A program made the translations under genes and the position numbers. From contig OX344750.2 in assembly GCA_947034885.2 (NCBI GenBank), forward strand, positions 37,620,821 to 37,684,820: a stretch of 64,000 bases of DNA. Direction: 5' to 3'. Positions 1 to 64,000 of the stretch are shown piece by piece; position 1 is the first letter of the stretch; every line of letters begins with the position of its first letter. Source of the DNA: Thuidium tamariscinum (taxonomy: Eukaryota; Streptophyta; Bryopsida; Hypnales; Thuidiaceae). Below the pieces are notes generated by a model. It had not been told where the DNA came from. It worked only from the letters and a program-made list of their open reading frames with translations, and made no database searches.

Positions 1-400
1 CACAGCAAAATATAAGTGTGTCGTCATCTCCATCAGAGCAGATGCCGCCATCTTGCATACAGCTACAAGGAATGGAGTCCACATCAATGGCGGCCATTTC
101 CAAGGCTACATCATCAGATACTACAGAGGTGAGGTTCGACCACATTGGAGACAGAAGTCCTTCACAATGACCAGTGCCTAAATCCGAATCCAATTCCAAA
201 ATCAGGTTGTCCAAATTTACCCTCGCCGGTAGATTTTGAAGATTCGAGATGTCCTCAGGTGGAGCGTCATCAACATCCATAGCCTCCTAAGATTCCAATG
301 AGTCGTCTTGTTGTGTGTCTTGCAAGAAATCCGCAATATTGGAAGTGGCGGCTCCATCACCTTGAGACTCCCCTTCCGCCACTAACCCTCCACCAGAAAC
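1..400 (-). CDS. Partial exon 2 of gene Y-prime (acidic protein, decayed copy)
   Basis: Read on the minus strand, an AG acceptor at 401-402 (context atttag) opens a frame that runs to the window edge with one in-frame TAG (287-289). The translation begins VSGGGLVAEGESQGDGAATS and is rich in acidic and small residues (EAMDVDDAPPED, SDGDDDTL). It is in phase 0 with the short basic exon at 2720-2809. The same order, a basic exon 1 followed after a large intron by acidic sequence, is seen in gene Y at 43615-51215, and both genes lie head-to-head with a MULE-type transposase. I therefore read this as the start of a Y-like gene that continues beyond position 1. No ParB or methyltransferase segment is visible here because the window ends, so homology rests on position and layout. 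A run-on exon of an unrelated gene is the alternative. Confidence 0.45.
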
Positions 401-504
401 CTAAATGGAAAATGACGCACTAAAGACATGATAAGTAAAAACAGAATATGAAAGAGGATAATGCACAGCAACCAAATCCAAACAAATTGGGCCCGACCCT
501 GTAG

Positions 505-2530
505 GAGATCCGACCCCATAGGGGACACTCTCGGTGCCGAGACCCCTGAGGGAGAGGGGCAGTCTATGCATCTAAGCTCGATACAGCTCGCACATTGCGT
601 AGTCCTCAACTGGAACCCCTGAGAAAGAAAATAAAAAAAAATGGGGGGGAGCCAAGGCCACCACCCCAGAAGCCAACCCCACCCACCCCAGGCCGCGGCA
701 TCGACACATACTTGTGTCGATATGAATGTGATTCTGGTTCGTACTGACGCATGGCCCCAACCCCGAAGGGGACCCTCTCGGTGCCGAGCCCCCCCATGGA
801 GGGGGGAAGTCTATGCATCTAAGCTCGATACAACTCGCACATTGCGCACTCGACATCCAGACCCCTGAAAAAGAAAACAAAAAAAATGGGGGTGGATCGG
901 CCAAGGCCACCACCCCAGCCCCCCCGAGCCGCGACATCGACACACACTTGTGTCGATATGAATGTGATTCTAGTTCGTACTAGCGCATGGCCCCGACCCC
1001 GAAGGGGACCCTCTCGGTGCCGAGACCCCCCGAGGAGGGGGGCAGTCTATGCATCTAAGCTCGATACAACTCGCACATTGCGCACCCCGCATCTGCAACC
1101 CTTGAGAAAGAAAAAAAAATGGGGGGGAGCCAAGGCCACCACCCTAGAAGCCAACCCCACCCACCCCAGGCCGTGGCATCGACACACACTTGTGTCGATA
1201 TGAATGTAATTCTGGTTTGTACTGGCGCATGGCCCCGATCCCTTAGGGGACCCTCTCGGTGCCGAGACCCCCCATGGAGGGGGGAAGTCTATGCATCTAA
1301 GCTCGATACAGCTCGCACATTGCGCACTCGACATCCAAACCCCTGAAAAAGAAAACAAAAAAAATGGGGGTGGATCGGCCAAGGCCACCACCCCAGCCAC
1401 CTACTACCGCGGCATCGATACACACTTGTGTCAATATGAATGTGATTCTAGTTCGTACTGGCGCATGGCCCCGACCCCGAAGGGGACCCTCTCGGTGCCA
1501 AAATCCCTCGAGGAGGGGGGCAGTCTATGCATCTAAGCTCGATACAGCTCGCACATTGCGCACCCCACATCCAGACCGCTGAAAAAGAAAACAAAAAAAA
1601 ATGGGGGGGGAGCTAAGGCCACCACCCTAGAAGCCAACCCCACCCACCCAGGCCGCGGCATCGACACACACTTGTGTCGATATGCATATAATTCTGGTTT
1701 GTACTGGCGTATGGCCCCGACCCCGAAGGGGACCCTCTCGGTGCCGAGACCCCCCATGGAGGGGGGTAGTCTATGCATCTAAGCTAGATACAACTCGCAC
1801 ATTGCGCACTTGACATCTAGACCCCTGAAAAAGAAAACAAAAAAATGGGGGTGGATCGGCCAAGGCCACCACCCCAGCCACCCACCACCGCGGCATCGAC
1901 ACACACTTGTGTCAATATGAATGTGATTCTAGTGCGTCCCGACGCATGGCCCCGACCCCAGTGGGGACCCTCTCGGTGCCGAGACCCCCCGAGGAGGGGG
2001 GCAGTCTATGCATCTAAGCTCGATACAACTCGCACATTGCGCACCCCACATCTAGACCCCTGAGAATGAAAAGAAAAAAAATGGGGGGGGCAGCCAAGGC
2101 GGCCACCCCAGAACCCACCCCAAGCCACCCAAGCCGCGGCATGGACACACACTTGTGTCGATATGAATGTGATTCTAGGTCGTACTAGCGCATGACCCCG
2201 ACCCCGAAGGGGACCCTCTCGGTGCCGAGATCCCCCATGGAGGGGGGCAGTCTATGCATCTAAGCTCGATACAACTCGCACATTGCGCACTTGGCACTCC
2301 AGATCCCTAAAAAAGAAATTTACGGAATTGGGGATGGATCGGCCTAAGCCACCACCCCATGCACCCTGAGCTGCGGCATCGGCATACTTGTGTCGATATG
2401 AATGTGATTCTAGTTTGTACTCACGCTGGACTCCGAGACCCAAGGGGTCTTCGGCGATTCCTAATCCACGGGGAGGGTGGAACCTCAGCATCCAAACCCG
2501 ATACAACTCGCACATTACGCACTCGATTTA
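505..2530. repeat. ~240-bp satellite array with A-B dimer order, inside intron 1 of Y-prime
   Basis: About eight and a half tandem units of roughly 240 bp. The landmark GCATCTAAGCTCGATACA recurs near 568, 808, 1050, 1290, 1532, 1778, 2016 and 2255. Two unit types alternate: one with a poly-G block followed by AGCCAAGG (near 645, 1120, 1600, 2085), the other with GGGGGTGGATCGG (near 885, 1365, 1845, 2330), so the higher-order period is about 481 bp. Each unit carries two inverted repeats: CTCTCGGTGCCGAGA (starting 528, 775, 1011, 1253, 1735, 1969, 2216, and damaged near 1490) and TCGACACA-4nt-TGTGTCGA. The last unit (2340-2530) is diverged. Long open frames across the array are by-products of its GC-rich repeats. 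The array lies between two exons that join in phase. Confidence 0.9.
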
Positions 2531-2719
2531 CCAAACCTATTGGAAAAAAAAGTGGGCGGCCCCTCCGCGGCCTCGACGGACACTTGAATCAACTCAATCT
2601 CGAATGCAGCCCGGGCTATGGTTGCTACTAAGCTGTGTATGCATCCTACCTCGACGGAACCCACACGTTGGACTTCAAGCATTCTTAACAAAACAAGCAA
2701 AGGAATAAAAGAGGCGCAC

Positions 2720-2809
2720 CTTCTTTGTTTTCTTTGACGGCTTCCGTGCTTGGGTTTCCCCACCCGCATTGTCGCTCGAAGCTCTTCGCGACCTCAGCTT
2801 CTGCTCCAT
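2720..2809 (-). CDS. Exon 1 of gene Y-prime (basic N-terminus)
   Basis: An ATG at 2807-2809 (minus) opens a 30-codon exon, MEQKLRSRRASSD followed by NAGGETQARKPSKKTKK, ending exactly at a GT donor (2718-2719). It is strongly basic, like a nuclear localisation signal. Exon 1 of gene Y at 43615-43716 is the same kind: 34 codons, basic, phase 0, followed by an unusually long intron. The neighbouring plus-strand transposase pseudogene begins about 1.15 kb away in the opposite direction. Assignment to a Y-like gene is inferred from this parallel rather than from strong sequence identity. Confidence 0.5.
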
Positions 2810-3958
2810 TGTCAATCCCTTGGAGAATACCCAAATGCGACGCAAAATCCGATTGAGGAAGAGGCAATGCATTGACTGACTCTCTCTCGCACTATGAGTC
2901 CACCACCCCACTGGCGAGTTCTGACTTTAGGTCGCCTTCACGGTTGACTGAGGTTTCATGGGCCTAGGTTCGGCCATGGGATCCTGAGGCCTAGTCCCCG
3001 ATCGCCCAAGGTCAGGGCAGGGAGTGCGGCCCCCGGGACCACCGACTTGGGAGGAAATGATTAATTTTGAATTTTTTTTTTAAATTTCTCTTTTTGAACT
3101 TTTGATTTCATATTTGATTTTTGTGACATCACATTTTAAAAGGGATTAAAAAATTAGGGGTTGATCACGGCCCAGACTACGAGCATTTTGTATCGACTGC
3201 ATACTTGGTAGGGCCGAGCGAGTGGGGAACCTACCCGGGTCTTTCTACATGGAATGGGTTATTAATTGTTTTAAATAATGGGATCAGGTTTAAATTAAGT
3301 CTCGGTATTACTTTTGACTTTCTTGAATAGGGGCCAAGCAACGATTATGTTCATGCTGGCTCCTCATTTGTAAAGTTATTCCCATATACTATTTCATGGC
3401 TGTGCATTATTCATTTGTTTTTTCTTTTGGATATTGGGGGACCATGCTGGGATGAAATTAGGTCTGACGTGCTTACGGGGATGATCCAGTTTTGATTTTG
3501 TTATGTCCGCTTTCTTTGGAAGGTAATGATTAGTAATATCTTGATTTAATTCTTTTGTTAGATCTGCACATCGAATGTTCCAGATGCCCAGATGGTACTT
3601 ATTCAGAATCTCTGGCGGCTTTTTGTATCTTCATTAGTGTTGATGACAGACTCTCATAAATGGATATTGTCCTTTGCCTTCTTGGTGGCGGCAGCCTATT
3701 TGATTATAACCCTCGTTTTAAGCTTGGTTGGTCTAAAACATTCAAAATGTTCGAATTGTCTGTTCCTAGCAGGCTAGTCGTTTTATGGATTCTTTTCGTT
3801 TGTGAAAGTGCTTTCTCTTTGTTTTCTCTTGACGTGTTATAGTTGTCAGTTCACGCACTTTACTTCAGAGGTTTTAGATTGAATTTTGACTTGTTTGAGT
3901 ATCGATTGGATTGGATTGGACGGTCATTTACTTGGTGTCGACCGCCGTAGATTATGTC
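2810..3958. other. Divergent intergenic region of the first module
   Basis: About 1.15 kb between the diverging starts of Y-prime and X-prime. It contains homopolymer-rich stretches (3065-3130) and no convincing coding sequence. The span should hold promoters for both genes and perhaps 5-prime untranslated exons, but I see no specific promoter motif that I would defend. Confidence 0.4.
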
Positions 3959-6900
3959 ATGGACAACTTCTCCAATATGGTAGTCGTGAGGCCGGCAGAT
4001 GATGGCGTACCGGTGTATTTCCCACTCGGGGAAGATGGTTTAGCTTTTGTGTCCGCAACTAGACTAGGTCTGAGGTTCAAATTTAGACCGGACTCAATTC
4101 ATATGGATGAGGAGTTTGTGGCTGAAGACTCTGGTGTTCTTACTCATAGCGTGGGCCACCTTCCGTCGTCCTCAGGGGAGAATATTTGTTGGCACTTGAA
4201 ACCGGGTAGGTATAGAGCTTATGGCGTTAAAGATTCTTTGGAGTGCGGGTCCAAAAATGCTTCCTCTTTGAATAGGTCTTCCTCCTCCTCCTTCCAAACA
4301 CCTCCCTTGCTGCGCCCGAAGCAAGAACCGGGGTCCATTGAACTCAATCTCTTGAGCTCCGATTCGGAAGGCCAGTCACCTACCCTTCCATCTACGGTAC
4401 CATTCCCTGCTTCCGTGTCTACCCTTCCAACTGATCAAGGTTTGCCAACATTGGTGTTGGGAGATTCCCTCCAAAGGATTGGGTACGCTGCATCTGTGAT
4501 CGATAACTTGAGAGGATTGAGTTTCTTGAAAGGCTGTAGAAACGTACTATCTAGAATTGATTATAATGTAATCGTGATTCGTAGGCTCCCCGTTTTGCCG
4601 TCCAATTTCAATGGTGATGTTATTTTTGAGTTGCCTTCTGTGGAGAGCTTGGATGGTTCATCCCAATTGAAGCAAATGTATGGAATGGATAGGCGGCATG
4701 ACGGACACGTGTGGACTAAAGCTGCTACAACGAATATTGTGAACCGCATGGGCTTGCTGTTTCGAACATCAGTCTGCGTTGGTCATCTTCGTTGCACAAA
4801 CAGTAGCTGCGAATTCCTTGGCCGTGTTCACCGACTGCAAAGCGTGAATGAGATGGAATGGGAAGGCGTGTCACCTTCTCCTCTTGCAGTTGGGGAAAAA
4901 CATCCACTAGGGTCGACACTTCTCTGCAAGGTCTGCAAGGAGCCTCCTAGTTGTATTGCGCGCTGCAATGTTCGAGTGTATTACGTCTTTGGTGGAGATA
5001 AGATGTCCCGAGCGTTTGTTCATCTTGGAAAGCACGAACACCTAGTGAAGGATGGTGAACTGTGCGACATGCAAGAGAAATCTCGATCGCTAATTTCGGA
5101 GCAACTGGAGCGAACCCCCTCTGCCACGAATTCGTCTATTGTTTTGGAGGCTACAAAGAATCTACTCGGCGGCCTGATCCTATAGGCGGAAGGCGAACAG
5201 GCAAAGACGCTCGAGTTCGATGAACTTGTTCCCGTACTAGATAAGTGCAAGTATTTGAGCTCTCCAAGTATCCGAAATGAGGTAGCATCATTCAAGTATC
5301 TGAGGAGATTTGGAGTCATCGATAGCATAACAAAGTTAAGAGGCGCTAGCACTTGGGCATTCGTTTAGGAGAGCAAGTTTCCCGGTCAAGGAACTGATGT
5401 GGACAAGGTTTTTGTGTTCAAGATGTCTGAGTTAGGTCCGGGTAGTGGGGTGGACTTGGTGAAGCGTATGCAATTAGGCAATGACCTCGAAGATGCGTGG
5501 ATCATGTTCGACCATGTGAAACGTGTTGTAGGCTGGACCACCATGGCTTGCCATGTCTATGACTCGGCCTATTGCCGTGTAATGACCGTTGCGTGCTGTG
5601 ACATGCAATCAGAAGACTGTGCGGCTCAAGTTTTATTTTGGAGAAATTTAAATTCTGTTCTTCACAGGAACGGTGTTCATGATCCGTAGTTCAAGGGCTT
5701 CATGGCGGACAGTGCTCAAGCGAATTGGAATGTAGTTAGAATCGTCTATGGATCAGGAGAGAGCTCGGAACCAATGAAAGACAGGGAGCGGACTTGTCTC
5801 TTCCACTGGACTCAGTCCATGGAGAAGCATACGAAAGCCAACATTCGTGGCGACCTACAAGATCAACACCGAATATTATGCAAACAATATAAGAGTGCCA
5901 CTTCTCCTGAGGAGTCTAAAACCCGATATCTTGCCATCAAAGCATGGTGGCTATCATCAAGAGCCACGTCAGAACCTGGACTACGCCGGCTAGAGTTGTG
6001 GCTGGCTTTCTGGCATTTCCGCTACAAACAATGGGGTGGATATGAACAATTGGTATGTTATCGTTTCCTTTCCCTCCTTATCGCAATTTGTCATTTGAGA
6101 CATTTCTGTAATCTTCCACTTCGCTTACCAGGAAGTGAATTTTTATTTCTTCGGATTTGAGAAACGTTGTACATACCTTTTACCCTAATTGCACTCTCTC
6201 GGGACCGAGAGACCCCTCCTAGGGGAGAGGGCTTGCAAACAATCGCACTCTGTGCTACCGGTTGACGCATTGAAATTTGTTTTTGAAATGCAATTCCTTG
6301 TAGTCCACTAGCGAGCCCTTCCCGCATTTGCGCCTACCTAGGATGGGTTCTACTTAGAAGTCAACTGACCCTATGCTTTGGAAGGCTACTGCCAAAACTC
6401 ATTGACATGCTTCTACACCACTTTGACGGATTCTTTATTCGGTGTCTTAGTGTGTTCTTGGACATTGCAGGATCTATCTTTGAACGAGCGGGCAAAAATG
6501 CCTTCCTGCAACTTAGCCGAGACTGTACACAATAAATGGCTACAACAATCTGGAAATAGAGGTAGGAATCTGTATGTTGCTACGGTGGACGACTTTGTTA
6601 GAGCTTTTGTTCAAATGGTAAGATATTACCAATACCTCAAGGGGAACCAAGGCGGAACGGGACCGGGGAAAGAAGAGTTGTTGCTTAGAGCTGCACAGCG
6701 ATCAACGGAGCGAATTGGGAATCCAAAACCGCTAACTGAAGCCATTGCCAACATTTCAGATGTAGAAGAATTCATCAATCAAGAGCCCCATCTTGAAGGT
6801 GAAGAGGTCTTTGGATCGCAAAAAAGAAAAGCTGACATGGCTCTAGGCTGCGAACACGATTCACATAGACCTGACAAGGTGAACTTCTCACATCCGCGTA

Positions 6901-7930
6901 TTCAAACTAGATCTAGGAGAGCCAATTCCACTGTGCACTCTCTGAATCCAATTTTAGAGGGTGTGCCGCTCACAATACAGGACGAAGATGAAGACTGTAC
7001 GGAAACCGAAGTCGATTTGGGAGCAAGGACTACCGCTGGTCCGAGTCATGTGTCCGGAATTCAGGAGACTGCTTATGATGAGTCAAAATGGCACATAATT
7101 CGTTTACCAAAAACATCAGCAAAAGCATGCTTTGCCCTCCAGGCTATTACAAAGAAGAAATGTATTGCTCAGATAATTCAAAATAATGTCGCCACTGCAG
7201 CTCCAACATACACAGGTATGATGGTGAATTACAGGAAGAATACTAGTGATAGAATGCAGTTCTTTTCTGCAATGACGACATTGAGCGATGTGTAAAGGGG
7301 ACGCGAAGGAAATGGGTTTCGATCCCAACAGCAATTCCTGATGTTTGGCTCGTCAAAATGGGAACAAAGCTTTCGTTGTCTGAGATTTTAGACCTTGAGA
7401 ACACGGGTTTTCAACTTCCACAGCGTCAACTCATTTCACCACGGCGATTGTTTGGTGGAACAACGAGTGCAGAATTGTTGGGGGTGTATCCTATTCCTTC
7501 TTCAGCAGATGAACATCCAAATGCTCGTGCTGGGAAGGTAGTGCGTCAAAACCCAAAATCTCCTACAGTTAAGCACCAAAACAATTGTGCTTCTGCTTTG
7601 ACAATGGTTGCGCGAATTGATAAAGTGACAATGGTTCCTCATCCAAGATTTGGGTGTATAGTTTCAGTGGCATCTGGTACGGAGCCAAAGGTTGAAAAGT
7701 ACTTGATGACGATTTCGTCATTTCCGGACTGCACTTGTCCAAATTTCAAGGAAATGAATCTTAGGTGCTTGGGTAAACGTGGAACATGGGCGAATTGTAA
7801 GCACTTGTATTTCATTTTTACTGTTATTTGCAACCTACAGCCTACAACAGATCTCTTCATGCATTGTGCCACTCTAAGCTTCAACGAAGTGAAGCAAATA
7901 CTCTTGAGTGGCATACTCAATTATTTGTGA
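3959..7930 (+). pseudogene. X-prime: decayed MULE-type transposase, two exons
   Basis: Exon 1 runs 3959-6052 (donor ttg|gtatgt) and exon 2 6471-7930 (acceptor ttgcag). The product parallels gene X at 38261-42102: an N-terminal region ending CWHLKPGRYRAYG, a WRKY-GCM1-like zinc finger (DGHVWTKAATTN then CVGHLRCTNSSC), the DDE-type core (IMFDHVKR, FKGFMADSAQANW, ERTCLFHW) and a C-terminal SWIM finger (CTC..., CKH). Three in-frame TAG codons (5183-5185, 5366-5368, 5687-5689) and a frameshift near 7265 show it is no longer a single open gene. It differs from gene X at many positions throughout, so the two are separate families, not a recent duplicate. DNA transposition is inferred from the fold; no terminal repeats were found for this copy. 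Confidence 0.8.
6195..6212. promoter_or_regulatory. GG-NN-CC centred palindrome in the X-prime intron
   Basis: TCTCTCGGGACCGAGAGA has perfect 8-bp arms around a 2-nt centre. It and the following GACCCCT...AGGGGAGAGG resemble the palindrome-bearing part of the ~240-bp satellite at 505-2530 (CTCTCGGTGCCGAGA then GACCCCTGAGGGAGAGG). So the same motif family occurs in introns of both genes of this module. A protein-binding role is inference. Confidence 0.5.
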
Positions 7931-8388
7931 GGAAAGTAGGATTCTGAAATTGAAGTGAAATTAGGTTGTTGTTCAGTTTTGACTTCAATAAAGATTTTTT
8001 GACCCTACACTTGGAGAACCTTTTTGGATAAATGTGCAACACATGTATACATTGTGCTCAGCAAAAACATTTCAGTTTGGTAATATAATAGGTATGACAT
8101 GTACCCTAAACCTCACCTTTCTGTCTTCTCTTGAACTAAAATCTAATCCACTTGAAATAATTAAATTGTAGTGCTTAGCTTTGCTACTTCAAATCATAAA
8201 GAAAGAATAAATATGAACAAGGTTTCGTATACCTAGTGTTGACAATGAATTCAATTTAGGAGTTGTTTGCATATGAACCCAATTGCTCATTTCATCTTGC
8301 TCTTTAATCTCTCTTCTTCAACTTTCACCCAAGTTTCTCATGTCTTCAGCAATGCATTCAGCCACACTATTCACTGTCATCTGCTTTC

Positions 8389-8590
8389 ATGAATGATCCA
8401 CTTTTTTCATCCATTTTTTTCATCCACTTTTCCCATCCACTTTTTTCATCCACCTTTTTCATCCACTTTTGTGTCATTTCATCTAACTTCTTACAAAAAT
8501 TCATCCACTTTTTTTTCTTCTTCTTTGCAATTTTCTTAAGAATTCTAACTATTTTTTCAATTTTTCTTTCATTATTCTTCATCCCCGCTC
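8389..8590. repeat. Short tandem repeat, TTTTTCATCCACT type
   Basis: The 14-16-bp pyrimidine-rich phrase TTTTTTCATCCACTTT recurs about seven times with small changes, followed by T-rich sequence. The open frames on both strands here are repeat by-products. Confidence 0.75.
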
Positions 8591-8649
8591 ACTAATCCCT
8601 ACTCCCTGCTCACCGCTCACCGCTCCCTGCTTCCTTTGTAGCATTCCCC

Positions 8650-8790
8650 GGCTAGTGAGGGGTGGTCTAGCCCCCATTTCAACCCCCATTAGATCTTTCA
8701 GAAAATGGTGGGGGGGCTAAAATTTTTAGCCCGCTTTTGGAACTACCAACTAGGGCTAAAGTAGATTGTTTATTTGGGGCAAAATCATAT
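8650..8790. mobile_element. Possible MITE-like hairpin
   Basis: GC-rich inverted segments (TCTAGCCCCCATTT against AAATGGTGGGGGGGCTA) are followed by TTTTAGCCCGCTTTTGGAAC, a composition common in small plant inverted-repeat elements. Ends and target duplication could not be fixed. Confidence 0.3.
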
Positions 8791-9052
8791 TTTCTTAAAA
8801 AAAAAAGAATTTTCAAATTTTAATTTGGATTAATTTTCTCCCTCAACGATGAGTTCCATGGATGAATAACATTGAATACATTCAATAATTCCGTTGTAAT
8901 ATTAAATGAAAACTCTTGCAAATTTAGATGCAATCCAATAGTACTAGAGTGGATTAAAATGGGACACGATTGAAATGGGATTCTTGTTGGTCCTTTGAGA
9001 CATGGAACATTTATTAAAATGAATACAATTTAGAAAAATAAAATAAAAGATT

Positions 9053-10117
9053 CTATATATATCCTCCACCCGCCACTTGGGTCCTCATTGAATCAAGGAC
9101 ATCACTCGTTGCCGAGCTTTCTATATTTCTGCCTATAGGAAATATTCTCTTGAGAGTGGCCTCGACATTGTTAAAAGTGGCACCTGCTTTAGCTCCAATG
9201 CGCACAATAGCAGCGCTCGCAGCCATGTGCGATCCACTGCCTTTCTCTAGCCCTTTGAGGTAGCTGAGTACATTTGGATCATCAAAATAGTTGTTAAGTT
9301 TGATATGAATGGCCGCGGTATCTCTGAACCTCGGGAATGCTATCTCTGTCAACCATCCTTCCAATAACTTACACAAACCAAACAATGAATCAATCTCTTC
9401 ACCTTCTTCTGAGTATGAGTACACAAAATTCACAACCATGGGGTCACAGTATGGTGATTTCTCGTCTTCTAGGCCCAGTCATGTGCGATAATCACTCACC
9501 TCTCCTACTAGCAAAGCACAAATTCTTCTCTCAAGGGCGAACTCAAGGTGAGGATTTGATATTTTACTGTTAGGCAAAGATGGGTCAGCCTATTGGAGCT
9601 GGAGAAATAACGCATCTGCCTCTTGAATCAAACTCGAAGTCTTTGCAACAAAGCCTTCAACCACATGCGCTAGTGCTGTTGCGTACACTTCAGAGCTGTC
9701 AGCAAGGATATTGCTTGGTGTGGCCGAAAAAAGGGCAATCTGCATTAATAAATTGGTCCATGATTAATGCCTCTTTGAATGGAGTTAAAACAAAGCATTT
9801 TTGAGGGTATAAGCTAAAATTGCACAACTTAGAAAAGTAATAAGCTCCTTAGCCCCCCAAAGGACCAGTTTCATTGCCACATGGTAAACACCATTTTTTA
9901 GCTGAATTTTGCTCTTTAAAAGATATTCAAGTTCCAATCTTAGAATACATAGAGCTTGCAGTAATATACTTGCAAACATAGGAGGCAATCATACAAATCG
10001 AAAATTTATTCTAGTTCAATATTGTATGTTTAAAATACATGAAATAGGCAAACAGTGTTGATGAAGATGAGGTACCTGCTCTGCAGCAGTCATGAGAGAA
10101 AAGGCTTCCTTCATCAA
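9053..10117 (-). pseudogene. C-terminal exons of an unrecognised helical protein
   Basis: Three minus-strand exons join in phase 0 with GT-AG borders: 10117-10076 (LMKEAFSLMTAAEQ), 9739-9500 (IALFSATPSNILADSSEVYA...) and 9460-9053 (KSPYCDPMVVNFVYSYSEEG... ending VAGGGYI and a TAG). One further in-frame TAG (9590-9592) lies in the middle exon. The composition is that of a folded, mostly helical protein, and segments such as LFGLCKLLEGWLTEIAFPRF look conserved, but I do not recognise the family. A broken C2 domain lies just upstream on the same strand (10430-10825) and may belong to the same gene. Either this is a decayed host gene or the internal TAG is a recent lesion. Confidence 0.5.
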
Positions 10118-10429
10118 CTAGTCTTGACTTAGCCCACCCAGTGGTGGGCTATTTCTATCCTCATCCATACTCCACAACAGCGACCGTAACCCCTAAAGTC
10201 CCTATTGACGCTGAGGTTCATACTCTTTGTCAAGTGGAAGGGCAAGTTTCTACAACAACCTGTCACTGAGAAAGGAGTAATGGCACTCAAAATGGCAATG
10301 GTCGCTTCAACAATTGTGGTGATGATTCCGCCAGGATTGATCCCTTACAAGCTACAGTACAAAAGATGACAACTAAGGCCCCCAACATAATACCAGGAGA
10401 ATTGCACCATACATGGACACCAAGCCGGG

Positions 10430-10825
10430 GTCCTTTTTTACCGGTATTCCAAGAGTTGATGACAGCTTTCACCCGCAACTCGGGTGAACTCGAATTCTTC
10501 TGTGGCCCTGACAAGCGAAACCAGGCTTCCACTGAAAGATCCGGTTGTTGCAAAAGGTATGTGAACGGGATGGAGATTCTTCCCTAAGATTTGCGTTGCC
10601 CCATGCTCCTCGTACATGTGAGCTCCAGACACAAGCCTTTTGTCGACGCCTTGAAGTGCACCATGCGGTAGTCCCCAGGCCACTTCAAATCCTCCACCTT
10701 CTCCACCACGGGAGTTTAGAGCTTAAATTCACCGCAGTCCTCGAGGGTCACGTAGAAACCCTTTTGCCTAGAGATTTGGGGTATGTTTCTTGCACCCAAC
10801 ACGTTGATGGATACCTGCAGTGTTT
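10430..10825 (-). pseudogene. Broken C2-domain coding segment
   Basis: On the minus strand a frame reads VSINVLGARNIPQ, GFYVTLEDCGEFKL, VVEKVEDLKWPGDYRMVHFK, LCLELTCTRS, ISIPFTYLLQQPDLSVEAWF, PELRVKAVI. The alternating beta-strand pattern and phrases such as V-L-GARNIP and LRVKAVI fit a C2 (phospholipid-binding) domain. Two stops (one TAA, one TAG) interrupt it. It precedes the helical exons at 9053-10117 on the same strand, which suggests one decayed gene. The domain call is by eye. Confidence 0.4.
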
Positions 10826-10859
10826 TGTGTGTTTAAGAAGACCGCTTAGTGAGTAAATA

Positions 10860-11716
10860 AGATGAGTCACATGATATGATTGGTACAAGTCGTGAGAATG
10901 TCAAATCAATCTGAGGAGTGCCTAATTAGAAGAGAAGGTCACACCAAAAATCGCACCTACTATGAGCCAAACGGAATAATTAACGAATAAGATATAGCAG
11001 CTTTAGTTTGAGTCACTAGTTCAAATTAGAAGCTGCCATCATTTGAGACTTTTCTTGAAACAAAAGGGTTTTCGACAGTTTATCCTCAAAATTGGATTAG
11101 GAATTCAAAGTCACGCAAAGTTGTACAAAACATGATGTCAGCTACACTGCATCCCACATTATATACTGCACTTCTTGTGTGGTCAGTACGTATCGGATGC
11201 TTCAACTCATGAATTCAGAAACCGTGAAGGAAATAGTCTTTGCAAGCCTAAGGTCAATTTGTTCAAGTAACAGAATTCTACAACTTTAATTGGCACTTTT
11301 CGGAGAGTGCGGCTTTCAAATGTGAATGTACATGGGTCGAAATTTTGAGGACTCTGTGCAGAGGAGTGCCAACATTTATTTAGCACCCGCAATCGCACCA
11401 GTACAACTAGAAAAGGTTGATTCGTTCAATTCGTGGTCTTTCACTACTTTGGCAACTTTCAAGATACACTTTGCTGAAAGAACCATTAACATATACCAGT
11501 CCTAGTTTATAGAGCTTTAGCTTATATAGATTTGAGTCCCCATTTTTGGCGCAAGAATCACGCCACTTCAACAAAATTGACGATGAATTAGACGATTTTG
11601 ATATGCAAAGATTGGAAATGCATGCGTATTTACCAGATGCCTCTCAGATGACCTGCGTAAAACTGATTGAAAATATGAACACTCAGGATTAATTATGATC
11701 CCATTGCAAAGATTAT
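10860..11716. other. No supported gene
   Basis: AT-rich sequence with short frames only. Nothing here could be tied to a family. Confidence 0.4.
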
Positions 11717-11840
11717 CACTACTAGAATAAGGGGGGTATGCAACGTTTTTTAGCCACGTTTGCATCCCCCTCCCCAAAATAAGCAATGTTTGGCTCCACA
11801 GGTGAAAAAATTTGGTCAAACAAGTTTTGAGCAATGTTTA
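11717..11840. mobile_element. CACTA-type terminus (CACTACTAGAATAAGGGGGG)
   Basis: The sequence CACTACTAGAATAAGGGGGG followed by TATGCAACG and repeated ACGTT / AAGCAATGTTT motifs has the look of a plant CACTA (En/Spm) terminal inverted repeat with subterminal repeats. A second, slightly altered copy starts at 12839 (ACTACTAAAACAAGGGGGG). No partner terminus was identified; either could be the 3-prime end of the torn CACTA gene further right or a separate remnant. Confidence 0.5.
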
Positions 11841-12838
11841 GAACAACGTCTGAAGAGAGCTAGTCGTTCCCAATGTGGATTTTGAGTTTTCGACCCAAAA
11901 TAGCAGCAAGCTGCTAGTTTCGAGCGGGAGTTGCGGTTCCTTTCCTAAGAACGAGGATTGAAAGTTAAAGTGAGCTTGGCCTTTTGTCAGTTCAGATTTT
12001 TAGAAGCTCCTCGATTAGACTGCCAGTTGTTGCTGGAATTTCCCAGATTAGGACTCCCAATTGCTCAGATGATATGACCCTCACTTGGCTAGTGGAAAAA
12101 CGTTGAATTATATATTTTTCCTTGTGCATCATGAAATATGCAAATTCTGAATTCATATTTTCAATCACAAAGCCCCTCTTAGTAATGGAGGGTGTGCAAG
12201 ATTAAATATCATGCACAAAAGAAGGTGAAAGCACCCATAACCAATCAAATAAGCAATTATATAGTTGATCGAGGGTATGGAAGGCAAAGCAAATATTTTC
12301 AGAGTAGCATCAAACTAAATGATGGAGAACTTAAGGATTATGGTGATTTCCTTGCTTAAAACAAAATTATTTTGAATTTTGGGAGGCAAAAAGTGCCTCA
12401 AACCTAGAGCCAATGTCTAGGCTCTTCCAATTTTGATCATTCAAGTAGTACTTTTTTGCTCATTGCTTCCTTTTTTTCTTTTTTTTCTTATGTGTCATGA
12501 ACTTATTGGTCCAACTTGGAAAAATGAAGAAATTTGTTTCATCCTTTTTAGAAATATAACACCAAATTGATTGCCAATGGGGAGGTCATTTGTATTAGGT
12601 TTAGGATCTTGTTTTAATTAGGAGATTTGTTTTGTAGACACTCAAGTCCCATGGCCTTTCCTTCCTTGCCAAAATCCACTCAAAAGTGTCACTTTTTGAG
12701 CATGTAATGAATGAATAATTAATTTTTTTTAATCTAACTATAAGATCTTAAGATCCTATACTACACTTGTCTTACATCATGTGGTAAAATTTATATGATG
12801 TTGACCATGTAGATTGAAAGATATTAGCCTTCAAATTT

Positions 12839-12925
12839 ACTACTAAAACAAGGGGGGTATGCGACGTTTTTTTAGCAACATCTTGTGTACTTACATAAAA
12901 ATAAGCAATGATTGGCTGTGCATGA
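12839..12925. mobile_element. Second CACTA-type terminus of the same family
   Basis: ACTACTAAAACAAGGGGGG and following TATGCGACGTTT and AATAAGCAATGATTGGCT match the terminus at 11717 in order and orientation, with mismatches. Confidence 0.4.
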
Positions 12926-14266
12926 ACTTCTTGGATGCGTATGCATTTAAGGGTTAAAGATAGTATCTTCAATCATGTGTTTCAAGAACTTGAGAATTTT
13001 GGAAAATGAATAAAATGAAATAAAAGATACATTATTGTAACTACTAAGAAGATTGAATATAAAATGAAATTCAAAAATTAATGAGTGTAGGAAAAAAATC
13101 TATCTTTTTTTTCTTTTAATATTGCAAAATCACAAATAAAAATAAAAATAAAGAATACTTAATGATTCATTGATCACTTAATATTTAACTCAATTTTATA
13201 AATATTTTAAAGATGAATATCAAAATATTTTTAGTTACAAAATTTTATGTAGTTTCTCAATCCATTTTTCAAATTATTGACTAATATGTATGTTATTGGA
13301 TTAGGCTTTAGGATTACTCCTCAAGTCCTAAAATGGGTCTTTTGAGTAATATAAAAAATTTTAGGATCTCATTACAAATTGAGTTCTAGAGTTTCCCTTT
13401 GAAATTTTCACAAACCATTTCTCCAAGGAGTAGCTTTAAGGCCCGACAATTTTCATAGCTTATGACTACATGTTTAAAAAGTTATGGCATTATATGTTGT
13501 GTTCAGGATTACTTGGTGGGTACCCTTAGCACCTAAAAAAACTTCTTCAAAGATTACCATTTTAAAAAAATAAACATTTGAAATTTGTTTATTACATTCA
13601 TGTATACATAGAAAGCTTTGAATCATTCCATTTTGATGAATGAGATGAAAGTTGTGAGGAATTTAGGTTTGGGATAGTTTGTGGGTAGTTTAGGAATCTC
13701 TTATCTACAAAAAAAAGTTTGAAATTCTTTATTTAATTCAATTTTTAATATTTTTGAAAAAACAATGAAACCACTTAGTGGAGGTTTTGGATTACAATAT
13801 TACAACCACTAGGATTGGCATTTTGCCATTTCCATAACTAAATTGTTCACAATTTGGTATTTTGAATCATTTTTTTCTACTTAAATTTTTTTCTATATGT
13901 TGTGCAATTCTAGTTGATTTGTAGATTTTTGAGAATGTAGCCAACTTGCATTGAAGAGTGAATTGATAGAGTAACCACCATTTTGAACATTTCTTTTATA
14001 CATAAGTGCCCTCATAGAAGCGCAATTGCACAAATTTTTGCAAAGATAAATAAAAAAGATTTTTGTCAATTATAATTTTAAGATCTTGCAATCTACATGA
14101 TGGAAATTTGATGTCTTCTTTTTTGACATCTTTTCAAACCACCTTACTACAAGATCCTTCAGTTACATATGGTGAAAAAAAAGTTTTATTAAAAATTTTG
14201 CACTTGCATTTAAAATTGCAATTTAAGAGTACTTCTGGTAAAAACATAGTCACTAATCTTTAGGGG
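12926..14266. repeat. Degenerate repeat related to the TTAA-flanked family
   Basis: AT-rich DNA. From about 13560 to 13940 it parallels 63560-63960 and, inverted, parts of 25560-25940 (shared phrases: CTTTGAATCATT, CTTTATTTAA, TATTTTGAATCATT, ATGTAGCCAACTT). It ends near TCTTTAGGGGTTAG (14258-14270), close to the CTTTAAGGG-TTAA ends seen elsewhere. The left end is unclear. Confidence 0.4.
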
Positions 14267-16429
14267 TTAGATATTGAAAAACAAAACTCCACCTTCTTTA
14301 AAGGCTTACAAAGGCTCATTGAACTTGCAATCCACAGGAATTTTCATGTATACAAATTCTAAGACAATGTTTTCAAATAAATGAAGAAAAATATCACACG
14401 TTTTTATTTTTTTTACAAAAACATTGATGAACATTTTGATCTTCCTTTGGAAATTTCTACTTTGAATTTGTTTTAGGCCTCCATATATAGTGGTCTTCAC
14501 AATTGATTGCATTAAACAATTAACTATTCTTTATCACTCCTAGACAATCCAATGACATCATCAAGAAAATCTAGAGCATCAGATTTTGAACTAGAGACGT
14601 TTTCTTCTCCTATTAAGTGCCCTCCAATATACCTACGTACAACTCTTCTTGGGCACAAAGTTTGTAAATGAATTGCTTCTTGCCTCTTGGGCATGGACAT
14701 CAAGATCAATTTGTTCAAGGTCATTGGATTCACTTTGCCTAGGAGATTGAAGTTGATCTTGTTCATCACTAAATGTGTCTTCTTCATCATTGCCATCAGT
14801 AAATTCATCCTCTTCTTCATCTACAAACTCCACAGATACACAATCTTCTAAATTTCTCGTATCCCTCACATCAAATGTTGTCACTCTTGTACGGATTTCA
14901 TCGTCTACTAATGTTGCGTTGTCCTCGTTCTCTTCACTAACTGTTCTTGGTTTCTTTTTATATGAAATCTTTTGGATCCTGGCTTCATATTTAACAACCA
15001 AATGTTAGTTTTTATTAAGTCTATCTTCAATGTAGAATACTTGGTCTACATCAAAAGGATAAACAAAGGATTCATGTCTTTCTAAATGAGATGGCATGTA
15101 GTTACTTGTATGTACACGAATAAAATTGCATTCATCAACTAGGACTCTTGCATTCCCACGAGGTGTGGGTTTACTATCATACCAGTCTCCTTGAAGTAAT
15201 ATTGTTGTAAAGGATGTAAATTTCACTTCTACAATGTTTTTTATTCTTCCTAAGTACTCAATAGTACATGGGTCTCTATTATCGTCAAAGTCATAGAATG
15301 AACATGCTATACCTGAACATAATCAATTCAGTAGATATTGTAGCAAATTCATAATAGAATAAATTACTTGAATCAGGATTTTTTATTCTATTAAAAATTT
15401 TACTAAGAAAATTATTCCGTTGCACAGTACAAAATTGCATTACAAAATAATTAAATGAAAAATGTGAACTTCTCACTTGAATCTTGTGTTTTTTTCCCAA
15501 CATCTCTATCTCCCACCCTCAAATATTTTCCTGCAGCCCACATGTGAGCAAAGAACTTCACTTTTGGATGTGGGCCCAATAAAATATTATACTCATGGTC
15601 CGAAATAGGTTCACCCAACCTAATTTGTGTTCTCATTTGAGAAAGTGCCCACTCTACAAAGTCCACTTCATTGTCAATGACTTCTACATCATATCGTCTT
15701 CTCCAAGGTGCCATGCTAGGGTCATTTTTCAATACAAAATTGTGAACTTGTTGCGAAAAAACATTCCCTACTGCATCTCTATCAAGGCGTCGCATTTTAT
15801 ATGCTTTTGACAATACCATCTCTGATAAATATGGATCTTCTTTTAGACTCCATTTTTCAGGTGCATGTGGTGCCAATCGAGTTGTGTACTCTGTGGTATA
15901 GTGCATTGCCTCTGATAGTATATAACCCTCAGCCATTGAACCCTCTAAACGAGCTTTTTGTCTAACCCAACTTTTCAAATGTTTCATATATCATTCTAAA
16001 AAGTACATCCAACGAGTTGAAACGGGACCACACAATTCAACTTCTCCAACCAAATGCCAAATCAGGTGCACTTGAATGTCAAAAAAACTTGAAGGGAGAT
16101 TTCTTTCCATATCACACATTAACTCTACCGCCATCACTACAAAAAAAAACTGTCCTAAATGACTGCACGAAGTGACTGCAAAATACTAGATGTCTGGAAC
16201 AACTAAAGAATGACTGCAAATTCTGTAATTGCACCAAGGTTGCAGTGTCTAAGTGTTTAAGTCATTTTTCAGTCATTTTGAACGACTTGCGGATGAAGCA
16301 ATGATGAAGTGTGACATTTACTGCAACTATTCATTCAAGATGACATTGACAATATTAAAGGGAAGTGGGAGGCATCCAATATGGATATTGAAGTCATTAA
16401 CAGTGAATGCACATGACTATTGTGTGACT

Positions 16430-17035
16430 CCAAAATGACTTAAATGTTTTTTTTTAGCCAAATCAAGATTTTAAAAAAAAAAATGAATAGGACAATTTGT
16501 TGACGTGGACTTTAGTCATTTCTATATGACTACAATGTGACTGTACATCACTATTGTGTGATTACAAAATGACTTAAATGTTTTTTTAAGCCAAATCAAG
16601 ATTTTTTTGTAGAAAAAATGGATAGGACAATTTGCTGACGTGGACTTTAGTCTTTTTTTATGACTACAATGCCACTGTCTATGACTATTGTGTGACTCCA
16701 AAGTAACTTCAATATTTTTTTAAGCCGAATCAAGATTCTTTTGTAGAAAAAATGGATAGGACAATTTTCTGACGTGAACTTTAGTCTTTTTTTATGATTA
16801 TAACACCAATGTCTATGTATTTTGTGACTCCAAAATGACTTCAATGTTTTTTTAAACCAAATCAAGATTTTTTTGTAGAAAAAATGGATAGGACAATTTG
16901 CTTACGTGGACTTTAGTCTTTTTTTATGACTACAATGCCATTGTCTATGACTATTGTGTGACTCCAAAATGACTTCAATGTTTTTTTAAGCCAAATCAAG
17001 ATTTTTTTGTAGAAAAAACAGATAGGGCAATTTGT
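16430..17035. repeat. ~132-bp tandem repeat, about 4.5 copies
   Basis: The phrase AAGCCAAATCAAGATT recurs near 16456, 16589, 16721, 16854 and 16988, each with GATAGGACAATTTGCTGACG and GACTACAATG parts at constant spacing. It forms the left subterminal part of the CACTA element at 16135-20764. Confidence 0.8.
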
Positions 17036-17344
17036 TGAAAAAAGTGTTTAATGCTAAAATGCTCTTAAAAAATGCACTATGTTTCTTGCAAGGGCCCTTT
17101 AGAATCTTCCAACACTCACACTTTAATATCCTTCTTAAGCGAATAAGTTATCTTCTTGGGTATGCAACTCCTATAGTATATGGCCCTAATTACAATCACT
17201 TATAAACAAATGCACTTTAGTCCAATCTCAAGGGATGTAATTTGTTTAAATGTAGAAAATTCTTATATCATTTTTAACAAGAAATTCAAAAATGTAATTA
17301 CATACATGAAATTAATATTCTTTGAGGACTATTAAAGTATTTAA

Positions 17345-17895
17345 TCCTTTAGGGCCTAGCATGCCAATTTTGGTTCTTTTAAATTGAATTTTGGGAATTG
17401 CAACACTCTCTTGGCCTTAGTTGCTCTTGAAGTATGAACAAGATGTGAGGGCACAAGTATTCCGCTTTTAACGAGCCATTGGCCATCAAATTTGGAGCAA
17501 TGATGATTTGTCTATGGCAATTTGAAATTGAGAATTCTAGAGTTTTAAAATGCATTGTGGAACATGTTTCTCTATTGAATTGATTTGTGTATAATTAAAG
17601 AGAGCATGCCAACTTTACCATAATGTTCAATATAATGAACTCTATTTTCAATAAAAATTTCATTGTAAAGTGAGCTTTTTTGTAATTACTATAATTTTTC
17701 AAAGACATAAACTTTAAAAAATCATATAAATTTCATTTTTTGTTCCAAAAATATTTAAAAATCACATTAGATAGAAGATATGAATGCTTATTTGTAGAAA
17801 AATAATAATTTAAATTAAATTATAAAATTTTAATATGCAAATTTGATTCTAGACGAATTCAAGAGGCTGCTTGGGGCTCCTTAGGCCCTAAAGGG
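17345..17895. mobile_element. TTAA-flanked inverted-repeat element
   Basis: Left end TTAA-TCCTTTAGGGCCTAGC, right end CTCCTTAGGCCCTAAAGGG-TTAA. The 12-13-bp inverted termini sit directly inside TTAA on both sides, as for piggyBac-type insertions. 551 bp, no coding capacity. Confidence 0.55.
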
Positions 17896-18204
17896 TTAAA
17901 AACTAGTTCTATGAGTTTTTCTAATATATATATCATAGAATAAGGTATAAAATATTTTAGATTTTTTTTTTAAATTTAATATTAACTAGGTGGGATTTCT
18001 TGTAGTCAAATTTTTAAAATTATTCATAGGTGTTTCAATTCTTCATATACATTGTGAATTTTTATTGATAAGTACACTCTCCAAAATTTTCTACATTTAA
18101 TTTTTTATAATTTGGTCTTTTTTTAACTTGGTCTTTATAAATTCAATATAATTTTACAAAAGCAGTTGTTTTAACACCAATGACTTTTGCACACATACAC
18201 ACTA

Positions 18205-18411
<207 letters not shown>

Positions 18412-18759
18412 ATACAAAAATTGCATACCTAAGTTTATCTTTTATTCTTTCTAATTTTTTATTCCTAATTTTTTCTTAAGTAGATAACTCTTAGGAGATT
18501 TTGTATATCATATGCAATAAAGTAATTTTTTAATCCCTTATTAATTTTTTAATAAACTCATTAGGAAAATTTTCAACCCTAAAAGAGGCTATTAAGAATT
18601 CATTTTGAGCACCTCCATGGTGCAATTCCAAAAGAAAAAATGAAAAAATTGAGAAAGAAATTAAAATACTCTTAAAAATATTTATCAATTATCAATCTCA
18701 TGTAGTGTTGACACAAGACTAATAATACCATGTTAGATTCAAAATTTCAAAAAATTAAA

Positions 18760-18870
18760 AAAATATATATGTATATGTATATGTATGTATATATATATGT
18801 ATACATACATACATACATACATATATATATAAAAAAAAATGTATAAATATATATATGTATATATAGATTT
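18760..18870. repeat. TATG/TACA microsatellite
   Basis: Alternating TATATG, ATACATAC and TATA runs, interrupted by a short A tract. Confidence 0.85.
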
Positions 18871-19874
18871 GCACTATGGGGGTACAAAACTTGCAGTCTT
18901 TTTTAGAGACAGAATTATTCCTAATGGTAAATTCAACTTATAATTTTCAACTTTGATTGATAATAATCTTAGATTTCTATTGTTGAAAACTTTCACCCCA
19001 AATAATATATAATACAACTTTCAAGAAGATTGATAAATGAAGGAAAATGACTCATATTGACATGTAGTCCAATTCAAATACTTATTGAAAATACATTTTG
19101 TTGACCATTGCATCAATATTCAAGAAGTAGAAGGTCTAAAATCTTTATTACATGTGGTTTGCTAACAATATAAATACATGGAGTGCTTCCCCTAGGTTTA
19201 TCTTATTCATTTCTTCTTAAACATCTTCTTTTAGAATACAAGACTTCTTTTGTTTTATAATTTTATTGTGAAATGATGCATTGTTGGTGGTCTTTTTCTT
19301 TATTTGTGTATAATATTTTTTTCTTTAGGGTCTATTTCTATGATTTATTTAAATTCCTATCAATATGCCACCAATACTTCTAGAAATATGTGCCATTGTC
19401 ATTGCACTAGTTTTGAACACTTCATATAATTTACATTTGAAATATAAAGAATATCAATAAATATACACTAAGGTCTTTAGAAAGGACCCAATAGTAATTA
19501 TTAAGTTACATTTTTTCACTCTGGTTCTACTACAAAATGACTTCGTGTGACTGCGAAACAACTATTCAAAAGTCTAGTATTCTTTCTATGTCAATTTTTT
19601 TCAAACCTTTTAGTAAACTTGTCTGTAATTTTTGAATTAAGGCTCAAAATCCAAAACGAATTTTTGGAGGTGAAAGTGACAATGATCTTCTAACTTTCAT
19701 CATTTCAAAGTTTTTTGAAAAAAATTCATATACTATGCCTCAATGAGGTTCAAAATATTATTTGTAATGCAATTCCTACGTTTTACATATCCCACAAGCT
19801 TTGTCTTGCCAACTACTATCCTACTTCTATGAAAGGCTTGACATTTCTTCTATTCATACTCACACACTAAAATA

Positions 19875-19990
19875 CATGGAATAATGCATGGCATATGGTA
19901 TATGGTGTATGGTGTATGGCATATAGTATATTGTATTGTATGAATTGTATATGGTGTATTGTATGTGGTATATTGTGCAATACAAAAATA
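19875..19990. repeat. GTAT-rich simple repeat
   Basis: Imperfect TATGGTGTATGGTATAT-type phrases. Open frames here are low-complexity by-products. Confidence 0.7.
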
Positions 19991-22900
19991 TTGTGTATAG
20001 TGTATTGTTGCAAAATTTTGAATGTATTCATATATGACAATGGAATGACTACTTCCCATATAATTATTAATATATTTTTTTTGCACACATTGCCACAAAA
20101 AAAATTCGCATTTAACATCTTTGTATAGTGACTACATTACAACTGCAAAATGACTAAATAATGACTTTACAATGACTTCATAGTGACTCTGACATCAACA
20201 ACGTACGGATTATTCATAATACCAAAATGACTACAAAATGACTTCATAGTGACTTCTACGTGACTCTGACATGGATGTCCATGTCAGCAATACTCAAACT
20301 ACATTACAACTGCAAAATGATTAAATAATGACTTCACAGTGACTCTGACGTCAGCAAAGTACGGATTATTCATAATATCAAAATGACTACATAATGACTT
20401 CATAGTGAATTCCACATGACTCTGATGTGGATGTCCACGTCAGTAGTACTCAAACTTGCAAATGACATAGTGACTGCAAAGTGACTCTGAAATTTGCTGA
20501 CGTCATGCTACTTCTCCAAAATTTTGGAGTGGAATGGGCAACTGCCCACAATTTTTGAACAATTGTCCGAAAATCACAAGTGCCATGTAGACCTTGTCAT
20601 TCCTTTGTCATCCAAGTGTGTGATAATACAGTAGCAGTCACTGCAGGTCATGACTTGTCCACAATGACTTCTAGACACCAAGTCGCGGTGCAGTCGTTTT
20701 TCACCTAAATGACTGCCCTGTAGTCATTTATTGCAGTCATTTAAACTCTGCTTTTTTTGTAGTGCATTGTCTTCAATTCTATAACTTCTGAATTTTATAT
20801 TTCTTTGCCACATCCAATGAAAAACTCTGCCTAATCAATACACAATACTCCGCAATTTCTCATTCAAAGCATCCCTAATTGCTATAGGTAGTAATTCATA
20901 GAGTAGATTGTGGTAGTCATGGGTCTTCATGCTTGTGATTTTGTAGTCCACAAATTTGTATTCAAATGAAGATCCATAATTTTTTGGAGTCCTTGTACTT
21001 TGAAGTACATCAATTACTTGGTTGAATTCACTCTTGGTAAATATCCAAGGTGATGGAGGTGGCGCACATCCAGGCTCAATCCACATATCTTTCATAATCT
21101 CCGAATTCTTCATTTCTATCCTTTGTGATTCAGAGTCAGCTTTTGTACCCTTGGTATTTGTCAAAGTTTTGAAAAGAGAAGCACACACATTCTTCTATAT
21201 ATGCATTGGATCAAGAAGGTGTCGTATCAAGAGGTCCTACACACATTAGTCCCAAATTCAAGGTTTAGGTAGAGTGTGAGAAGTTATTAAATTTATTGCA
21301 TGGAATTTTATGTAATGAACATTTTTGACAACAAATAAAAGTTGGTAGAAACGCAATGCCTAGTAAAATGATATATACATGATCATGCCAAGGTTGCATG
21401 AAAAACAACTCACCGCCTAGTATTTGAGGTCATATAGCTTTGAACAACTTGTCATACCACTCTTCTGAAGCTCCAAATTCCCAGTTTGAACTTTCTCCCA
21501 TTGCACTAGGGTCATTGCAAGAAACACCTGTCCTATTTCATGTCACAATTTGAACCACTTTTTTGTTGTCTACAATAACTTTTGGAGATTAAGTCCAATG
21601 AAAATGAAATTTTTATTGAACATACCTAACTTGAAGTTTATTAGATCCCTTATTTTTCAGAAATTAAAAAAAATCATTTTATATTTAAAAAACATTTTCG
21701 TTGAGCGTCACAAAATTACATTTATGGTTATCATTACGTTCGCAGTGTCTAAATTTAATGATTTGATGACAAAACTTTCATGGTCTATTTGCATAGGTGT
21801 AAAACCTACAAATTCCAAAAAAAATTTTAAAAATATGTTTTTTTATATCCTCCAGATGAGTACAAAGTTTTTTTTTTGGCACGCAATTTTTGAACAATGG
21901 TAATGGTTCTAAGATCGAACTTTTGGTCAAATCTCATCAAAATCAACTTTCCTCAAATGGCCAATTTTTAGTTTTTCTTAAAATTGATTTTCCTATTTTT
22001 TACAAATTAAAATGTCGAAGTACTAATTTTCATGAGATTTTGCACTTTTCTGGATTTCCTACTTAGAGATTTTTCCTATGCTTTTCCTTTCTAGGGTATA
22101 TTCTTCTTAAAGGTTTATACATGAAACATATTTTTCACTTTTTTTAAAAATTGTTTTTCTAATTTTAAAGTACTCCCGAAAAAAAAAAGGCTACGTTGCA
22201 AAACGCTCCACTTTTTGGTAGGTGTTTCTTGCAACGACCCACTAACCAATCCCAACCATCCATGGTAGGAGGGGGTTTTGAGTTGGACTCCACTTCTCCA
22301 TTGAACTCACTAGCAAATTCATTTAGCCTCCATGGATGGCCTTCAGGTAAATACCTTCGGTACCCATGATATATAATCTTATTTAATTCTTTTGTAGAGT
22401 AGGAATTAAGGTGCTCTGGTCCACAAACTACACATCCATAAAAACCTTGTGTTTGCAATGAAGAAACCACACCATATCCTGGGTAGTCATGCATGGTCCA
22501 CAAAAGTATAGCCTTCATCAGAAAGACAGAAACTCCTCTTTATTGTTTGCATCAAAACATTTTGCTCCACTTTTCCATAATTGATTGAATTCATCAACAA
22601 TGGGTGCCAAATACACATTCATATCTTTCACTTTCTTCTTCCCTGTACAATTAGACCAACCATTATTAATATTTGAATGATGTACACAAATGTGAGGTCT
22701 GAACTTCAAATTTAAATTAAAGTTCTAACTTCATACAATAAAATATCTAGGGAAGGTGATTAGTATTTGTTTGGTTTAGGATTTAGGGTAATGCATATGA
22801 TTTGATAGTAATGCCCAAATGTTCCTATTTACTTTCAAAAGATGTAAAGATACAATAAATATACTAATAAACCACCTGAAATAATTGCAGCAAGTATAAA

Positions 22901-23841
22901 AATGAAGCCTTGATGGTTAGCCAAGGACAGGGCTATGCGGACGTCCGGGCGTCCGTGTCCGGCACCCCGCGGATGTCCTGTGACATTTGAATTTCCTGTA
23001 TTTACTGCGCCCGGTAAAAAACTGAGGCGGACGGCCGCCCCAGTAGTCGGCATCGGAGGTCCTGTCCGACTGCCCGTCCGCCCCGACCGCTGGCGTCGGA
23101 GGTCCCGTCCGACCGCCTGTCCGCCCTGACCACCGGCGTTGGAGGTCCTGTCCGCTCCGACCGACTGCGTCCGCCACGCGTCCGTGATGGCATCCGCATC
23201 GACCCTGATGAGAATGTCTGAAAAAAAAAATTAAAACTTTTCACCATATAAGGTAACTAGTCAATAAATTGACCATTTAAGAGCTGAAACTGAATTTTGG
23301 GGAGGGGAAACGTCTTAAAATATTTTCCAATAAATTGTCTTTGAAAGACAAGTTGAGTTGACATCTAACTGAAATTGTTTTATAATTTTTGAAGTTTTGT
23401 GGAATTAGTTATGAATTTTTTGAAGTTGAAAGGGCATAGGGCTTTGAAAATGCCCACCCCTGCAATGTACACCTTTTGTACATTGCTGAAGGCTACAAAA
23501 AGCAACATGTACAAGTTGCGTACAATTGAGAAAGTGGGCAATTTTAGGCACATTGAACTTGCAATTGGTGGGCAAATTTACAATAAAATTTTGGAACAAT
23601 GTACTTGATTACTTGAAAAAGTTAACAAAAAGATCGACAAATTGGTTTTCTTCAAAAAAAATTAATGATGAAGATTTTGATTTTTGACGTTCCTTTAAGG
23701 ACAAGTATTTCGTATTTTGAAGTGCATTTGGGGGATCCTTTTGGGATTAATGACATTTTTGAATCACGATTTGTCCATGTCATGATTTTAATTAAAAATG
23801 CCATGAATTTTTCAGGACCCCGCAAAAGGAATTTTGTCATT

Positions 23842-24872
23842 TGTGACTAATGCCCTTTGGGGCATTAGTCACATTAGTCACAATTTAGTATATTTGCCAC
23901 AACTTTTGCATGGGCAATTAATATTTTTTCTAAATTTTTTAATACATGCTTGGCATGATGAGGGACTCCTACTTGCAAATTTTCAAAAGTAAAGGACACT
24001 TTTACAATTCTGTGCAATTTTTTGATGGTTTTGACTTACAACCCAAGAAGAAATAAAATTGGAGGTCACTTGTCCAACTTCGAACGTCAATATGCTTCAT
24101 TAGGATGCATTGGAAGTATTTGGGGATTTTCCAAAAAAATTGAAATTGAGAAGGATAGGAATTTGGGAGATATGCTCAATTGTGACTAATGTGACTAATG
24201 CTCTTTTGGGGCATTAGTCACATTAGTCACAATTTACTATATTAGCCACAACTTTTGCATGGGCAACTAAAACTTTCTAAATTTTTTATACATGCTTGGC
24301 ATGATGAGGGACTCCTACTTGCAAATTTTCAAAAGTAAAGGACACTTTTAGAATTCTGTGCAATTTTTTGATGGTTTTGACTTACAACCCAAAAAGAAAT
24401 AAAATTGGAAGTCACTTATCCAACTTCGAATGTCAATATGCTTCATTAGGATGCATTAGAAGTATTTGGAGATTTTCAAAAAAAATTGAAAAAGAAAAGG
24501 CTAGGAATTTGGGAGATATGTTCAATTGTGACTAATGTGACTAATGCTCTTTGGGGCATTAGTCACATTAGTCACAATTTAGTATGTTTGCCACAACTTT
24601 TGCATGGGCAAATAAAATTTTCTAAATTCTTTTATACATGCTTGGCATGATGTAGGACACCTACTTGCAAATTTTCAAAAGCAAAGGACACTTTTAGAAT
24701 TTTGTACAATTTTTTGATGGTTTTGACTTACAACCCAAAAAGAAATAAAATTGGAGGTTACTTGTCCAACTTCAAATGTCAATATGCTTCATTAGGATGC
24801 ATTGGAAGTATTTGGGGATTTTCAAGAAAAATTGCAATTGAGAAGGATAGGAATTTAGGAGATATGTTCAAT
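23842..24872. repeat. Three ~345-bp tandem units joined by perfect hairpins
   Basis: Each unit starts with a near-perfect palindrome built from TGTGACTAATGTGACTAATG and its complement around a TTTGGGGC centre (near 23842, 24181 and 24529). The body contains CACAACTTTTGCATGGGCAA and CTTCATTAGGATGCATT at fixed offsets. After the third unit the hairpin is replaced by a GC-rich GTCGGACC segment. Confidence 0.8.
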
Positions 24873-25795
24873 TGTCGGACCTCTGGCGTCCGCCTCGGGT
24901 CGTCCGACAATAGGCCCGTCCGCCTCGGAAGTCGTCGGCCGGACTTGGCGTTCGACAGCCCCGCTATGCATCCGCCCTTCCGATGTCCTCGTCCGCCTTG
25001 CCACCACCCAACGTCTGCCCTGTCGACTTCGCCGTCCGCCCTACTGACTTCGCCGTCCGCCCTTCCGACCGCCCAGCGTCCGCCCTTTGGCCCTGCCTGT
25101 CCGCCCTAACGACCAAGTGGGCGTCCGACAAAGGCGTCCGCCCTGCCGACCGACTAACCTCCGCCGAAGACCGCTCAGATTTCAAGTCCAAACTCAACAT
25201 TGGATTCCACAAGTCCAAACTCAACATTGGGTTCCTAGAAGTCATATTTAAAGCTTTAACCCTTAAAGGACCGTCAATATACTTTCACCAAAAGCACTCC
25301 AAAAGACCAAAACTGCCATTTCTAGTACAAGTACCAAAATTTTTGGAAAAAAACTTTTTTTGACATATCTGACCATAGGATATTGTATTATATAGTATCA
25401 AAAACATGTAGTAAAAATTTCAAACATTTCCACCAAGTGGATTGCAAGATATAAGCATTCAAATTAACTAAAATCATTTTTTTGACTCTGTGAAAAGCAA
25501 GGCAGGTGCACTTCAGTACTTCACAAGCTCACATTTCTATGAAAAAATGACCTAAATGGTGGTGCTTCTTTGGATTTGTTTTCCTAGACAAGTTGGGCAC
25601 ATGCTTGAAAGTTTTCAAATCATTTGGAATAGTACAACATATAGGAAAAAAATAGTAAGTATGTAGTAGTAGAGAATGATTAAACATACTAAATTATTTA
25701 TAGTTGAAATATGGAATTGAAAATTTCCAATCCCAAATTCTCAATGGTCGAAAATTTGAAATGTTGTAATAATGTATCTACATCTTGCGATTTTT
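23842..25795 (+). repeat. Left arm of a ~1.95-kb inverted repeat
   Basis: The arm pairs with 27726-29677 (coordinates sum to about 53521 across most of it). The part from about 24181 inward appears identical wherever I compared it, including two long frames present in both arms; the outermost unit differs at several positions. It contains three ~345-bp units followed by a GC-rich GTCCG segment (24873-25180) and the outer half of a TTAA-flanked element. Confidence 0.9.
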
Positions 25796-26221
25796 TTTTT
25801 GTCCAAGAATATTGGAAATTGGGTAAGATAAAGGATTTCGAAGTTTATTTTTAGAGTAGGAAATCCAAAACTGACCAAAAACAAAAAATCCACATAACTT
25901 TTGACTCATTCATCAAAATGGAATGATTCAAAACTTCACGCGTATACAAAATTCTAGAAAATCAATTTGTGGAATTCTTGTTTATGAAAAAAGTGATTTT
26001 CTCTGATTTGCATGAAATGCCCAGTTATGAAAAAAAATAACATATTAGGCTATAACTTTTGACTTGTATTTTCAAATGTCATGAAAATTTGTTGCATATG
26101 AAAGATTTTTCTTGCCCCCACATTCTATTCAAATTTCAGCCTCAGATCTAAAAATCCCCGCTCGTAGGTACCTGCCCAAAATTTCTATACATCCCAAAAA
26201 AACAGTGCAGTCTTTTAAGGG
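25260..26221. mobile_element. TTAA-flanked (piggyBac-like) element, 962 bp
   Basis: Left end TTAA-CCCTTAAAGGACCGTC, right end GCAGTCTTTTAAGGG-TTAA. Inverted termini CCCTTAAARGA lie inside TTAA target copies. No transposase. Its left half is part of the palindrome arm; its right half lies in the spacer. Confidence 0.6.
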
Positions 26222-26308
26222 TTAAAATGGGAAGTGTTGGAAAAAGTATCCAATGTTCAATGTATGTGTGAAATTGAGTTTCATTATGCACATTTAAAGA
26301 AAGTAAGT

Positions 26309-26402
26309 CCTAAACCCTACACCCTATCCGAATAGCATTGACGTCTACTTCTGTAGAGTGTAGACAAGCCCAAACCCTAAATTCTAAACCCTAAACCCAA
26401 GC
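26309..26402. repeat. Short interstitial telomere-like patch
   Basis: Several CCCTAAA-related words (CCTAAACCCTA, CCCAAACCCTAAATT, CTAAACCCTAAACCC) occur in 90 bp, the plant TTTAGGG type. Too few and too degenerate to be a telomere. Confidence 0.6.
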
Positions 26403-26883
26403 TTCTTCATCATTTTTGCATTATGGGTGTCATATAAAATAATAAATAGTGAAAGTAAATTGATGAATGATCCAAGGATTCAACACATTATTAATTAAAA
26501 AAACGTATACACCCTACTTTAATAGAAAAAATATATATTCTTTACATATTTCTAAATGCAAACTAGTAAGGGATAAAATTATTTGAAGTACACTCCTTCA
26601 TATTCACATTCACAGATTCACTTACATTCAAATGAAAGATTCTATAATTTTTCACATTTTCAAATTTTTTTTCAAGTATAATTGCATCATTTTCAAATTT
26701 GACTCATCCTCTTATGCAATCTTGAATGTCATCATCTTCCAACCGTAGAATTGTAGAAAGTATGGTGATACATTTTTCTAATTTGTTTAGAAATTGAAAT
26801 ATTAGGCCCTTACAAGTTACAATTTGAGAGTTGAGAATGTCTTGCAATAAAATATGGTTATAAATCTCTCCCTATATTATTAA

Positions 26884-28261
26884 CCCCTAAAGGACCAAGG
26901 CCATTTTTTTGTTACAAACCACTCAAAACTGCCATTTTTGCTGCGTTCACTATAAGAAAACCAAAAAAATACTTCTCTTGGGATCTAACCGTAGGATCTT
27001 GTACTTTATTTATCTAGGATAATGTGGTAAAAATATCAAATGACTTTGACCACCATTCGTGGAATTTTTTGGAACTATGGAGTATGGACCTTGAATTAAA
27101 TTTTTTGAAGGAATTTGAAGAACTTAGAACTGAGTTGAAAGTCTAAGACAAAAATTTCAAGAAAGATAGGCTTGATTTTCATTATTCAAAAAATAGTTAA
27201 GTACAAGTAAGTCCAAGATTGAAAGAAAAACTAAATCATTAATAGCTCTAACATGGGATTGAAATACAATAATCTCAATGGTGAGATTGTTCTAGCTATT
27301 TTCAACCCCCCGTCCCTTACTTTCAATATTTTGAGTTCATTGGATCATAATTGTTGCTCTTGGGTATCAATTGTGAAAAAAATTACATTCCATGAAAGTT
27401 AATCAACTTTTTTATCTTCTGAAGAAGTTTGTAAAAACGAGGATCAAATTTGAATTTCAGCCCGCTGGTACTAGCACAAATCACATGTTTCCCCTGAAAG
27501 ACCAAAAGTGAATGATCCTCTAGGATTTCAAATTTCAATTGGAATTCCATCAAATTTGAATATTCCTTTCTCATGGGAAGTGTGTTATTGTGTTTAGAAC
27601 AATTTGAATCAGCTAAATTTCAACTATTGATATTAACAATTTCCAATATTTAAGACTGCTCTCATTATAATTTCCTAGAATTACAAATTCTTTCAAAAGA
27701 GATTACTTTATGATTTCTAGAAAAATAAAATCGCAAGATGTAGATACATTATTACAACATTTCAAATTTTCGACCATTGAGAATTTGGGATTGGAAATTT
27801 TCAATTCCATATTTCAACTATAAATAATTTAGTATGTTTAATCATTCTCTACTACTACATACTTACTATTTTTTTCCTATATGTTGTACTATTCCAAATG
27901 ATTTGAAAACTTTCAAGCATGTGCCCAACTTGTCTAGGAAAACAAATCCAAAGAAGCACCACCATTTAGGTCATTTTTTCATAGAAATGTGAGCTTGTGA
28001 AGTACTGAAGTGCACCTGCCTTGCTTTTCACAGAGTCAAAAAAATGATTTTAGTTAATTTGAATGCTTATATCTTGCAATCCACTTGGTGGAAATGTTTG
28101 AAATTTTTACTACATGTTTTTGATACTATATAATACAATATCCTATGGTCAGATATGTCAAAAAAAGTTTTTTTCCAAAAATTTTGGTACTTGTACTAGA
28201 AATGGCAGTTTTGGTCTTTTGGAGTGCTTTTGGTGAAAGTATATTGACGGTCCTTTAAGGG
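26884..28261. mobile_element. TTAA-flanked (piggyBac-like) element, 1378 bp
   Basis: Left end TTAA-CCCCTAAAGGACCAAG (TTAA at 26880-26883), right end CGGTCCTTTAAGGG-TTAA (28262-28265). The outer right half is inside the palindrome arm and mirrors the element at 25260-26221; the left half is different. Confidence 0.6.
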
Positions 28262-29677
28262 TTAAAGCTTTAAATATGACTTCTAGGAACCCAATGTTGA
28301 GTTTGGACTTGTGGAATCCAATGTTGAGTTTGGACTTGAAATCTGAGCGGTCTTCGGCGGAGGTTAGTCGGTCGGCAGGGCGGACGCCTTTGTCGGACGC
28401 CCACTTGGTCGTTAGGGCGGACAGGCAGGGCCAAAGGGCGGACGCTGGGCGGTCGGAAGGGCGGACGGCGAAGTCAGTAGGGCGGACGGCGAAGTCGACA
28501 GGGCAGACGTTGGGTGGTGGCAAGGCGGACGAGGACATCGGAAGGGCGGATGCATAGCGGGGCTGTCGAACGCCAAGTCCGGCCGACGACTTCCGAGGCG
28601 GACGGGCCTATTGTCGGACGACCCGAGGCGGACGCCAGAGGTCCGACAATTGAACATATCTCCTAAATTCCTATCCTTCTCAATTGCAATTTTTCTTGAA
28701 AATCCCCAAATACTTCCAATGCATCCTAATGAAGCATATTGACATTTGAAGTTGGACAAGTAACCTCCAATTTTATTTCTTTTTGGGTTGTAAGTCAAAA
28801 CCATCAAAAAATTGTACAAAATTCTAAAAGTGTCCTTTGCTTTTGAAAATTTGCAAGTAGGTGTCCTACATCATGCCAAGCATGTATAAAAGAATTTAGA
28901 AAATTTTATTTGCCCATGCAAAAGTTGTGGCAAACATACTAAATTGTGACTAATGTGACTAATGCCCCAAAGAGCATTAGTCACATTAGTCACAATTGAA
29001 CATATCTCCCAAATTCCTAGCCTTTTCTTTTTCAATTTTTTTTGAAAATCTCCAAATACTTCTAATGCATCCTAATGAAGCATATTGACATTCGAAGTTG
29101 GATAAGTGACTTCCAATTTTATTTCTTTTTGGGTTGTAAGTCAAAACCATCAAAAAATTGCACAGAATTCTAAAAGTGTCCTTTACTTTTGAAAATTTGC
29201 AAGTAGGAGTCCCTCATCATGCCAAGCATGTATAAAAAATTTAGAAAGTTTTAGTTGCCCATGCAAAAGTTGTGGCTAATATAGTAAATTGTGACTAATG
29301 TGACTAATGCCCCAAAAGAGCATTAGTCACATTAGTCACAATTGAGCATATCTCCCAAATTCCTATCCTTCTCAATTTCAATTTTTTTGGAAAATCCCCA
29401 AATACTTCCAATGCATCCTAATGAAGCATATTGACGTTCGAAGTTGGACAAGTGACCTCCAATTTTATTTCTTTTTGGGTTGTAAGTCAAAACCATCAAA
29501 AAATTGCACAGAATTGTAAAAGTGTCCTTTACTTTTGAAAATTTGCAAGTAGGAGTCCCTCATCATGCCAAGCATGTATAAAAAAATTTAGAAAGTTTTA
29601 GTTGCCCATACAAAAGTTGTGACTAATATAGTAAATTGTGACTACTGTGACTAATGTTTCAAAGGGCATTAGTCACA
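27726..29677 (-). repeat. Right arm of the inverted repeat
   Basis: Reverse complement of 23842-25795, separated from it by about 1.93 kb of unique spacer. The near-identity of the inner part means a recent event, gene conversion, or an assembly duplication. Confidence 0.9.
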
Positions 29678-30320
29678 ATTGAACATATCTCTCAAATTTG
29701 CTTAGGACGTTGTAGGTACACGAACCTGAATCCCAATAAATATGTGAATGTTAAAGGACACTATGAGCCCCCCTAAGATCCAAGGTTGAGGGTTGAAAAA
29801 TAGAAAGGGGTCCGTCTAAAGCCGTCCACCGTCTGCCCATTCCGCCGCCCCGTTCGCCAACGGGCCGCCCGTCCACCATCCCGTCCGCCGTCTTGTCCAC
29901 CAACGCATCGCCCGTCCGCCCATCCCGCTGTCCCGTCCGTCCATTCCATCGTTCCGTCCGCCACTCGGTCCTCCCGTCCGCCGTGCCATCCGCCAAAATT
30001 CCCGTCGTCCGCCACAATACACACCGTCCGCTCGCCGTCCGCGCAAATTCAACGCCCCCCCGACCGTCCCGCTTCCCCGTACTCGACGTCCGACAGCCCG
30101 TCCGCCGGGAAAAACGCCGTCCGCCACGGTAATTTGGCCGTCCGCACGTCCGCTGCGCCCTGCTGCGTCCGGACGTCCGGATTTTGGGCGTAATTTCCCA
30201 AAAGACGTAGAGTCCGCACAACCTTGGCCAAGGAGGAAGGTTGTAGCATGTTAGTACGATAGGCCATATAGAATATGAAGTGGAATTGTTGCCGAAGGGA
30301 TTGACTCCATCCATGGCCAT

Positions 30321-33300
30321 TGTGAGCGCTCCTAACTCCACCCTCAAGCTAAGAGTTTTTCACACGGGTCCTGTGTCTAATTGAGTTTTCTTTCTAATTG
30401 GGTATTAAAAGAAAGCCTTCCAAGCAATGAACTCTTTTAATCACGTCTTTTAAGTGGTTTTTTTTAATCTAATTTGTGGTTATAATTTTATCTATTCTAT
30501 TCTAAAAGTCAACCAAGCAATCCTACTCTACTCTATTCTATCAAATGATATTGTGCCTAAATCTAATTCCAAGCATTTGGTAAAAAGAAACTTAACAGTA
30601 AAACAATGAGAATGAAAATCAAATGTGAGCGATTTACCTCCTCTGCGTAAATCTCCATGGTCCCATCGTCAAACATCATCATGTGCAAATATTCTCCCAC
30701 AACCTCGCCATCGAAATCATCCCGGCTCTCCATCTAATCCATAATAATTCTCACGTTGTTGGTCAATTAATTCTGTCCTGTTTAAAAAGAAATTAAATGT
30801 TATGTAGTGTTAATTTAATTGCGTAATTCCTTTAATTCCTAAATCCCCGGTAATTAAGAAATACTGCAATTTAATTAGTCTACCTAGTGGGTTAATGTTC
30901 TATTCTAAAGAAATCGACGGAAATCTAATAGTTACCTACTTGTTGTTGTTTATTTTAATTCTAAATTGATATTCCAACGAATTCCGATTGAATTAAATTA
31001 ATTTGGATGGGAATTTTCCTTCAAATCTTTTCAAATCCAATTAATTTTGAAATTATTTTAATCCTAAAGAAATTGGTTGTCAATTTGTTTGTTTCTTTTT
31101 GGCTTATTAGAATATTTTAATCGAAAACTATCATCAAATCTTTTCAAATTTAATTAATTTTTAAATTTGCCTTAATTTGTAAAGAAATTAGTTGTCAATT
31201 TGTTTGTTTCCCTTTTGGCTTATTAGGCCTAATAAAACAAAACCAACAAAATTCAAACCTTCTAAGAATCTAATTAATAACTAACTACCAAAAAATGTAG
31301 AACATTCCTAAAGAACAAGAATAAAACTCAATAGTATGATTCCTTTTAAATAGTTATTTAATACCAAAGGTCGATTCTCAAGGAATAAAGAACCTTATTC
31401 AATAGTAATGTTCATTTGGATATTAATTTTATAATGTTAACACCTTCCGTTTTGCAATCCCCGAGCCTTAATCCCCTCACAAGTCTAGTTTTCTCCCTCA
31501 ATTGGTTTTGTTGCAATGTTTCATGAGAGAGACAACGGCTATGGAGTTTGAGTGTTGATATTTTGGTGAGAAATGTGAAACTCTAAGATTTAGATTTTCA
31601 AATGAAATAAAAAAAAGGGGTTGTGGCGCCAACTGCCAACCCTTGATTTTGTTAAAAAATCAAATTTTTGTGTTTCAAAATCTCACTTGTGTGTGAGTGA
31701 CTGGCTCTGGTCCGCCCAACGGCAGGCTCTTTCCGCCCAGCTGTTGGCTCTCTCCGCCCGACTACGCTGGCTCTGGTCCGCCCGGCCCACTAGCTCTCTC
31801 CGCCCAGCTGCTGGCTCTGGTCCGCCCAGCGGCTGGCTCTCTTACACTAACTTTGATTTTTGGGTTTAAGTACTTTTGAATTTTGGGTTTAACACACCTT
31901 GATTCTAATACTAGAATATGTGGCAATGTTTAATGGGGGATGGGGAAATGATCCCACTTGGTGATTAACCCTTTGGACCCCCAATTCAAGGTTTCTTAAG
32001 ATTATAACTTTGGGGTATTATAAGTTCAAAGCTTCGCCGTGAAAATGTTGAATCGTATTTTAAGAGTTTTATTCGCAAAAGGAGGTACACATGACAGTGT
32101 TTAACCGAACTTTCACTTTAAATCCTTAAAATGTCTTAGTATTTTGGGATTTTGCAACCAAAGGAGGTACACATGACAATGTTTAAACCGAACTTTGGCG
32201 CTCAATGCTCAAAATTTCCGTGAATAAGTGACAAAGGAAGCGTCGAGGTCTTGCTTCTTGAGTATGTGACAAAGAAAAGAAATGAAAATTGAAGGGGCCC
32301 TAAGCCTTCAAACTTGAAAAGAACTAAACATAAACAAGACTTGGCCAAAATCCTTGGTCCAAGTAGTGCCCCGACCGTGTCGGTGACACAAGTAACAGAA
32401 GAACAAAGTGTCGGTGCGAGAAATAAGGGTACTGGCAACCTCGAGGGGGGCCCTTATATACCCATGGCCGGGCCCCTCTCGGTAATTTCCAGTGAAAACA
32501 CTTTGTTACTTCCTACCCTAAACTACCCTAATGTAATTCCAAAATATTAGTTGTTTAATGGTGGAAATTTCTAAAAACATCCCCATTTGGCAAACGAAAT
32601 CTTGGCCAAATCAAATCCAAGATCTTAACCCAAAATATTTTGGAATTAACCCTAATTTACGTAGATATTTTGCAAATTAACCAAAAGTCATTTTGAAAAT
32701 TGTCTTTCTTTAGCCCAAAGATGGCTTTTTACGCAAGAAAGAGATCTTGACCAAATCCAATCTTTGATTTTCCAAGAGATATTTCCAAAATCACTTCTAA
32801 TTAACCGCAATTAATGATTAAAAAGTCAAACTAAGAGCTGACCCTCTCTATCCTTTAGGGAACAACTCGAAACGGAAAACCGTCTGCGCCATTGTCTTTA
32901 GAAGACCCCAATTAGCCTAGGGGACCCCTTACCCCTCACTCCTAGGCCATTTGCGTGCCCAAATTGGAATTACGGTAACTCCAATTAAAAGTCAAAAATC
33001 TAACTTTTAGGATTTGCGCCTTTTGATGAATTTGTTAGGCCAGGGTTGTTAGGAATGTCCGTGAGAGTAAGGAATAACTCCTTATTTGCGACAATCGGAC
33101 ATCATTCACTCTTGATACGCCGGTCAACCCGCCGCCAACTTGTAACTTCCAGTGAAATTCGATGTCGATGCCGGTTCTGGTAGTTGGGAATGTCGGAATG
33201 TCTTCAAACTTGATTGGGCGCTTATTAAGCACACAAAAACCTATCCTAATTTTTAGTGAGATTTTACCGCATCATACGTAATTTCTATGCATTTACGAAC

Positions 33301-34044
33301 ATTTCTATGAATTTACGAACATTTCTATGTGCGGTTGACTTCCCATGGAGTCAACGTGGAATTTCGGAAAAATCCGAAATAAATTGGATAACATCTAGGG
33401 CACTCCTAGATTCTTGGTGTAAGTCCCACGCAACCTTGTACCTTTCTAATTTTAGTAATTTTGGAATTACTTTGCCCAATTGGACAATTTAATTCCCGAT
33501 GCCCGGGAATCTTGGACAATTGTTTGATTCTTGTTCGCTCCTGGCATGCTCCTACCCTTGGAACACCTCTCTGTAGTCTTCAATCTCCAATCCTCCATCT
33601 TTCATCTCGTGAAGTTCGAATTCTCCAAATCCATTGTAGTGGTTTTACTTTTAAATCCAATTTGTTCCAAAATTGAACTTAAGCCCTGGTAACTCTTCTA
33701 GGCTCGTAGTAGACTCTTTCAACTTAGTCAGTATGTCATGTGCATTCTTAAAAGGTTGACTTTGCACAGACAATCACTAGGACTGACTAACTCTCGATTC
33801 CTTATTTCTCTCGGAATTACTAAATTCTCACATAAACTTGCTTTGGAGACTTAGAAGGATTCAAATTTCTAAGATTAGGAATTTTCCACCTTCTAAGTTG
33901 GTTTTCCACCATTTTGGCATAGACTAACACCAAAATTCCCTCAACACACTTTTTATGTCTTTTTCTTGAATATTTTGGCTAATTTTCGCTATTTAATCGC
34001 GAAAAATGGACCCAAAGTCCTGAGTGCCATCTCGAGGGCTCACA
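30321..34044. mobile_element. LTR-like relic, probably a solo long LTR
   Basis: The element begins TGTGAGCGCTC and ends GAGGGCTCACA, with a 5-bp target duplication GCCAT (30316-30320 and 34045-34049). The TG...CA ends with a short inverted repeat and the 5-bp duplication fit an LTR-retrotransposon relic. A second member lies at 56270-60951; shared phrases include the AAGCTTCGCCGTGA motif and similar ends. No protein domains of a retroelement were recognised in it. It is old and degenerate. Confidence 0.65.
31690..31850. repeat. GC-rich minisatellite inside the LTR-like relic
   Basis: Five or six imperfect copies of a ~30-bp phrase containing TGGCTCT and CCGCCCAGC. Confidence 0.75.
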
Positions 34045-34304
34045 GCCATTCCTAGGATTTTGAAGGAATTCCCATTTCTTCAAAACAAATTTCCATGCTT
34101 TTGAATCAAATGGGTCTCTCATAATATCATCTTCACTTTTATGGTCGTGGTGCCATGTCATCATCTTTGAAATACTAGGACAACGAAACATTGCTTGCAA
34201 TCTTGGAGTAATTGGAAAGTAGTGCATCTTCTGTTGTCATTCAAGTACATAAAAATTTAAAATTTTAATGAACCTTGGTCCCAAAAACATAAAAGAAGAA
34301 CTTG

Positions 34305-34524
34305 CACTAGAAGAAAACCATGTTAAAATCCCTGAAAACACGTCATGTAGTTTATATTGAGTTCCTGTTTCAAAAGGTAGTCAAAATGTAGTCAAAATGC
34401 AAAAAAATGTTTTTTTTGCGTTTTTTTGCATTTTGACTGCATTTTGATTGCGTTTTGAAACAAGAACTCAACATAAACTACAAGACGTGTTTTCAGGGAT
34501 TTTAACATGGTTTTCTTCTAGTGT
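34305..34524. mobile_element. CACTA-type MITE with long inverted repeats
   Basis: Starts CACTAGAAGAAAACCATG and ends CATGGTTTTCTTCTAGTG, flanked by TTG on both sides (34302-34304 and 34525-34527). The two halves pair over most of their length around a central AAAATG / GCATTTTGAC region. It lies in an intron of the TNP2 gene, between the donor AAAG|GTAATT (near 34568) and the acceptor gacaacag (near 34228). Confidence 0.85.
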
Positions 34525-35750
34525 TGGAAGTATATGCAATGGATTGATTATATGGCTAGAAATAATTACCTTTCGTGGAACAGTCTTACTTAGTATATCT
34601 TGTCGATAACGAGAAAAGTTACACTTTGGGCAAACTTGGAGGTGCTCATTTTCTTTGTAGTACAAAATGCCATCACATGGACAAGAATGTATGGTTTCAT
34701 AGTCTAGGTCCAATTCCGTAATGACTTTTCGTGCTTCTGCTCTAGTCTTTGGCATTTTTGAGTCTAAATTAGGATCTATGATGTAGTTTCCAATTATGTC
34801 AAACATTTCATCTATGCAAACGTTACTAACTCCATGCCTTGCTTGAACTTTCAAAAATTGGAGGATAATTGACAAACGATTGGATTGCAACCAGTATATA
34901 ATGGTGTGGATGCTTCCCTTGCCAAATAATTAATGTCATTGTCTTGTATCTCAGGAATTTCATTATCATAAGGTTGAACTTCCATTCCTAAGCGGTCCAA
35001 TAGAAAATCTGCCCCCACCACATCTGGATGTTCTGGAATATTTTCAAATTCCATAGGGTCTTATTTGTATTGTTCTTCTCCGGTTGCATGTGGAAGATTT
35101 ATTGGACCTAGAGAAGGTGACCTGTGTGGACCCATGGAAAGTCCTGCACGGTATTGACGCTATTGATATAGAACAAGAATACAAAAGGGTCATTTTATGA
35201 TTTTTAATTGAAAAATGCACCACATGCTTATTTTTGGTTCACAATACAATTATATTCAACGATAAATTATGAATTCATTATTAAATTGTGTTGAAGAGAT
35301 TAATTGCCAATGCTTTCAAATATAAAGAAAATCCCTAAAGTAATGTACTATATAAAAAGACTTGAATGCTTTAAGTTTTAAATTAGCCTAAGTTGAACTA
35401 AATTTATAGTGTACTTGGACAAAGTACCTAGAATTTTGGTGTTTTGAAAACCTAAGAGACTATACACAAAAATCAATTAATCTTAAGAATGGAAGTTTAG
35501 GGTTTAGGATATTGAAGGCATTACCTCATATTGATTAGAGATGTTGTACTTTTTAATATGTTGTTCAATGATTGTTGATGACCGCACTGTTTGTTTGTGT
35601 TTTTTTCCACATTTTGTGCATGGGCATATATTATATGATCGTCCTTCATTTTCCATACCTGAAGATGGTTCACCTCTAGAGTCTCTATTGGATCTTCTCC
35701 TTCATGGATGTGCTCTTGAAGTTTCTTCATTGTTCACATCTTCCACAACA

Positions 35751-36304
35751 TTGGATGTCCAAAGGGTGGAGTAGTTTGGAGGCTTTCACGGCATTCCATT
35801 TGCACAATGAATATTGTAAAAGAAGTCAAATAGTGAATGGAATAATATCTTGAATAGTAAAGCAATATACACTACAATGGGAAAAAGCACTAAAACATCA
35901 AAACCATAATGGATAGGAAGCTAGTTTGAAAAAAGATCTTAATATATGGTAATTGGTGGCACTAATGTTAGCATAGTTTGTTGACAATTACTTAAATTTT
36001 TATGTGTATAAAACCCATAGAATTAGTGAAAATATACCTTTAAGAATCTATAGAAATGGGCTATATTATATCTCTCAAATCATGAACACATATTGTAATT
36101 GTGTGATGTGGAAATGCATACATTCTATATCCATTGTTAACAATCATTGAATGTAACAATTCATACTACAAAGCCCTTTGTGCACATAGATCTCAATTGA
36201 AGATCACAAAAAGAAGTTTACAGTAAAATTTTACAATTTACCACATGCCTATCAACAATTCTAGTATAATATGTCCTAGGAATAGACCTTTCACTCCAAA
36301 CCAA
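35751..36304. other. No supported gene
   Basis: AT-rich sequence between the TNP2 5-prime end and the repeat at 36305. No terminus of the large CACTA element could be fixed here; TTTTTTGTAGTAG at 36530 is a weak candidate. Confidence 0.4.
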
Positions 36305-36510
36305 CGACGCTAGCAGGCGAGCCTATGAGCGTGAGCCTGTGAGCTTGGAGCGTGGAAGCTGTGAGCTTGGAGCTTGGAACCAAAAAATTCCCATTTTTTT
36401 GCCAAATTTTTTGGTTTTTGTTAAAAAAATTCAAAACTTTGATTATTTTTTGGTATTTATGGTAAATTTTGGACCTATGACCGTGTATCCTATGACCGTG
36501 GATTAGTAAA
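36305..36510 (+). repeat. Terminal-like repeat, GCTAGCAGGCGAGCC family (left copy)
   Basis: GCTAGCAGGCGAGCCTATGA and the following GCGTGAGCCTGTGAGC, then a CCTATGACCGTG doublet at 36472-36504. The same order is found inverted at 52040-52151. The two copies therefore flank the X-Y gene pair as inverted repeats about 15.8 kb apart. Confidence 0.6.
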
Positions 36511-38260
36511 TATTTTATGTGAGTTTGAATTTTTTGTAGTAGAAAAGCATCCTCCACATGGTGAGACAAAGAGTCATTTTTTATGGAGGCTAAGGTTTTG
36601 AATAGACCTTGGCTCTGAAAAAGATAGAGAAGTCTGGTAGTAACCATGGCATAGTCCAAAAAAATTTAGAAAATAATGGTGTCGTGTTGAGACTGGGACT
36701 CATTTTTCATTGAGCCTAATCTTAAGGATTTAGAATCTGAATGGATTTGAAAAACAAATGAAGAAAGCCTAGAAATCAAATGAGGCAAAGTCTATATATG
36801 CTTTCTTTACTATTATATATGTGCTTTATCTATACATGCCTCAGTTTGTATTTTCAACAAAATGTCAAAGAACCGAGGGGAATATAATTCTCCACATGAT
36901 GACGGAGAAAGGCTATTCCCCCCAAACGGTCCTTTGCCATGTATGACCATCGAACAAGACACCTCTTATAGTAGCACGTTGTAGAATGGCAATTGTTATG
37001 GGACATATGAATATTAACCCTGGAACTTGAATCTTGTCACTCTTCATCATTTTCAGGGTTCATGAACACTACGCTCGCGTACGAGCATTGTTGCATTAAC
37101 ACTTTCTAATACTTCTGTAATATGAGGAAATCAACTTTAAACAACAATCATAATATATATTTATAAATGCAATCAAAGGCAAAGGAAAGCTGAAGTTAAT
37201 ATATCCCATATGGATAGGAACTCTCCAAGAACAATAATATAAGAGGACGTGAAGTTCTTGGATATACAACCTTGGGATTAGAGTGAGCTGACTACTACAC
37301 ATTAGTGTTGCAGACAGTTCAATTTCTTCCAGGGGTTTTGGACAGTCCTGAATTGAAGAATACCATTTCCTTTTCACTTTAGGGATGAATTATTAGAATT
37401 ATATATACTTTTTGCTTCCCATTTTAGATCTGTAAAGGAAAAATTTTAATAACAAATAATGGCTACAAAATAAGTACAAGTGCAATTATTGCTTGGCTTA
37501 GCTCAATACATATTTGTCAAATCCAGAAGCATTTGTTTTGAAGACATAATGTCTTCGTAGGTGGACATTTGTATACAATAGTAGTATAAATTTTTAATGA
37601 TGTTCCTACATGTTACAAAATATAAACAAGTACAAAATGAATCCTACAAAATCTATTGTAATAAAGTAATATATTTTAAATGCAATGAATTAAATAGAAA
37701 CAAAAAGAAACAACAAAAGGGTGAAAGATACAGGACCAAAAACGGCCAAGTCAAAGATAAACACTTCAAGGAAAATACAAATTCCATACAAAGGAAAACA
37801 ATTATAGAAATAGGTTGGAAAATGAAAGATATTTTTTGGGTCATCTACTCAAAGAATTACTAAATTGATGTCAACATACTATGTCAGCTGAATTGTCCAA
37901 AGTGCATAATTAGAGAAGGACATTTAGGCTACAAGCTACAATCTAAGATCTATTACATTAGTAAAACTAAGGCCTTTCAAGTCATTGTAGAAACAAAAGC
38001 CTAAATGCTATTCTATAAAGAAGTTGGAATACAAATGATTCACATTTCTTTTCACAAATAATAGTGCTGTTGATCATTCAAGTCAAACATTCATGTAGAA
38101 TATGCATGTATTTGATATAAAAAATTGAATTGCATTACCATACAAAATACTTTGAAGTATGAAAACTTTCTTCTCAATGCCTATAGTTCGATATCTATAA
38201 CTTCTATAAATTCAAAATTTTATTAATGGAATAAAAATTCCTACTAATCTCTATATCAGC
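36511..38260. other. No supported gene
   Basis: AT-rich DNA downstream of gene X. Short frames only; the final ~100 bp before 38261 would be the 3-prime untranslated region of gene X. Confidence 0.4.
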
Positions 38261-41200
38261 TTACTCTGATATTGTGATGATACCAGCTTGAACAAGAAGA
38301 ACCTTCAACTCATTGAAGCTGAAACTAGGAGCATGGATGAAGAAGTCTTTTTGATGATCCATTTTGCAAAAGTACCTGAACAAGTAGTATAAGTGCTTGC
38401 AATTCACATACTGTGCACGCCCTCCAATTGCAGAGACAGCCATGTTCACAAAGTCAAAACAAGTGCAAGCAGGAAAGATACCGAGAGTAATCTTGTAGAC
38501 TTTGGTTCTGTGCTCCGGGCCAGTCTCCAAAGAAACTATTGCTCCTAATCCTGGCAAAGGAAGCAAAGTGACGTTGAGAATTTGTCCTTTGATATTCCTT
38601 GCGCTCTCCCATTTATTGCGATGCTCAATTGTTGGGGCATTTGTACTTCGTCGAATAGTCTTGTTGTTTCTCACCGTAGAAAATACATCTGGATTTGAAG
38701 GTGGCCTTTCATCATAATGAATACTCTCAAATACCCTGGACATTTGAAAAAGACGCCGAGGAGACAATGAAGGTTGATCTTGTAAACGAAAGCCTGCATC
38801 TTGTAGAGACAATGTCTCTTCTCTACTAAGATTCGTGCCTGCCAGTATAGGCCATATATCTAGCACATCAGGCCAATCAATCACCCATTTACGCTTTGTA
38901 CCTTTCACACACCGCTCAATATCATCTGAACAAAACCAGAAGTCTACTACTACCTCACGATGGCTCCCATACTCTTCCTTTCTTCCACGGTAGGTGGCGG
39001 CTGGAGTTCCCTTTTGTCCCCTAGAAATTTTTGCTGTACACTTGATATGTGAACCCTTTTGTTGAGCATGACACTTTGCACTTGATTTATGGCTAATTCT
39101 TGCAATGTGCCACTTGCTTGTATCACAGTCACTTTCAAAAGCACAACTCACGTGAATAGCATCATTTGATGGTGCAAGTGCTTGCATAATAGGGGAAGGT
39201 CCCGAGCCAACACTTGTTGACCTCGTACGCACGCGGGGCTGTGAAAAGTTTACCTTATCTAGGCGATGTGAATCCCCTTCATTGCCAATAGGAATGTCAA
39301 GCTTTCTTTTTGTGCTCCCAAATACTTCTTCTCCCTCCAAATGAGGTATGCGGGTCCCTATGTCTTCAGTTCCAGGTAATGTATTAAGAGCCTCTGCAAT
39401 CTTCTTAGGATCTCTACTTCGTCTAGCAGCTCGCAATGTCAATTCTCCCTTCGACGGTCCAGAGCCAGAAGTATGTCCATTCAAAAATGCTCTGTAATTT
39501 TTCATCTGCATCCATGCACGGATACTATCGTCGCAAGTGGCATCAAATAAATTGTTGCCACGATTGCCAGACATTTGAAGCCATTTGTTGTGCACAGTCT
39601 CAGATAAATTGCATGAAGGCATCTCAGCTAGCTCTTCTAAAGATAAATCCTACAAAACCACACAATCAAATTATGTGAAATTTTCTTAAAACAAAGTCAG
39701 ACTACTTCATTGCATTGAAATTTAAAATTTGCTTTTAATCTAAATTTATAGTGCCAAAATTGTATGATGAAAGGAATCAAAGGATATACAAACCTTACAA
39801 AATTTGAGTGAATTTATGTTCTTTCAAAAGACTACTATTCCTTATTTAAATATGGATTTCACTAATAAGAAGTGTTGTACTATAATAGTGTAGTAATATT
39901 TTGAATTTCATAAGGACTCTCAAAGAAATCAAATCAACTTACCAATTGCATAAAGCCTCCCCATTGTCTATAGCGGAAGTGCCAAAATGCCAACCAATGC
40001 TCCAAGTGATGAACTGCATCCAAAGTTGCAACTCTGGATGACAACCACCATGACCGAATGGCAAGGAAACGTGTCTCTACCTCCTCCATAGTTTTCGAAT
40101 CTTTGTACTGCTTGCACAAAAGAGTGTGTTGATGTTGTAGGTCTTCTTTAATGTATTTTTGGGTGTGCTTTTGCAGAGACGCGCTCCAATGCAACAAGCA
40201 AGTTCTTTCTCGATTCTCCATTTGCTCTTCAGGTGACCCACTTCCATAAACAATTTGGACTGCCCTCCAATTGGCCATGGCACTATCCGCCATAAAACCT
40301 TTAAAATTAGGGTGATGTACTCCATAGTGATCCATGACTGCATTTAAAGATCGCCAAAATTGTACCTGAATCTCAGTGTCTTCCGATTGCATATCGCATG
40401 TTGCAATCGTCATAACTTTTTTATAATTTGCGTCGTAGACATGGCATGCCATGGTCGTCCAATCCTTTACGCGCTTCACGTGATCAAACATCATCCATGC
40501 ATTTGCCAAATCTCCTCCGGATTGCATGCGTCTGACTAGATCTACGCCACTACCCGGTCCCTCAGTCAACATCTTAAACAAATAAACCTTCTCCTTTCCT
40601 TGTCCGGGAAACACACTGTCATGTATATATTCAAACCTGGAGTTCTTCTTCATTGTCATAATGTGATCCAGGACCCCTCCACGATTATTTGTGCGAAAAG
40701 ATGAAATCACATTCCTTATACTTGGGCTGCTTAAATATTGAAACCTGTCCATTACCTCCTGCAATTCTTCACCTTCAAGCATTTTCTTTGTACCCTCTCC
40801 ATGATGAAAAAGATAGTGTGATAGGAACTCCTTGCTAGCTGAAAGCGCTATGGCAGAGTTCGTGGCTGATGGCGTCTTGGCAACCTCTTCAGCAATAAGG
40901 GCAGAAATCTCGGTAGCAGAGTCTCTATACAAACCCTTTGCAACTGGATGTGCATGAACTCCAAAATGAATAGCAGCCCTAGTCATCTCAGGATTTTCAC
41001 CATAACAATAGTATATTCGAGCAGAGCAATGGTTTAGGCAGATTGGGGGATTCTTGCATACTTTGCAGACAAGAGTAGAATCTTTAGGCGGCTTCTCTCC
41101 AGTAGTAAACGGAAAGGTTGTACATCCACTCCACTCTGTTTCATTCTGACTCCCAGTTCTCCTCAGGAAATCACAAGAAGGATTTACACAAGCAAGATGA

Positions 41201-42102
41201 CCGGCGCAGTATGACTTACGAAATTTCAAGTGGTCGGAGTTGTGAATATTTGTTGTAACTAGCTTGCACCACGGATGACCGTCATAACGCTTGTCCATGC
41301 CTTCCAAATTGCGAGCAGCTGATGAAGCATTTGAGCGACGAGGAGGCAATTCAAATACAATATCACCATCAAAAGTCGTCGGCAGGTAGTTCACTTGTTG
41401 TACTGTAGCAGAATCCATATCCAAAGTAGACAACTCATTCCGAGAACGGTGCACGTTGGCAAGTCTTCTCAAGCAAGTAAGTATACTGACACTATCAATT
41501 ACTCCCAACTGAACTTGAGGGTGGACAGCCTTTGATTTTCCTAACCTTTCAAACGAACAAGGCTCTATAGGAGTGTCTAATGACTTGACATCTTCAGAAA
41601 AGAGCTGTGTTGGTAACGACTGTGAATGAGGTGATAATCCAGAAGGGCCCTTGCTTGAATCACTGGACAACTCTACAATAGGATCTAACATTTCTATTTT
41701 CACTGGATGCATCGGGGACTTTATTTTCAGTGTAGTGAATCCCTCTCTAACCAAACTAGGTGAACTAATTTGAGCAAGAAAAGGCTTATCCACTGTGGAA
41801 GCTTCGGAGTGACGACTGGGTATCTCTGCAGATCTAGTAAACAAAGACAAAGGAAGACCATAGGCTCTATAGTTTCCGATTGGAAGATACCAGCAACCAC
41901 CATCATCCTCAATTGACCTCTCAATTGGCACTAGTTGCAACAACGAACCACTTTCAGAATTCATTTCCTTTTCAAGGTAGATAGAAAACTCTACAAACTT
42001 GAAACGTACATGAAGAAGATGACTGCTGACTCTTGCAACTGTACCATCTTGAATCGGAAAATGGACAGGAAATTCATGTCCATCTCCATGTATGCATGCC
42101 AT
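38261..42102 (-). CDS. Gene X: intact MULE-type transposase (WRKY-GCM1 finger, DDE core, SWIM finger)
   Basis: Two exons, 42102-39943 and 39649-38261, join in phase (FMQL|DLSLEELAEMPSC) with GT-AG borders to give 1182 codons and a TAA stop. From the ATG at 42102 the order is: N-terminal region with LPIGNYRAYG (~70-80); serine-rich linker; zinc region YDGHPWCK...SYCAGHLACVNPSC (~273-310) and LVCKVCKNPP...IHFGVHAH (~345-385), WRKY-GCM1-like; DDE core with MMFDHVKR (Asp ~540), FMADSAMANW (Asp ~606) and RTCLLHW (~635), acidic candidate in LEHWLAFWHFR (~701); C-terminal SWIM finger CTC...CKH (~1115-1139). These domains are typical of Mutator-like transposases. No stop or frameshift was seen, so it may be functional. 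It lies head-to-head with gene Y (starts 1.5 kb apart). An acceptor at 42142 suggests a further 5-prime exon. Confidence 0.82.
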
Positions 42103-43614
42103 GGCCGGAACAATAGTGGCACAAGCAAAGATAGTTTGATTTCTGAAACACAAAACAAACACTTAGGTAAAACATTCAAAAGATCAGAACCAAAAGCTAA
42201 CGCATATGCATACTACCTAGAATACCGTTGTCAATTTATTTAACCAGACATTTAAGATGAAGTTGTCTTTAGAATGGAATAGAAGCGGTTACATGTACTA
42301 TATACAATTATGGGCAGCCAAACTACGATAACAATTAAATCTACGTATATAGAAATTCCTAGGATTTTGAAGGACGACAAATTAATAAATATCCAAGTGT
42401 TGTACTTCCTGGCCTAATAAATAACTTTAATACAACTGTAGACTTGTACTAGCCAAATGTAACTCTCTGACACTGGGATCACCAATTTCAAAAGCTTAGC
42501 TGTCATTTCATGTAGAATGGCAAGAAAGAGCTTCCCTAGACAGGAGTATGAAAGAGCAAAAGCTTCTTAGTTCTATCTCACATATATAGTTGCAACTTGG
42601 AGGGAGAATGTATTATTTTTGAATTCCTATTTTATGTACACTAGGGCGAGTGCACTTGTGGTAGAGACTAGGAAGCGTAGAAGGAAGCATAGGCTACTAT
42701 TCTTTTCATCTCGAAAAGCACTAAGAAGAGCCAAAATGAGAGGGAAAAAATTAGTTTCAAAAAGTAGCCAAGCTTCACTGTTGGGAATTCGCCCACTTCG
42801 TTATGAAGAAGGCATCATGGAGGTGACTGAGGTGACAAGGAGCATGGAGCCAATACCGGAAGCAACGGAAGCAATGAGTGGAGTCCTAGAGCCCTCGGAA
42901 GAAGACATGCAAGAGGTAAGGTCTGAAGCAATCTAATTTAATGTATTTTATTAGTAGTGATCATGTTAGAAGTTGCATCATGGATATAAGTGGAATTAAG
43001 GACTCTCATTGCTTATAGATAAAAACAGGTGTGAATGTCATTTACATTTGCTACAACTTTTAGAATAGTGGAAACTTAAATAGGGTTAGCATAAGTGCAA
43101 TACTCTACAATAAAATACAAATAGATATTGAAATAGTAATATTAACACTAATTATAGAGCTCAATTCCTAAAACCTAACATCATTTACAAATAAAGAAAC
43201 CTAAAAACTCTAGAACCTCACGTAAATCCATTTCATGAAGACAATTGCTTCCCTTTCCTTTAATTTGTAACCTTTGAAACTTGCAAGAATCGAATCGATT
43301 TTTACTTCCAATTTACGCAATCACCTTGTGAACATATAATTCTGACATTTTGCAAAGTAGAGGATTAACTTTCAACAAAGCGGGAAGAAGAAGTAACCTA
43401 GCCTGCTTTTTGAATTACTTGCTTGGCGGCTTGGCTCCCGAACTTGCCGCGTCCTACAAACGTGGCTGGCCATCCGTGCCGCTGCTGCGCCCTGTGCCGC
43501 CCCCCGCTTGCCCTCGTTTTGGCCCGCAAGCTTGCTGTTCCGCTTTGCTTTGTCTCAATCCACCTTCGCCAGGCCTCAGATTTACAGAAAATTTTCTGCT
43601 TTGTTCAGCGCGCG
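42103..43614. promoter_or_regulatory. Divergent intergenic region between genes X and Y
   Basis: About 1.5 kb holding the 5-prime ends of both genes and a candidate extra exon (42619-42915). Coordinated expression from a shared divergent promoter is possible; no specific core motif is claimed. Confidence 0.4.
42619..42915 (+). CDS. Candidate upstream or alternative first exon of gene Y
   Basis: An ATG frame of 99 codons, basic first (RKRRRKHRLLFF, RRAKMRGKK), acidic later (EAMSGVLEPSEEDMQE), ends exactly at GAG|GTAAGG. Its phase 0 is compatible with splicing to gene Y exon 2 (46593), which would give a second N-terminus. There is no homology support. It may equally be an unrelated short frame. 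Confidence 0.25.
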
Positions 43615-46600
43615 ATGGATTCACGTCGTGCAACTCGAAGCGCTAGCAAACGGAAACTTGCAAAAGTGGGAGAATCGAGCACCAGACGAAAGAGAAACAC
43701 GAGTCCAGATGAGCAGGTGAGTCTTCAGATTCAAGATCATGGCTTTCTCTTGACCACGAGGATCAAACTTGCTTCTCTTTTCGCACAACAGCAACTTCTA
43801 CTGGAGGTGTCGTTGGCTGGATGTTCTTGTGCATTTTTTAGTTTTGACAAGCCTCCTTACTAGTAAGGAGGTTCACCACTAAATCTCTCGCTCTGGGTAC
43901 CGCAAGCGGGGATCAAGTTTGTTCCTTTTTTTCGTTTCAATGGTGGCCCAGCCTGCTCTTGCATTGATTCTGAATCTTCCTTGCGCTCCTGATTTCTCGG
44001 CCTCAGTTCGTCCCTTCAAAGGAACTCGCTTCCGCTGTCAGAGAGCCGCTGCACTTCTCGCAGTTTTCTTTCAAACACGAGACTCAAAGCAGACGCTCAC
44101 TGGATCTCTCCCAAAGCAGGCAGGGTTTAGATTGGTGTATTCAAAAGTTGAGTAGCATTTTTTTCAGATTGTAAAAGAATGCCAGTAGTTTAGTTGCTCG
44201 ATTTTTGAACGATTTCATAGTAGCTTACTCTGGTTGCTAATGAACCTCGCTGCTGCGTTGCAAAGTTCAGCAGGAGAGCGTGTGGAATATTCTCTCCCAA
44301 ATCTTACGTTTCAGCAGGGAGACAGTACAATTTTGTGTTGTTCGGAGGCTTGATAACGCTAATCATTATCTGAGTCCGAGAAATTGACGGCTCTGATTCC
44401 ATATTCGGCACGATGTGTGTTGCTATTAATCCTTGGCGCCTACTACATTCGAGGTTACAGAACCTCGCTCATCTACCATGTCCGAATTCGGGATTTGCGG
44501 AGGAGATTTTCAAAAATAGATTCATCCAGCGGACCTCTTGCGGTACCGCAAGAAGCTTGAAGTTGAGTCTGAAACCGTAGGTGTTTGGGGTTCATGGGTT
44601 CCATAATCTCCGATTGCTTGCCTTATTCGCAGTCACTTCGAGCTTTCGCAGTGAAGCAGATTTTTGCCACAGGAGCGCTGCAAGGACCATCTCGACCTAG
44701 TTAGACACTTCTCTGGCTATTGGGCTGAAGTTTAGTTTTCTGTTCGAGTGTGCAAGAATGCTAGTAGTCCGTGAAATCGGTTTTGTAATTTTCAGAAAAT
44801 TAGCTTCAAATTCTTGAGTGAAGCATGCCTAACCTTTGCCTGCAGGTTTGTGTTTTATTCTCCTTTAGGGCATGTATCGCACTTGCAGGATGTGCTTGCA
44901 GGTGAGAATCGAATGTCCTTGTGTTCCAATTCTCAATTGTTTCAAAAGATTTTTTTTTTAAAAACACTGCGGACCTCTTGCGGTACCGCAAGCAGTTTGC
45001 CCAGCTAGTACGCCGCAGGTACGGGATGCAGTGTCGACCTTGTTAAGCCGCAGTTTTGAGAAGCTTGGGGAGGGCAGCGACTGCTCGCTCCCGATCACTT
45101 GCCTTCGTGCTCCCGAGCAAACCTGTCCGCTCGCTCTCAGTCAACGTGGACTCGTGGAGCGAGGGTTTGAATTGAGAAGGTTCTGCAAAATGAAACCCCC
45201 CTCAGAACCCATTGTGGTACCGCAAGGGGGGATTCAAAGCTCAGTCGATGCGGTTACTTCCCGAGGTTGCACCATTTTGGGATTTTTTTATCTCGACCCC
45301 TTTATCAAAGCCTTCAGTAGTTTAAGTTCGGTCTAACCAACTGTGACCGCGAGAAGATACTTTGTTGTTGCTGTATTGTCCAATTGGTGCAGGTTCTGTT
45401 GCGATCGAGAATCAGAACTTGAAAAAGGAAATTCCCACCGCCCTCTTGCGGTACCGCAAGAGAGGTTACAAAATGGAAAAGCAAGTTGATTTCTCAAAAA
45501 TGGCGTCCAAGTTCTTCTTTTGATCGGCAGAGTTTCTTGGCGATGGCTTTCATTGCAGACTAGCGTCGGAATAAATGTCCCTCCCTGATACGGTTGCGGT
45601 ACCGCAAGAGGTTCCTTTATCAAACAATTTGTTCAAGTTAAAATCGGGCAAGGGTCCGAAGGCAAATTTATGTTGTAAGGATCAAGGGTTCTACTTTGCA
45701 GTGTAGGGATCGGAGCATCTTTTCCAACGCTGGTTGAATTGCTCATATTGGAGGTTCAAATTCCTTTAAGAATTCTCTGTTGGGGGTTTCAAAGTTCAGA
45801 AAGTGGCAAGAGGATCCTCTCACTTGAGAACAAGCTTTTGGGATGATTAGGCATTTGTTTTCAATTTCTGGTGGATGTTCAAATTACTCATATTGGAATT
45901 AGGAGTTTAAATCACATGCCTAAAGCACCGTTCAAATTTTCTGAAGATGATCTTGCTTATATTTGAAGAGAATACTGAACTTGTTTTTCCTCTTGCGGTA
46001 CCGCAAGAGGGGGAATGGGTATTGGATCTTTTGAAACTGAAGACTTCCATTTGTTTTTATGAGGGTAGAAGTGATTTAAAGTCCAATGGATGTTTCATTC
46101 ATAATTTCTTTCAATCAGTTTAGTGGAATCACAATAGCTTTTTCATCAAGTACACATATCATTCAATGGCATTTTACATGAGGAGGCCACTATGGAGTTC
46201 AGTTTCTATCAATGCTAATCTCCTTGCAGTACCGCAAGGGTGTCAATAGGATAATGATTTTGGCTCTTGAGATTTTATTTTGTTATCCTGAATTGTCCAA
46301 ACTTGCTTTCCATCTTGTGAACTTGAGATTCAAAAATGGTTATTTCACTTCCTTACTGAACTATAGATATAAACTGTATTGTGACTAACTGCCCCAATTC
46401 ACATAACTAAGTTTTCCTTTAATTCTTTGGTAGTCTTAAAGACATTTTTCATTGTCAACAAGTCATAATTCTAAATTAGTTTTGTCATTTGGATTTCTTT
46501 TTATTCTAAGGGTAATTGATTTTTTCTTTGGATATAGAATTCCTAGTATCATTTGAAATTTTTTCAAGCAATAAGCCCATTATCTTTTGCAGATTGAGCA

Positions 46601-49600
46601 GCAGACTTCTATGGATTCTGGGGGTCAAAACATTGAAGACAATGTCCCGGTAAGAAACTCTTATAACATTCTATTTTTTTTATCTACATAAATTGATCTC
46701 AGGTGCCTACAATCATGATTTCAAATCTCAATCTATTGCTCAATAGAAAGTACAAAATGATGGCTTCATTATGAGCAATAAACGGTCTAGCCTTTTAATG
46801 ATTGCAATTTGCTGATTACCTCTTGATATTCATAGATCACCAGATTTAATGAGTATGTAAGTCCATCTAGACAAATTGAATTTTACTTTGATTGTTTGTT
46901 TTAGGCTCAAGCTCAATTCAGTGCAATGTGATTCAGGAACCAATTACACCTGCTTTTGTACAAGAAACCTTGTCAAAAGATACCACACCTCAGTCCGAAC
47001 AAGAAACCCAACCAGAGATTGGTGATACAAATAGTGAGGAGGATCAAGGGGTGGTTGGGGATAGACAAGTGATTGGTGATGAACAAATGGTTGTGGAATA
47101 TGTCGATGAAGATGATCTTCGCCGAAAGCACAAGGTCGATTCGAATACTATCATAAACAGCATGCGGTTTAGGCCTATCGCCCTTTCCCGAATGACCATT
47201 CCACTATGTCTCCTTTTCCCGATGCCAATCGTGAGGCCTACTTTGACATGCAATCTAAGAAAATTGGACCAAGAATATGTTCACAACTATCGTGAAGGGT
47301 CTCTTGTTTTTTACATATCTACTACAAATGCAGAGGGACAAACAAAATTTCTATCACCAGATGAGCGTGCAAGCTTTAGTCCTCTTTGGAAGGAAGAGGT
47401 CCTAAAGTTTGAAGAAAAGCTTGACCGTACACCCGAACTCCATTGCCTCAAAAACCTGAAGTTTTTTATTTGTGATGGTAACCACCGTCAAATTGCGTGG
47501 ATGTCCCACATTGATATAAAACACCCCAACGATCCAGATTGGCATGTTCAAGTGGACTGTATTTTGTTGGAGACAAAAGGACGGAATGGGGCTCTTATGC
47601 AAGCAATGCATGATATAAACAAGTAAGGACATCCTTTGAATTTTTTGATGTATTTTATGTGATTTTAGCGAATTGGAATGACATTCTTTTTGCAGGCATA
47701 CGGAAGGGTCACATGTCAAGACGAAGTTGATCCACACCTTATATCAAGTGAGAAGGTATGGTGAGATGCCTCTCAAAGAGTTCAAGGAATTGCTCACAGA
47801 GTCTGATTTTGGGAAGTGCCAACAGAATATTAAGAAAACATGGTATACCATGACTTTAGAGGTTTTTACCTCATTCATTTTTCAGGTAATTTTTTTTTGC
47901 CATTGTTTGACTATGACCATTTATTTTGCTTTTTATTTCATTATGTTGACTTTGTCCTTTGATTTTGCCTTCTTTCGATGTCTTCAACCTTTGATTTTGA
48001 TCCTTGTTTTTGGCTGTACATTAGACCTTTTCTAATGATGTTTTGGGCTCAATAATTTCTTAGTACGAGATTGCAGAGGCAGCTGATATAGCTGCAAGGG
48101 TATACAATGAATGCACCCCTGAGGGGGAGGCTACTGAAAGTGGACTAGTAGCTGCAATGATGAAAGGGGCAACAGACAGAAAGTCACATCTATATTTCAA
48201 GATGGCAAAGATGGTCACCGTAGCTAATCCAGCCCTTGGTTCTGAGTGGTTTGAAGAGGTAATAGTTTGGATGTTTTTAATCTTCTTTACATTTCATGCA
48301 TCTTTATTATTTTGCAAATGTTGATTGACCTTTTTTCTCATGACTAGATTGAAAGGCATTGGAGTTTGAATGCTGAGCCCGAGATGACTCTTGATAAGCT
48401 CCAACTTATAGCAACTTCAAGTGCAGATGCTGTCTACAAAGTGAAATGGTTAAAATGGTGGAATCTTTCCAAACATTCAAGGGAGGCAAGAAAGTTTCCA
48501 GCCAAGCCAATGAATGATGACAAATTCACGGCTTTTCTTCACAAGGCAGTGTGGTGGGCAGGGGTGAGTTGTTTGGTTAATGTTGTTCTTTAATTTTTAA
48601 CAAGTGGTTGCATAAATGAAGTACTAAATTTCCTCTTGATTTTGTGCAGATTGAAGCCGCTGTGGTTTCAGAGGTAGACCTAATATCTACTCGGGACAAT
48701 CTAACAATTGACATGACAAGCCCTTTGGAGCCTTTGACTGTGCAAGACTACATTGAAGAATGGCGCATGCGGATTTGGGACCAAGGCTTTGGAGATGAGC
48801 TTGGTGGGAAGAAACCTTTCAAAAAAGGGGACTCTTTTTCGAAGTTTCTTGAAGCCGACAACATAATTAAACGTGTTGTTTTCAGGTATGAAATCATTGA
48901 ATGATTTATCACTTATCATTTTACATTCCTCCAATTATTTGTGCCTATAATTATCTTTGCATTGGATTCAGGTACTTCAAATTGGAGTTGTACAACAAAA
49001 AAGCCATCTCCAAGCATGATTTGCCCCCTTTTATGAACAATTGGATAGATCTTTGGTCTCCTGAGTATATGTTTTCTCCATATCAAATCAAGACCTACAC
49101 CTTTGTACACCTTCAAGGCTATGGATGGTATTTAGAATGCGATCCTTCATTTACACCTCCATCTGAGGTTGCATACCGGCAAAGTCTTCAGTCCCTTGCA
49201 CCTTCAGAGGTCTTCACGGATGAATATGCTGGTTTGGAGGATAGTGCCAAGGAAGAAGCAATCAGCAAGCGGCTTGAAGAGGACCAGAAGAAAATGGAGA
49301 AACAAGCCAAAGACGCGGAGAAGGCAGTTGCACGAGAAGAAGAAAGGAAGAAGAAAGCTGCTGCAAAGGCTGCAGCAAAAGACACTCAGAAGAAGGGCAA
49401 GCAGAAGAAGTCAACTCCTAATGCAGATGCCCCAGCCTCATCGGTGGACAACACATCGGTTTTAGAGGTGCAACCTTCGACTGGTGTAGTTGTGGCATCG
49501 CATTATGCTCAACTTTCCGAAGTGCAAACTCGTGCACCTATGCAAAGATCGGTGGATTCGAATGTTGTAGATGTGGCTGAACTCATTTTGAATACAAATG

Positions 49601-51215
49601 TGGATTTGGTTCTTGGTGACATGACTAGTGACCCTCCAACAGACTACAGCCGGATTTTGACATTCTGTGAAAAGGTATAGCCAGTTGTATTAGTTATTTT
49701 ATTCCTTTGTTGTGTGTATGCCTCTCTTTGATTATCACTAATCAATTTTTGTGTTTTTTTCCACAGAATGCATCAAAAAAGAAAAGGTCCTATCGTGGGC
49801 AGGTGGATAAACACCCCGGCTTTGACCTTATCTTGGTAGATATGCCAGAGGGTCTTCCAGTTATTGGAGTAAGTGACCCAGATTCTAGTATTCCTTCCTG
49901 GAATGCCTTACCAGACTCTTGATTACAGCCTATATTCGACTTTGCAGATATGCATCTTCATGACGACGACGCTCTCATTGTCATTCACCCTCAGAGCTTA
50001 CAAGCTAAGAAGACATTGTTACAGCATACGAAAGCATATTCCTTTGAAAAGAAGCTCGATTGGTGGGGGGTGAATCAGTTATATTTAACAAATCCTGCCA
50101 ACTTGAGAGGAACGGTGAGAATTGAACTGTTGAATGCCTTTTTTCATTCTAGAGGCAAAAATAAGAAGTGATTGAGTTATAGTTTAATTGATTGAATCAT
50201 AGTTTGATTGAACTGATTGAATTATACTCTTATTGAATTGGTGAATTGCAGTTTCATTGAATGATTTAATTATTATTTCTAATAATTTTTGTGATGCAGA
50301 CTAAACGATTTGGGATTACTTTATTGGTGAGGAAGATTCCTTCTCTTCCAAACTCCAAGTTTGCATTCCAGCCTATTCCCGACCTAGTATCACGTGGGGT
50401 TGATGTGGAGAGAGATGATGTTCTTTACAACTATGTTTATGAGAATGATTTGATTATGAATGGTGACCGCCCTTGGCGTGGAGCTCGATAGAAAAGCTCG
50501 TTGCTTTTGAATATGTTGATAGAATCTTGCACGCTACCTGGTGACATTGTTTTGGATGCCACAGCAAGTACAGGTGATTTCTTGGAACCCTTTTATTTCA
50601 ATTTGTTTTTTTAATATTTCAATCTTTCTTTAAGTTACATTTTTGAGGCTACTATATAACAATTTCTGTTTTTTCAGGTGCCTCTATCCATGCTTGTCAA
50701 ACTTCTGGTCGCCATATTGTTGCTATTGAAGAGGACAAGGCATTATTTGAAAATGTCCTTAAGCCTCTTATTCGTGCGCCAGTATCACTTGCAGCTCCTG
50801 CAATATCAGTAGCAGAAGAGATTGTTGACCTCGATGATGACGTTGGCATTGTGGAACCAATCCAAAAAAAATCCAGATTCAGTACGTAAGTCAACCTTGC
50901 ACTTCTCAATTTTTTTGGTTAATAATGCCTATTTATATTAGACTAAATTCTATTGTTTGTTTCAGATTTGTGAGCGGTGAAGTTGAATCCAGTGTTCCTT
51001 TCTCCCAAAGACCTGACTTTTTCCCGAGTCCTGAGAAGTCTTTTCACTTGCCTATTTATACTAAAATGATGGCTACAGCATTTGAAGTTCATGGCGGTAC
51101 TAGTACTTCTTCTCATTATGGACAAGTGCACCCTCGTGCCTTGGATTTCTTGGATGTTGAGGCCCCTTCTTCAAGTGGACAGTCTGCCTCAGATTCTTCT
51201 TATACTGAAGAATGA
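43615..51215 (+). CDS. Gene Y: ParB-like plus DNA-methyltransferase-like protein, 13 exons
   Basis: Exons: 43615-43716, 46593-46649, 46922-47622 (start could be 46937), 47696-47885, 48064-48258, 48348-48563, 48650-48885, 48972-49674, 49767-49868, 49929-50114, 50300-50573, 50678-50885, 50966-51215. All borders are GT-AG and all phases fit, giving about 1139 codons. Order: basic N-terminus (MDSRRATRSASKRKL...); acidic linker; ParB-like domain ending FFICDGNHRQIAWMSHI (GNHR ~239-242) and MHDINKHTEGSHVKTKLIHT; helical region; charged coiled coil (~657-713); FDLILVDMPEGLPVIG (~820-833), in the place of the DPPY motif; PGDIVLDATASTG (~976-988), in the place of SAM motif I; acidic Ser-rich tail. This is the beta order (IV before I) of N6/N4 methyltransferases, known fused to ParB domains in bacteria and phages. 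One in-frame TAG (50489-50491) lies where the family often has Gln (QKP), so full-length product is uncertain. Confidence 0.65.
43891..46238. promoter_or_regulatory. Array of eight GGTACC-centred palindromes in gene Y intron 1
   Basis: The core CTTGCGGTACCGCAAG, a perfect 16-bp palindrome, occurs exactly at 44537-44552, 44977-44992, 45445-45460 and 45992-46007. Variants are at 45593-45608 (GTTG start), 46223-46238 (one change), 45211-45226 (left half altered) and 43892-43907 (left half weak). The copy at 45443-45462 extends to CTCTTGCGGTACCGCAAGAG. Spacings are about 633, 440, 233, 238, 148, 398 and 232 bp; several are near 235. I saw no copy elsewhere in the window. Clustering of a 16-bp palindrome in the large first intron of a gene encoding a ParB-like protein resembles a parS-type site cluster in form, but binding is inference. 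Confidence 0.75.
45989..46010. promoter_or_regulatory. Best palindrome site (22 bp, perfect)
   Basis: The core CTTGCGGTACCGCAAG is extended by CCT on the left and AGG on the right to a perfect 22-bp palindrome, the longest of the eight sites. Confidence 0.8.
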
Positions 51216-52039
51216 ATGCATCTCTAGTTTTCTAAGACTATTAGATATCTTAATCTGATAGTACCTTCTATATGCTTATTTTATAGTCATTACCGCACTA
51301 CTATGTTTTCAATCTTTTTTATAGTGATCATGACATTGCTATGTTTTCATTATTTTTAATAGTGATCACCACATTGCTATATCCTACTCAGTTTATGATA
51401 TTCTTGTATGTCATTTTTTGAAATTGCCATTATGTGTTTTGAATTTGCTTGTTTCATTTTTTATTTCCTCAGTTTCCACATCTACATTATTTTGGTTCTT
51501 AATTGATTTGTTTTAAGTCAAATGAAATTTTATTTTTGATATAGGAATTCCCTCTAATTTCTACCATTTTAATATCCTACATTGAATCATTATTGTCATC
51601 CTTCTTCATTTTATGAATGTGACTATAAATATTGCTTTCCATAGGGATTTTGAATTTGAAAACACAATGCCCCTTCTTAGTATTATAATCAATTGGACAT
51701 TACAAGAAAAATATTTTTCTTGCAAAATTTAAAACCCTAAAGCCTTATAATGAAGTTTAGGGTTTTAAGAAAAAATTGCTATAGAATAAAAAAATAAAAC
51801 GACATTAAATGTTTTATATCATCTTTCATTGTTTTAATAATGTGGCTATAAATATAGCTTTCTACTGGCATTTTAAATTTAAAAACTCAATGCCCCTTCT
51901 TAGTATTATAATCAATTAGGTATTACAAAGAAAACACCCTAAATGCAAAATTTGAAAACAAGAAGACTTACAATGAAATTTGGGGTTTAAAAATCAGTGT
52001 CAAAGAATAATCAAATTACCTTAAAACAAAATATATTTT
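51216..52039. other. 3-prime flank of gene Y with a local duplication
   Basis: Two imperfect copies of a ~185-bp phrase, about 51594-51780 and 51827-52010, share ATGCCCCTTCTTAGTATTAT and nearby words at a 233-bp offset. No further genes are visible. Confidence 0.5.
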
Positions 52040-52151
52040 TCCAACCACGGTTATAGGTACATCCACGGTCATAGAACCTTCATCATTTTTTCTTAACAAA
52101 AAATTCAGGCTCATAGGCTCACGCTCATAGGCTCGCCTGCTAGCAACCCTG
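52040..52151 (-). repeat. Terminal-like repeat, GCTAGCAGGCGAGCC family (right copy, inverted)
   Basis: Reverse complement reads CAGGGTTGCTAGCAGGCGAG, then CCTATGAGCGTGAGCC, then CTATGACCGTGGATG. It matches 36305-36510 in order but in opposite orientation, and lies 0.8 kb past the gene Y stop. Confidence 0.6.
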
Positions 52152-52924
52152 GTATTTAGCCATATGTTTGTAGGCTAGTAGGGTGAACATATAACCCTTG
52201 CAATATGGTGAGGTTCATGCAATATATTATGTATTGTTTTTTTATTAAGCCTATTTATTTTTGGTAGCACACAAATATAAATGGATGTGACTATTTTTGA
52301 GCTAAATTGTTTTTTTATTTTTTCAGTTGTTGGAGTGCATAAATTTTTATTAATATTTTTCTATATTTTGTAATTGGTTGTAGTTTTCATTGATTTATGA
52401 ACCTTATTAATGTTAATGAAATTACTATATTAACCCAATCGGCAATCTAATCCTATAATTCAACATATAACAACCCCTTCTATTCCATTCAATTGGAGCC
52501 CTAAATTCCAAATTTAGCAAATTTGATTCATTTTGACCAAACACTGTCCAGTCATGATGTGACACATGAAAAAATCAAAAGAATTTCATTGCTTAAGCTC
52601 CTTGTACAGTTGGACCTTTAGTAAGATGTAAGCCAATTAAAAATCATACTAGAATTACTCAGGTAGAAATCCACTTACTATGAATAATCAACTGGAGTGA
52701 AAATAAACTGGGATATTAAATACAACCCCCCAAAAAAGTGTCCGCAGTAAGTGGAAAAAGCTGTGGACCCACTGCTTTAACTTCAAAATACTAAAGGCAG
52801 ATTCTATTGTTGGAAGTTGACGAGACAACAAACTAAAGGCCCCACTAACTAAACTTATACACTGGGGTCCATCAACTCAACTAGGGAACGAGATTGTAGA
52901 AGTTCCCTCAAATCGTAAACAATG

Positions 52925-53077
52925 TTGTTAAGTGCAGGTACTGAGACGTTGCTTCACAGGAGCAACGTTTGCAGACATGCTATAAGCAATGTTTTCATGA
53001 CACCCCTATTCAAAGAACCCAGTTTATTTTCCAACGCTTGGGGTGATGCAGAACGGGGTAGATCCTAGTAGTGTATG
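52925..53077. mobile_element. Possible CACTA terminus abutting a gene fragment
   Basis: Read on the minus strand, CACTACTAGGATCTACCCC starts at 53077 and is followed within 150 bp by ACATTGCTTATAG, CAAACGTTGC and AAGCAACGTCTC. These are close to the subterminal words next to the terminus at 11717 (same CACTACTAG start). The partner end was not found. Confidence 0.35.
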
Positions 53078-53225
53078 CACCTGGTGGCATTTCCATGAAG
53101 TGAGGTGCTGTTGTTGTTTCTGGAATTGCTCCTTGTATGAATCCGGAGGCAGTTCTGCAACTGGTCGAGCTCGTGCTTGCACTTCTCAAATCTCCTCCAG
53201 ATACCTTCGACAACCATGACGCCAT
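53078..53225 (-). pseudogene. Fragment resembling a plant class IV aminotransferase N-terminus
   Basis: From an ATG at 53225 the minus strand reads MASWLSKVSGGDLRSASTSS... to HFMEMPPGAYTT. The phrase PPGAYTT is typical of plant D-amino-acid-transaminase-like (class IV PLP) proteins. Coding similarity stops there, where a CACTA-like terminus seems to begin. Short, so uncertain. Confidence 0.35.
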
Positions 53226-53277
53226 CACTATCTTTGTCTTGAGCACAAACTTCAAATTTGTTTGATCAATCAAAACA

Positions 53278-54021
53278 TAGAGCTAGAGAGTCAATCCAAC
53301 AGAATGAAGATTGATCGAATCGACTGAAGATCCCAACACAAATCATTTGTGATCTTCCAGCAAATAGTACGTGTCGTATTTATCCTTGCTCCCCTCCTGC
53401 AAATCCCCCTGCAAAAGACAAACAAGACCAGTGATCTCACAACAAATTTAGGATTTTTAGCCAAATGTTTATTTTTGGAAGATTTTTAAAATTTATACAA
53501 AAAGCATGAAAAAATTAAGTAGAAAATGAGCGAAATTTAGCCTATTTGGGGATCACTGGACATGACCAACAGTAAAAAAAAAACCCAAGTCTCTCTCTAT
53601 CTCACCCACTCATCACTCACTCATCCATTGGCTTGACGCCCAACTGAAGACAAAGCCCAGTGCTGCTATCCCTGAGGAATTAAAGGTCCCCGATAGAGTG
53701 CATTGATCGGGATGATGCCTTAGTCTCCTTTCAAAGGTTGCTTGATAGGGTGGTGACTTCCTTGATTGCCCTTATAAAATAGTGGAAAACAAGAATGCGG
53801 CTGCGAAAAGAGATGCAAGGCTACACCATTCATATTTCAGAATAGGAAATTATAAATTCATCAAATGACGCACAACCTCCCGTAATGAAGTACCAATAAT
53901 CAGTAAAATACAACACTACTATAGTACTATCATCTCAATGAATATTTTGAATTTACATTGCCAAAAACAGAACTTACATTGCTAAAATAGAAGCATGAAT
54001 AATACGATATGTCAAATCCTT
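53278..54021. other. No supported gene
   Basis: Mixed-composition DNA with no recognisable coding or RNA feature. Confidence 0.4.
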
Positions 54022-55044
54022 TCATTGGCTTTGAGTTTCGCTGAAGCTGTTCAAATCAGGACCTTTTCCACGAACAAATGTGGCTACTAGTTGCAACCTT
54101 TCTTCAAGGCTCATTACTCTTAGCCTTCTCAAGCTGGGAAAAGGCCTTAGGTTTAGAAGTCGATTATGTTCAATCATGAACGTATCTAACTCTGAATACA
54201 CTGAATCAACATCACTTAAGCCTATCTCCTTCATCACCAATGTTTCTTCTTCTTCTAGAGGACCTTCAACGTCCTCTTCTCTAACTGAACCTTCAACATT
54301 GTCCTCTTGTATTGATCCCTCAAAACCATCCTCCCCCACCGAACCATCAAGGAACCCCAACGGGTCTCCTTCCGATCCTCCTCCAAGTGCCTCAGTCAAT
54401 CCTCCTTTTAGTACCTCGGTTGCATGCGATGCTTGAGGAGCCTCACTACTAGTTCCCCCTCTTTGTAACCGTCTCTCTGACTGTCTTCTATACTTTAAAT
54501 GTTTTTTTATATTTTTATAAATATTATCTTTGGCCCACTTATAAGTTTCTCCTCTATCTTTGAACTTCAATTCCTATAAACCATCAATATTATCATCTAT
54601 TATTTTATTTAGAGCTTCCTTCACTCCTAGATCTTCTAGTGAAAACGTTCCTTGAAGAAGAATACCATTCTCTTGTCCTTCTTTAATCCATTTTTTCACT
54701 TGTTTGAAATTATCTTTTAAATTACTATGTTGAATAGGCCAATGCTTTCGGAGGGATAATTTCCCATAGACTTTGTTTCCTGACCTGTGTTTGCTAGGCG
54801 GTGGATTAAAAATGGTATTATATGATGGAGAGTTCAAGGTAGGATTTAGGTGTACAGATGGTGTATGAAGAGGACCTCTTAAATCTGAAACTGGGATAAT
54901 TGCTACTTCATTGTAATCCATTGCTTTACCTCTCTATGTAACAACTTCAAACACATCTCTACGTGCTTCACATTGGCTACAAAACTTGTCTACAACATTT
55001 GTAAATTCGAAACCGCAACTTGAGCAAAAATGTCCAAGTGCCAT
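54022..55044 (-). pseudogene. Zinc-ribbon protein gene, interrupted
   Basis: From an ATG at 55044 the minus strand reads MALGHFCSSCGFEFTNVVDK then FCSQCEARR, a clear CxxC...CxxC zinc ribbon at the N-terminus. The same frame continues as MDYNEVAIIPVSDLRGP..., a basic region YKWAKDNIYKNIKKHLKYRR, an acidic stretch (GSVREEDVEGPLEEEE) and a helical end MSLEERLQLVATFVRGKG to 54022. Two in-frame TAG codons (54934-54936 and 54571-54573) interrupt it. Composition stays protein-like on both sides of each, so the breaks look recent. I do not recognise the family beyond the zinc ribbon. Confidence 0.5.
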
Positions 55045-56264
55045 TCTAGATAATGAACCTGCCAAAATTTTCAACTATAAAAATCTAGGCCATCACTAAG
55101 CTTACATTTATTGAAAAATGAATGAAGTTTAAAGTTTAATGAGGCCTTGAAATTGTGGCAATTCTACAAATTCACAAGTGCAACAAATGTGGACTAACTA
55201 ACATACAATGAAAGCACACAAACTGTAAACAACGTAGCTTGCAGGTAGCAAGAAACAAAACGTGCGTACCTCTTGTTGTCGAAATTCTGTCAAACTTTCT
55301 GTAAAGACGCTGTTTCCAAGCTTTGGCTCACGATGGCAGACTTGAGGCAAGGGAGTAATAGCGTTGAGGGAAACAAGAGTAACCCAAACTATAACACGTC
55401 CCGCAAAGAGTACACAATGCGGGATTGTCAAACAAACTGATGAAACTCTGCTTGAGGTCAACAAACGGATCAAGCATTTGAAAATTAGGGTTTAGGCTCC
55501 TAGACTTCACTCATCACCGTCATCCTGTCATCCTCCTGCGAGCTTCAACATTAGACCCAATTGACAACCTCTGCAAATACACCATCCAACATAGGTTTGA
55601 TTAGTATTGCAGTGTGGTGAGGGAAGAATTGCTTGCCTGTTTTCAGTATGAGACACACATTGAATTGAAACAGATAACAACCTCTAAATTGAAAATTTCA
55701 AAATTCACGAAGCTAAATTGAAATGTCAAAACAAGTGCCCCCTACGTATAACACTCAAAACTCACAAAACCAAGCACACTTCCAACTCAATAATTTCCAG
55801 AAAGTGCTATAGTAAGAAACACCAAAATCCCCTAGAGAGAATATCCCCCGTTTGATACCTCCAGTTTGAGCAATTGAACATTGTCTAACAGAGCAAAGTC
55901 AGAGAGAGAAAACCGGATGAGCAATAGTTGAATATTGAGAAAAGATTGACAAAAAAGAGAGAATTTGAAGTTGGATCATTGTTACTGACCTTCGCAAAAT
56001 TGCATCCATTGTGAACTCGAGCTCTTCCTTCTTTTCCAACAAGAGCTTGGTGACTTGCAACTAGGAAGGTTTTGAAGGAATTGGCTCCAAATCCTAGATG
56101 CGATAGGATGATGATACTCACAGAAATACAAGTTTGATTAGTATTGCAGTGGATGTGTCCTCATTGGCGGGGTGATCCCGTCAAGGCACTCTCGCCAATT
56201 CCAAGATGCCGTGCTCTTGCCCCTGCTCTCCATTCAGGCAGCCTCTGAGTAGATATCCTAATGG
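55045..56264. other. No supported gene; 20-bp direct repeat
   Basis: Short minus-strand frames (for example FGANSFKTFLVASHQALVGK near 56040-56100) may be exon remnants but cannot be assigned. GTTTGATTAGTATTGCAGTG occurs at about 55593 and 56131 in the same orientation. Confidence 0.35.
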
Positions 56265-59055
56265 AGAATTGTGGGTGCTCTATTCCTACCCTTGGAATCA
56301 AGTGATCACAACTAGGCTCTGGTACTAATGATTCTTACTACCTATAGGTGTCTAAGCATCAATCCATTGTGCCTTCCAACCAATGAATCTTTTTACTAGC
56401 CTACATGTCCTAATGCATGGGTTGATCCTACTTAGGCGTTGTTCCTTTGCCTACCCGAGTAGTTTGGACCCCCTTCTTATATTATGCTTTCCTACTCCTA
56501 CTCAATGCATTTGGGCTTCTATTTTTACCCATATTCTCTAACCCAATCCTACGTACTGTATTCTTTTGGTCTATTTGATGTCTTGTATGTTGTTAATCTA
56601 TTCTATGTATTGTGTTTTCTACCCTACCTCTACGTCTTGTATTCAATTAATCTATTCTACGTATGGTATTTTCTACCTTACCTCTACATCTTGTATTTGT
56701 TTAATCTACCTCTATGTATTGTATTCGTTTTATCTACCTCCAAGTATTATATTTGTTTAATCTACCTTTATGTATCATATTTTCTACCCTATGTATTGCA
56801 TTCTTTTCCACTTGTCCCTTTTAACTCATGATTGTTCCTTTGGTTCATTCCATACTAGCTAATCCCGGTCCCTAATTACAATTAACTTGCGGCCCTTGAT
56901 CCTAACCACCTCCTAATCACCTACGTGATCTAAGTGTTTGCATAAAGAAGGAAAGGTATGAGTTAAGGTTAGGAGCCCACCGCCAATGTGTGTGTGGCAG
57001 CGCTCTCCAGTTCCGCTTCGTTCCACTCCATGCTCGCCATAGCCACCTCTTGGTTCCCCTTGGCTTCGCAACCCTTTTCTCCTTAATTGCTCCCCCTTTT
57101 TAACCACGTCCTACCCCTAGACTATTTTCCCAGGCTATCTCTTTGATTATGTTTTAATTTTAAACTATGCTATCCCCTAAGTATTTTCTAATCCTAAACT
57201 AATTTTTAGTAATCCAAAGCCCCCGGACCTAAGCCCCCGGTGCCCAGCTGCAGTGCCGGCCGCAGTACCCAACTGCGATGCCCGGCTAGGTGCTAGTTGG
57301 GCGCCTGGCTCACCAACTGGACTGAATATTTTCACAAACTAGATTTAACAACTAGTCACACCTTTAATGAACTAATTAACTAAGCCAAAGTTGAATTAAA
57401 TAACCACACAAGGGCTCAACCCAAGGTGTGGCCCAATGTATACTCTGCTCAAGGAAATTACTATTTTACTTGTTGGATGCTAAATATTGAATTAGTGCCA
57501 AACATGTTGGATACTAAACGTTGAGACTAGTTCAAAGGTAGTTTCTTTTGATACCCCGCTAAGACTTAGGGGGTTCAAAGCTTCACCGTGAGAGTGATGC
57601 TTTTGACACTTGACTAAGGCTTCTACTTCTCTAGGAATATAGGGGAGCCAAAGCTTCGCTGTGAGAGTAATGCTTTTGACACTTGATTAAGACTTCTATT
57701 TCTCTAAAAACATAGGGAGGCCAAAGCTCCGCCGTCCCCGATGGGACCACTACAGGGTTGTCTTGTCAAACATATTTTTGGGTTTGGGTGTCGTGTACGA
57801 CGTTCAACGTCGAGTGTCACAGTGACAATTTGTTACGAAGGGCGTCGCATCTCGTCGCGAAAGTCCATTTTCAGCAGCTCAAAAAAATGAAAATCTTACT
57901 ATTACTATGAACCTAAATGAAGAATGTAATATGTATTCATAAAATTGAAACACTTAATTGAAACCCAACTTAAATATGTCAAAATTTTAAATTTCTAATG
58001 ATTTATTTTTAAGTCAACTTGATTTTTAGTCTTTGAGACGTCACGAGGGCTCTACTAGACGTTGCGTGACGTCTGTCTGTCGTGACGTCGCAATGTCCGG
58101 CGGAAACAACCCTGGACCACTATAACTGCGTGAACAAGAAAAGAAGGAGAAGAAGGTGGATACATAAAGCAACATACATTCGAAGTCACCTCACTAGTTA
58201 ACCCCTCAGTTCCTCCCAAGTCTCTCCCACAACAACTTTCAATGATTCCACAACACAAAGGGTAAATCAACCTCCACTTGTATAAATGCCAACTAAACTT
58301 TGGAGGGTCTCAAGTCCCCTAAGGTGTAAGTTACAAGTGCCGAGGGTGTAAAAAACCTTCAAAAACTATCAAAAGCTTCTTTGCCATAACAAGCCAAAGG
58401 AAATCTAATATAACCCAGGCCCAATAGTACTCCCCCCAAATTGTGAGGAGTGAGAAAGAGAGAGAATGAGAGGAGAATATCGCCCTTTTTATACTCAAAA
58501 GGGAGCAATCCCACCTCCCTTAATCTACTAAGAAAAACTAGATAAGAGAATTTAGGTGGGCCGTACATGTTTACCATTCCCAAATCTAACTATCCACTTA
58601 AGATCTACGTAGTTTGAATTGAGAATTCAAATCTCACCTAAACCTTACAAGAACTTGCAATCTACCTACTTTTACCTTTCCAAAATCTACAAGTTCCCCC
58701 GCGGGAGCGGTTCCCATGTGTTCCCACCTACTTTTAGTTCAAAATTCAAAATTACTTACACCAAGCACTTGGAGCTTCCTCCACTAACTTTTTGAGGTGG
58801 TATTTTCTCCCACATGTGCCCAAAGTTCCTCACACGTTCCCTACACGTTCCCCGCAACCATCGGGGCCCAAATCCTCCAAATTTACATTGGGAGGCCTTA
58901 AACCCCATTTTCTCCTCCATGTGTTGTCCCCAAAAGTCTAACTTTTGGAGTTTAACTCCGATTGGTAAACGGATTGCGCTGTTGGGTCCAGAAGGCCATA
59001 ACTAGTGTGACAGGAAACCCTATGTCCCTTAAACTATGCCCTAAATCTCAATGAA

Positions 59056-60113
59056 CACTAGTAGAAAAACAGTGCCCAAATTAACAAAACATCAACAAAT
59101 TTGTGTTGATTTCGATACTGCATCGTCCATTTTCACAGTTTTTTGTTAATTTATGTAAAAACTGCCCAAATCAACAAAAAAATTTGTTGATTTGGATACT
59201 GCATCTTCAAAGTAACAAAAAATCAACACTTTTTTGTTAATTTTGACTAAAAAATATTTCAAGTAAATTTTTCTATTTAGAAAATTTTTAAATTATCTTA
59301 ATTAGTATTCTATAAATAGTCTATTCACAATAAAAAATTTTAAAAAAATTCTCAATTCGGTATTTTTAAAATTCAGCAGACTTCAAAGACCATTTAGGCA
59401 TAGAAAAACAACTTTCTTAGAAAAATTTTGAACTAAGAAAAGTTTAGAAATAGAATTATCTTTTATCTCCAAAAATCCGTTTGCAATTTCAAATCTCCAA
59501 TCAAAAGTTATGACTAAATTTCAGAAAGGGGTTGCTTCGGATTTTTTTGACATTATGAAAAACCCTCTTTGAAATTAATTCATAACTTTTGATAAAACAC
59601 TTCAAATTGCAAACGGATTTTTGGAGATGAAAGATACTTCTATTTTGCAACTTCTTTTAGTTAAAATTTGTTTTTTTTAAATTGTTTTTCTATGCTTAAA
59701 TGGCCTTTTAAGTACGCTGACTTTTTAAAAAAAGGGAAAAAACCCACTCAAGCTACATAAAATTTTAAAAACTTCACACACATGCATGTGTAAAGGTGGT
59801 GCAATGGCTGGGACCTTGTACCTCAGCCATGGGGTGCAAGGTTCGAACCTTGCTGGTGGCACCCCAAGGGAACTGCCACGTGTCCTGCTTGCGTGGCGGA
59901 TTGCCTACGTGGCTTTTGCCACGTGGTAGCTTTTTATTGGTCCAATTTGAAAAAAAATTAATTTTCAAAGAAAAAATTCAGTGTCCAAATTAACAAAAAA
60001 ATCAACACTTTTGTGTTAAAAAGTACCCAAATTAACACGTCCAAATCAACAAAAAAAATCAACACTTTTGTGTTGATTTTTGTTAATTTAGGCACTGTTT
60101 TTTTCTACTAGTC
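59056..60113. mobile_element. CACTA-like non-autonomous element
   Basis: Starts CACTAGTAGAAAAACAGTGC and ends GCACTGTTTTTTTCTACTAG-TC, so the termini pair over about 20 bp apart from the last base. Repeats of AAATTAACAAAAAATCAACA occur near both ends (59080-59240 and 59990-60090). The 3-bp flanks (GAA, AAA) are not a perfect duplication. No transposase. Confidence 0.6.
59795..59865 (+). repeat. tRNA-like SINE head
   Basis: A 71-nt stretch begins GGTGGTGCAATGGCTGGGAC (A-box-like) and carries GGTTCGAACC (B-box) in a CAAGG/CCTTG stem. It resembles the tRNA-derived head of plant SINEs. The T-loop is one base short and the acceptor stem is poor, so it is not a working tRNA gene. Confidence 0.5.
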
Positions 60114-60956
60114 AAAACCTAGTGTAGGCTGGAGTCAAAGTTGGGATAAATTCCCAACTTTTGGAGTTTGACTTTTTTGGACCCCAATTCTTCACCAAGC
60201 TCTTAAGTAGATAGAGGGGGGGGTAGGAATAGACCTAAATTCGGTCTTGATACGATGCCGTATGCTCCTGATACGGCGGTCAATTTTCAATACCGTCATT
60301 TAAATTGCCATTTGTTGAGAGATGTCATCGATTTGGGGTCTTCCGCCTATCAATTTGTCTTGAAACTTGGGGGAGTGCTCCGTTGGTGTGAGACTGCCTC
60401 ACCGGATTTTTAGTGGGATTATACCACACTTTGGAATATTCTTGCGAATTCCCATTCAAAGATTGTTGTGGTTGACCGCCTGGGAAAATATCCATAATGT
60501 TTTGGAAAATTTCCAAACTTTTGGGGGGACCATCCATGGGATCCTCCTAAGCGAATGTAAACTCACATCCCCACTGCGTTTAGGAAAACGTCGGGTACCT
60601 TCAATTCAACGTTAGTATTTCGCCCATATTCTCTTCGATGCTATGGGGAGTGGAGGATTCCTCTTAGATTCTCCCATGAAGACTTCCTAATCTAGCAAGG
60701 GCCTTTTTAGGCTTTTTACCCTAAACTTGCACATTACTATCGAATTGACATCTGATTGACCAAGATAAGACCCTTTTTGGATACAAACTATCCTAAACCC
60801 CTTCTAATGATCAAATGGCATATTGATATGTAGAATGCCAATACCAATTTTATGCTCTTTTATGGATTTTATAGGCCTAACTTTGCCTTGGATTGTGTAG
60901 GAATCTAAAAAAAGAACCCGTGAGTCCCCAGTGACGAATCAGGGGCTCACAAGAAT

Positions 60957-63315
60957 GGACGGAGATGGGACGCCGATAACGAATTCAATTCCTGTTCTTG
61001 GGCTTGTTTAGGATTAAACTGCATTTGAAGGTCAAATAAGGCATTAGCTAACAACTGTTTGAAAGAATTGATGTTATACTTTCAAACAAGGGTATCACTA
61101 GAAACGAAAAAACCTCAATAAGAAGATTGAAATAGTATGATTTGATAAAAAATACTTTCGCTATGTACACTAGGATTGGATAAGTGGCAGTAGGGTTTCA
61201 GACATCAATTGCCGGCAACAACTGTATGGGTTTAACACAGAGGTCTACACTAAAATGATCCCCAAAAGGTTCCTTTGGAAAACACAAGTTACAAAGCTAT
61301 CCAACTTCTGACATTTCTACAGCTTTATTCACAGTAATGCACATGAGAAACAACAACTGGAAGTTTAAATTCTAGATCAATCAATCAACAAAAAAATTAA
61401 GTACAAGCTGTGTGCTCAAATGATGAAATAACCTTGTTCGACAGAGGTAGGATGCACCCACAGAAGACAAACAAGAGCTCGTCGGGAAAGCTGGTACAGA
61501 AAGCTAGGATGCGGAAGCTAGTACTCCTGGTAGAAAAGTTGCGATGGAGAACACCGCTTACTTCAAAAATGAGAAACTCCAATTTTGCCTCCATAAATTT
61601 ATCATGGCCAGAATTTCCCAGTTCTATGCACCTTTTTTTTTAATGGAAATCAAAAGCGACGAATAAACTGATTGGATTCTGGAGGGAGTAAAATTCCCCA
61701 AAAAATTGACAACTCTGAGTCGTCGCTTGTGATGATAACATCCACCGAAAGTGGTTCGATTTGCACTAATAGTTTAGAACTGATTTTGGGAGAGGTGAAA
61801 TATCTACAAATATTTCCATCTACTAAAATTTTGCAATGAATTTCTTTTGAAAGAGTCATCATTTGTTTCTCTAGACATATTAAAGTTGCCATTTTTTCCT
61901 TTATCATCATAATTTTAAAATTTATTATAAGAATACAATAATTCTTTATAAATCAATTTCTTGCAAATATTACAAGAAATCATGTATATAAGGATAATGT
62001 GTTATTTTTCAAAATAACAATTATTAGAATCTGGCCATGGTAGGCACTGGCCATGGTAGGTAGCTGTGAAGACTTGATCATACAGATGCGGTCAATAGTG
62101 ATCGACCTCAGCCAATATATGATGGCACAGCTATAGTGGGTCCTACAGTTAAGATATGTAGCACTTCTTGATGTCCCATATTGAGACAAATTGAAGAGAA
62201 AAAATTATCCGAATTGTTGGTCCGGTCCTATTAAATACAGGAGTCACAAACTTGTAGGCTGTTCGCAGCTAGTTGTCTACATTGCTTGCACAGAAACCCA
62301 TCGTCTTCAAAATCAATTTCCAAATTGATCAGGTTCTCATACTAAGCTCTGCTGAACCTTATTCTAGGAGTCACAATCTCAAAATCATCCTCTTCAAAAT
62401 CACTCTCAACTGAGCCTTTTCTATGTGTCGTGGTGAGTTGATCTTCCACTTCATTTGTTTATTTTGCAGAACTTTTTGGTTAATGCCTCAATTCTTTTTG
62501 AAGTTTTGTACATTTTTGTTTATATCTGTACAGAGAAATATCATTTATCACAATTTCATGAAATTGGTCAGTATTCTTAAACTACCTTCAATACCATTCT
62601 ATGGTGTTTAGATGATAATCCAATAATCTCAAAAGAAATTAAAAGCATTTTTTTCATTCACTTTTTTTTATTGACCTTTCATATTGAGTCACAAAGAGTA
62701 TTAAATAAAGTTTTTAGTCTATTTAACTAGTGTTTGTTTTTGTGTAGTTGAAAAGTCAATACAAAATTGGATTACAAAATATGCTATTTTAGTCTATTTG
62801 GAGAAGTTGTTGCTCATTGCTCTAAATCTAAAATTTCTTCACAAAAGTGATTTTTTAAAAGTTTGAGCCCAACTAATGAAATGAAGTTCATCTACTCTAG
62901 TTTCTACTCTATTTTGGATTTTGATAAAAATTGTAATATTGAATATTTTATTGGAATTTGAGCTTTGGATGTATTTTCAATGTCTATTACATTCTAATTA
63001 TAGAATGGCACAAATACTAAGTTCACTCCATGGTATTTTCTAGTGTAATGTAATATGCATGCATGGTGAAATTTTCAAATTTTTTGAAATAGTTTTCTAT
63101 TTGATATGATTTTTCTTCACTTTTTCTTCAAAAATTCTCATAAAAGTCAGTTTTCCTCCCAAAAACTTGAAAATATTGTGAATTAAAGAAGGCATATAAT
63201 CTCATCTTTAAAAAATGAATATAAATTTTTTCAAATATATCTAGTTTGAAACTGGAAGTAAACTAAGTGATGGGCAATGAGGCTTGTAATTGTGGTTACA
63301 TCCTTTGAGAATTGA
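60957..63315. other. No supported gene
   Basis: AT-rich DNA. Short frames near 61400-61900 show no recognisable motif. A 20-bp direct duplication (ACTGGCCATGGTAGG) occurs at about 62030-62060. Confidence 0.4.
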
Positions 63316-64000
63316 CCCCTAAAGGATCAAGGTATAGTTTTTGGGAGCTCACCACAAGTGAAATTTCCATTTTTGTTCTTTGAAGTTTTCACACGGTATG
63401 TGGTCCAAGATTCGCTTTAAGAAATAACAATTTTCATATTTTTTGACTAAATGGTAAACAAGTTTTGTATAGTATGTAGTTATTTTTCTAGCTTGGGCAG
63501 CCCAAGCAGATTTAAAAACTCACTTTTTGAAGAAATAAAAATATGGAATTGGTTTTCTAGATTTTCATATATATAGGTAGCTTTGAATCATTTCATTTTG
63601 ATTGATGAGATAAAAGATATGAAGGATTTTAGTTTGTAAGCAATTATAAATCTCTACTCTAAAATAAATTCTAAAGTCCTTTATTTAACTCAATTTTTTA
63701 TATTTTTGGTAAAAAAAAATTGAGTGTAATTTTTTTTAATTTCAACATTTCAACCATTGGGATTGACACTTTTCAATTCCATAAATAAATTCCTAAAAAT
63801 TTAGTATTTTGAATCATTCTCTACTTCTTTCTACTTACTTTTTTTTTCCCTATATATTGTACAATTTCAAATGATTTGAAAATTTTCAAGCATGTAGCCA
63901 ACTTACCTTGAAGAATCAATCTAAAGACAATCTATCATTTTGGACATTTAAAACAAGGTGGGCCTAGCAAGATGGATTAATCTTAAATGAAAACTCAAGA
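63316..64000. repeat. Left part of another TTAA-family element
   Basis: ATTGA-CCCCTAAAGGATCAAGG resembles the left end at 26884 (CCCCTAAAGGACCAAGG). The body at 63560-63960 parallels 13560-13940 and inverted 25560-25940. It runs off the window. Confidence 0.5.

Follow-up and report, generated by a model that had tools for sequence, protein, structure and literature searches.

In the ParB/parS systems of bacteria, 16-bp palindromes are clustered beside or inside the gene of the protein that binds them, and the canonical ParB box reads GERR. VirB, a protein of the ParB type, is described in excerpts of two reports as countering H-NS silencing of bacterial promoters once loaded at a specific site, a precedent for a ParB-type anti-silencer (PMC10770331, PMC10653881). 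In plants, excerpted reports on the VANDAL transposons of Arabidopsis, which are Mutator-like elements (MULEs), describe VANC anti-silencing proteins together with motif arrays (Hosaka 2017, PMC5735166; Sasaki 2023, PMC10398659), the VANC proteins freeing VANDAL elements from host silencing (PMC5735166). An accessory protein of the ParB-methyltransferase kind is described, again in excerpt, for an algal transposon, Sola1-1_Ec32 of Ectocarpus (PMC12477816).

The 64-kb stretch of Thuidium tamariscinum DNA analysed here (the window) contains a transposon-like element with two genes, X and Y, whose layout recalls that of VANDAL/VANC as excerpted in these reports: short motifs are clustered in noncoding DNA, including an intron of the protein's own gene, often lie in tandem repeats and differ between related families (PMC5735166, PMC10398659). 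The X-Y motifs, however, are palindromic and mostly share a CGGNNCCG core, and whereas VANC motifs are described in one orientation, substitutions affect the two X-Y half-sites alike (25 vs 18, p 0.36). Anti-silencing is attributed to VANC in the same excerpts, whereas for Y it is a proposal by analogy, and no Pfam match to the VANC domains DUF1985 and DUF287 was found in a scan that covered Y exons 3-6, 8 and 9-12. Sola1-1_Ec32 is comparable in protein architecture, its excerpted description giving a protein of ~1,100 aa, encoded on the strand opposite the transposase, that combines a ParB-like part with an N4/N6 methyltransferase-like one; it differs in transposase type, the X-Y elements belong to a land plant and have an altered methyltransferase motif, and the excerpt mentions no cognate site array, unlike what is found in X-Y elements (PMC12477816). 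VirB is bacterial and acts against H-NS, and is compared with Y by analogy only (excerpts of PMC10770331 and PMC10653881). The locus shares with ParB/parS a cluster of 16-bp palindromes inside the gene of the presumed binder, Y, which nevertheless has no ParB_N match and belongs to a eukaryotic transposon. With Mutator-like elements it shares terminal inverted repeats (48 bp, 88%), but not a MULE transposase Pfam domain in the X ORFs. Among the papers returned by literature searches, none describes cognate palindrome arrays in its title or abstract opening.

To our knowledge, VANC is the only plant transposon protein known to find its own family via clustered intronic motifs and to undo silencing. 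The X-Y clan comprises several families in this genome, with at least 150 scored Y copies and about 600 candidates, and its families have, within the noncoding DNA of their elements, copies of a 14-16-bp palindrome peculiar to the family, mostly in Y intron 1 or just upstream of exon 3. Judging from sequence comparison, we give roughly even odds (about 0.5) to the palindromes being cis-acting targets of a DNA-binding system that the transposon encodes and that is specific to each family. A motif that is private to each family, clustered in introns and re-spelled around a shared core is most simply explained by an element-encoded factor that recognises its sequence. A VANC-like layout is seen here with a protein type that seems unrelated to VANC, in a clan that is large and diverse, and the pairing of protein families with motif families within one genome provides a natural panel for the evolution of DNA specificity, which bears on how general a strategy sequence-specific self-recognition may be among large plant DNA transposons. 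The same pairing predicts that a given Y will bind the palindrome of its own family but not those of other families.

Organization of the X-Y element

X and Y are divergently oriented, head to head, and both lie between 48-bp inverted repeats, which puts the size of the element at ~15.85 kb. Its features are as follows.

36300..36347, forward strand: left terminal inverted repeat, 48 bp, 88% complementary to the right end
36475..36503, forward strand: two subterminal CTATGACCGTGGAT repeats of the left end
38261..42162, reverse strand: X gene, two ORFs of 742 and 462 aa, putative transposase
43615..51215, forward strand: Y gene, 13 predicted exons, 3405 nt coding, GT-AG introns
46937..47622, forward strand: Y exon 3, encoding the putative ParB-like domain and its invariant CDGNHR motif
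49767..50885, forward strand: Y exons 9-12, methyltransferase-like region with DMPEG at the motif IV position
52043..52074, reverse strand: two subterminal CTATGACCGTGGAT repeats of the right end
52106..52153, reverse strand: right terminal inverted repeat, beginning CCAGGGTTGCTAGCAGG inward

The window copy of Y contains an in-frame TAG at 50489. X is read as a putative transposase from its position, its repeated occurrence and the inverted-repeat ends of the element; a Pfam search of its ORFs that included the MULE transposase domain returned no family. By eye, the end of X shows a CxC...CxH arrangement (compare the SWIM-type zinc finger of Mutator-like elements), and no 8-11-bp target-site duplication was recognised beside the element ends.

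A second, diverged pair, X'-Y', likewise arranged head to head, occupies the left of the window.

401..2719, reverse strand: intron 1 of Y', mostly a tandem array (510-2526) of 232-247-bp units
2720..2809, reverse strand: exon 1 of Y', the same exon being present in loci L046 and L047
3899..7930, forward strand: X' ORFs, with four blocks that align to X at 65-77% nucleotide identity
6196..6211, no strand assigned: CTCTCGGGACCGAGAG, between two X' ORFs, in a probable X' intron

The array in Y' intron 1 holds seven sites of the GTCTCGGCACCGAGAG type at up to two mismatches. An ARC6 match also lies within the window, in line with a plant source.

Palindrome array in the first intron of Y

Scanning the window for CTTGCGGTACCGCAAG at up to three mismatches returned eight sites (four exact, two with one, one with two and one with three mismatches), compared with a mean of 0.05 and a maximum of one in shuffled sequences, none of 100 of which reached eight. 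Each of them falls within the first intron of Y.

43717..46592, forward strand: intron 1 of Y, 2.88 kb in the exon model
43852..43871, no strand assigned: unrelated 20-bp perfect palindrome CCTCCTTACTAGTAAGGAGG
43891..43906, forward strand: site 1, three mismatches to CTTGCGGTACCGCAAG
44537..44552, forward strand: site 2, exact
44977..44992, forward strand: site 3, exact
45211..45226, forward strand: site 4, two mismatches
45445..45460, forward strand: site 5, exact
45593..45608, forward strand: site 6, one mismatch
45992..46007, forward strand: site 7, exact, within a 22-bp perfect palindrome
46223..46238, forward strand: site 8, one mismatch

The original prediction had described eight palindromes confined to a first intron of ~2.9 kb, with no further copy in the 64 kb and only short introns in the rest of the gene, and each of these points is confirmed: at up to three mismatches the window holds no site outside intron 1, and the remaining Y introns of the exon model measure 60-287 bp. 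Several sites extend into longer palindromes, such as the 22 bp at 45989-46010 around site 7. A listing of perfect palindromes of at least 14 bp gave six in intron 1 (14-22 bp), five of which are the CTTGCGGTACCGCAAG motif and one of which is CCTCCTTACTAGTAAGGAGG; the inner 18 bp of the latter recur, at up to four mismatches, in one of the 14 other family-I regions described below (L038, with one change).

Genome-wide distribution of the palindrome

Across the 363.2-Mb genome (19 contigs), CTTGCGGTACCGCAAG occurs at 124 places with up to two mismatches, against 37 for a reversed-pattern control. Exact copies number 39, a count taken as complete because the matches continue into those with one mismatch, and all of them lie at 15 Y copies of one subfamily, hereafter family I; each of the 14 clusters holding exact places outside the window was fetched and proved to lie at a Y copy of this subfamily. 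The genome-wide count called for in the original prediction thus did not refute a link between the 16-mer and Y genes. Of the 39 exact copies, 31 sit inside intron 1, with exon 1 on one side and exon 2 or 3 on the other, at the window copy and at 10 of the fetched loci. The other eight occupy four loci in which Y exons were found on one side only: exons 5-13 without exons 1-4 in L026, exons 2 and 3 without exon 1 in L029 and L037, and exon 1 without later exons in L030.

At up to three mismatches the 15 copies carry 101 sites, 79 bracketed and 22 in the four one-sided loci (74 and 22, respectively, at up to two mismatches). Each copy has 3-9 sites at a median spacing of 228 bp, and the motif is found nowhere else in the fetched family-I stretches. 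Family-I Y copies account for 96 of the 124 genome places; the other 28, taken by count alone, do not exceed the control of 37. X lies on the strand opposite Y in the window and in 10 of the 14 fetched loci, those in which X was found.

A genome search with Y exon 3, in which the best 150 of 602 candidates were scored, gave 15 matches at 72% identity or more, followed by a gap to 51% or less. Thirteen of these 15 are the window copy or fetched motif loci. Two subfamily members, L040 and L041, show no family-I motif at up to four mismatches in the 4.75 kb upstream of exon 3, a stretch in which Y exons 1 and 2 were also not found in L040, and the motif loci L026 and L030 have no exon 3 among the best 150 of 602. 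One high-identity exon 3, at C3:26675747, lies just beyond the fetched stretch of its motif locus.

The suggestion that the element carries its own operator or loading array is well supported as anatomy, since all 39 exact copies lie at Y and related Y copies have palindromes of their own; the ParB label that came with it fared less well, as described below.

Palindromes of other Y families

A matrix of 30 loci was assembled, in which the 15 loci outside family I were 12 Y copies at 44-50% exon 3 identity (fetched as 3.7-4.0 kb of sequence spanning exon 3 and the DNA upstream of it), Y' and the motif-less L040 and L041. At up to two mismatches, the family-I motif is present in 15 of 15 family-I regions and in none of the other 15, which carry a type II (CTCTCGGCGCCGAGAG-like) palindrome in six cases, a type III (CCGTCGGATCCGACGG-like) palindrome in seven and none in two. 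None of the 30 loci carries two motif types.

The spelling and arrangement of these palindromes vary. L046, L047 and Y' have GTCTCGGCACCGAGAG in tandem units of ~245 bp, arrays that are placed in intron 1 because exon 1 was found in all three; in the other ten motif-bearing loci outside family I, the sites lie upstream of exon 3 and exon 1 was not located. In L050 and L052 the palindrome is CTCTCGCCACCGAGAG, repeated in units of 127-128 bp, and L049 has 10 dispersed copies of CTCGGCGCCGAG at up to two mismatches. L044, L048, L051, L053 and L054 have palindromes around CGGATCCG, of which L043 and L045 show weaker versions; L043, L045 and L051, all type III, have one site each. The CGGNNCCG core, with complementary arms or as the listed core, is present in 26 of the 28 motif-bearing loci, the core of L050 and L052 being one base off, and family-I regions contain 2-8 core sites with arms against at most 0.03 expected. 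Between families, then, the arms and the two central bases vary around a mostly constant CGGNNCCG core.

Conservation, orientation and folding of the sites

Conservation of the sites among element copies, a check named in the original prediction, was compared between motif columns and the remaining intron sequence in seven pairs of loci. It is clearly higher at the motif in two of them, WIN/L038 (0.82 vs 0.66-0.69) and L026/L039 (0.95 vs 0.81-0.83), values that may be biased upward by the choice of columns, which were picked by a motif match in either sequence. The close pairs L028/L035 and L027/L034 show no conservation above the flanks, and L028/L037, L033/L036 and L030/L037 show only a modest excess in poor alignments, so that conservation above flanks was rejected as a general rule. 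A strand-oriented motif was likewise dropped: all seven site substitutions of the window copy fall in the left half of the motif, but over 64 distinct substitutions in the 15 family-I copies the inner half-sites are alike (25 vs 18, p 0.36). Transitions at the two CpGs of the motif make up 22 of the 64, suggesting that family-I sites are exposed to DNA methylation.

Palindromes transcribed as part of an intron could also act as stem-loops in the pre-mRNA, controlling splicing, small RNA production or intron retention. Site 45992 does fold strongly (z -5.3), base pairing between the flanks is higher at the eight window sites than at random positions of the intron (p 0.02), and type-III arms are self-complementary, with 197 pairs over 18 sites against 117 in permuted arms, a value reached in 0 of 5000 permutations. 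Seven of the eight window sites, however, have folding z values above -2.6 on the Y strand, no Rfam match was found for the sites, and in 36 non-redundant family-I sites flank pairing is at chance against permuted arms (total p 0.57), the first base excepted (p 0.01). RNA hairpins were rejected for the window family on this lack of co-variation beyond the first base, and we consider stem-loops a very improbable explanation overall.

The family-III sites lie within longer palindromes, reaching 56 bp, with arms that are site-specific yet self-pairing, a point against the preferred reading in that plain dimer binding would not need such arms. Some of them resemble foldbacks of ~56 bp with site-specific arms, as would be expected of small foldback or palindromic repeats spreading in introns without function. 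Inert insertion is nevertheless hard to reconcile with the 16-bp cores of family I, which stand in 36 distinguishable flank contexts, with a core that is kept between families while the arms change, or with tandem units that mostly retain it, and it too appears highly unlikely.

Possible relationship of Y to ParB and methyltransferase proteins

The description of Y as a ParB-like gene rests on the invariant CDGNHR motif and on stray weak matches of the putative domain, namely DUF1015 in Pfam (E 0.0045) and phrog_1033, 'ParB-like partition protein', in PHROGs (E 0.015), each in one of eight members. PF02195 (ParB_N) matched nowhere in the genome at E<=0.001, whereas the same search was positive in 10 of 14 control genomes; nothing firm for Y as a ParB was found in Pfam, NCBIfam, PHROGs or solved structures, and hhalign of the Y profile against four ParB-like proteins from viral contigs gave no match. 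Y also reads GNHR in place of the canonical GERR. The ParB label is therefore weak, although CDGNHR together with the fused methyltransferase-like C-terminus still fits the ParB-methyltransferase transposon proteins of algae. No relatives of Y were found in viral contigs; a CTTGCGGTACCGCAAG-type palindrome seen in viral contigs was regarded as coincidence.

The N6/N4 methyltransferase-like label comes from a PF01555 match to the C-terminal piece of Y (with X at its stop) that falls just under the cut-off (25.7 vs 26.7 bits, E 1.3e-5) and from weak matches of CcrM and DpnA; an exon-by-exon genome search with PF01555 at E<=0.001 gave none. This likeness, together with the suggestion in the excerpt on the algal relatives that they methylate their own element (PMC12477816), would accord with the palindromes being targets of the Y methyltransferase-like domain and methylation serving as a private self-mark for each family. 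The motif IV position of Y speaks against it: among the nine family-I copies read, seven have DMPEG there and two DMLEG, while Y' has DVPEG and three type-III copies have DCPEN. In canonical methyltransferases, motif IV is [DNS]PP[YFW]; the motif I region of Y is also unusual. These alterations make methylation by Y less likely, the domain being probably not catalytic, and we regard a methylation mark as quite unlikely.

Within the preferred reading, that of a family-specific DNA-binding system, we are most confident that an element-encoded factor would bind the palindromes as a dimer. With less confidence, that factor would be Y, its ParB-like N-terminal or methyltransferase-like C-terminal part recognising DNA; two points favour Y, namely that its intron 1 is where the clusters are centred and that the excerpted report proposes binding of similar proteins to their own transposon (PMC12477816). 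Least confidently, Y may mark or coat its own element copies in trans and keep the noncoding and promoter-proximal DNA of the elements free of host silencing, a function favoured because the VANC system, as excerpted, is arranged in the same way (PMC5735166). As arms and centre drift apart between families, a given Y would become confined to the family that encodes it, and since the methyltransferase-like domain is probably not catalytic, any effect of Y would more likely be by occupancy than by DNA modification. An extended form of this reading, which we put forward tentatively and at perhaps a third of the possibilities, is transposon self/non-self recognition, in which each Y, as a catalytically dead methyltransferase-ParB fusion, would load on its family-private palindromes, may spread along the element in the manner of ParB and would keep its copies unsilenced, the protein and its sites co-evolving as lock and key with a constant CGGNNCCG core and variable arms.

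Genome scans of type II and type III palindromes

The type II and type III palindromes were compared with the positions of Y exon 3 in the genome. At up to one mismatch, CTCTCGGCGCCGAGAG occurs at 147 places against one for the control. Ten of its 11 exact copies lie 1.06-1.85 kb upstream of exon 3 of a Y among the best 150 of 602, by distances compared by hand, and the eleventh belongs to a five-site cluster on C3 with no Y there among the best 150 of 602. Among the 39 listed of 136 one-mismatch places, 23 are isolated copies of CTCTCGGCGCCGAGGG, four of which were fetched and represent one separate repeat, 88-92% identical, with an end resembling X-Y ends; the 147 places are thus not all Y-linked.

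CCGTCGGATCCGACGG at up to one mismatch occurs at 566 places against none for the control. Among the 50 exact places listed, all on C1 or C2, 37 have an exon 3 of a Y among the best 150 of 602 no more than 10 kb away, compared with 1.0% of random positions. Measured from the lower coordinate of exon 3, their offsets form three classes: 22 at -1.2 to -3.3 kb, 10 at -7.9 to -9.1 kb and four at +2.4 to +2.9 kb; one further place, at +6.0 kb of its nearest Y, is by subtraction at -8.3 kb of the next. The -7.9 to -9.1 kb position has X sequence on both sides in L060 and L062 and on one side in L063. At the +2.4 to +2.9 kb position (L061, L064 and L065) blast found no Y exon, but visual inspection of the translations places the end of a Y-like exon 8 on one side of the site and an exon-9-like FIDCPENLPVPG on the other. 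Several type-III loci carry only one or two sites.

These positions bear on two further explanations. Y or X might bind the intron-1 sites as an autoregulatory operator, for its own transcription only and with no genome-wide marking. The sites are indeed close to the Y start, and those of family I were seen only in or beside Y intron 1, the X intron of the window having none. But 3-9 sites over kilobases are more than a simple operator needs, some families have amplified their arrays in tandem, and type II and III elements also have single sites between X ORFs and before the methyltransferase-like Y exon; on balance we hold an operator to be unlikely, though it is the strongest of the competing accounts. 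Alternatively, the transposase X may bind the sites, for instance in tethering ends or licensing transposition, Y being incidental. X and Y occur in the same elements, a co-occurrence that fits either as binder, and types II and III have a site in an X intron. Against X, the sites of the window element are internal while its termini carry different repeats, and the clusters are centred on Y intron 1, so that X as the binder is improbable.

Thirteen of the 50 listed exact CCGTCGGATCCGACGG places are not near a Y among the best 150 of 602, and several of these 13 share the internal spacings of the Y-linked ones.

Palindromes around the proposed binding-site motifs

At the family-III sites, which belong to an X-Y transposon family with its own palindrome, self-complementarity extends well past the motif, with palindromes of up to 56 bp centred on sites such as the following (Y-sense coordinates).

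L053, 1020-2028: family-III sites
L060, 409-424: family-III site
L044, 1201-1216: family-III site

The outer arms are self-complementary, and their sequence varies from one site to another; this self-complementarity is left unexplained by plain dimer binding.

Two features of intron 1 of the window's putatively ParB-like gene Y stand out. The RNA fold predicted at the family-I site at 45992-46007 is a long stem that includes G-U pairs (z -5.3), and the other seven window sites do not resemble it. A perfect 20-bp palindrome unrelated to the family-I motif lies in the same intron at 43852-43871, and its inner 18 bp recur, with one change, in just one of 14 other family-I regions (L038).

The family-I 16-mer also matches 15 stretches on six IMG/VR viral contigs overall, with exact copies in IMGVR_UViG_3300009702_000035 (seven) and IMGVR_UViG_3300009702_000021 (eight), the two contigs of L001-L007, L010-L012 and L015. 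Two ParB_N matches in the former, at E 4e-7 and E 5.5e-5, fall short of the cut-off. The presence of the 16-mer in viral contigs is probably coincidental.

Y copies and a separate repeat in the source genome

Among the 150 listed matches to Y, 31 fall on contig C11 (17.5 Mb, 4.8% of the genome) in a tally with hand-entered contig labels; this contig is perhaps a sex chromosome or a repeat-rich chromosome.

A separate repeat was fetched in four copies, which share 88-92% identity across the fetched 1.1 kb.

L056, contig C1: repeat copy
L057, contig C1: repeat copy
L058, contig C2: repeat copy
L059, contig C3: repeat copy

The end of this repeat resembles that of the X-Y elements (CAGGGTTGCTA...GAGCCTGTGAGC), and one CTCTCGGCGCCGAGGG lies approximately 0.5 kb from it. 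The repeat is possibly a non-autonomous relative, and possibly coding.

Other features of the window

An inverted repeat with arms of 1,874 bp, 100% complementary and 1.92 kb apart (23927-25800 and 27721-29594), contains 346-bp tandem units; either it is a foldback that formed very recently, or the assembly has produced it artificially. A match to the plastid division protein ARC6 lies on the minus strand at 9053-9478, approximately 1.1 kb past the last open reading frame of X', the putative transposase gene of the second, diverged pair.
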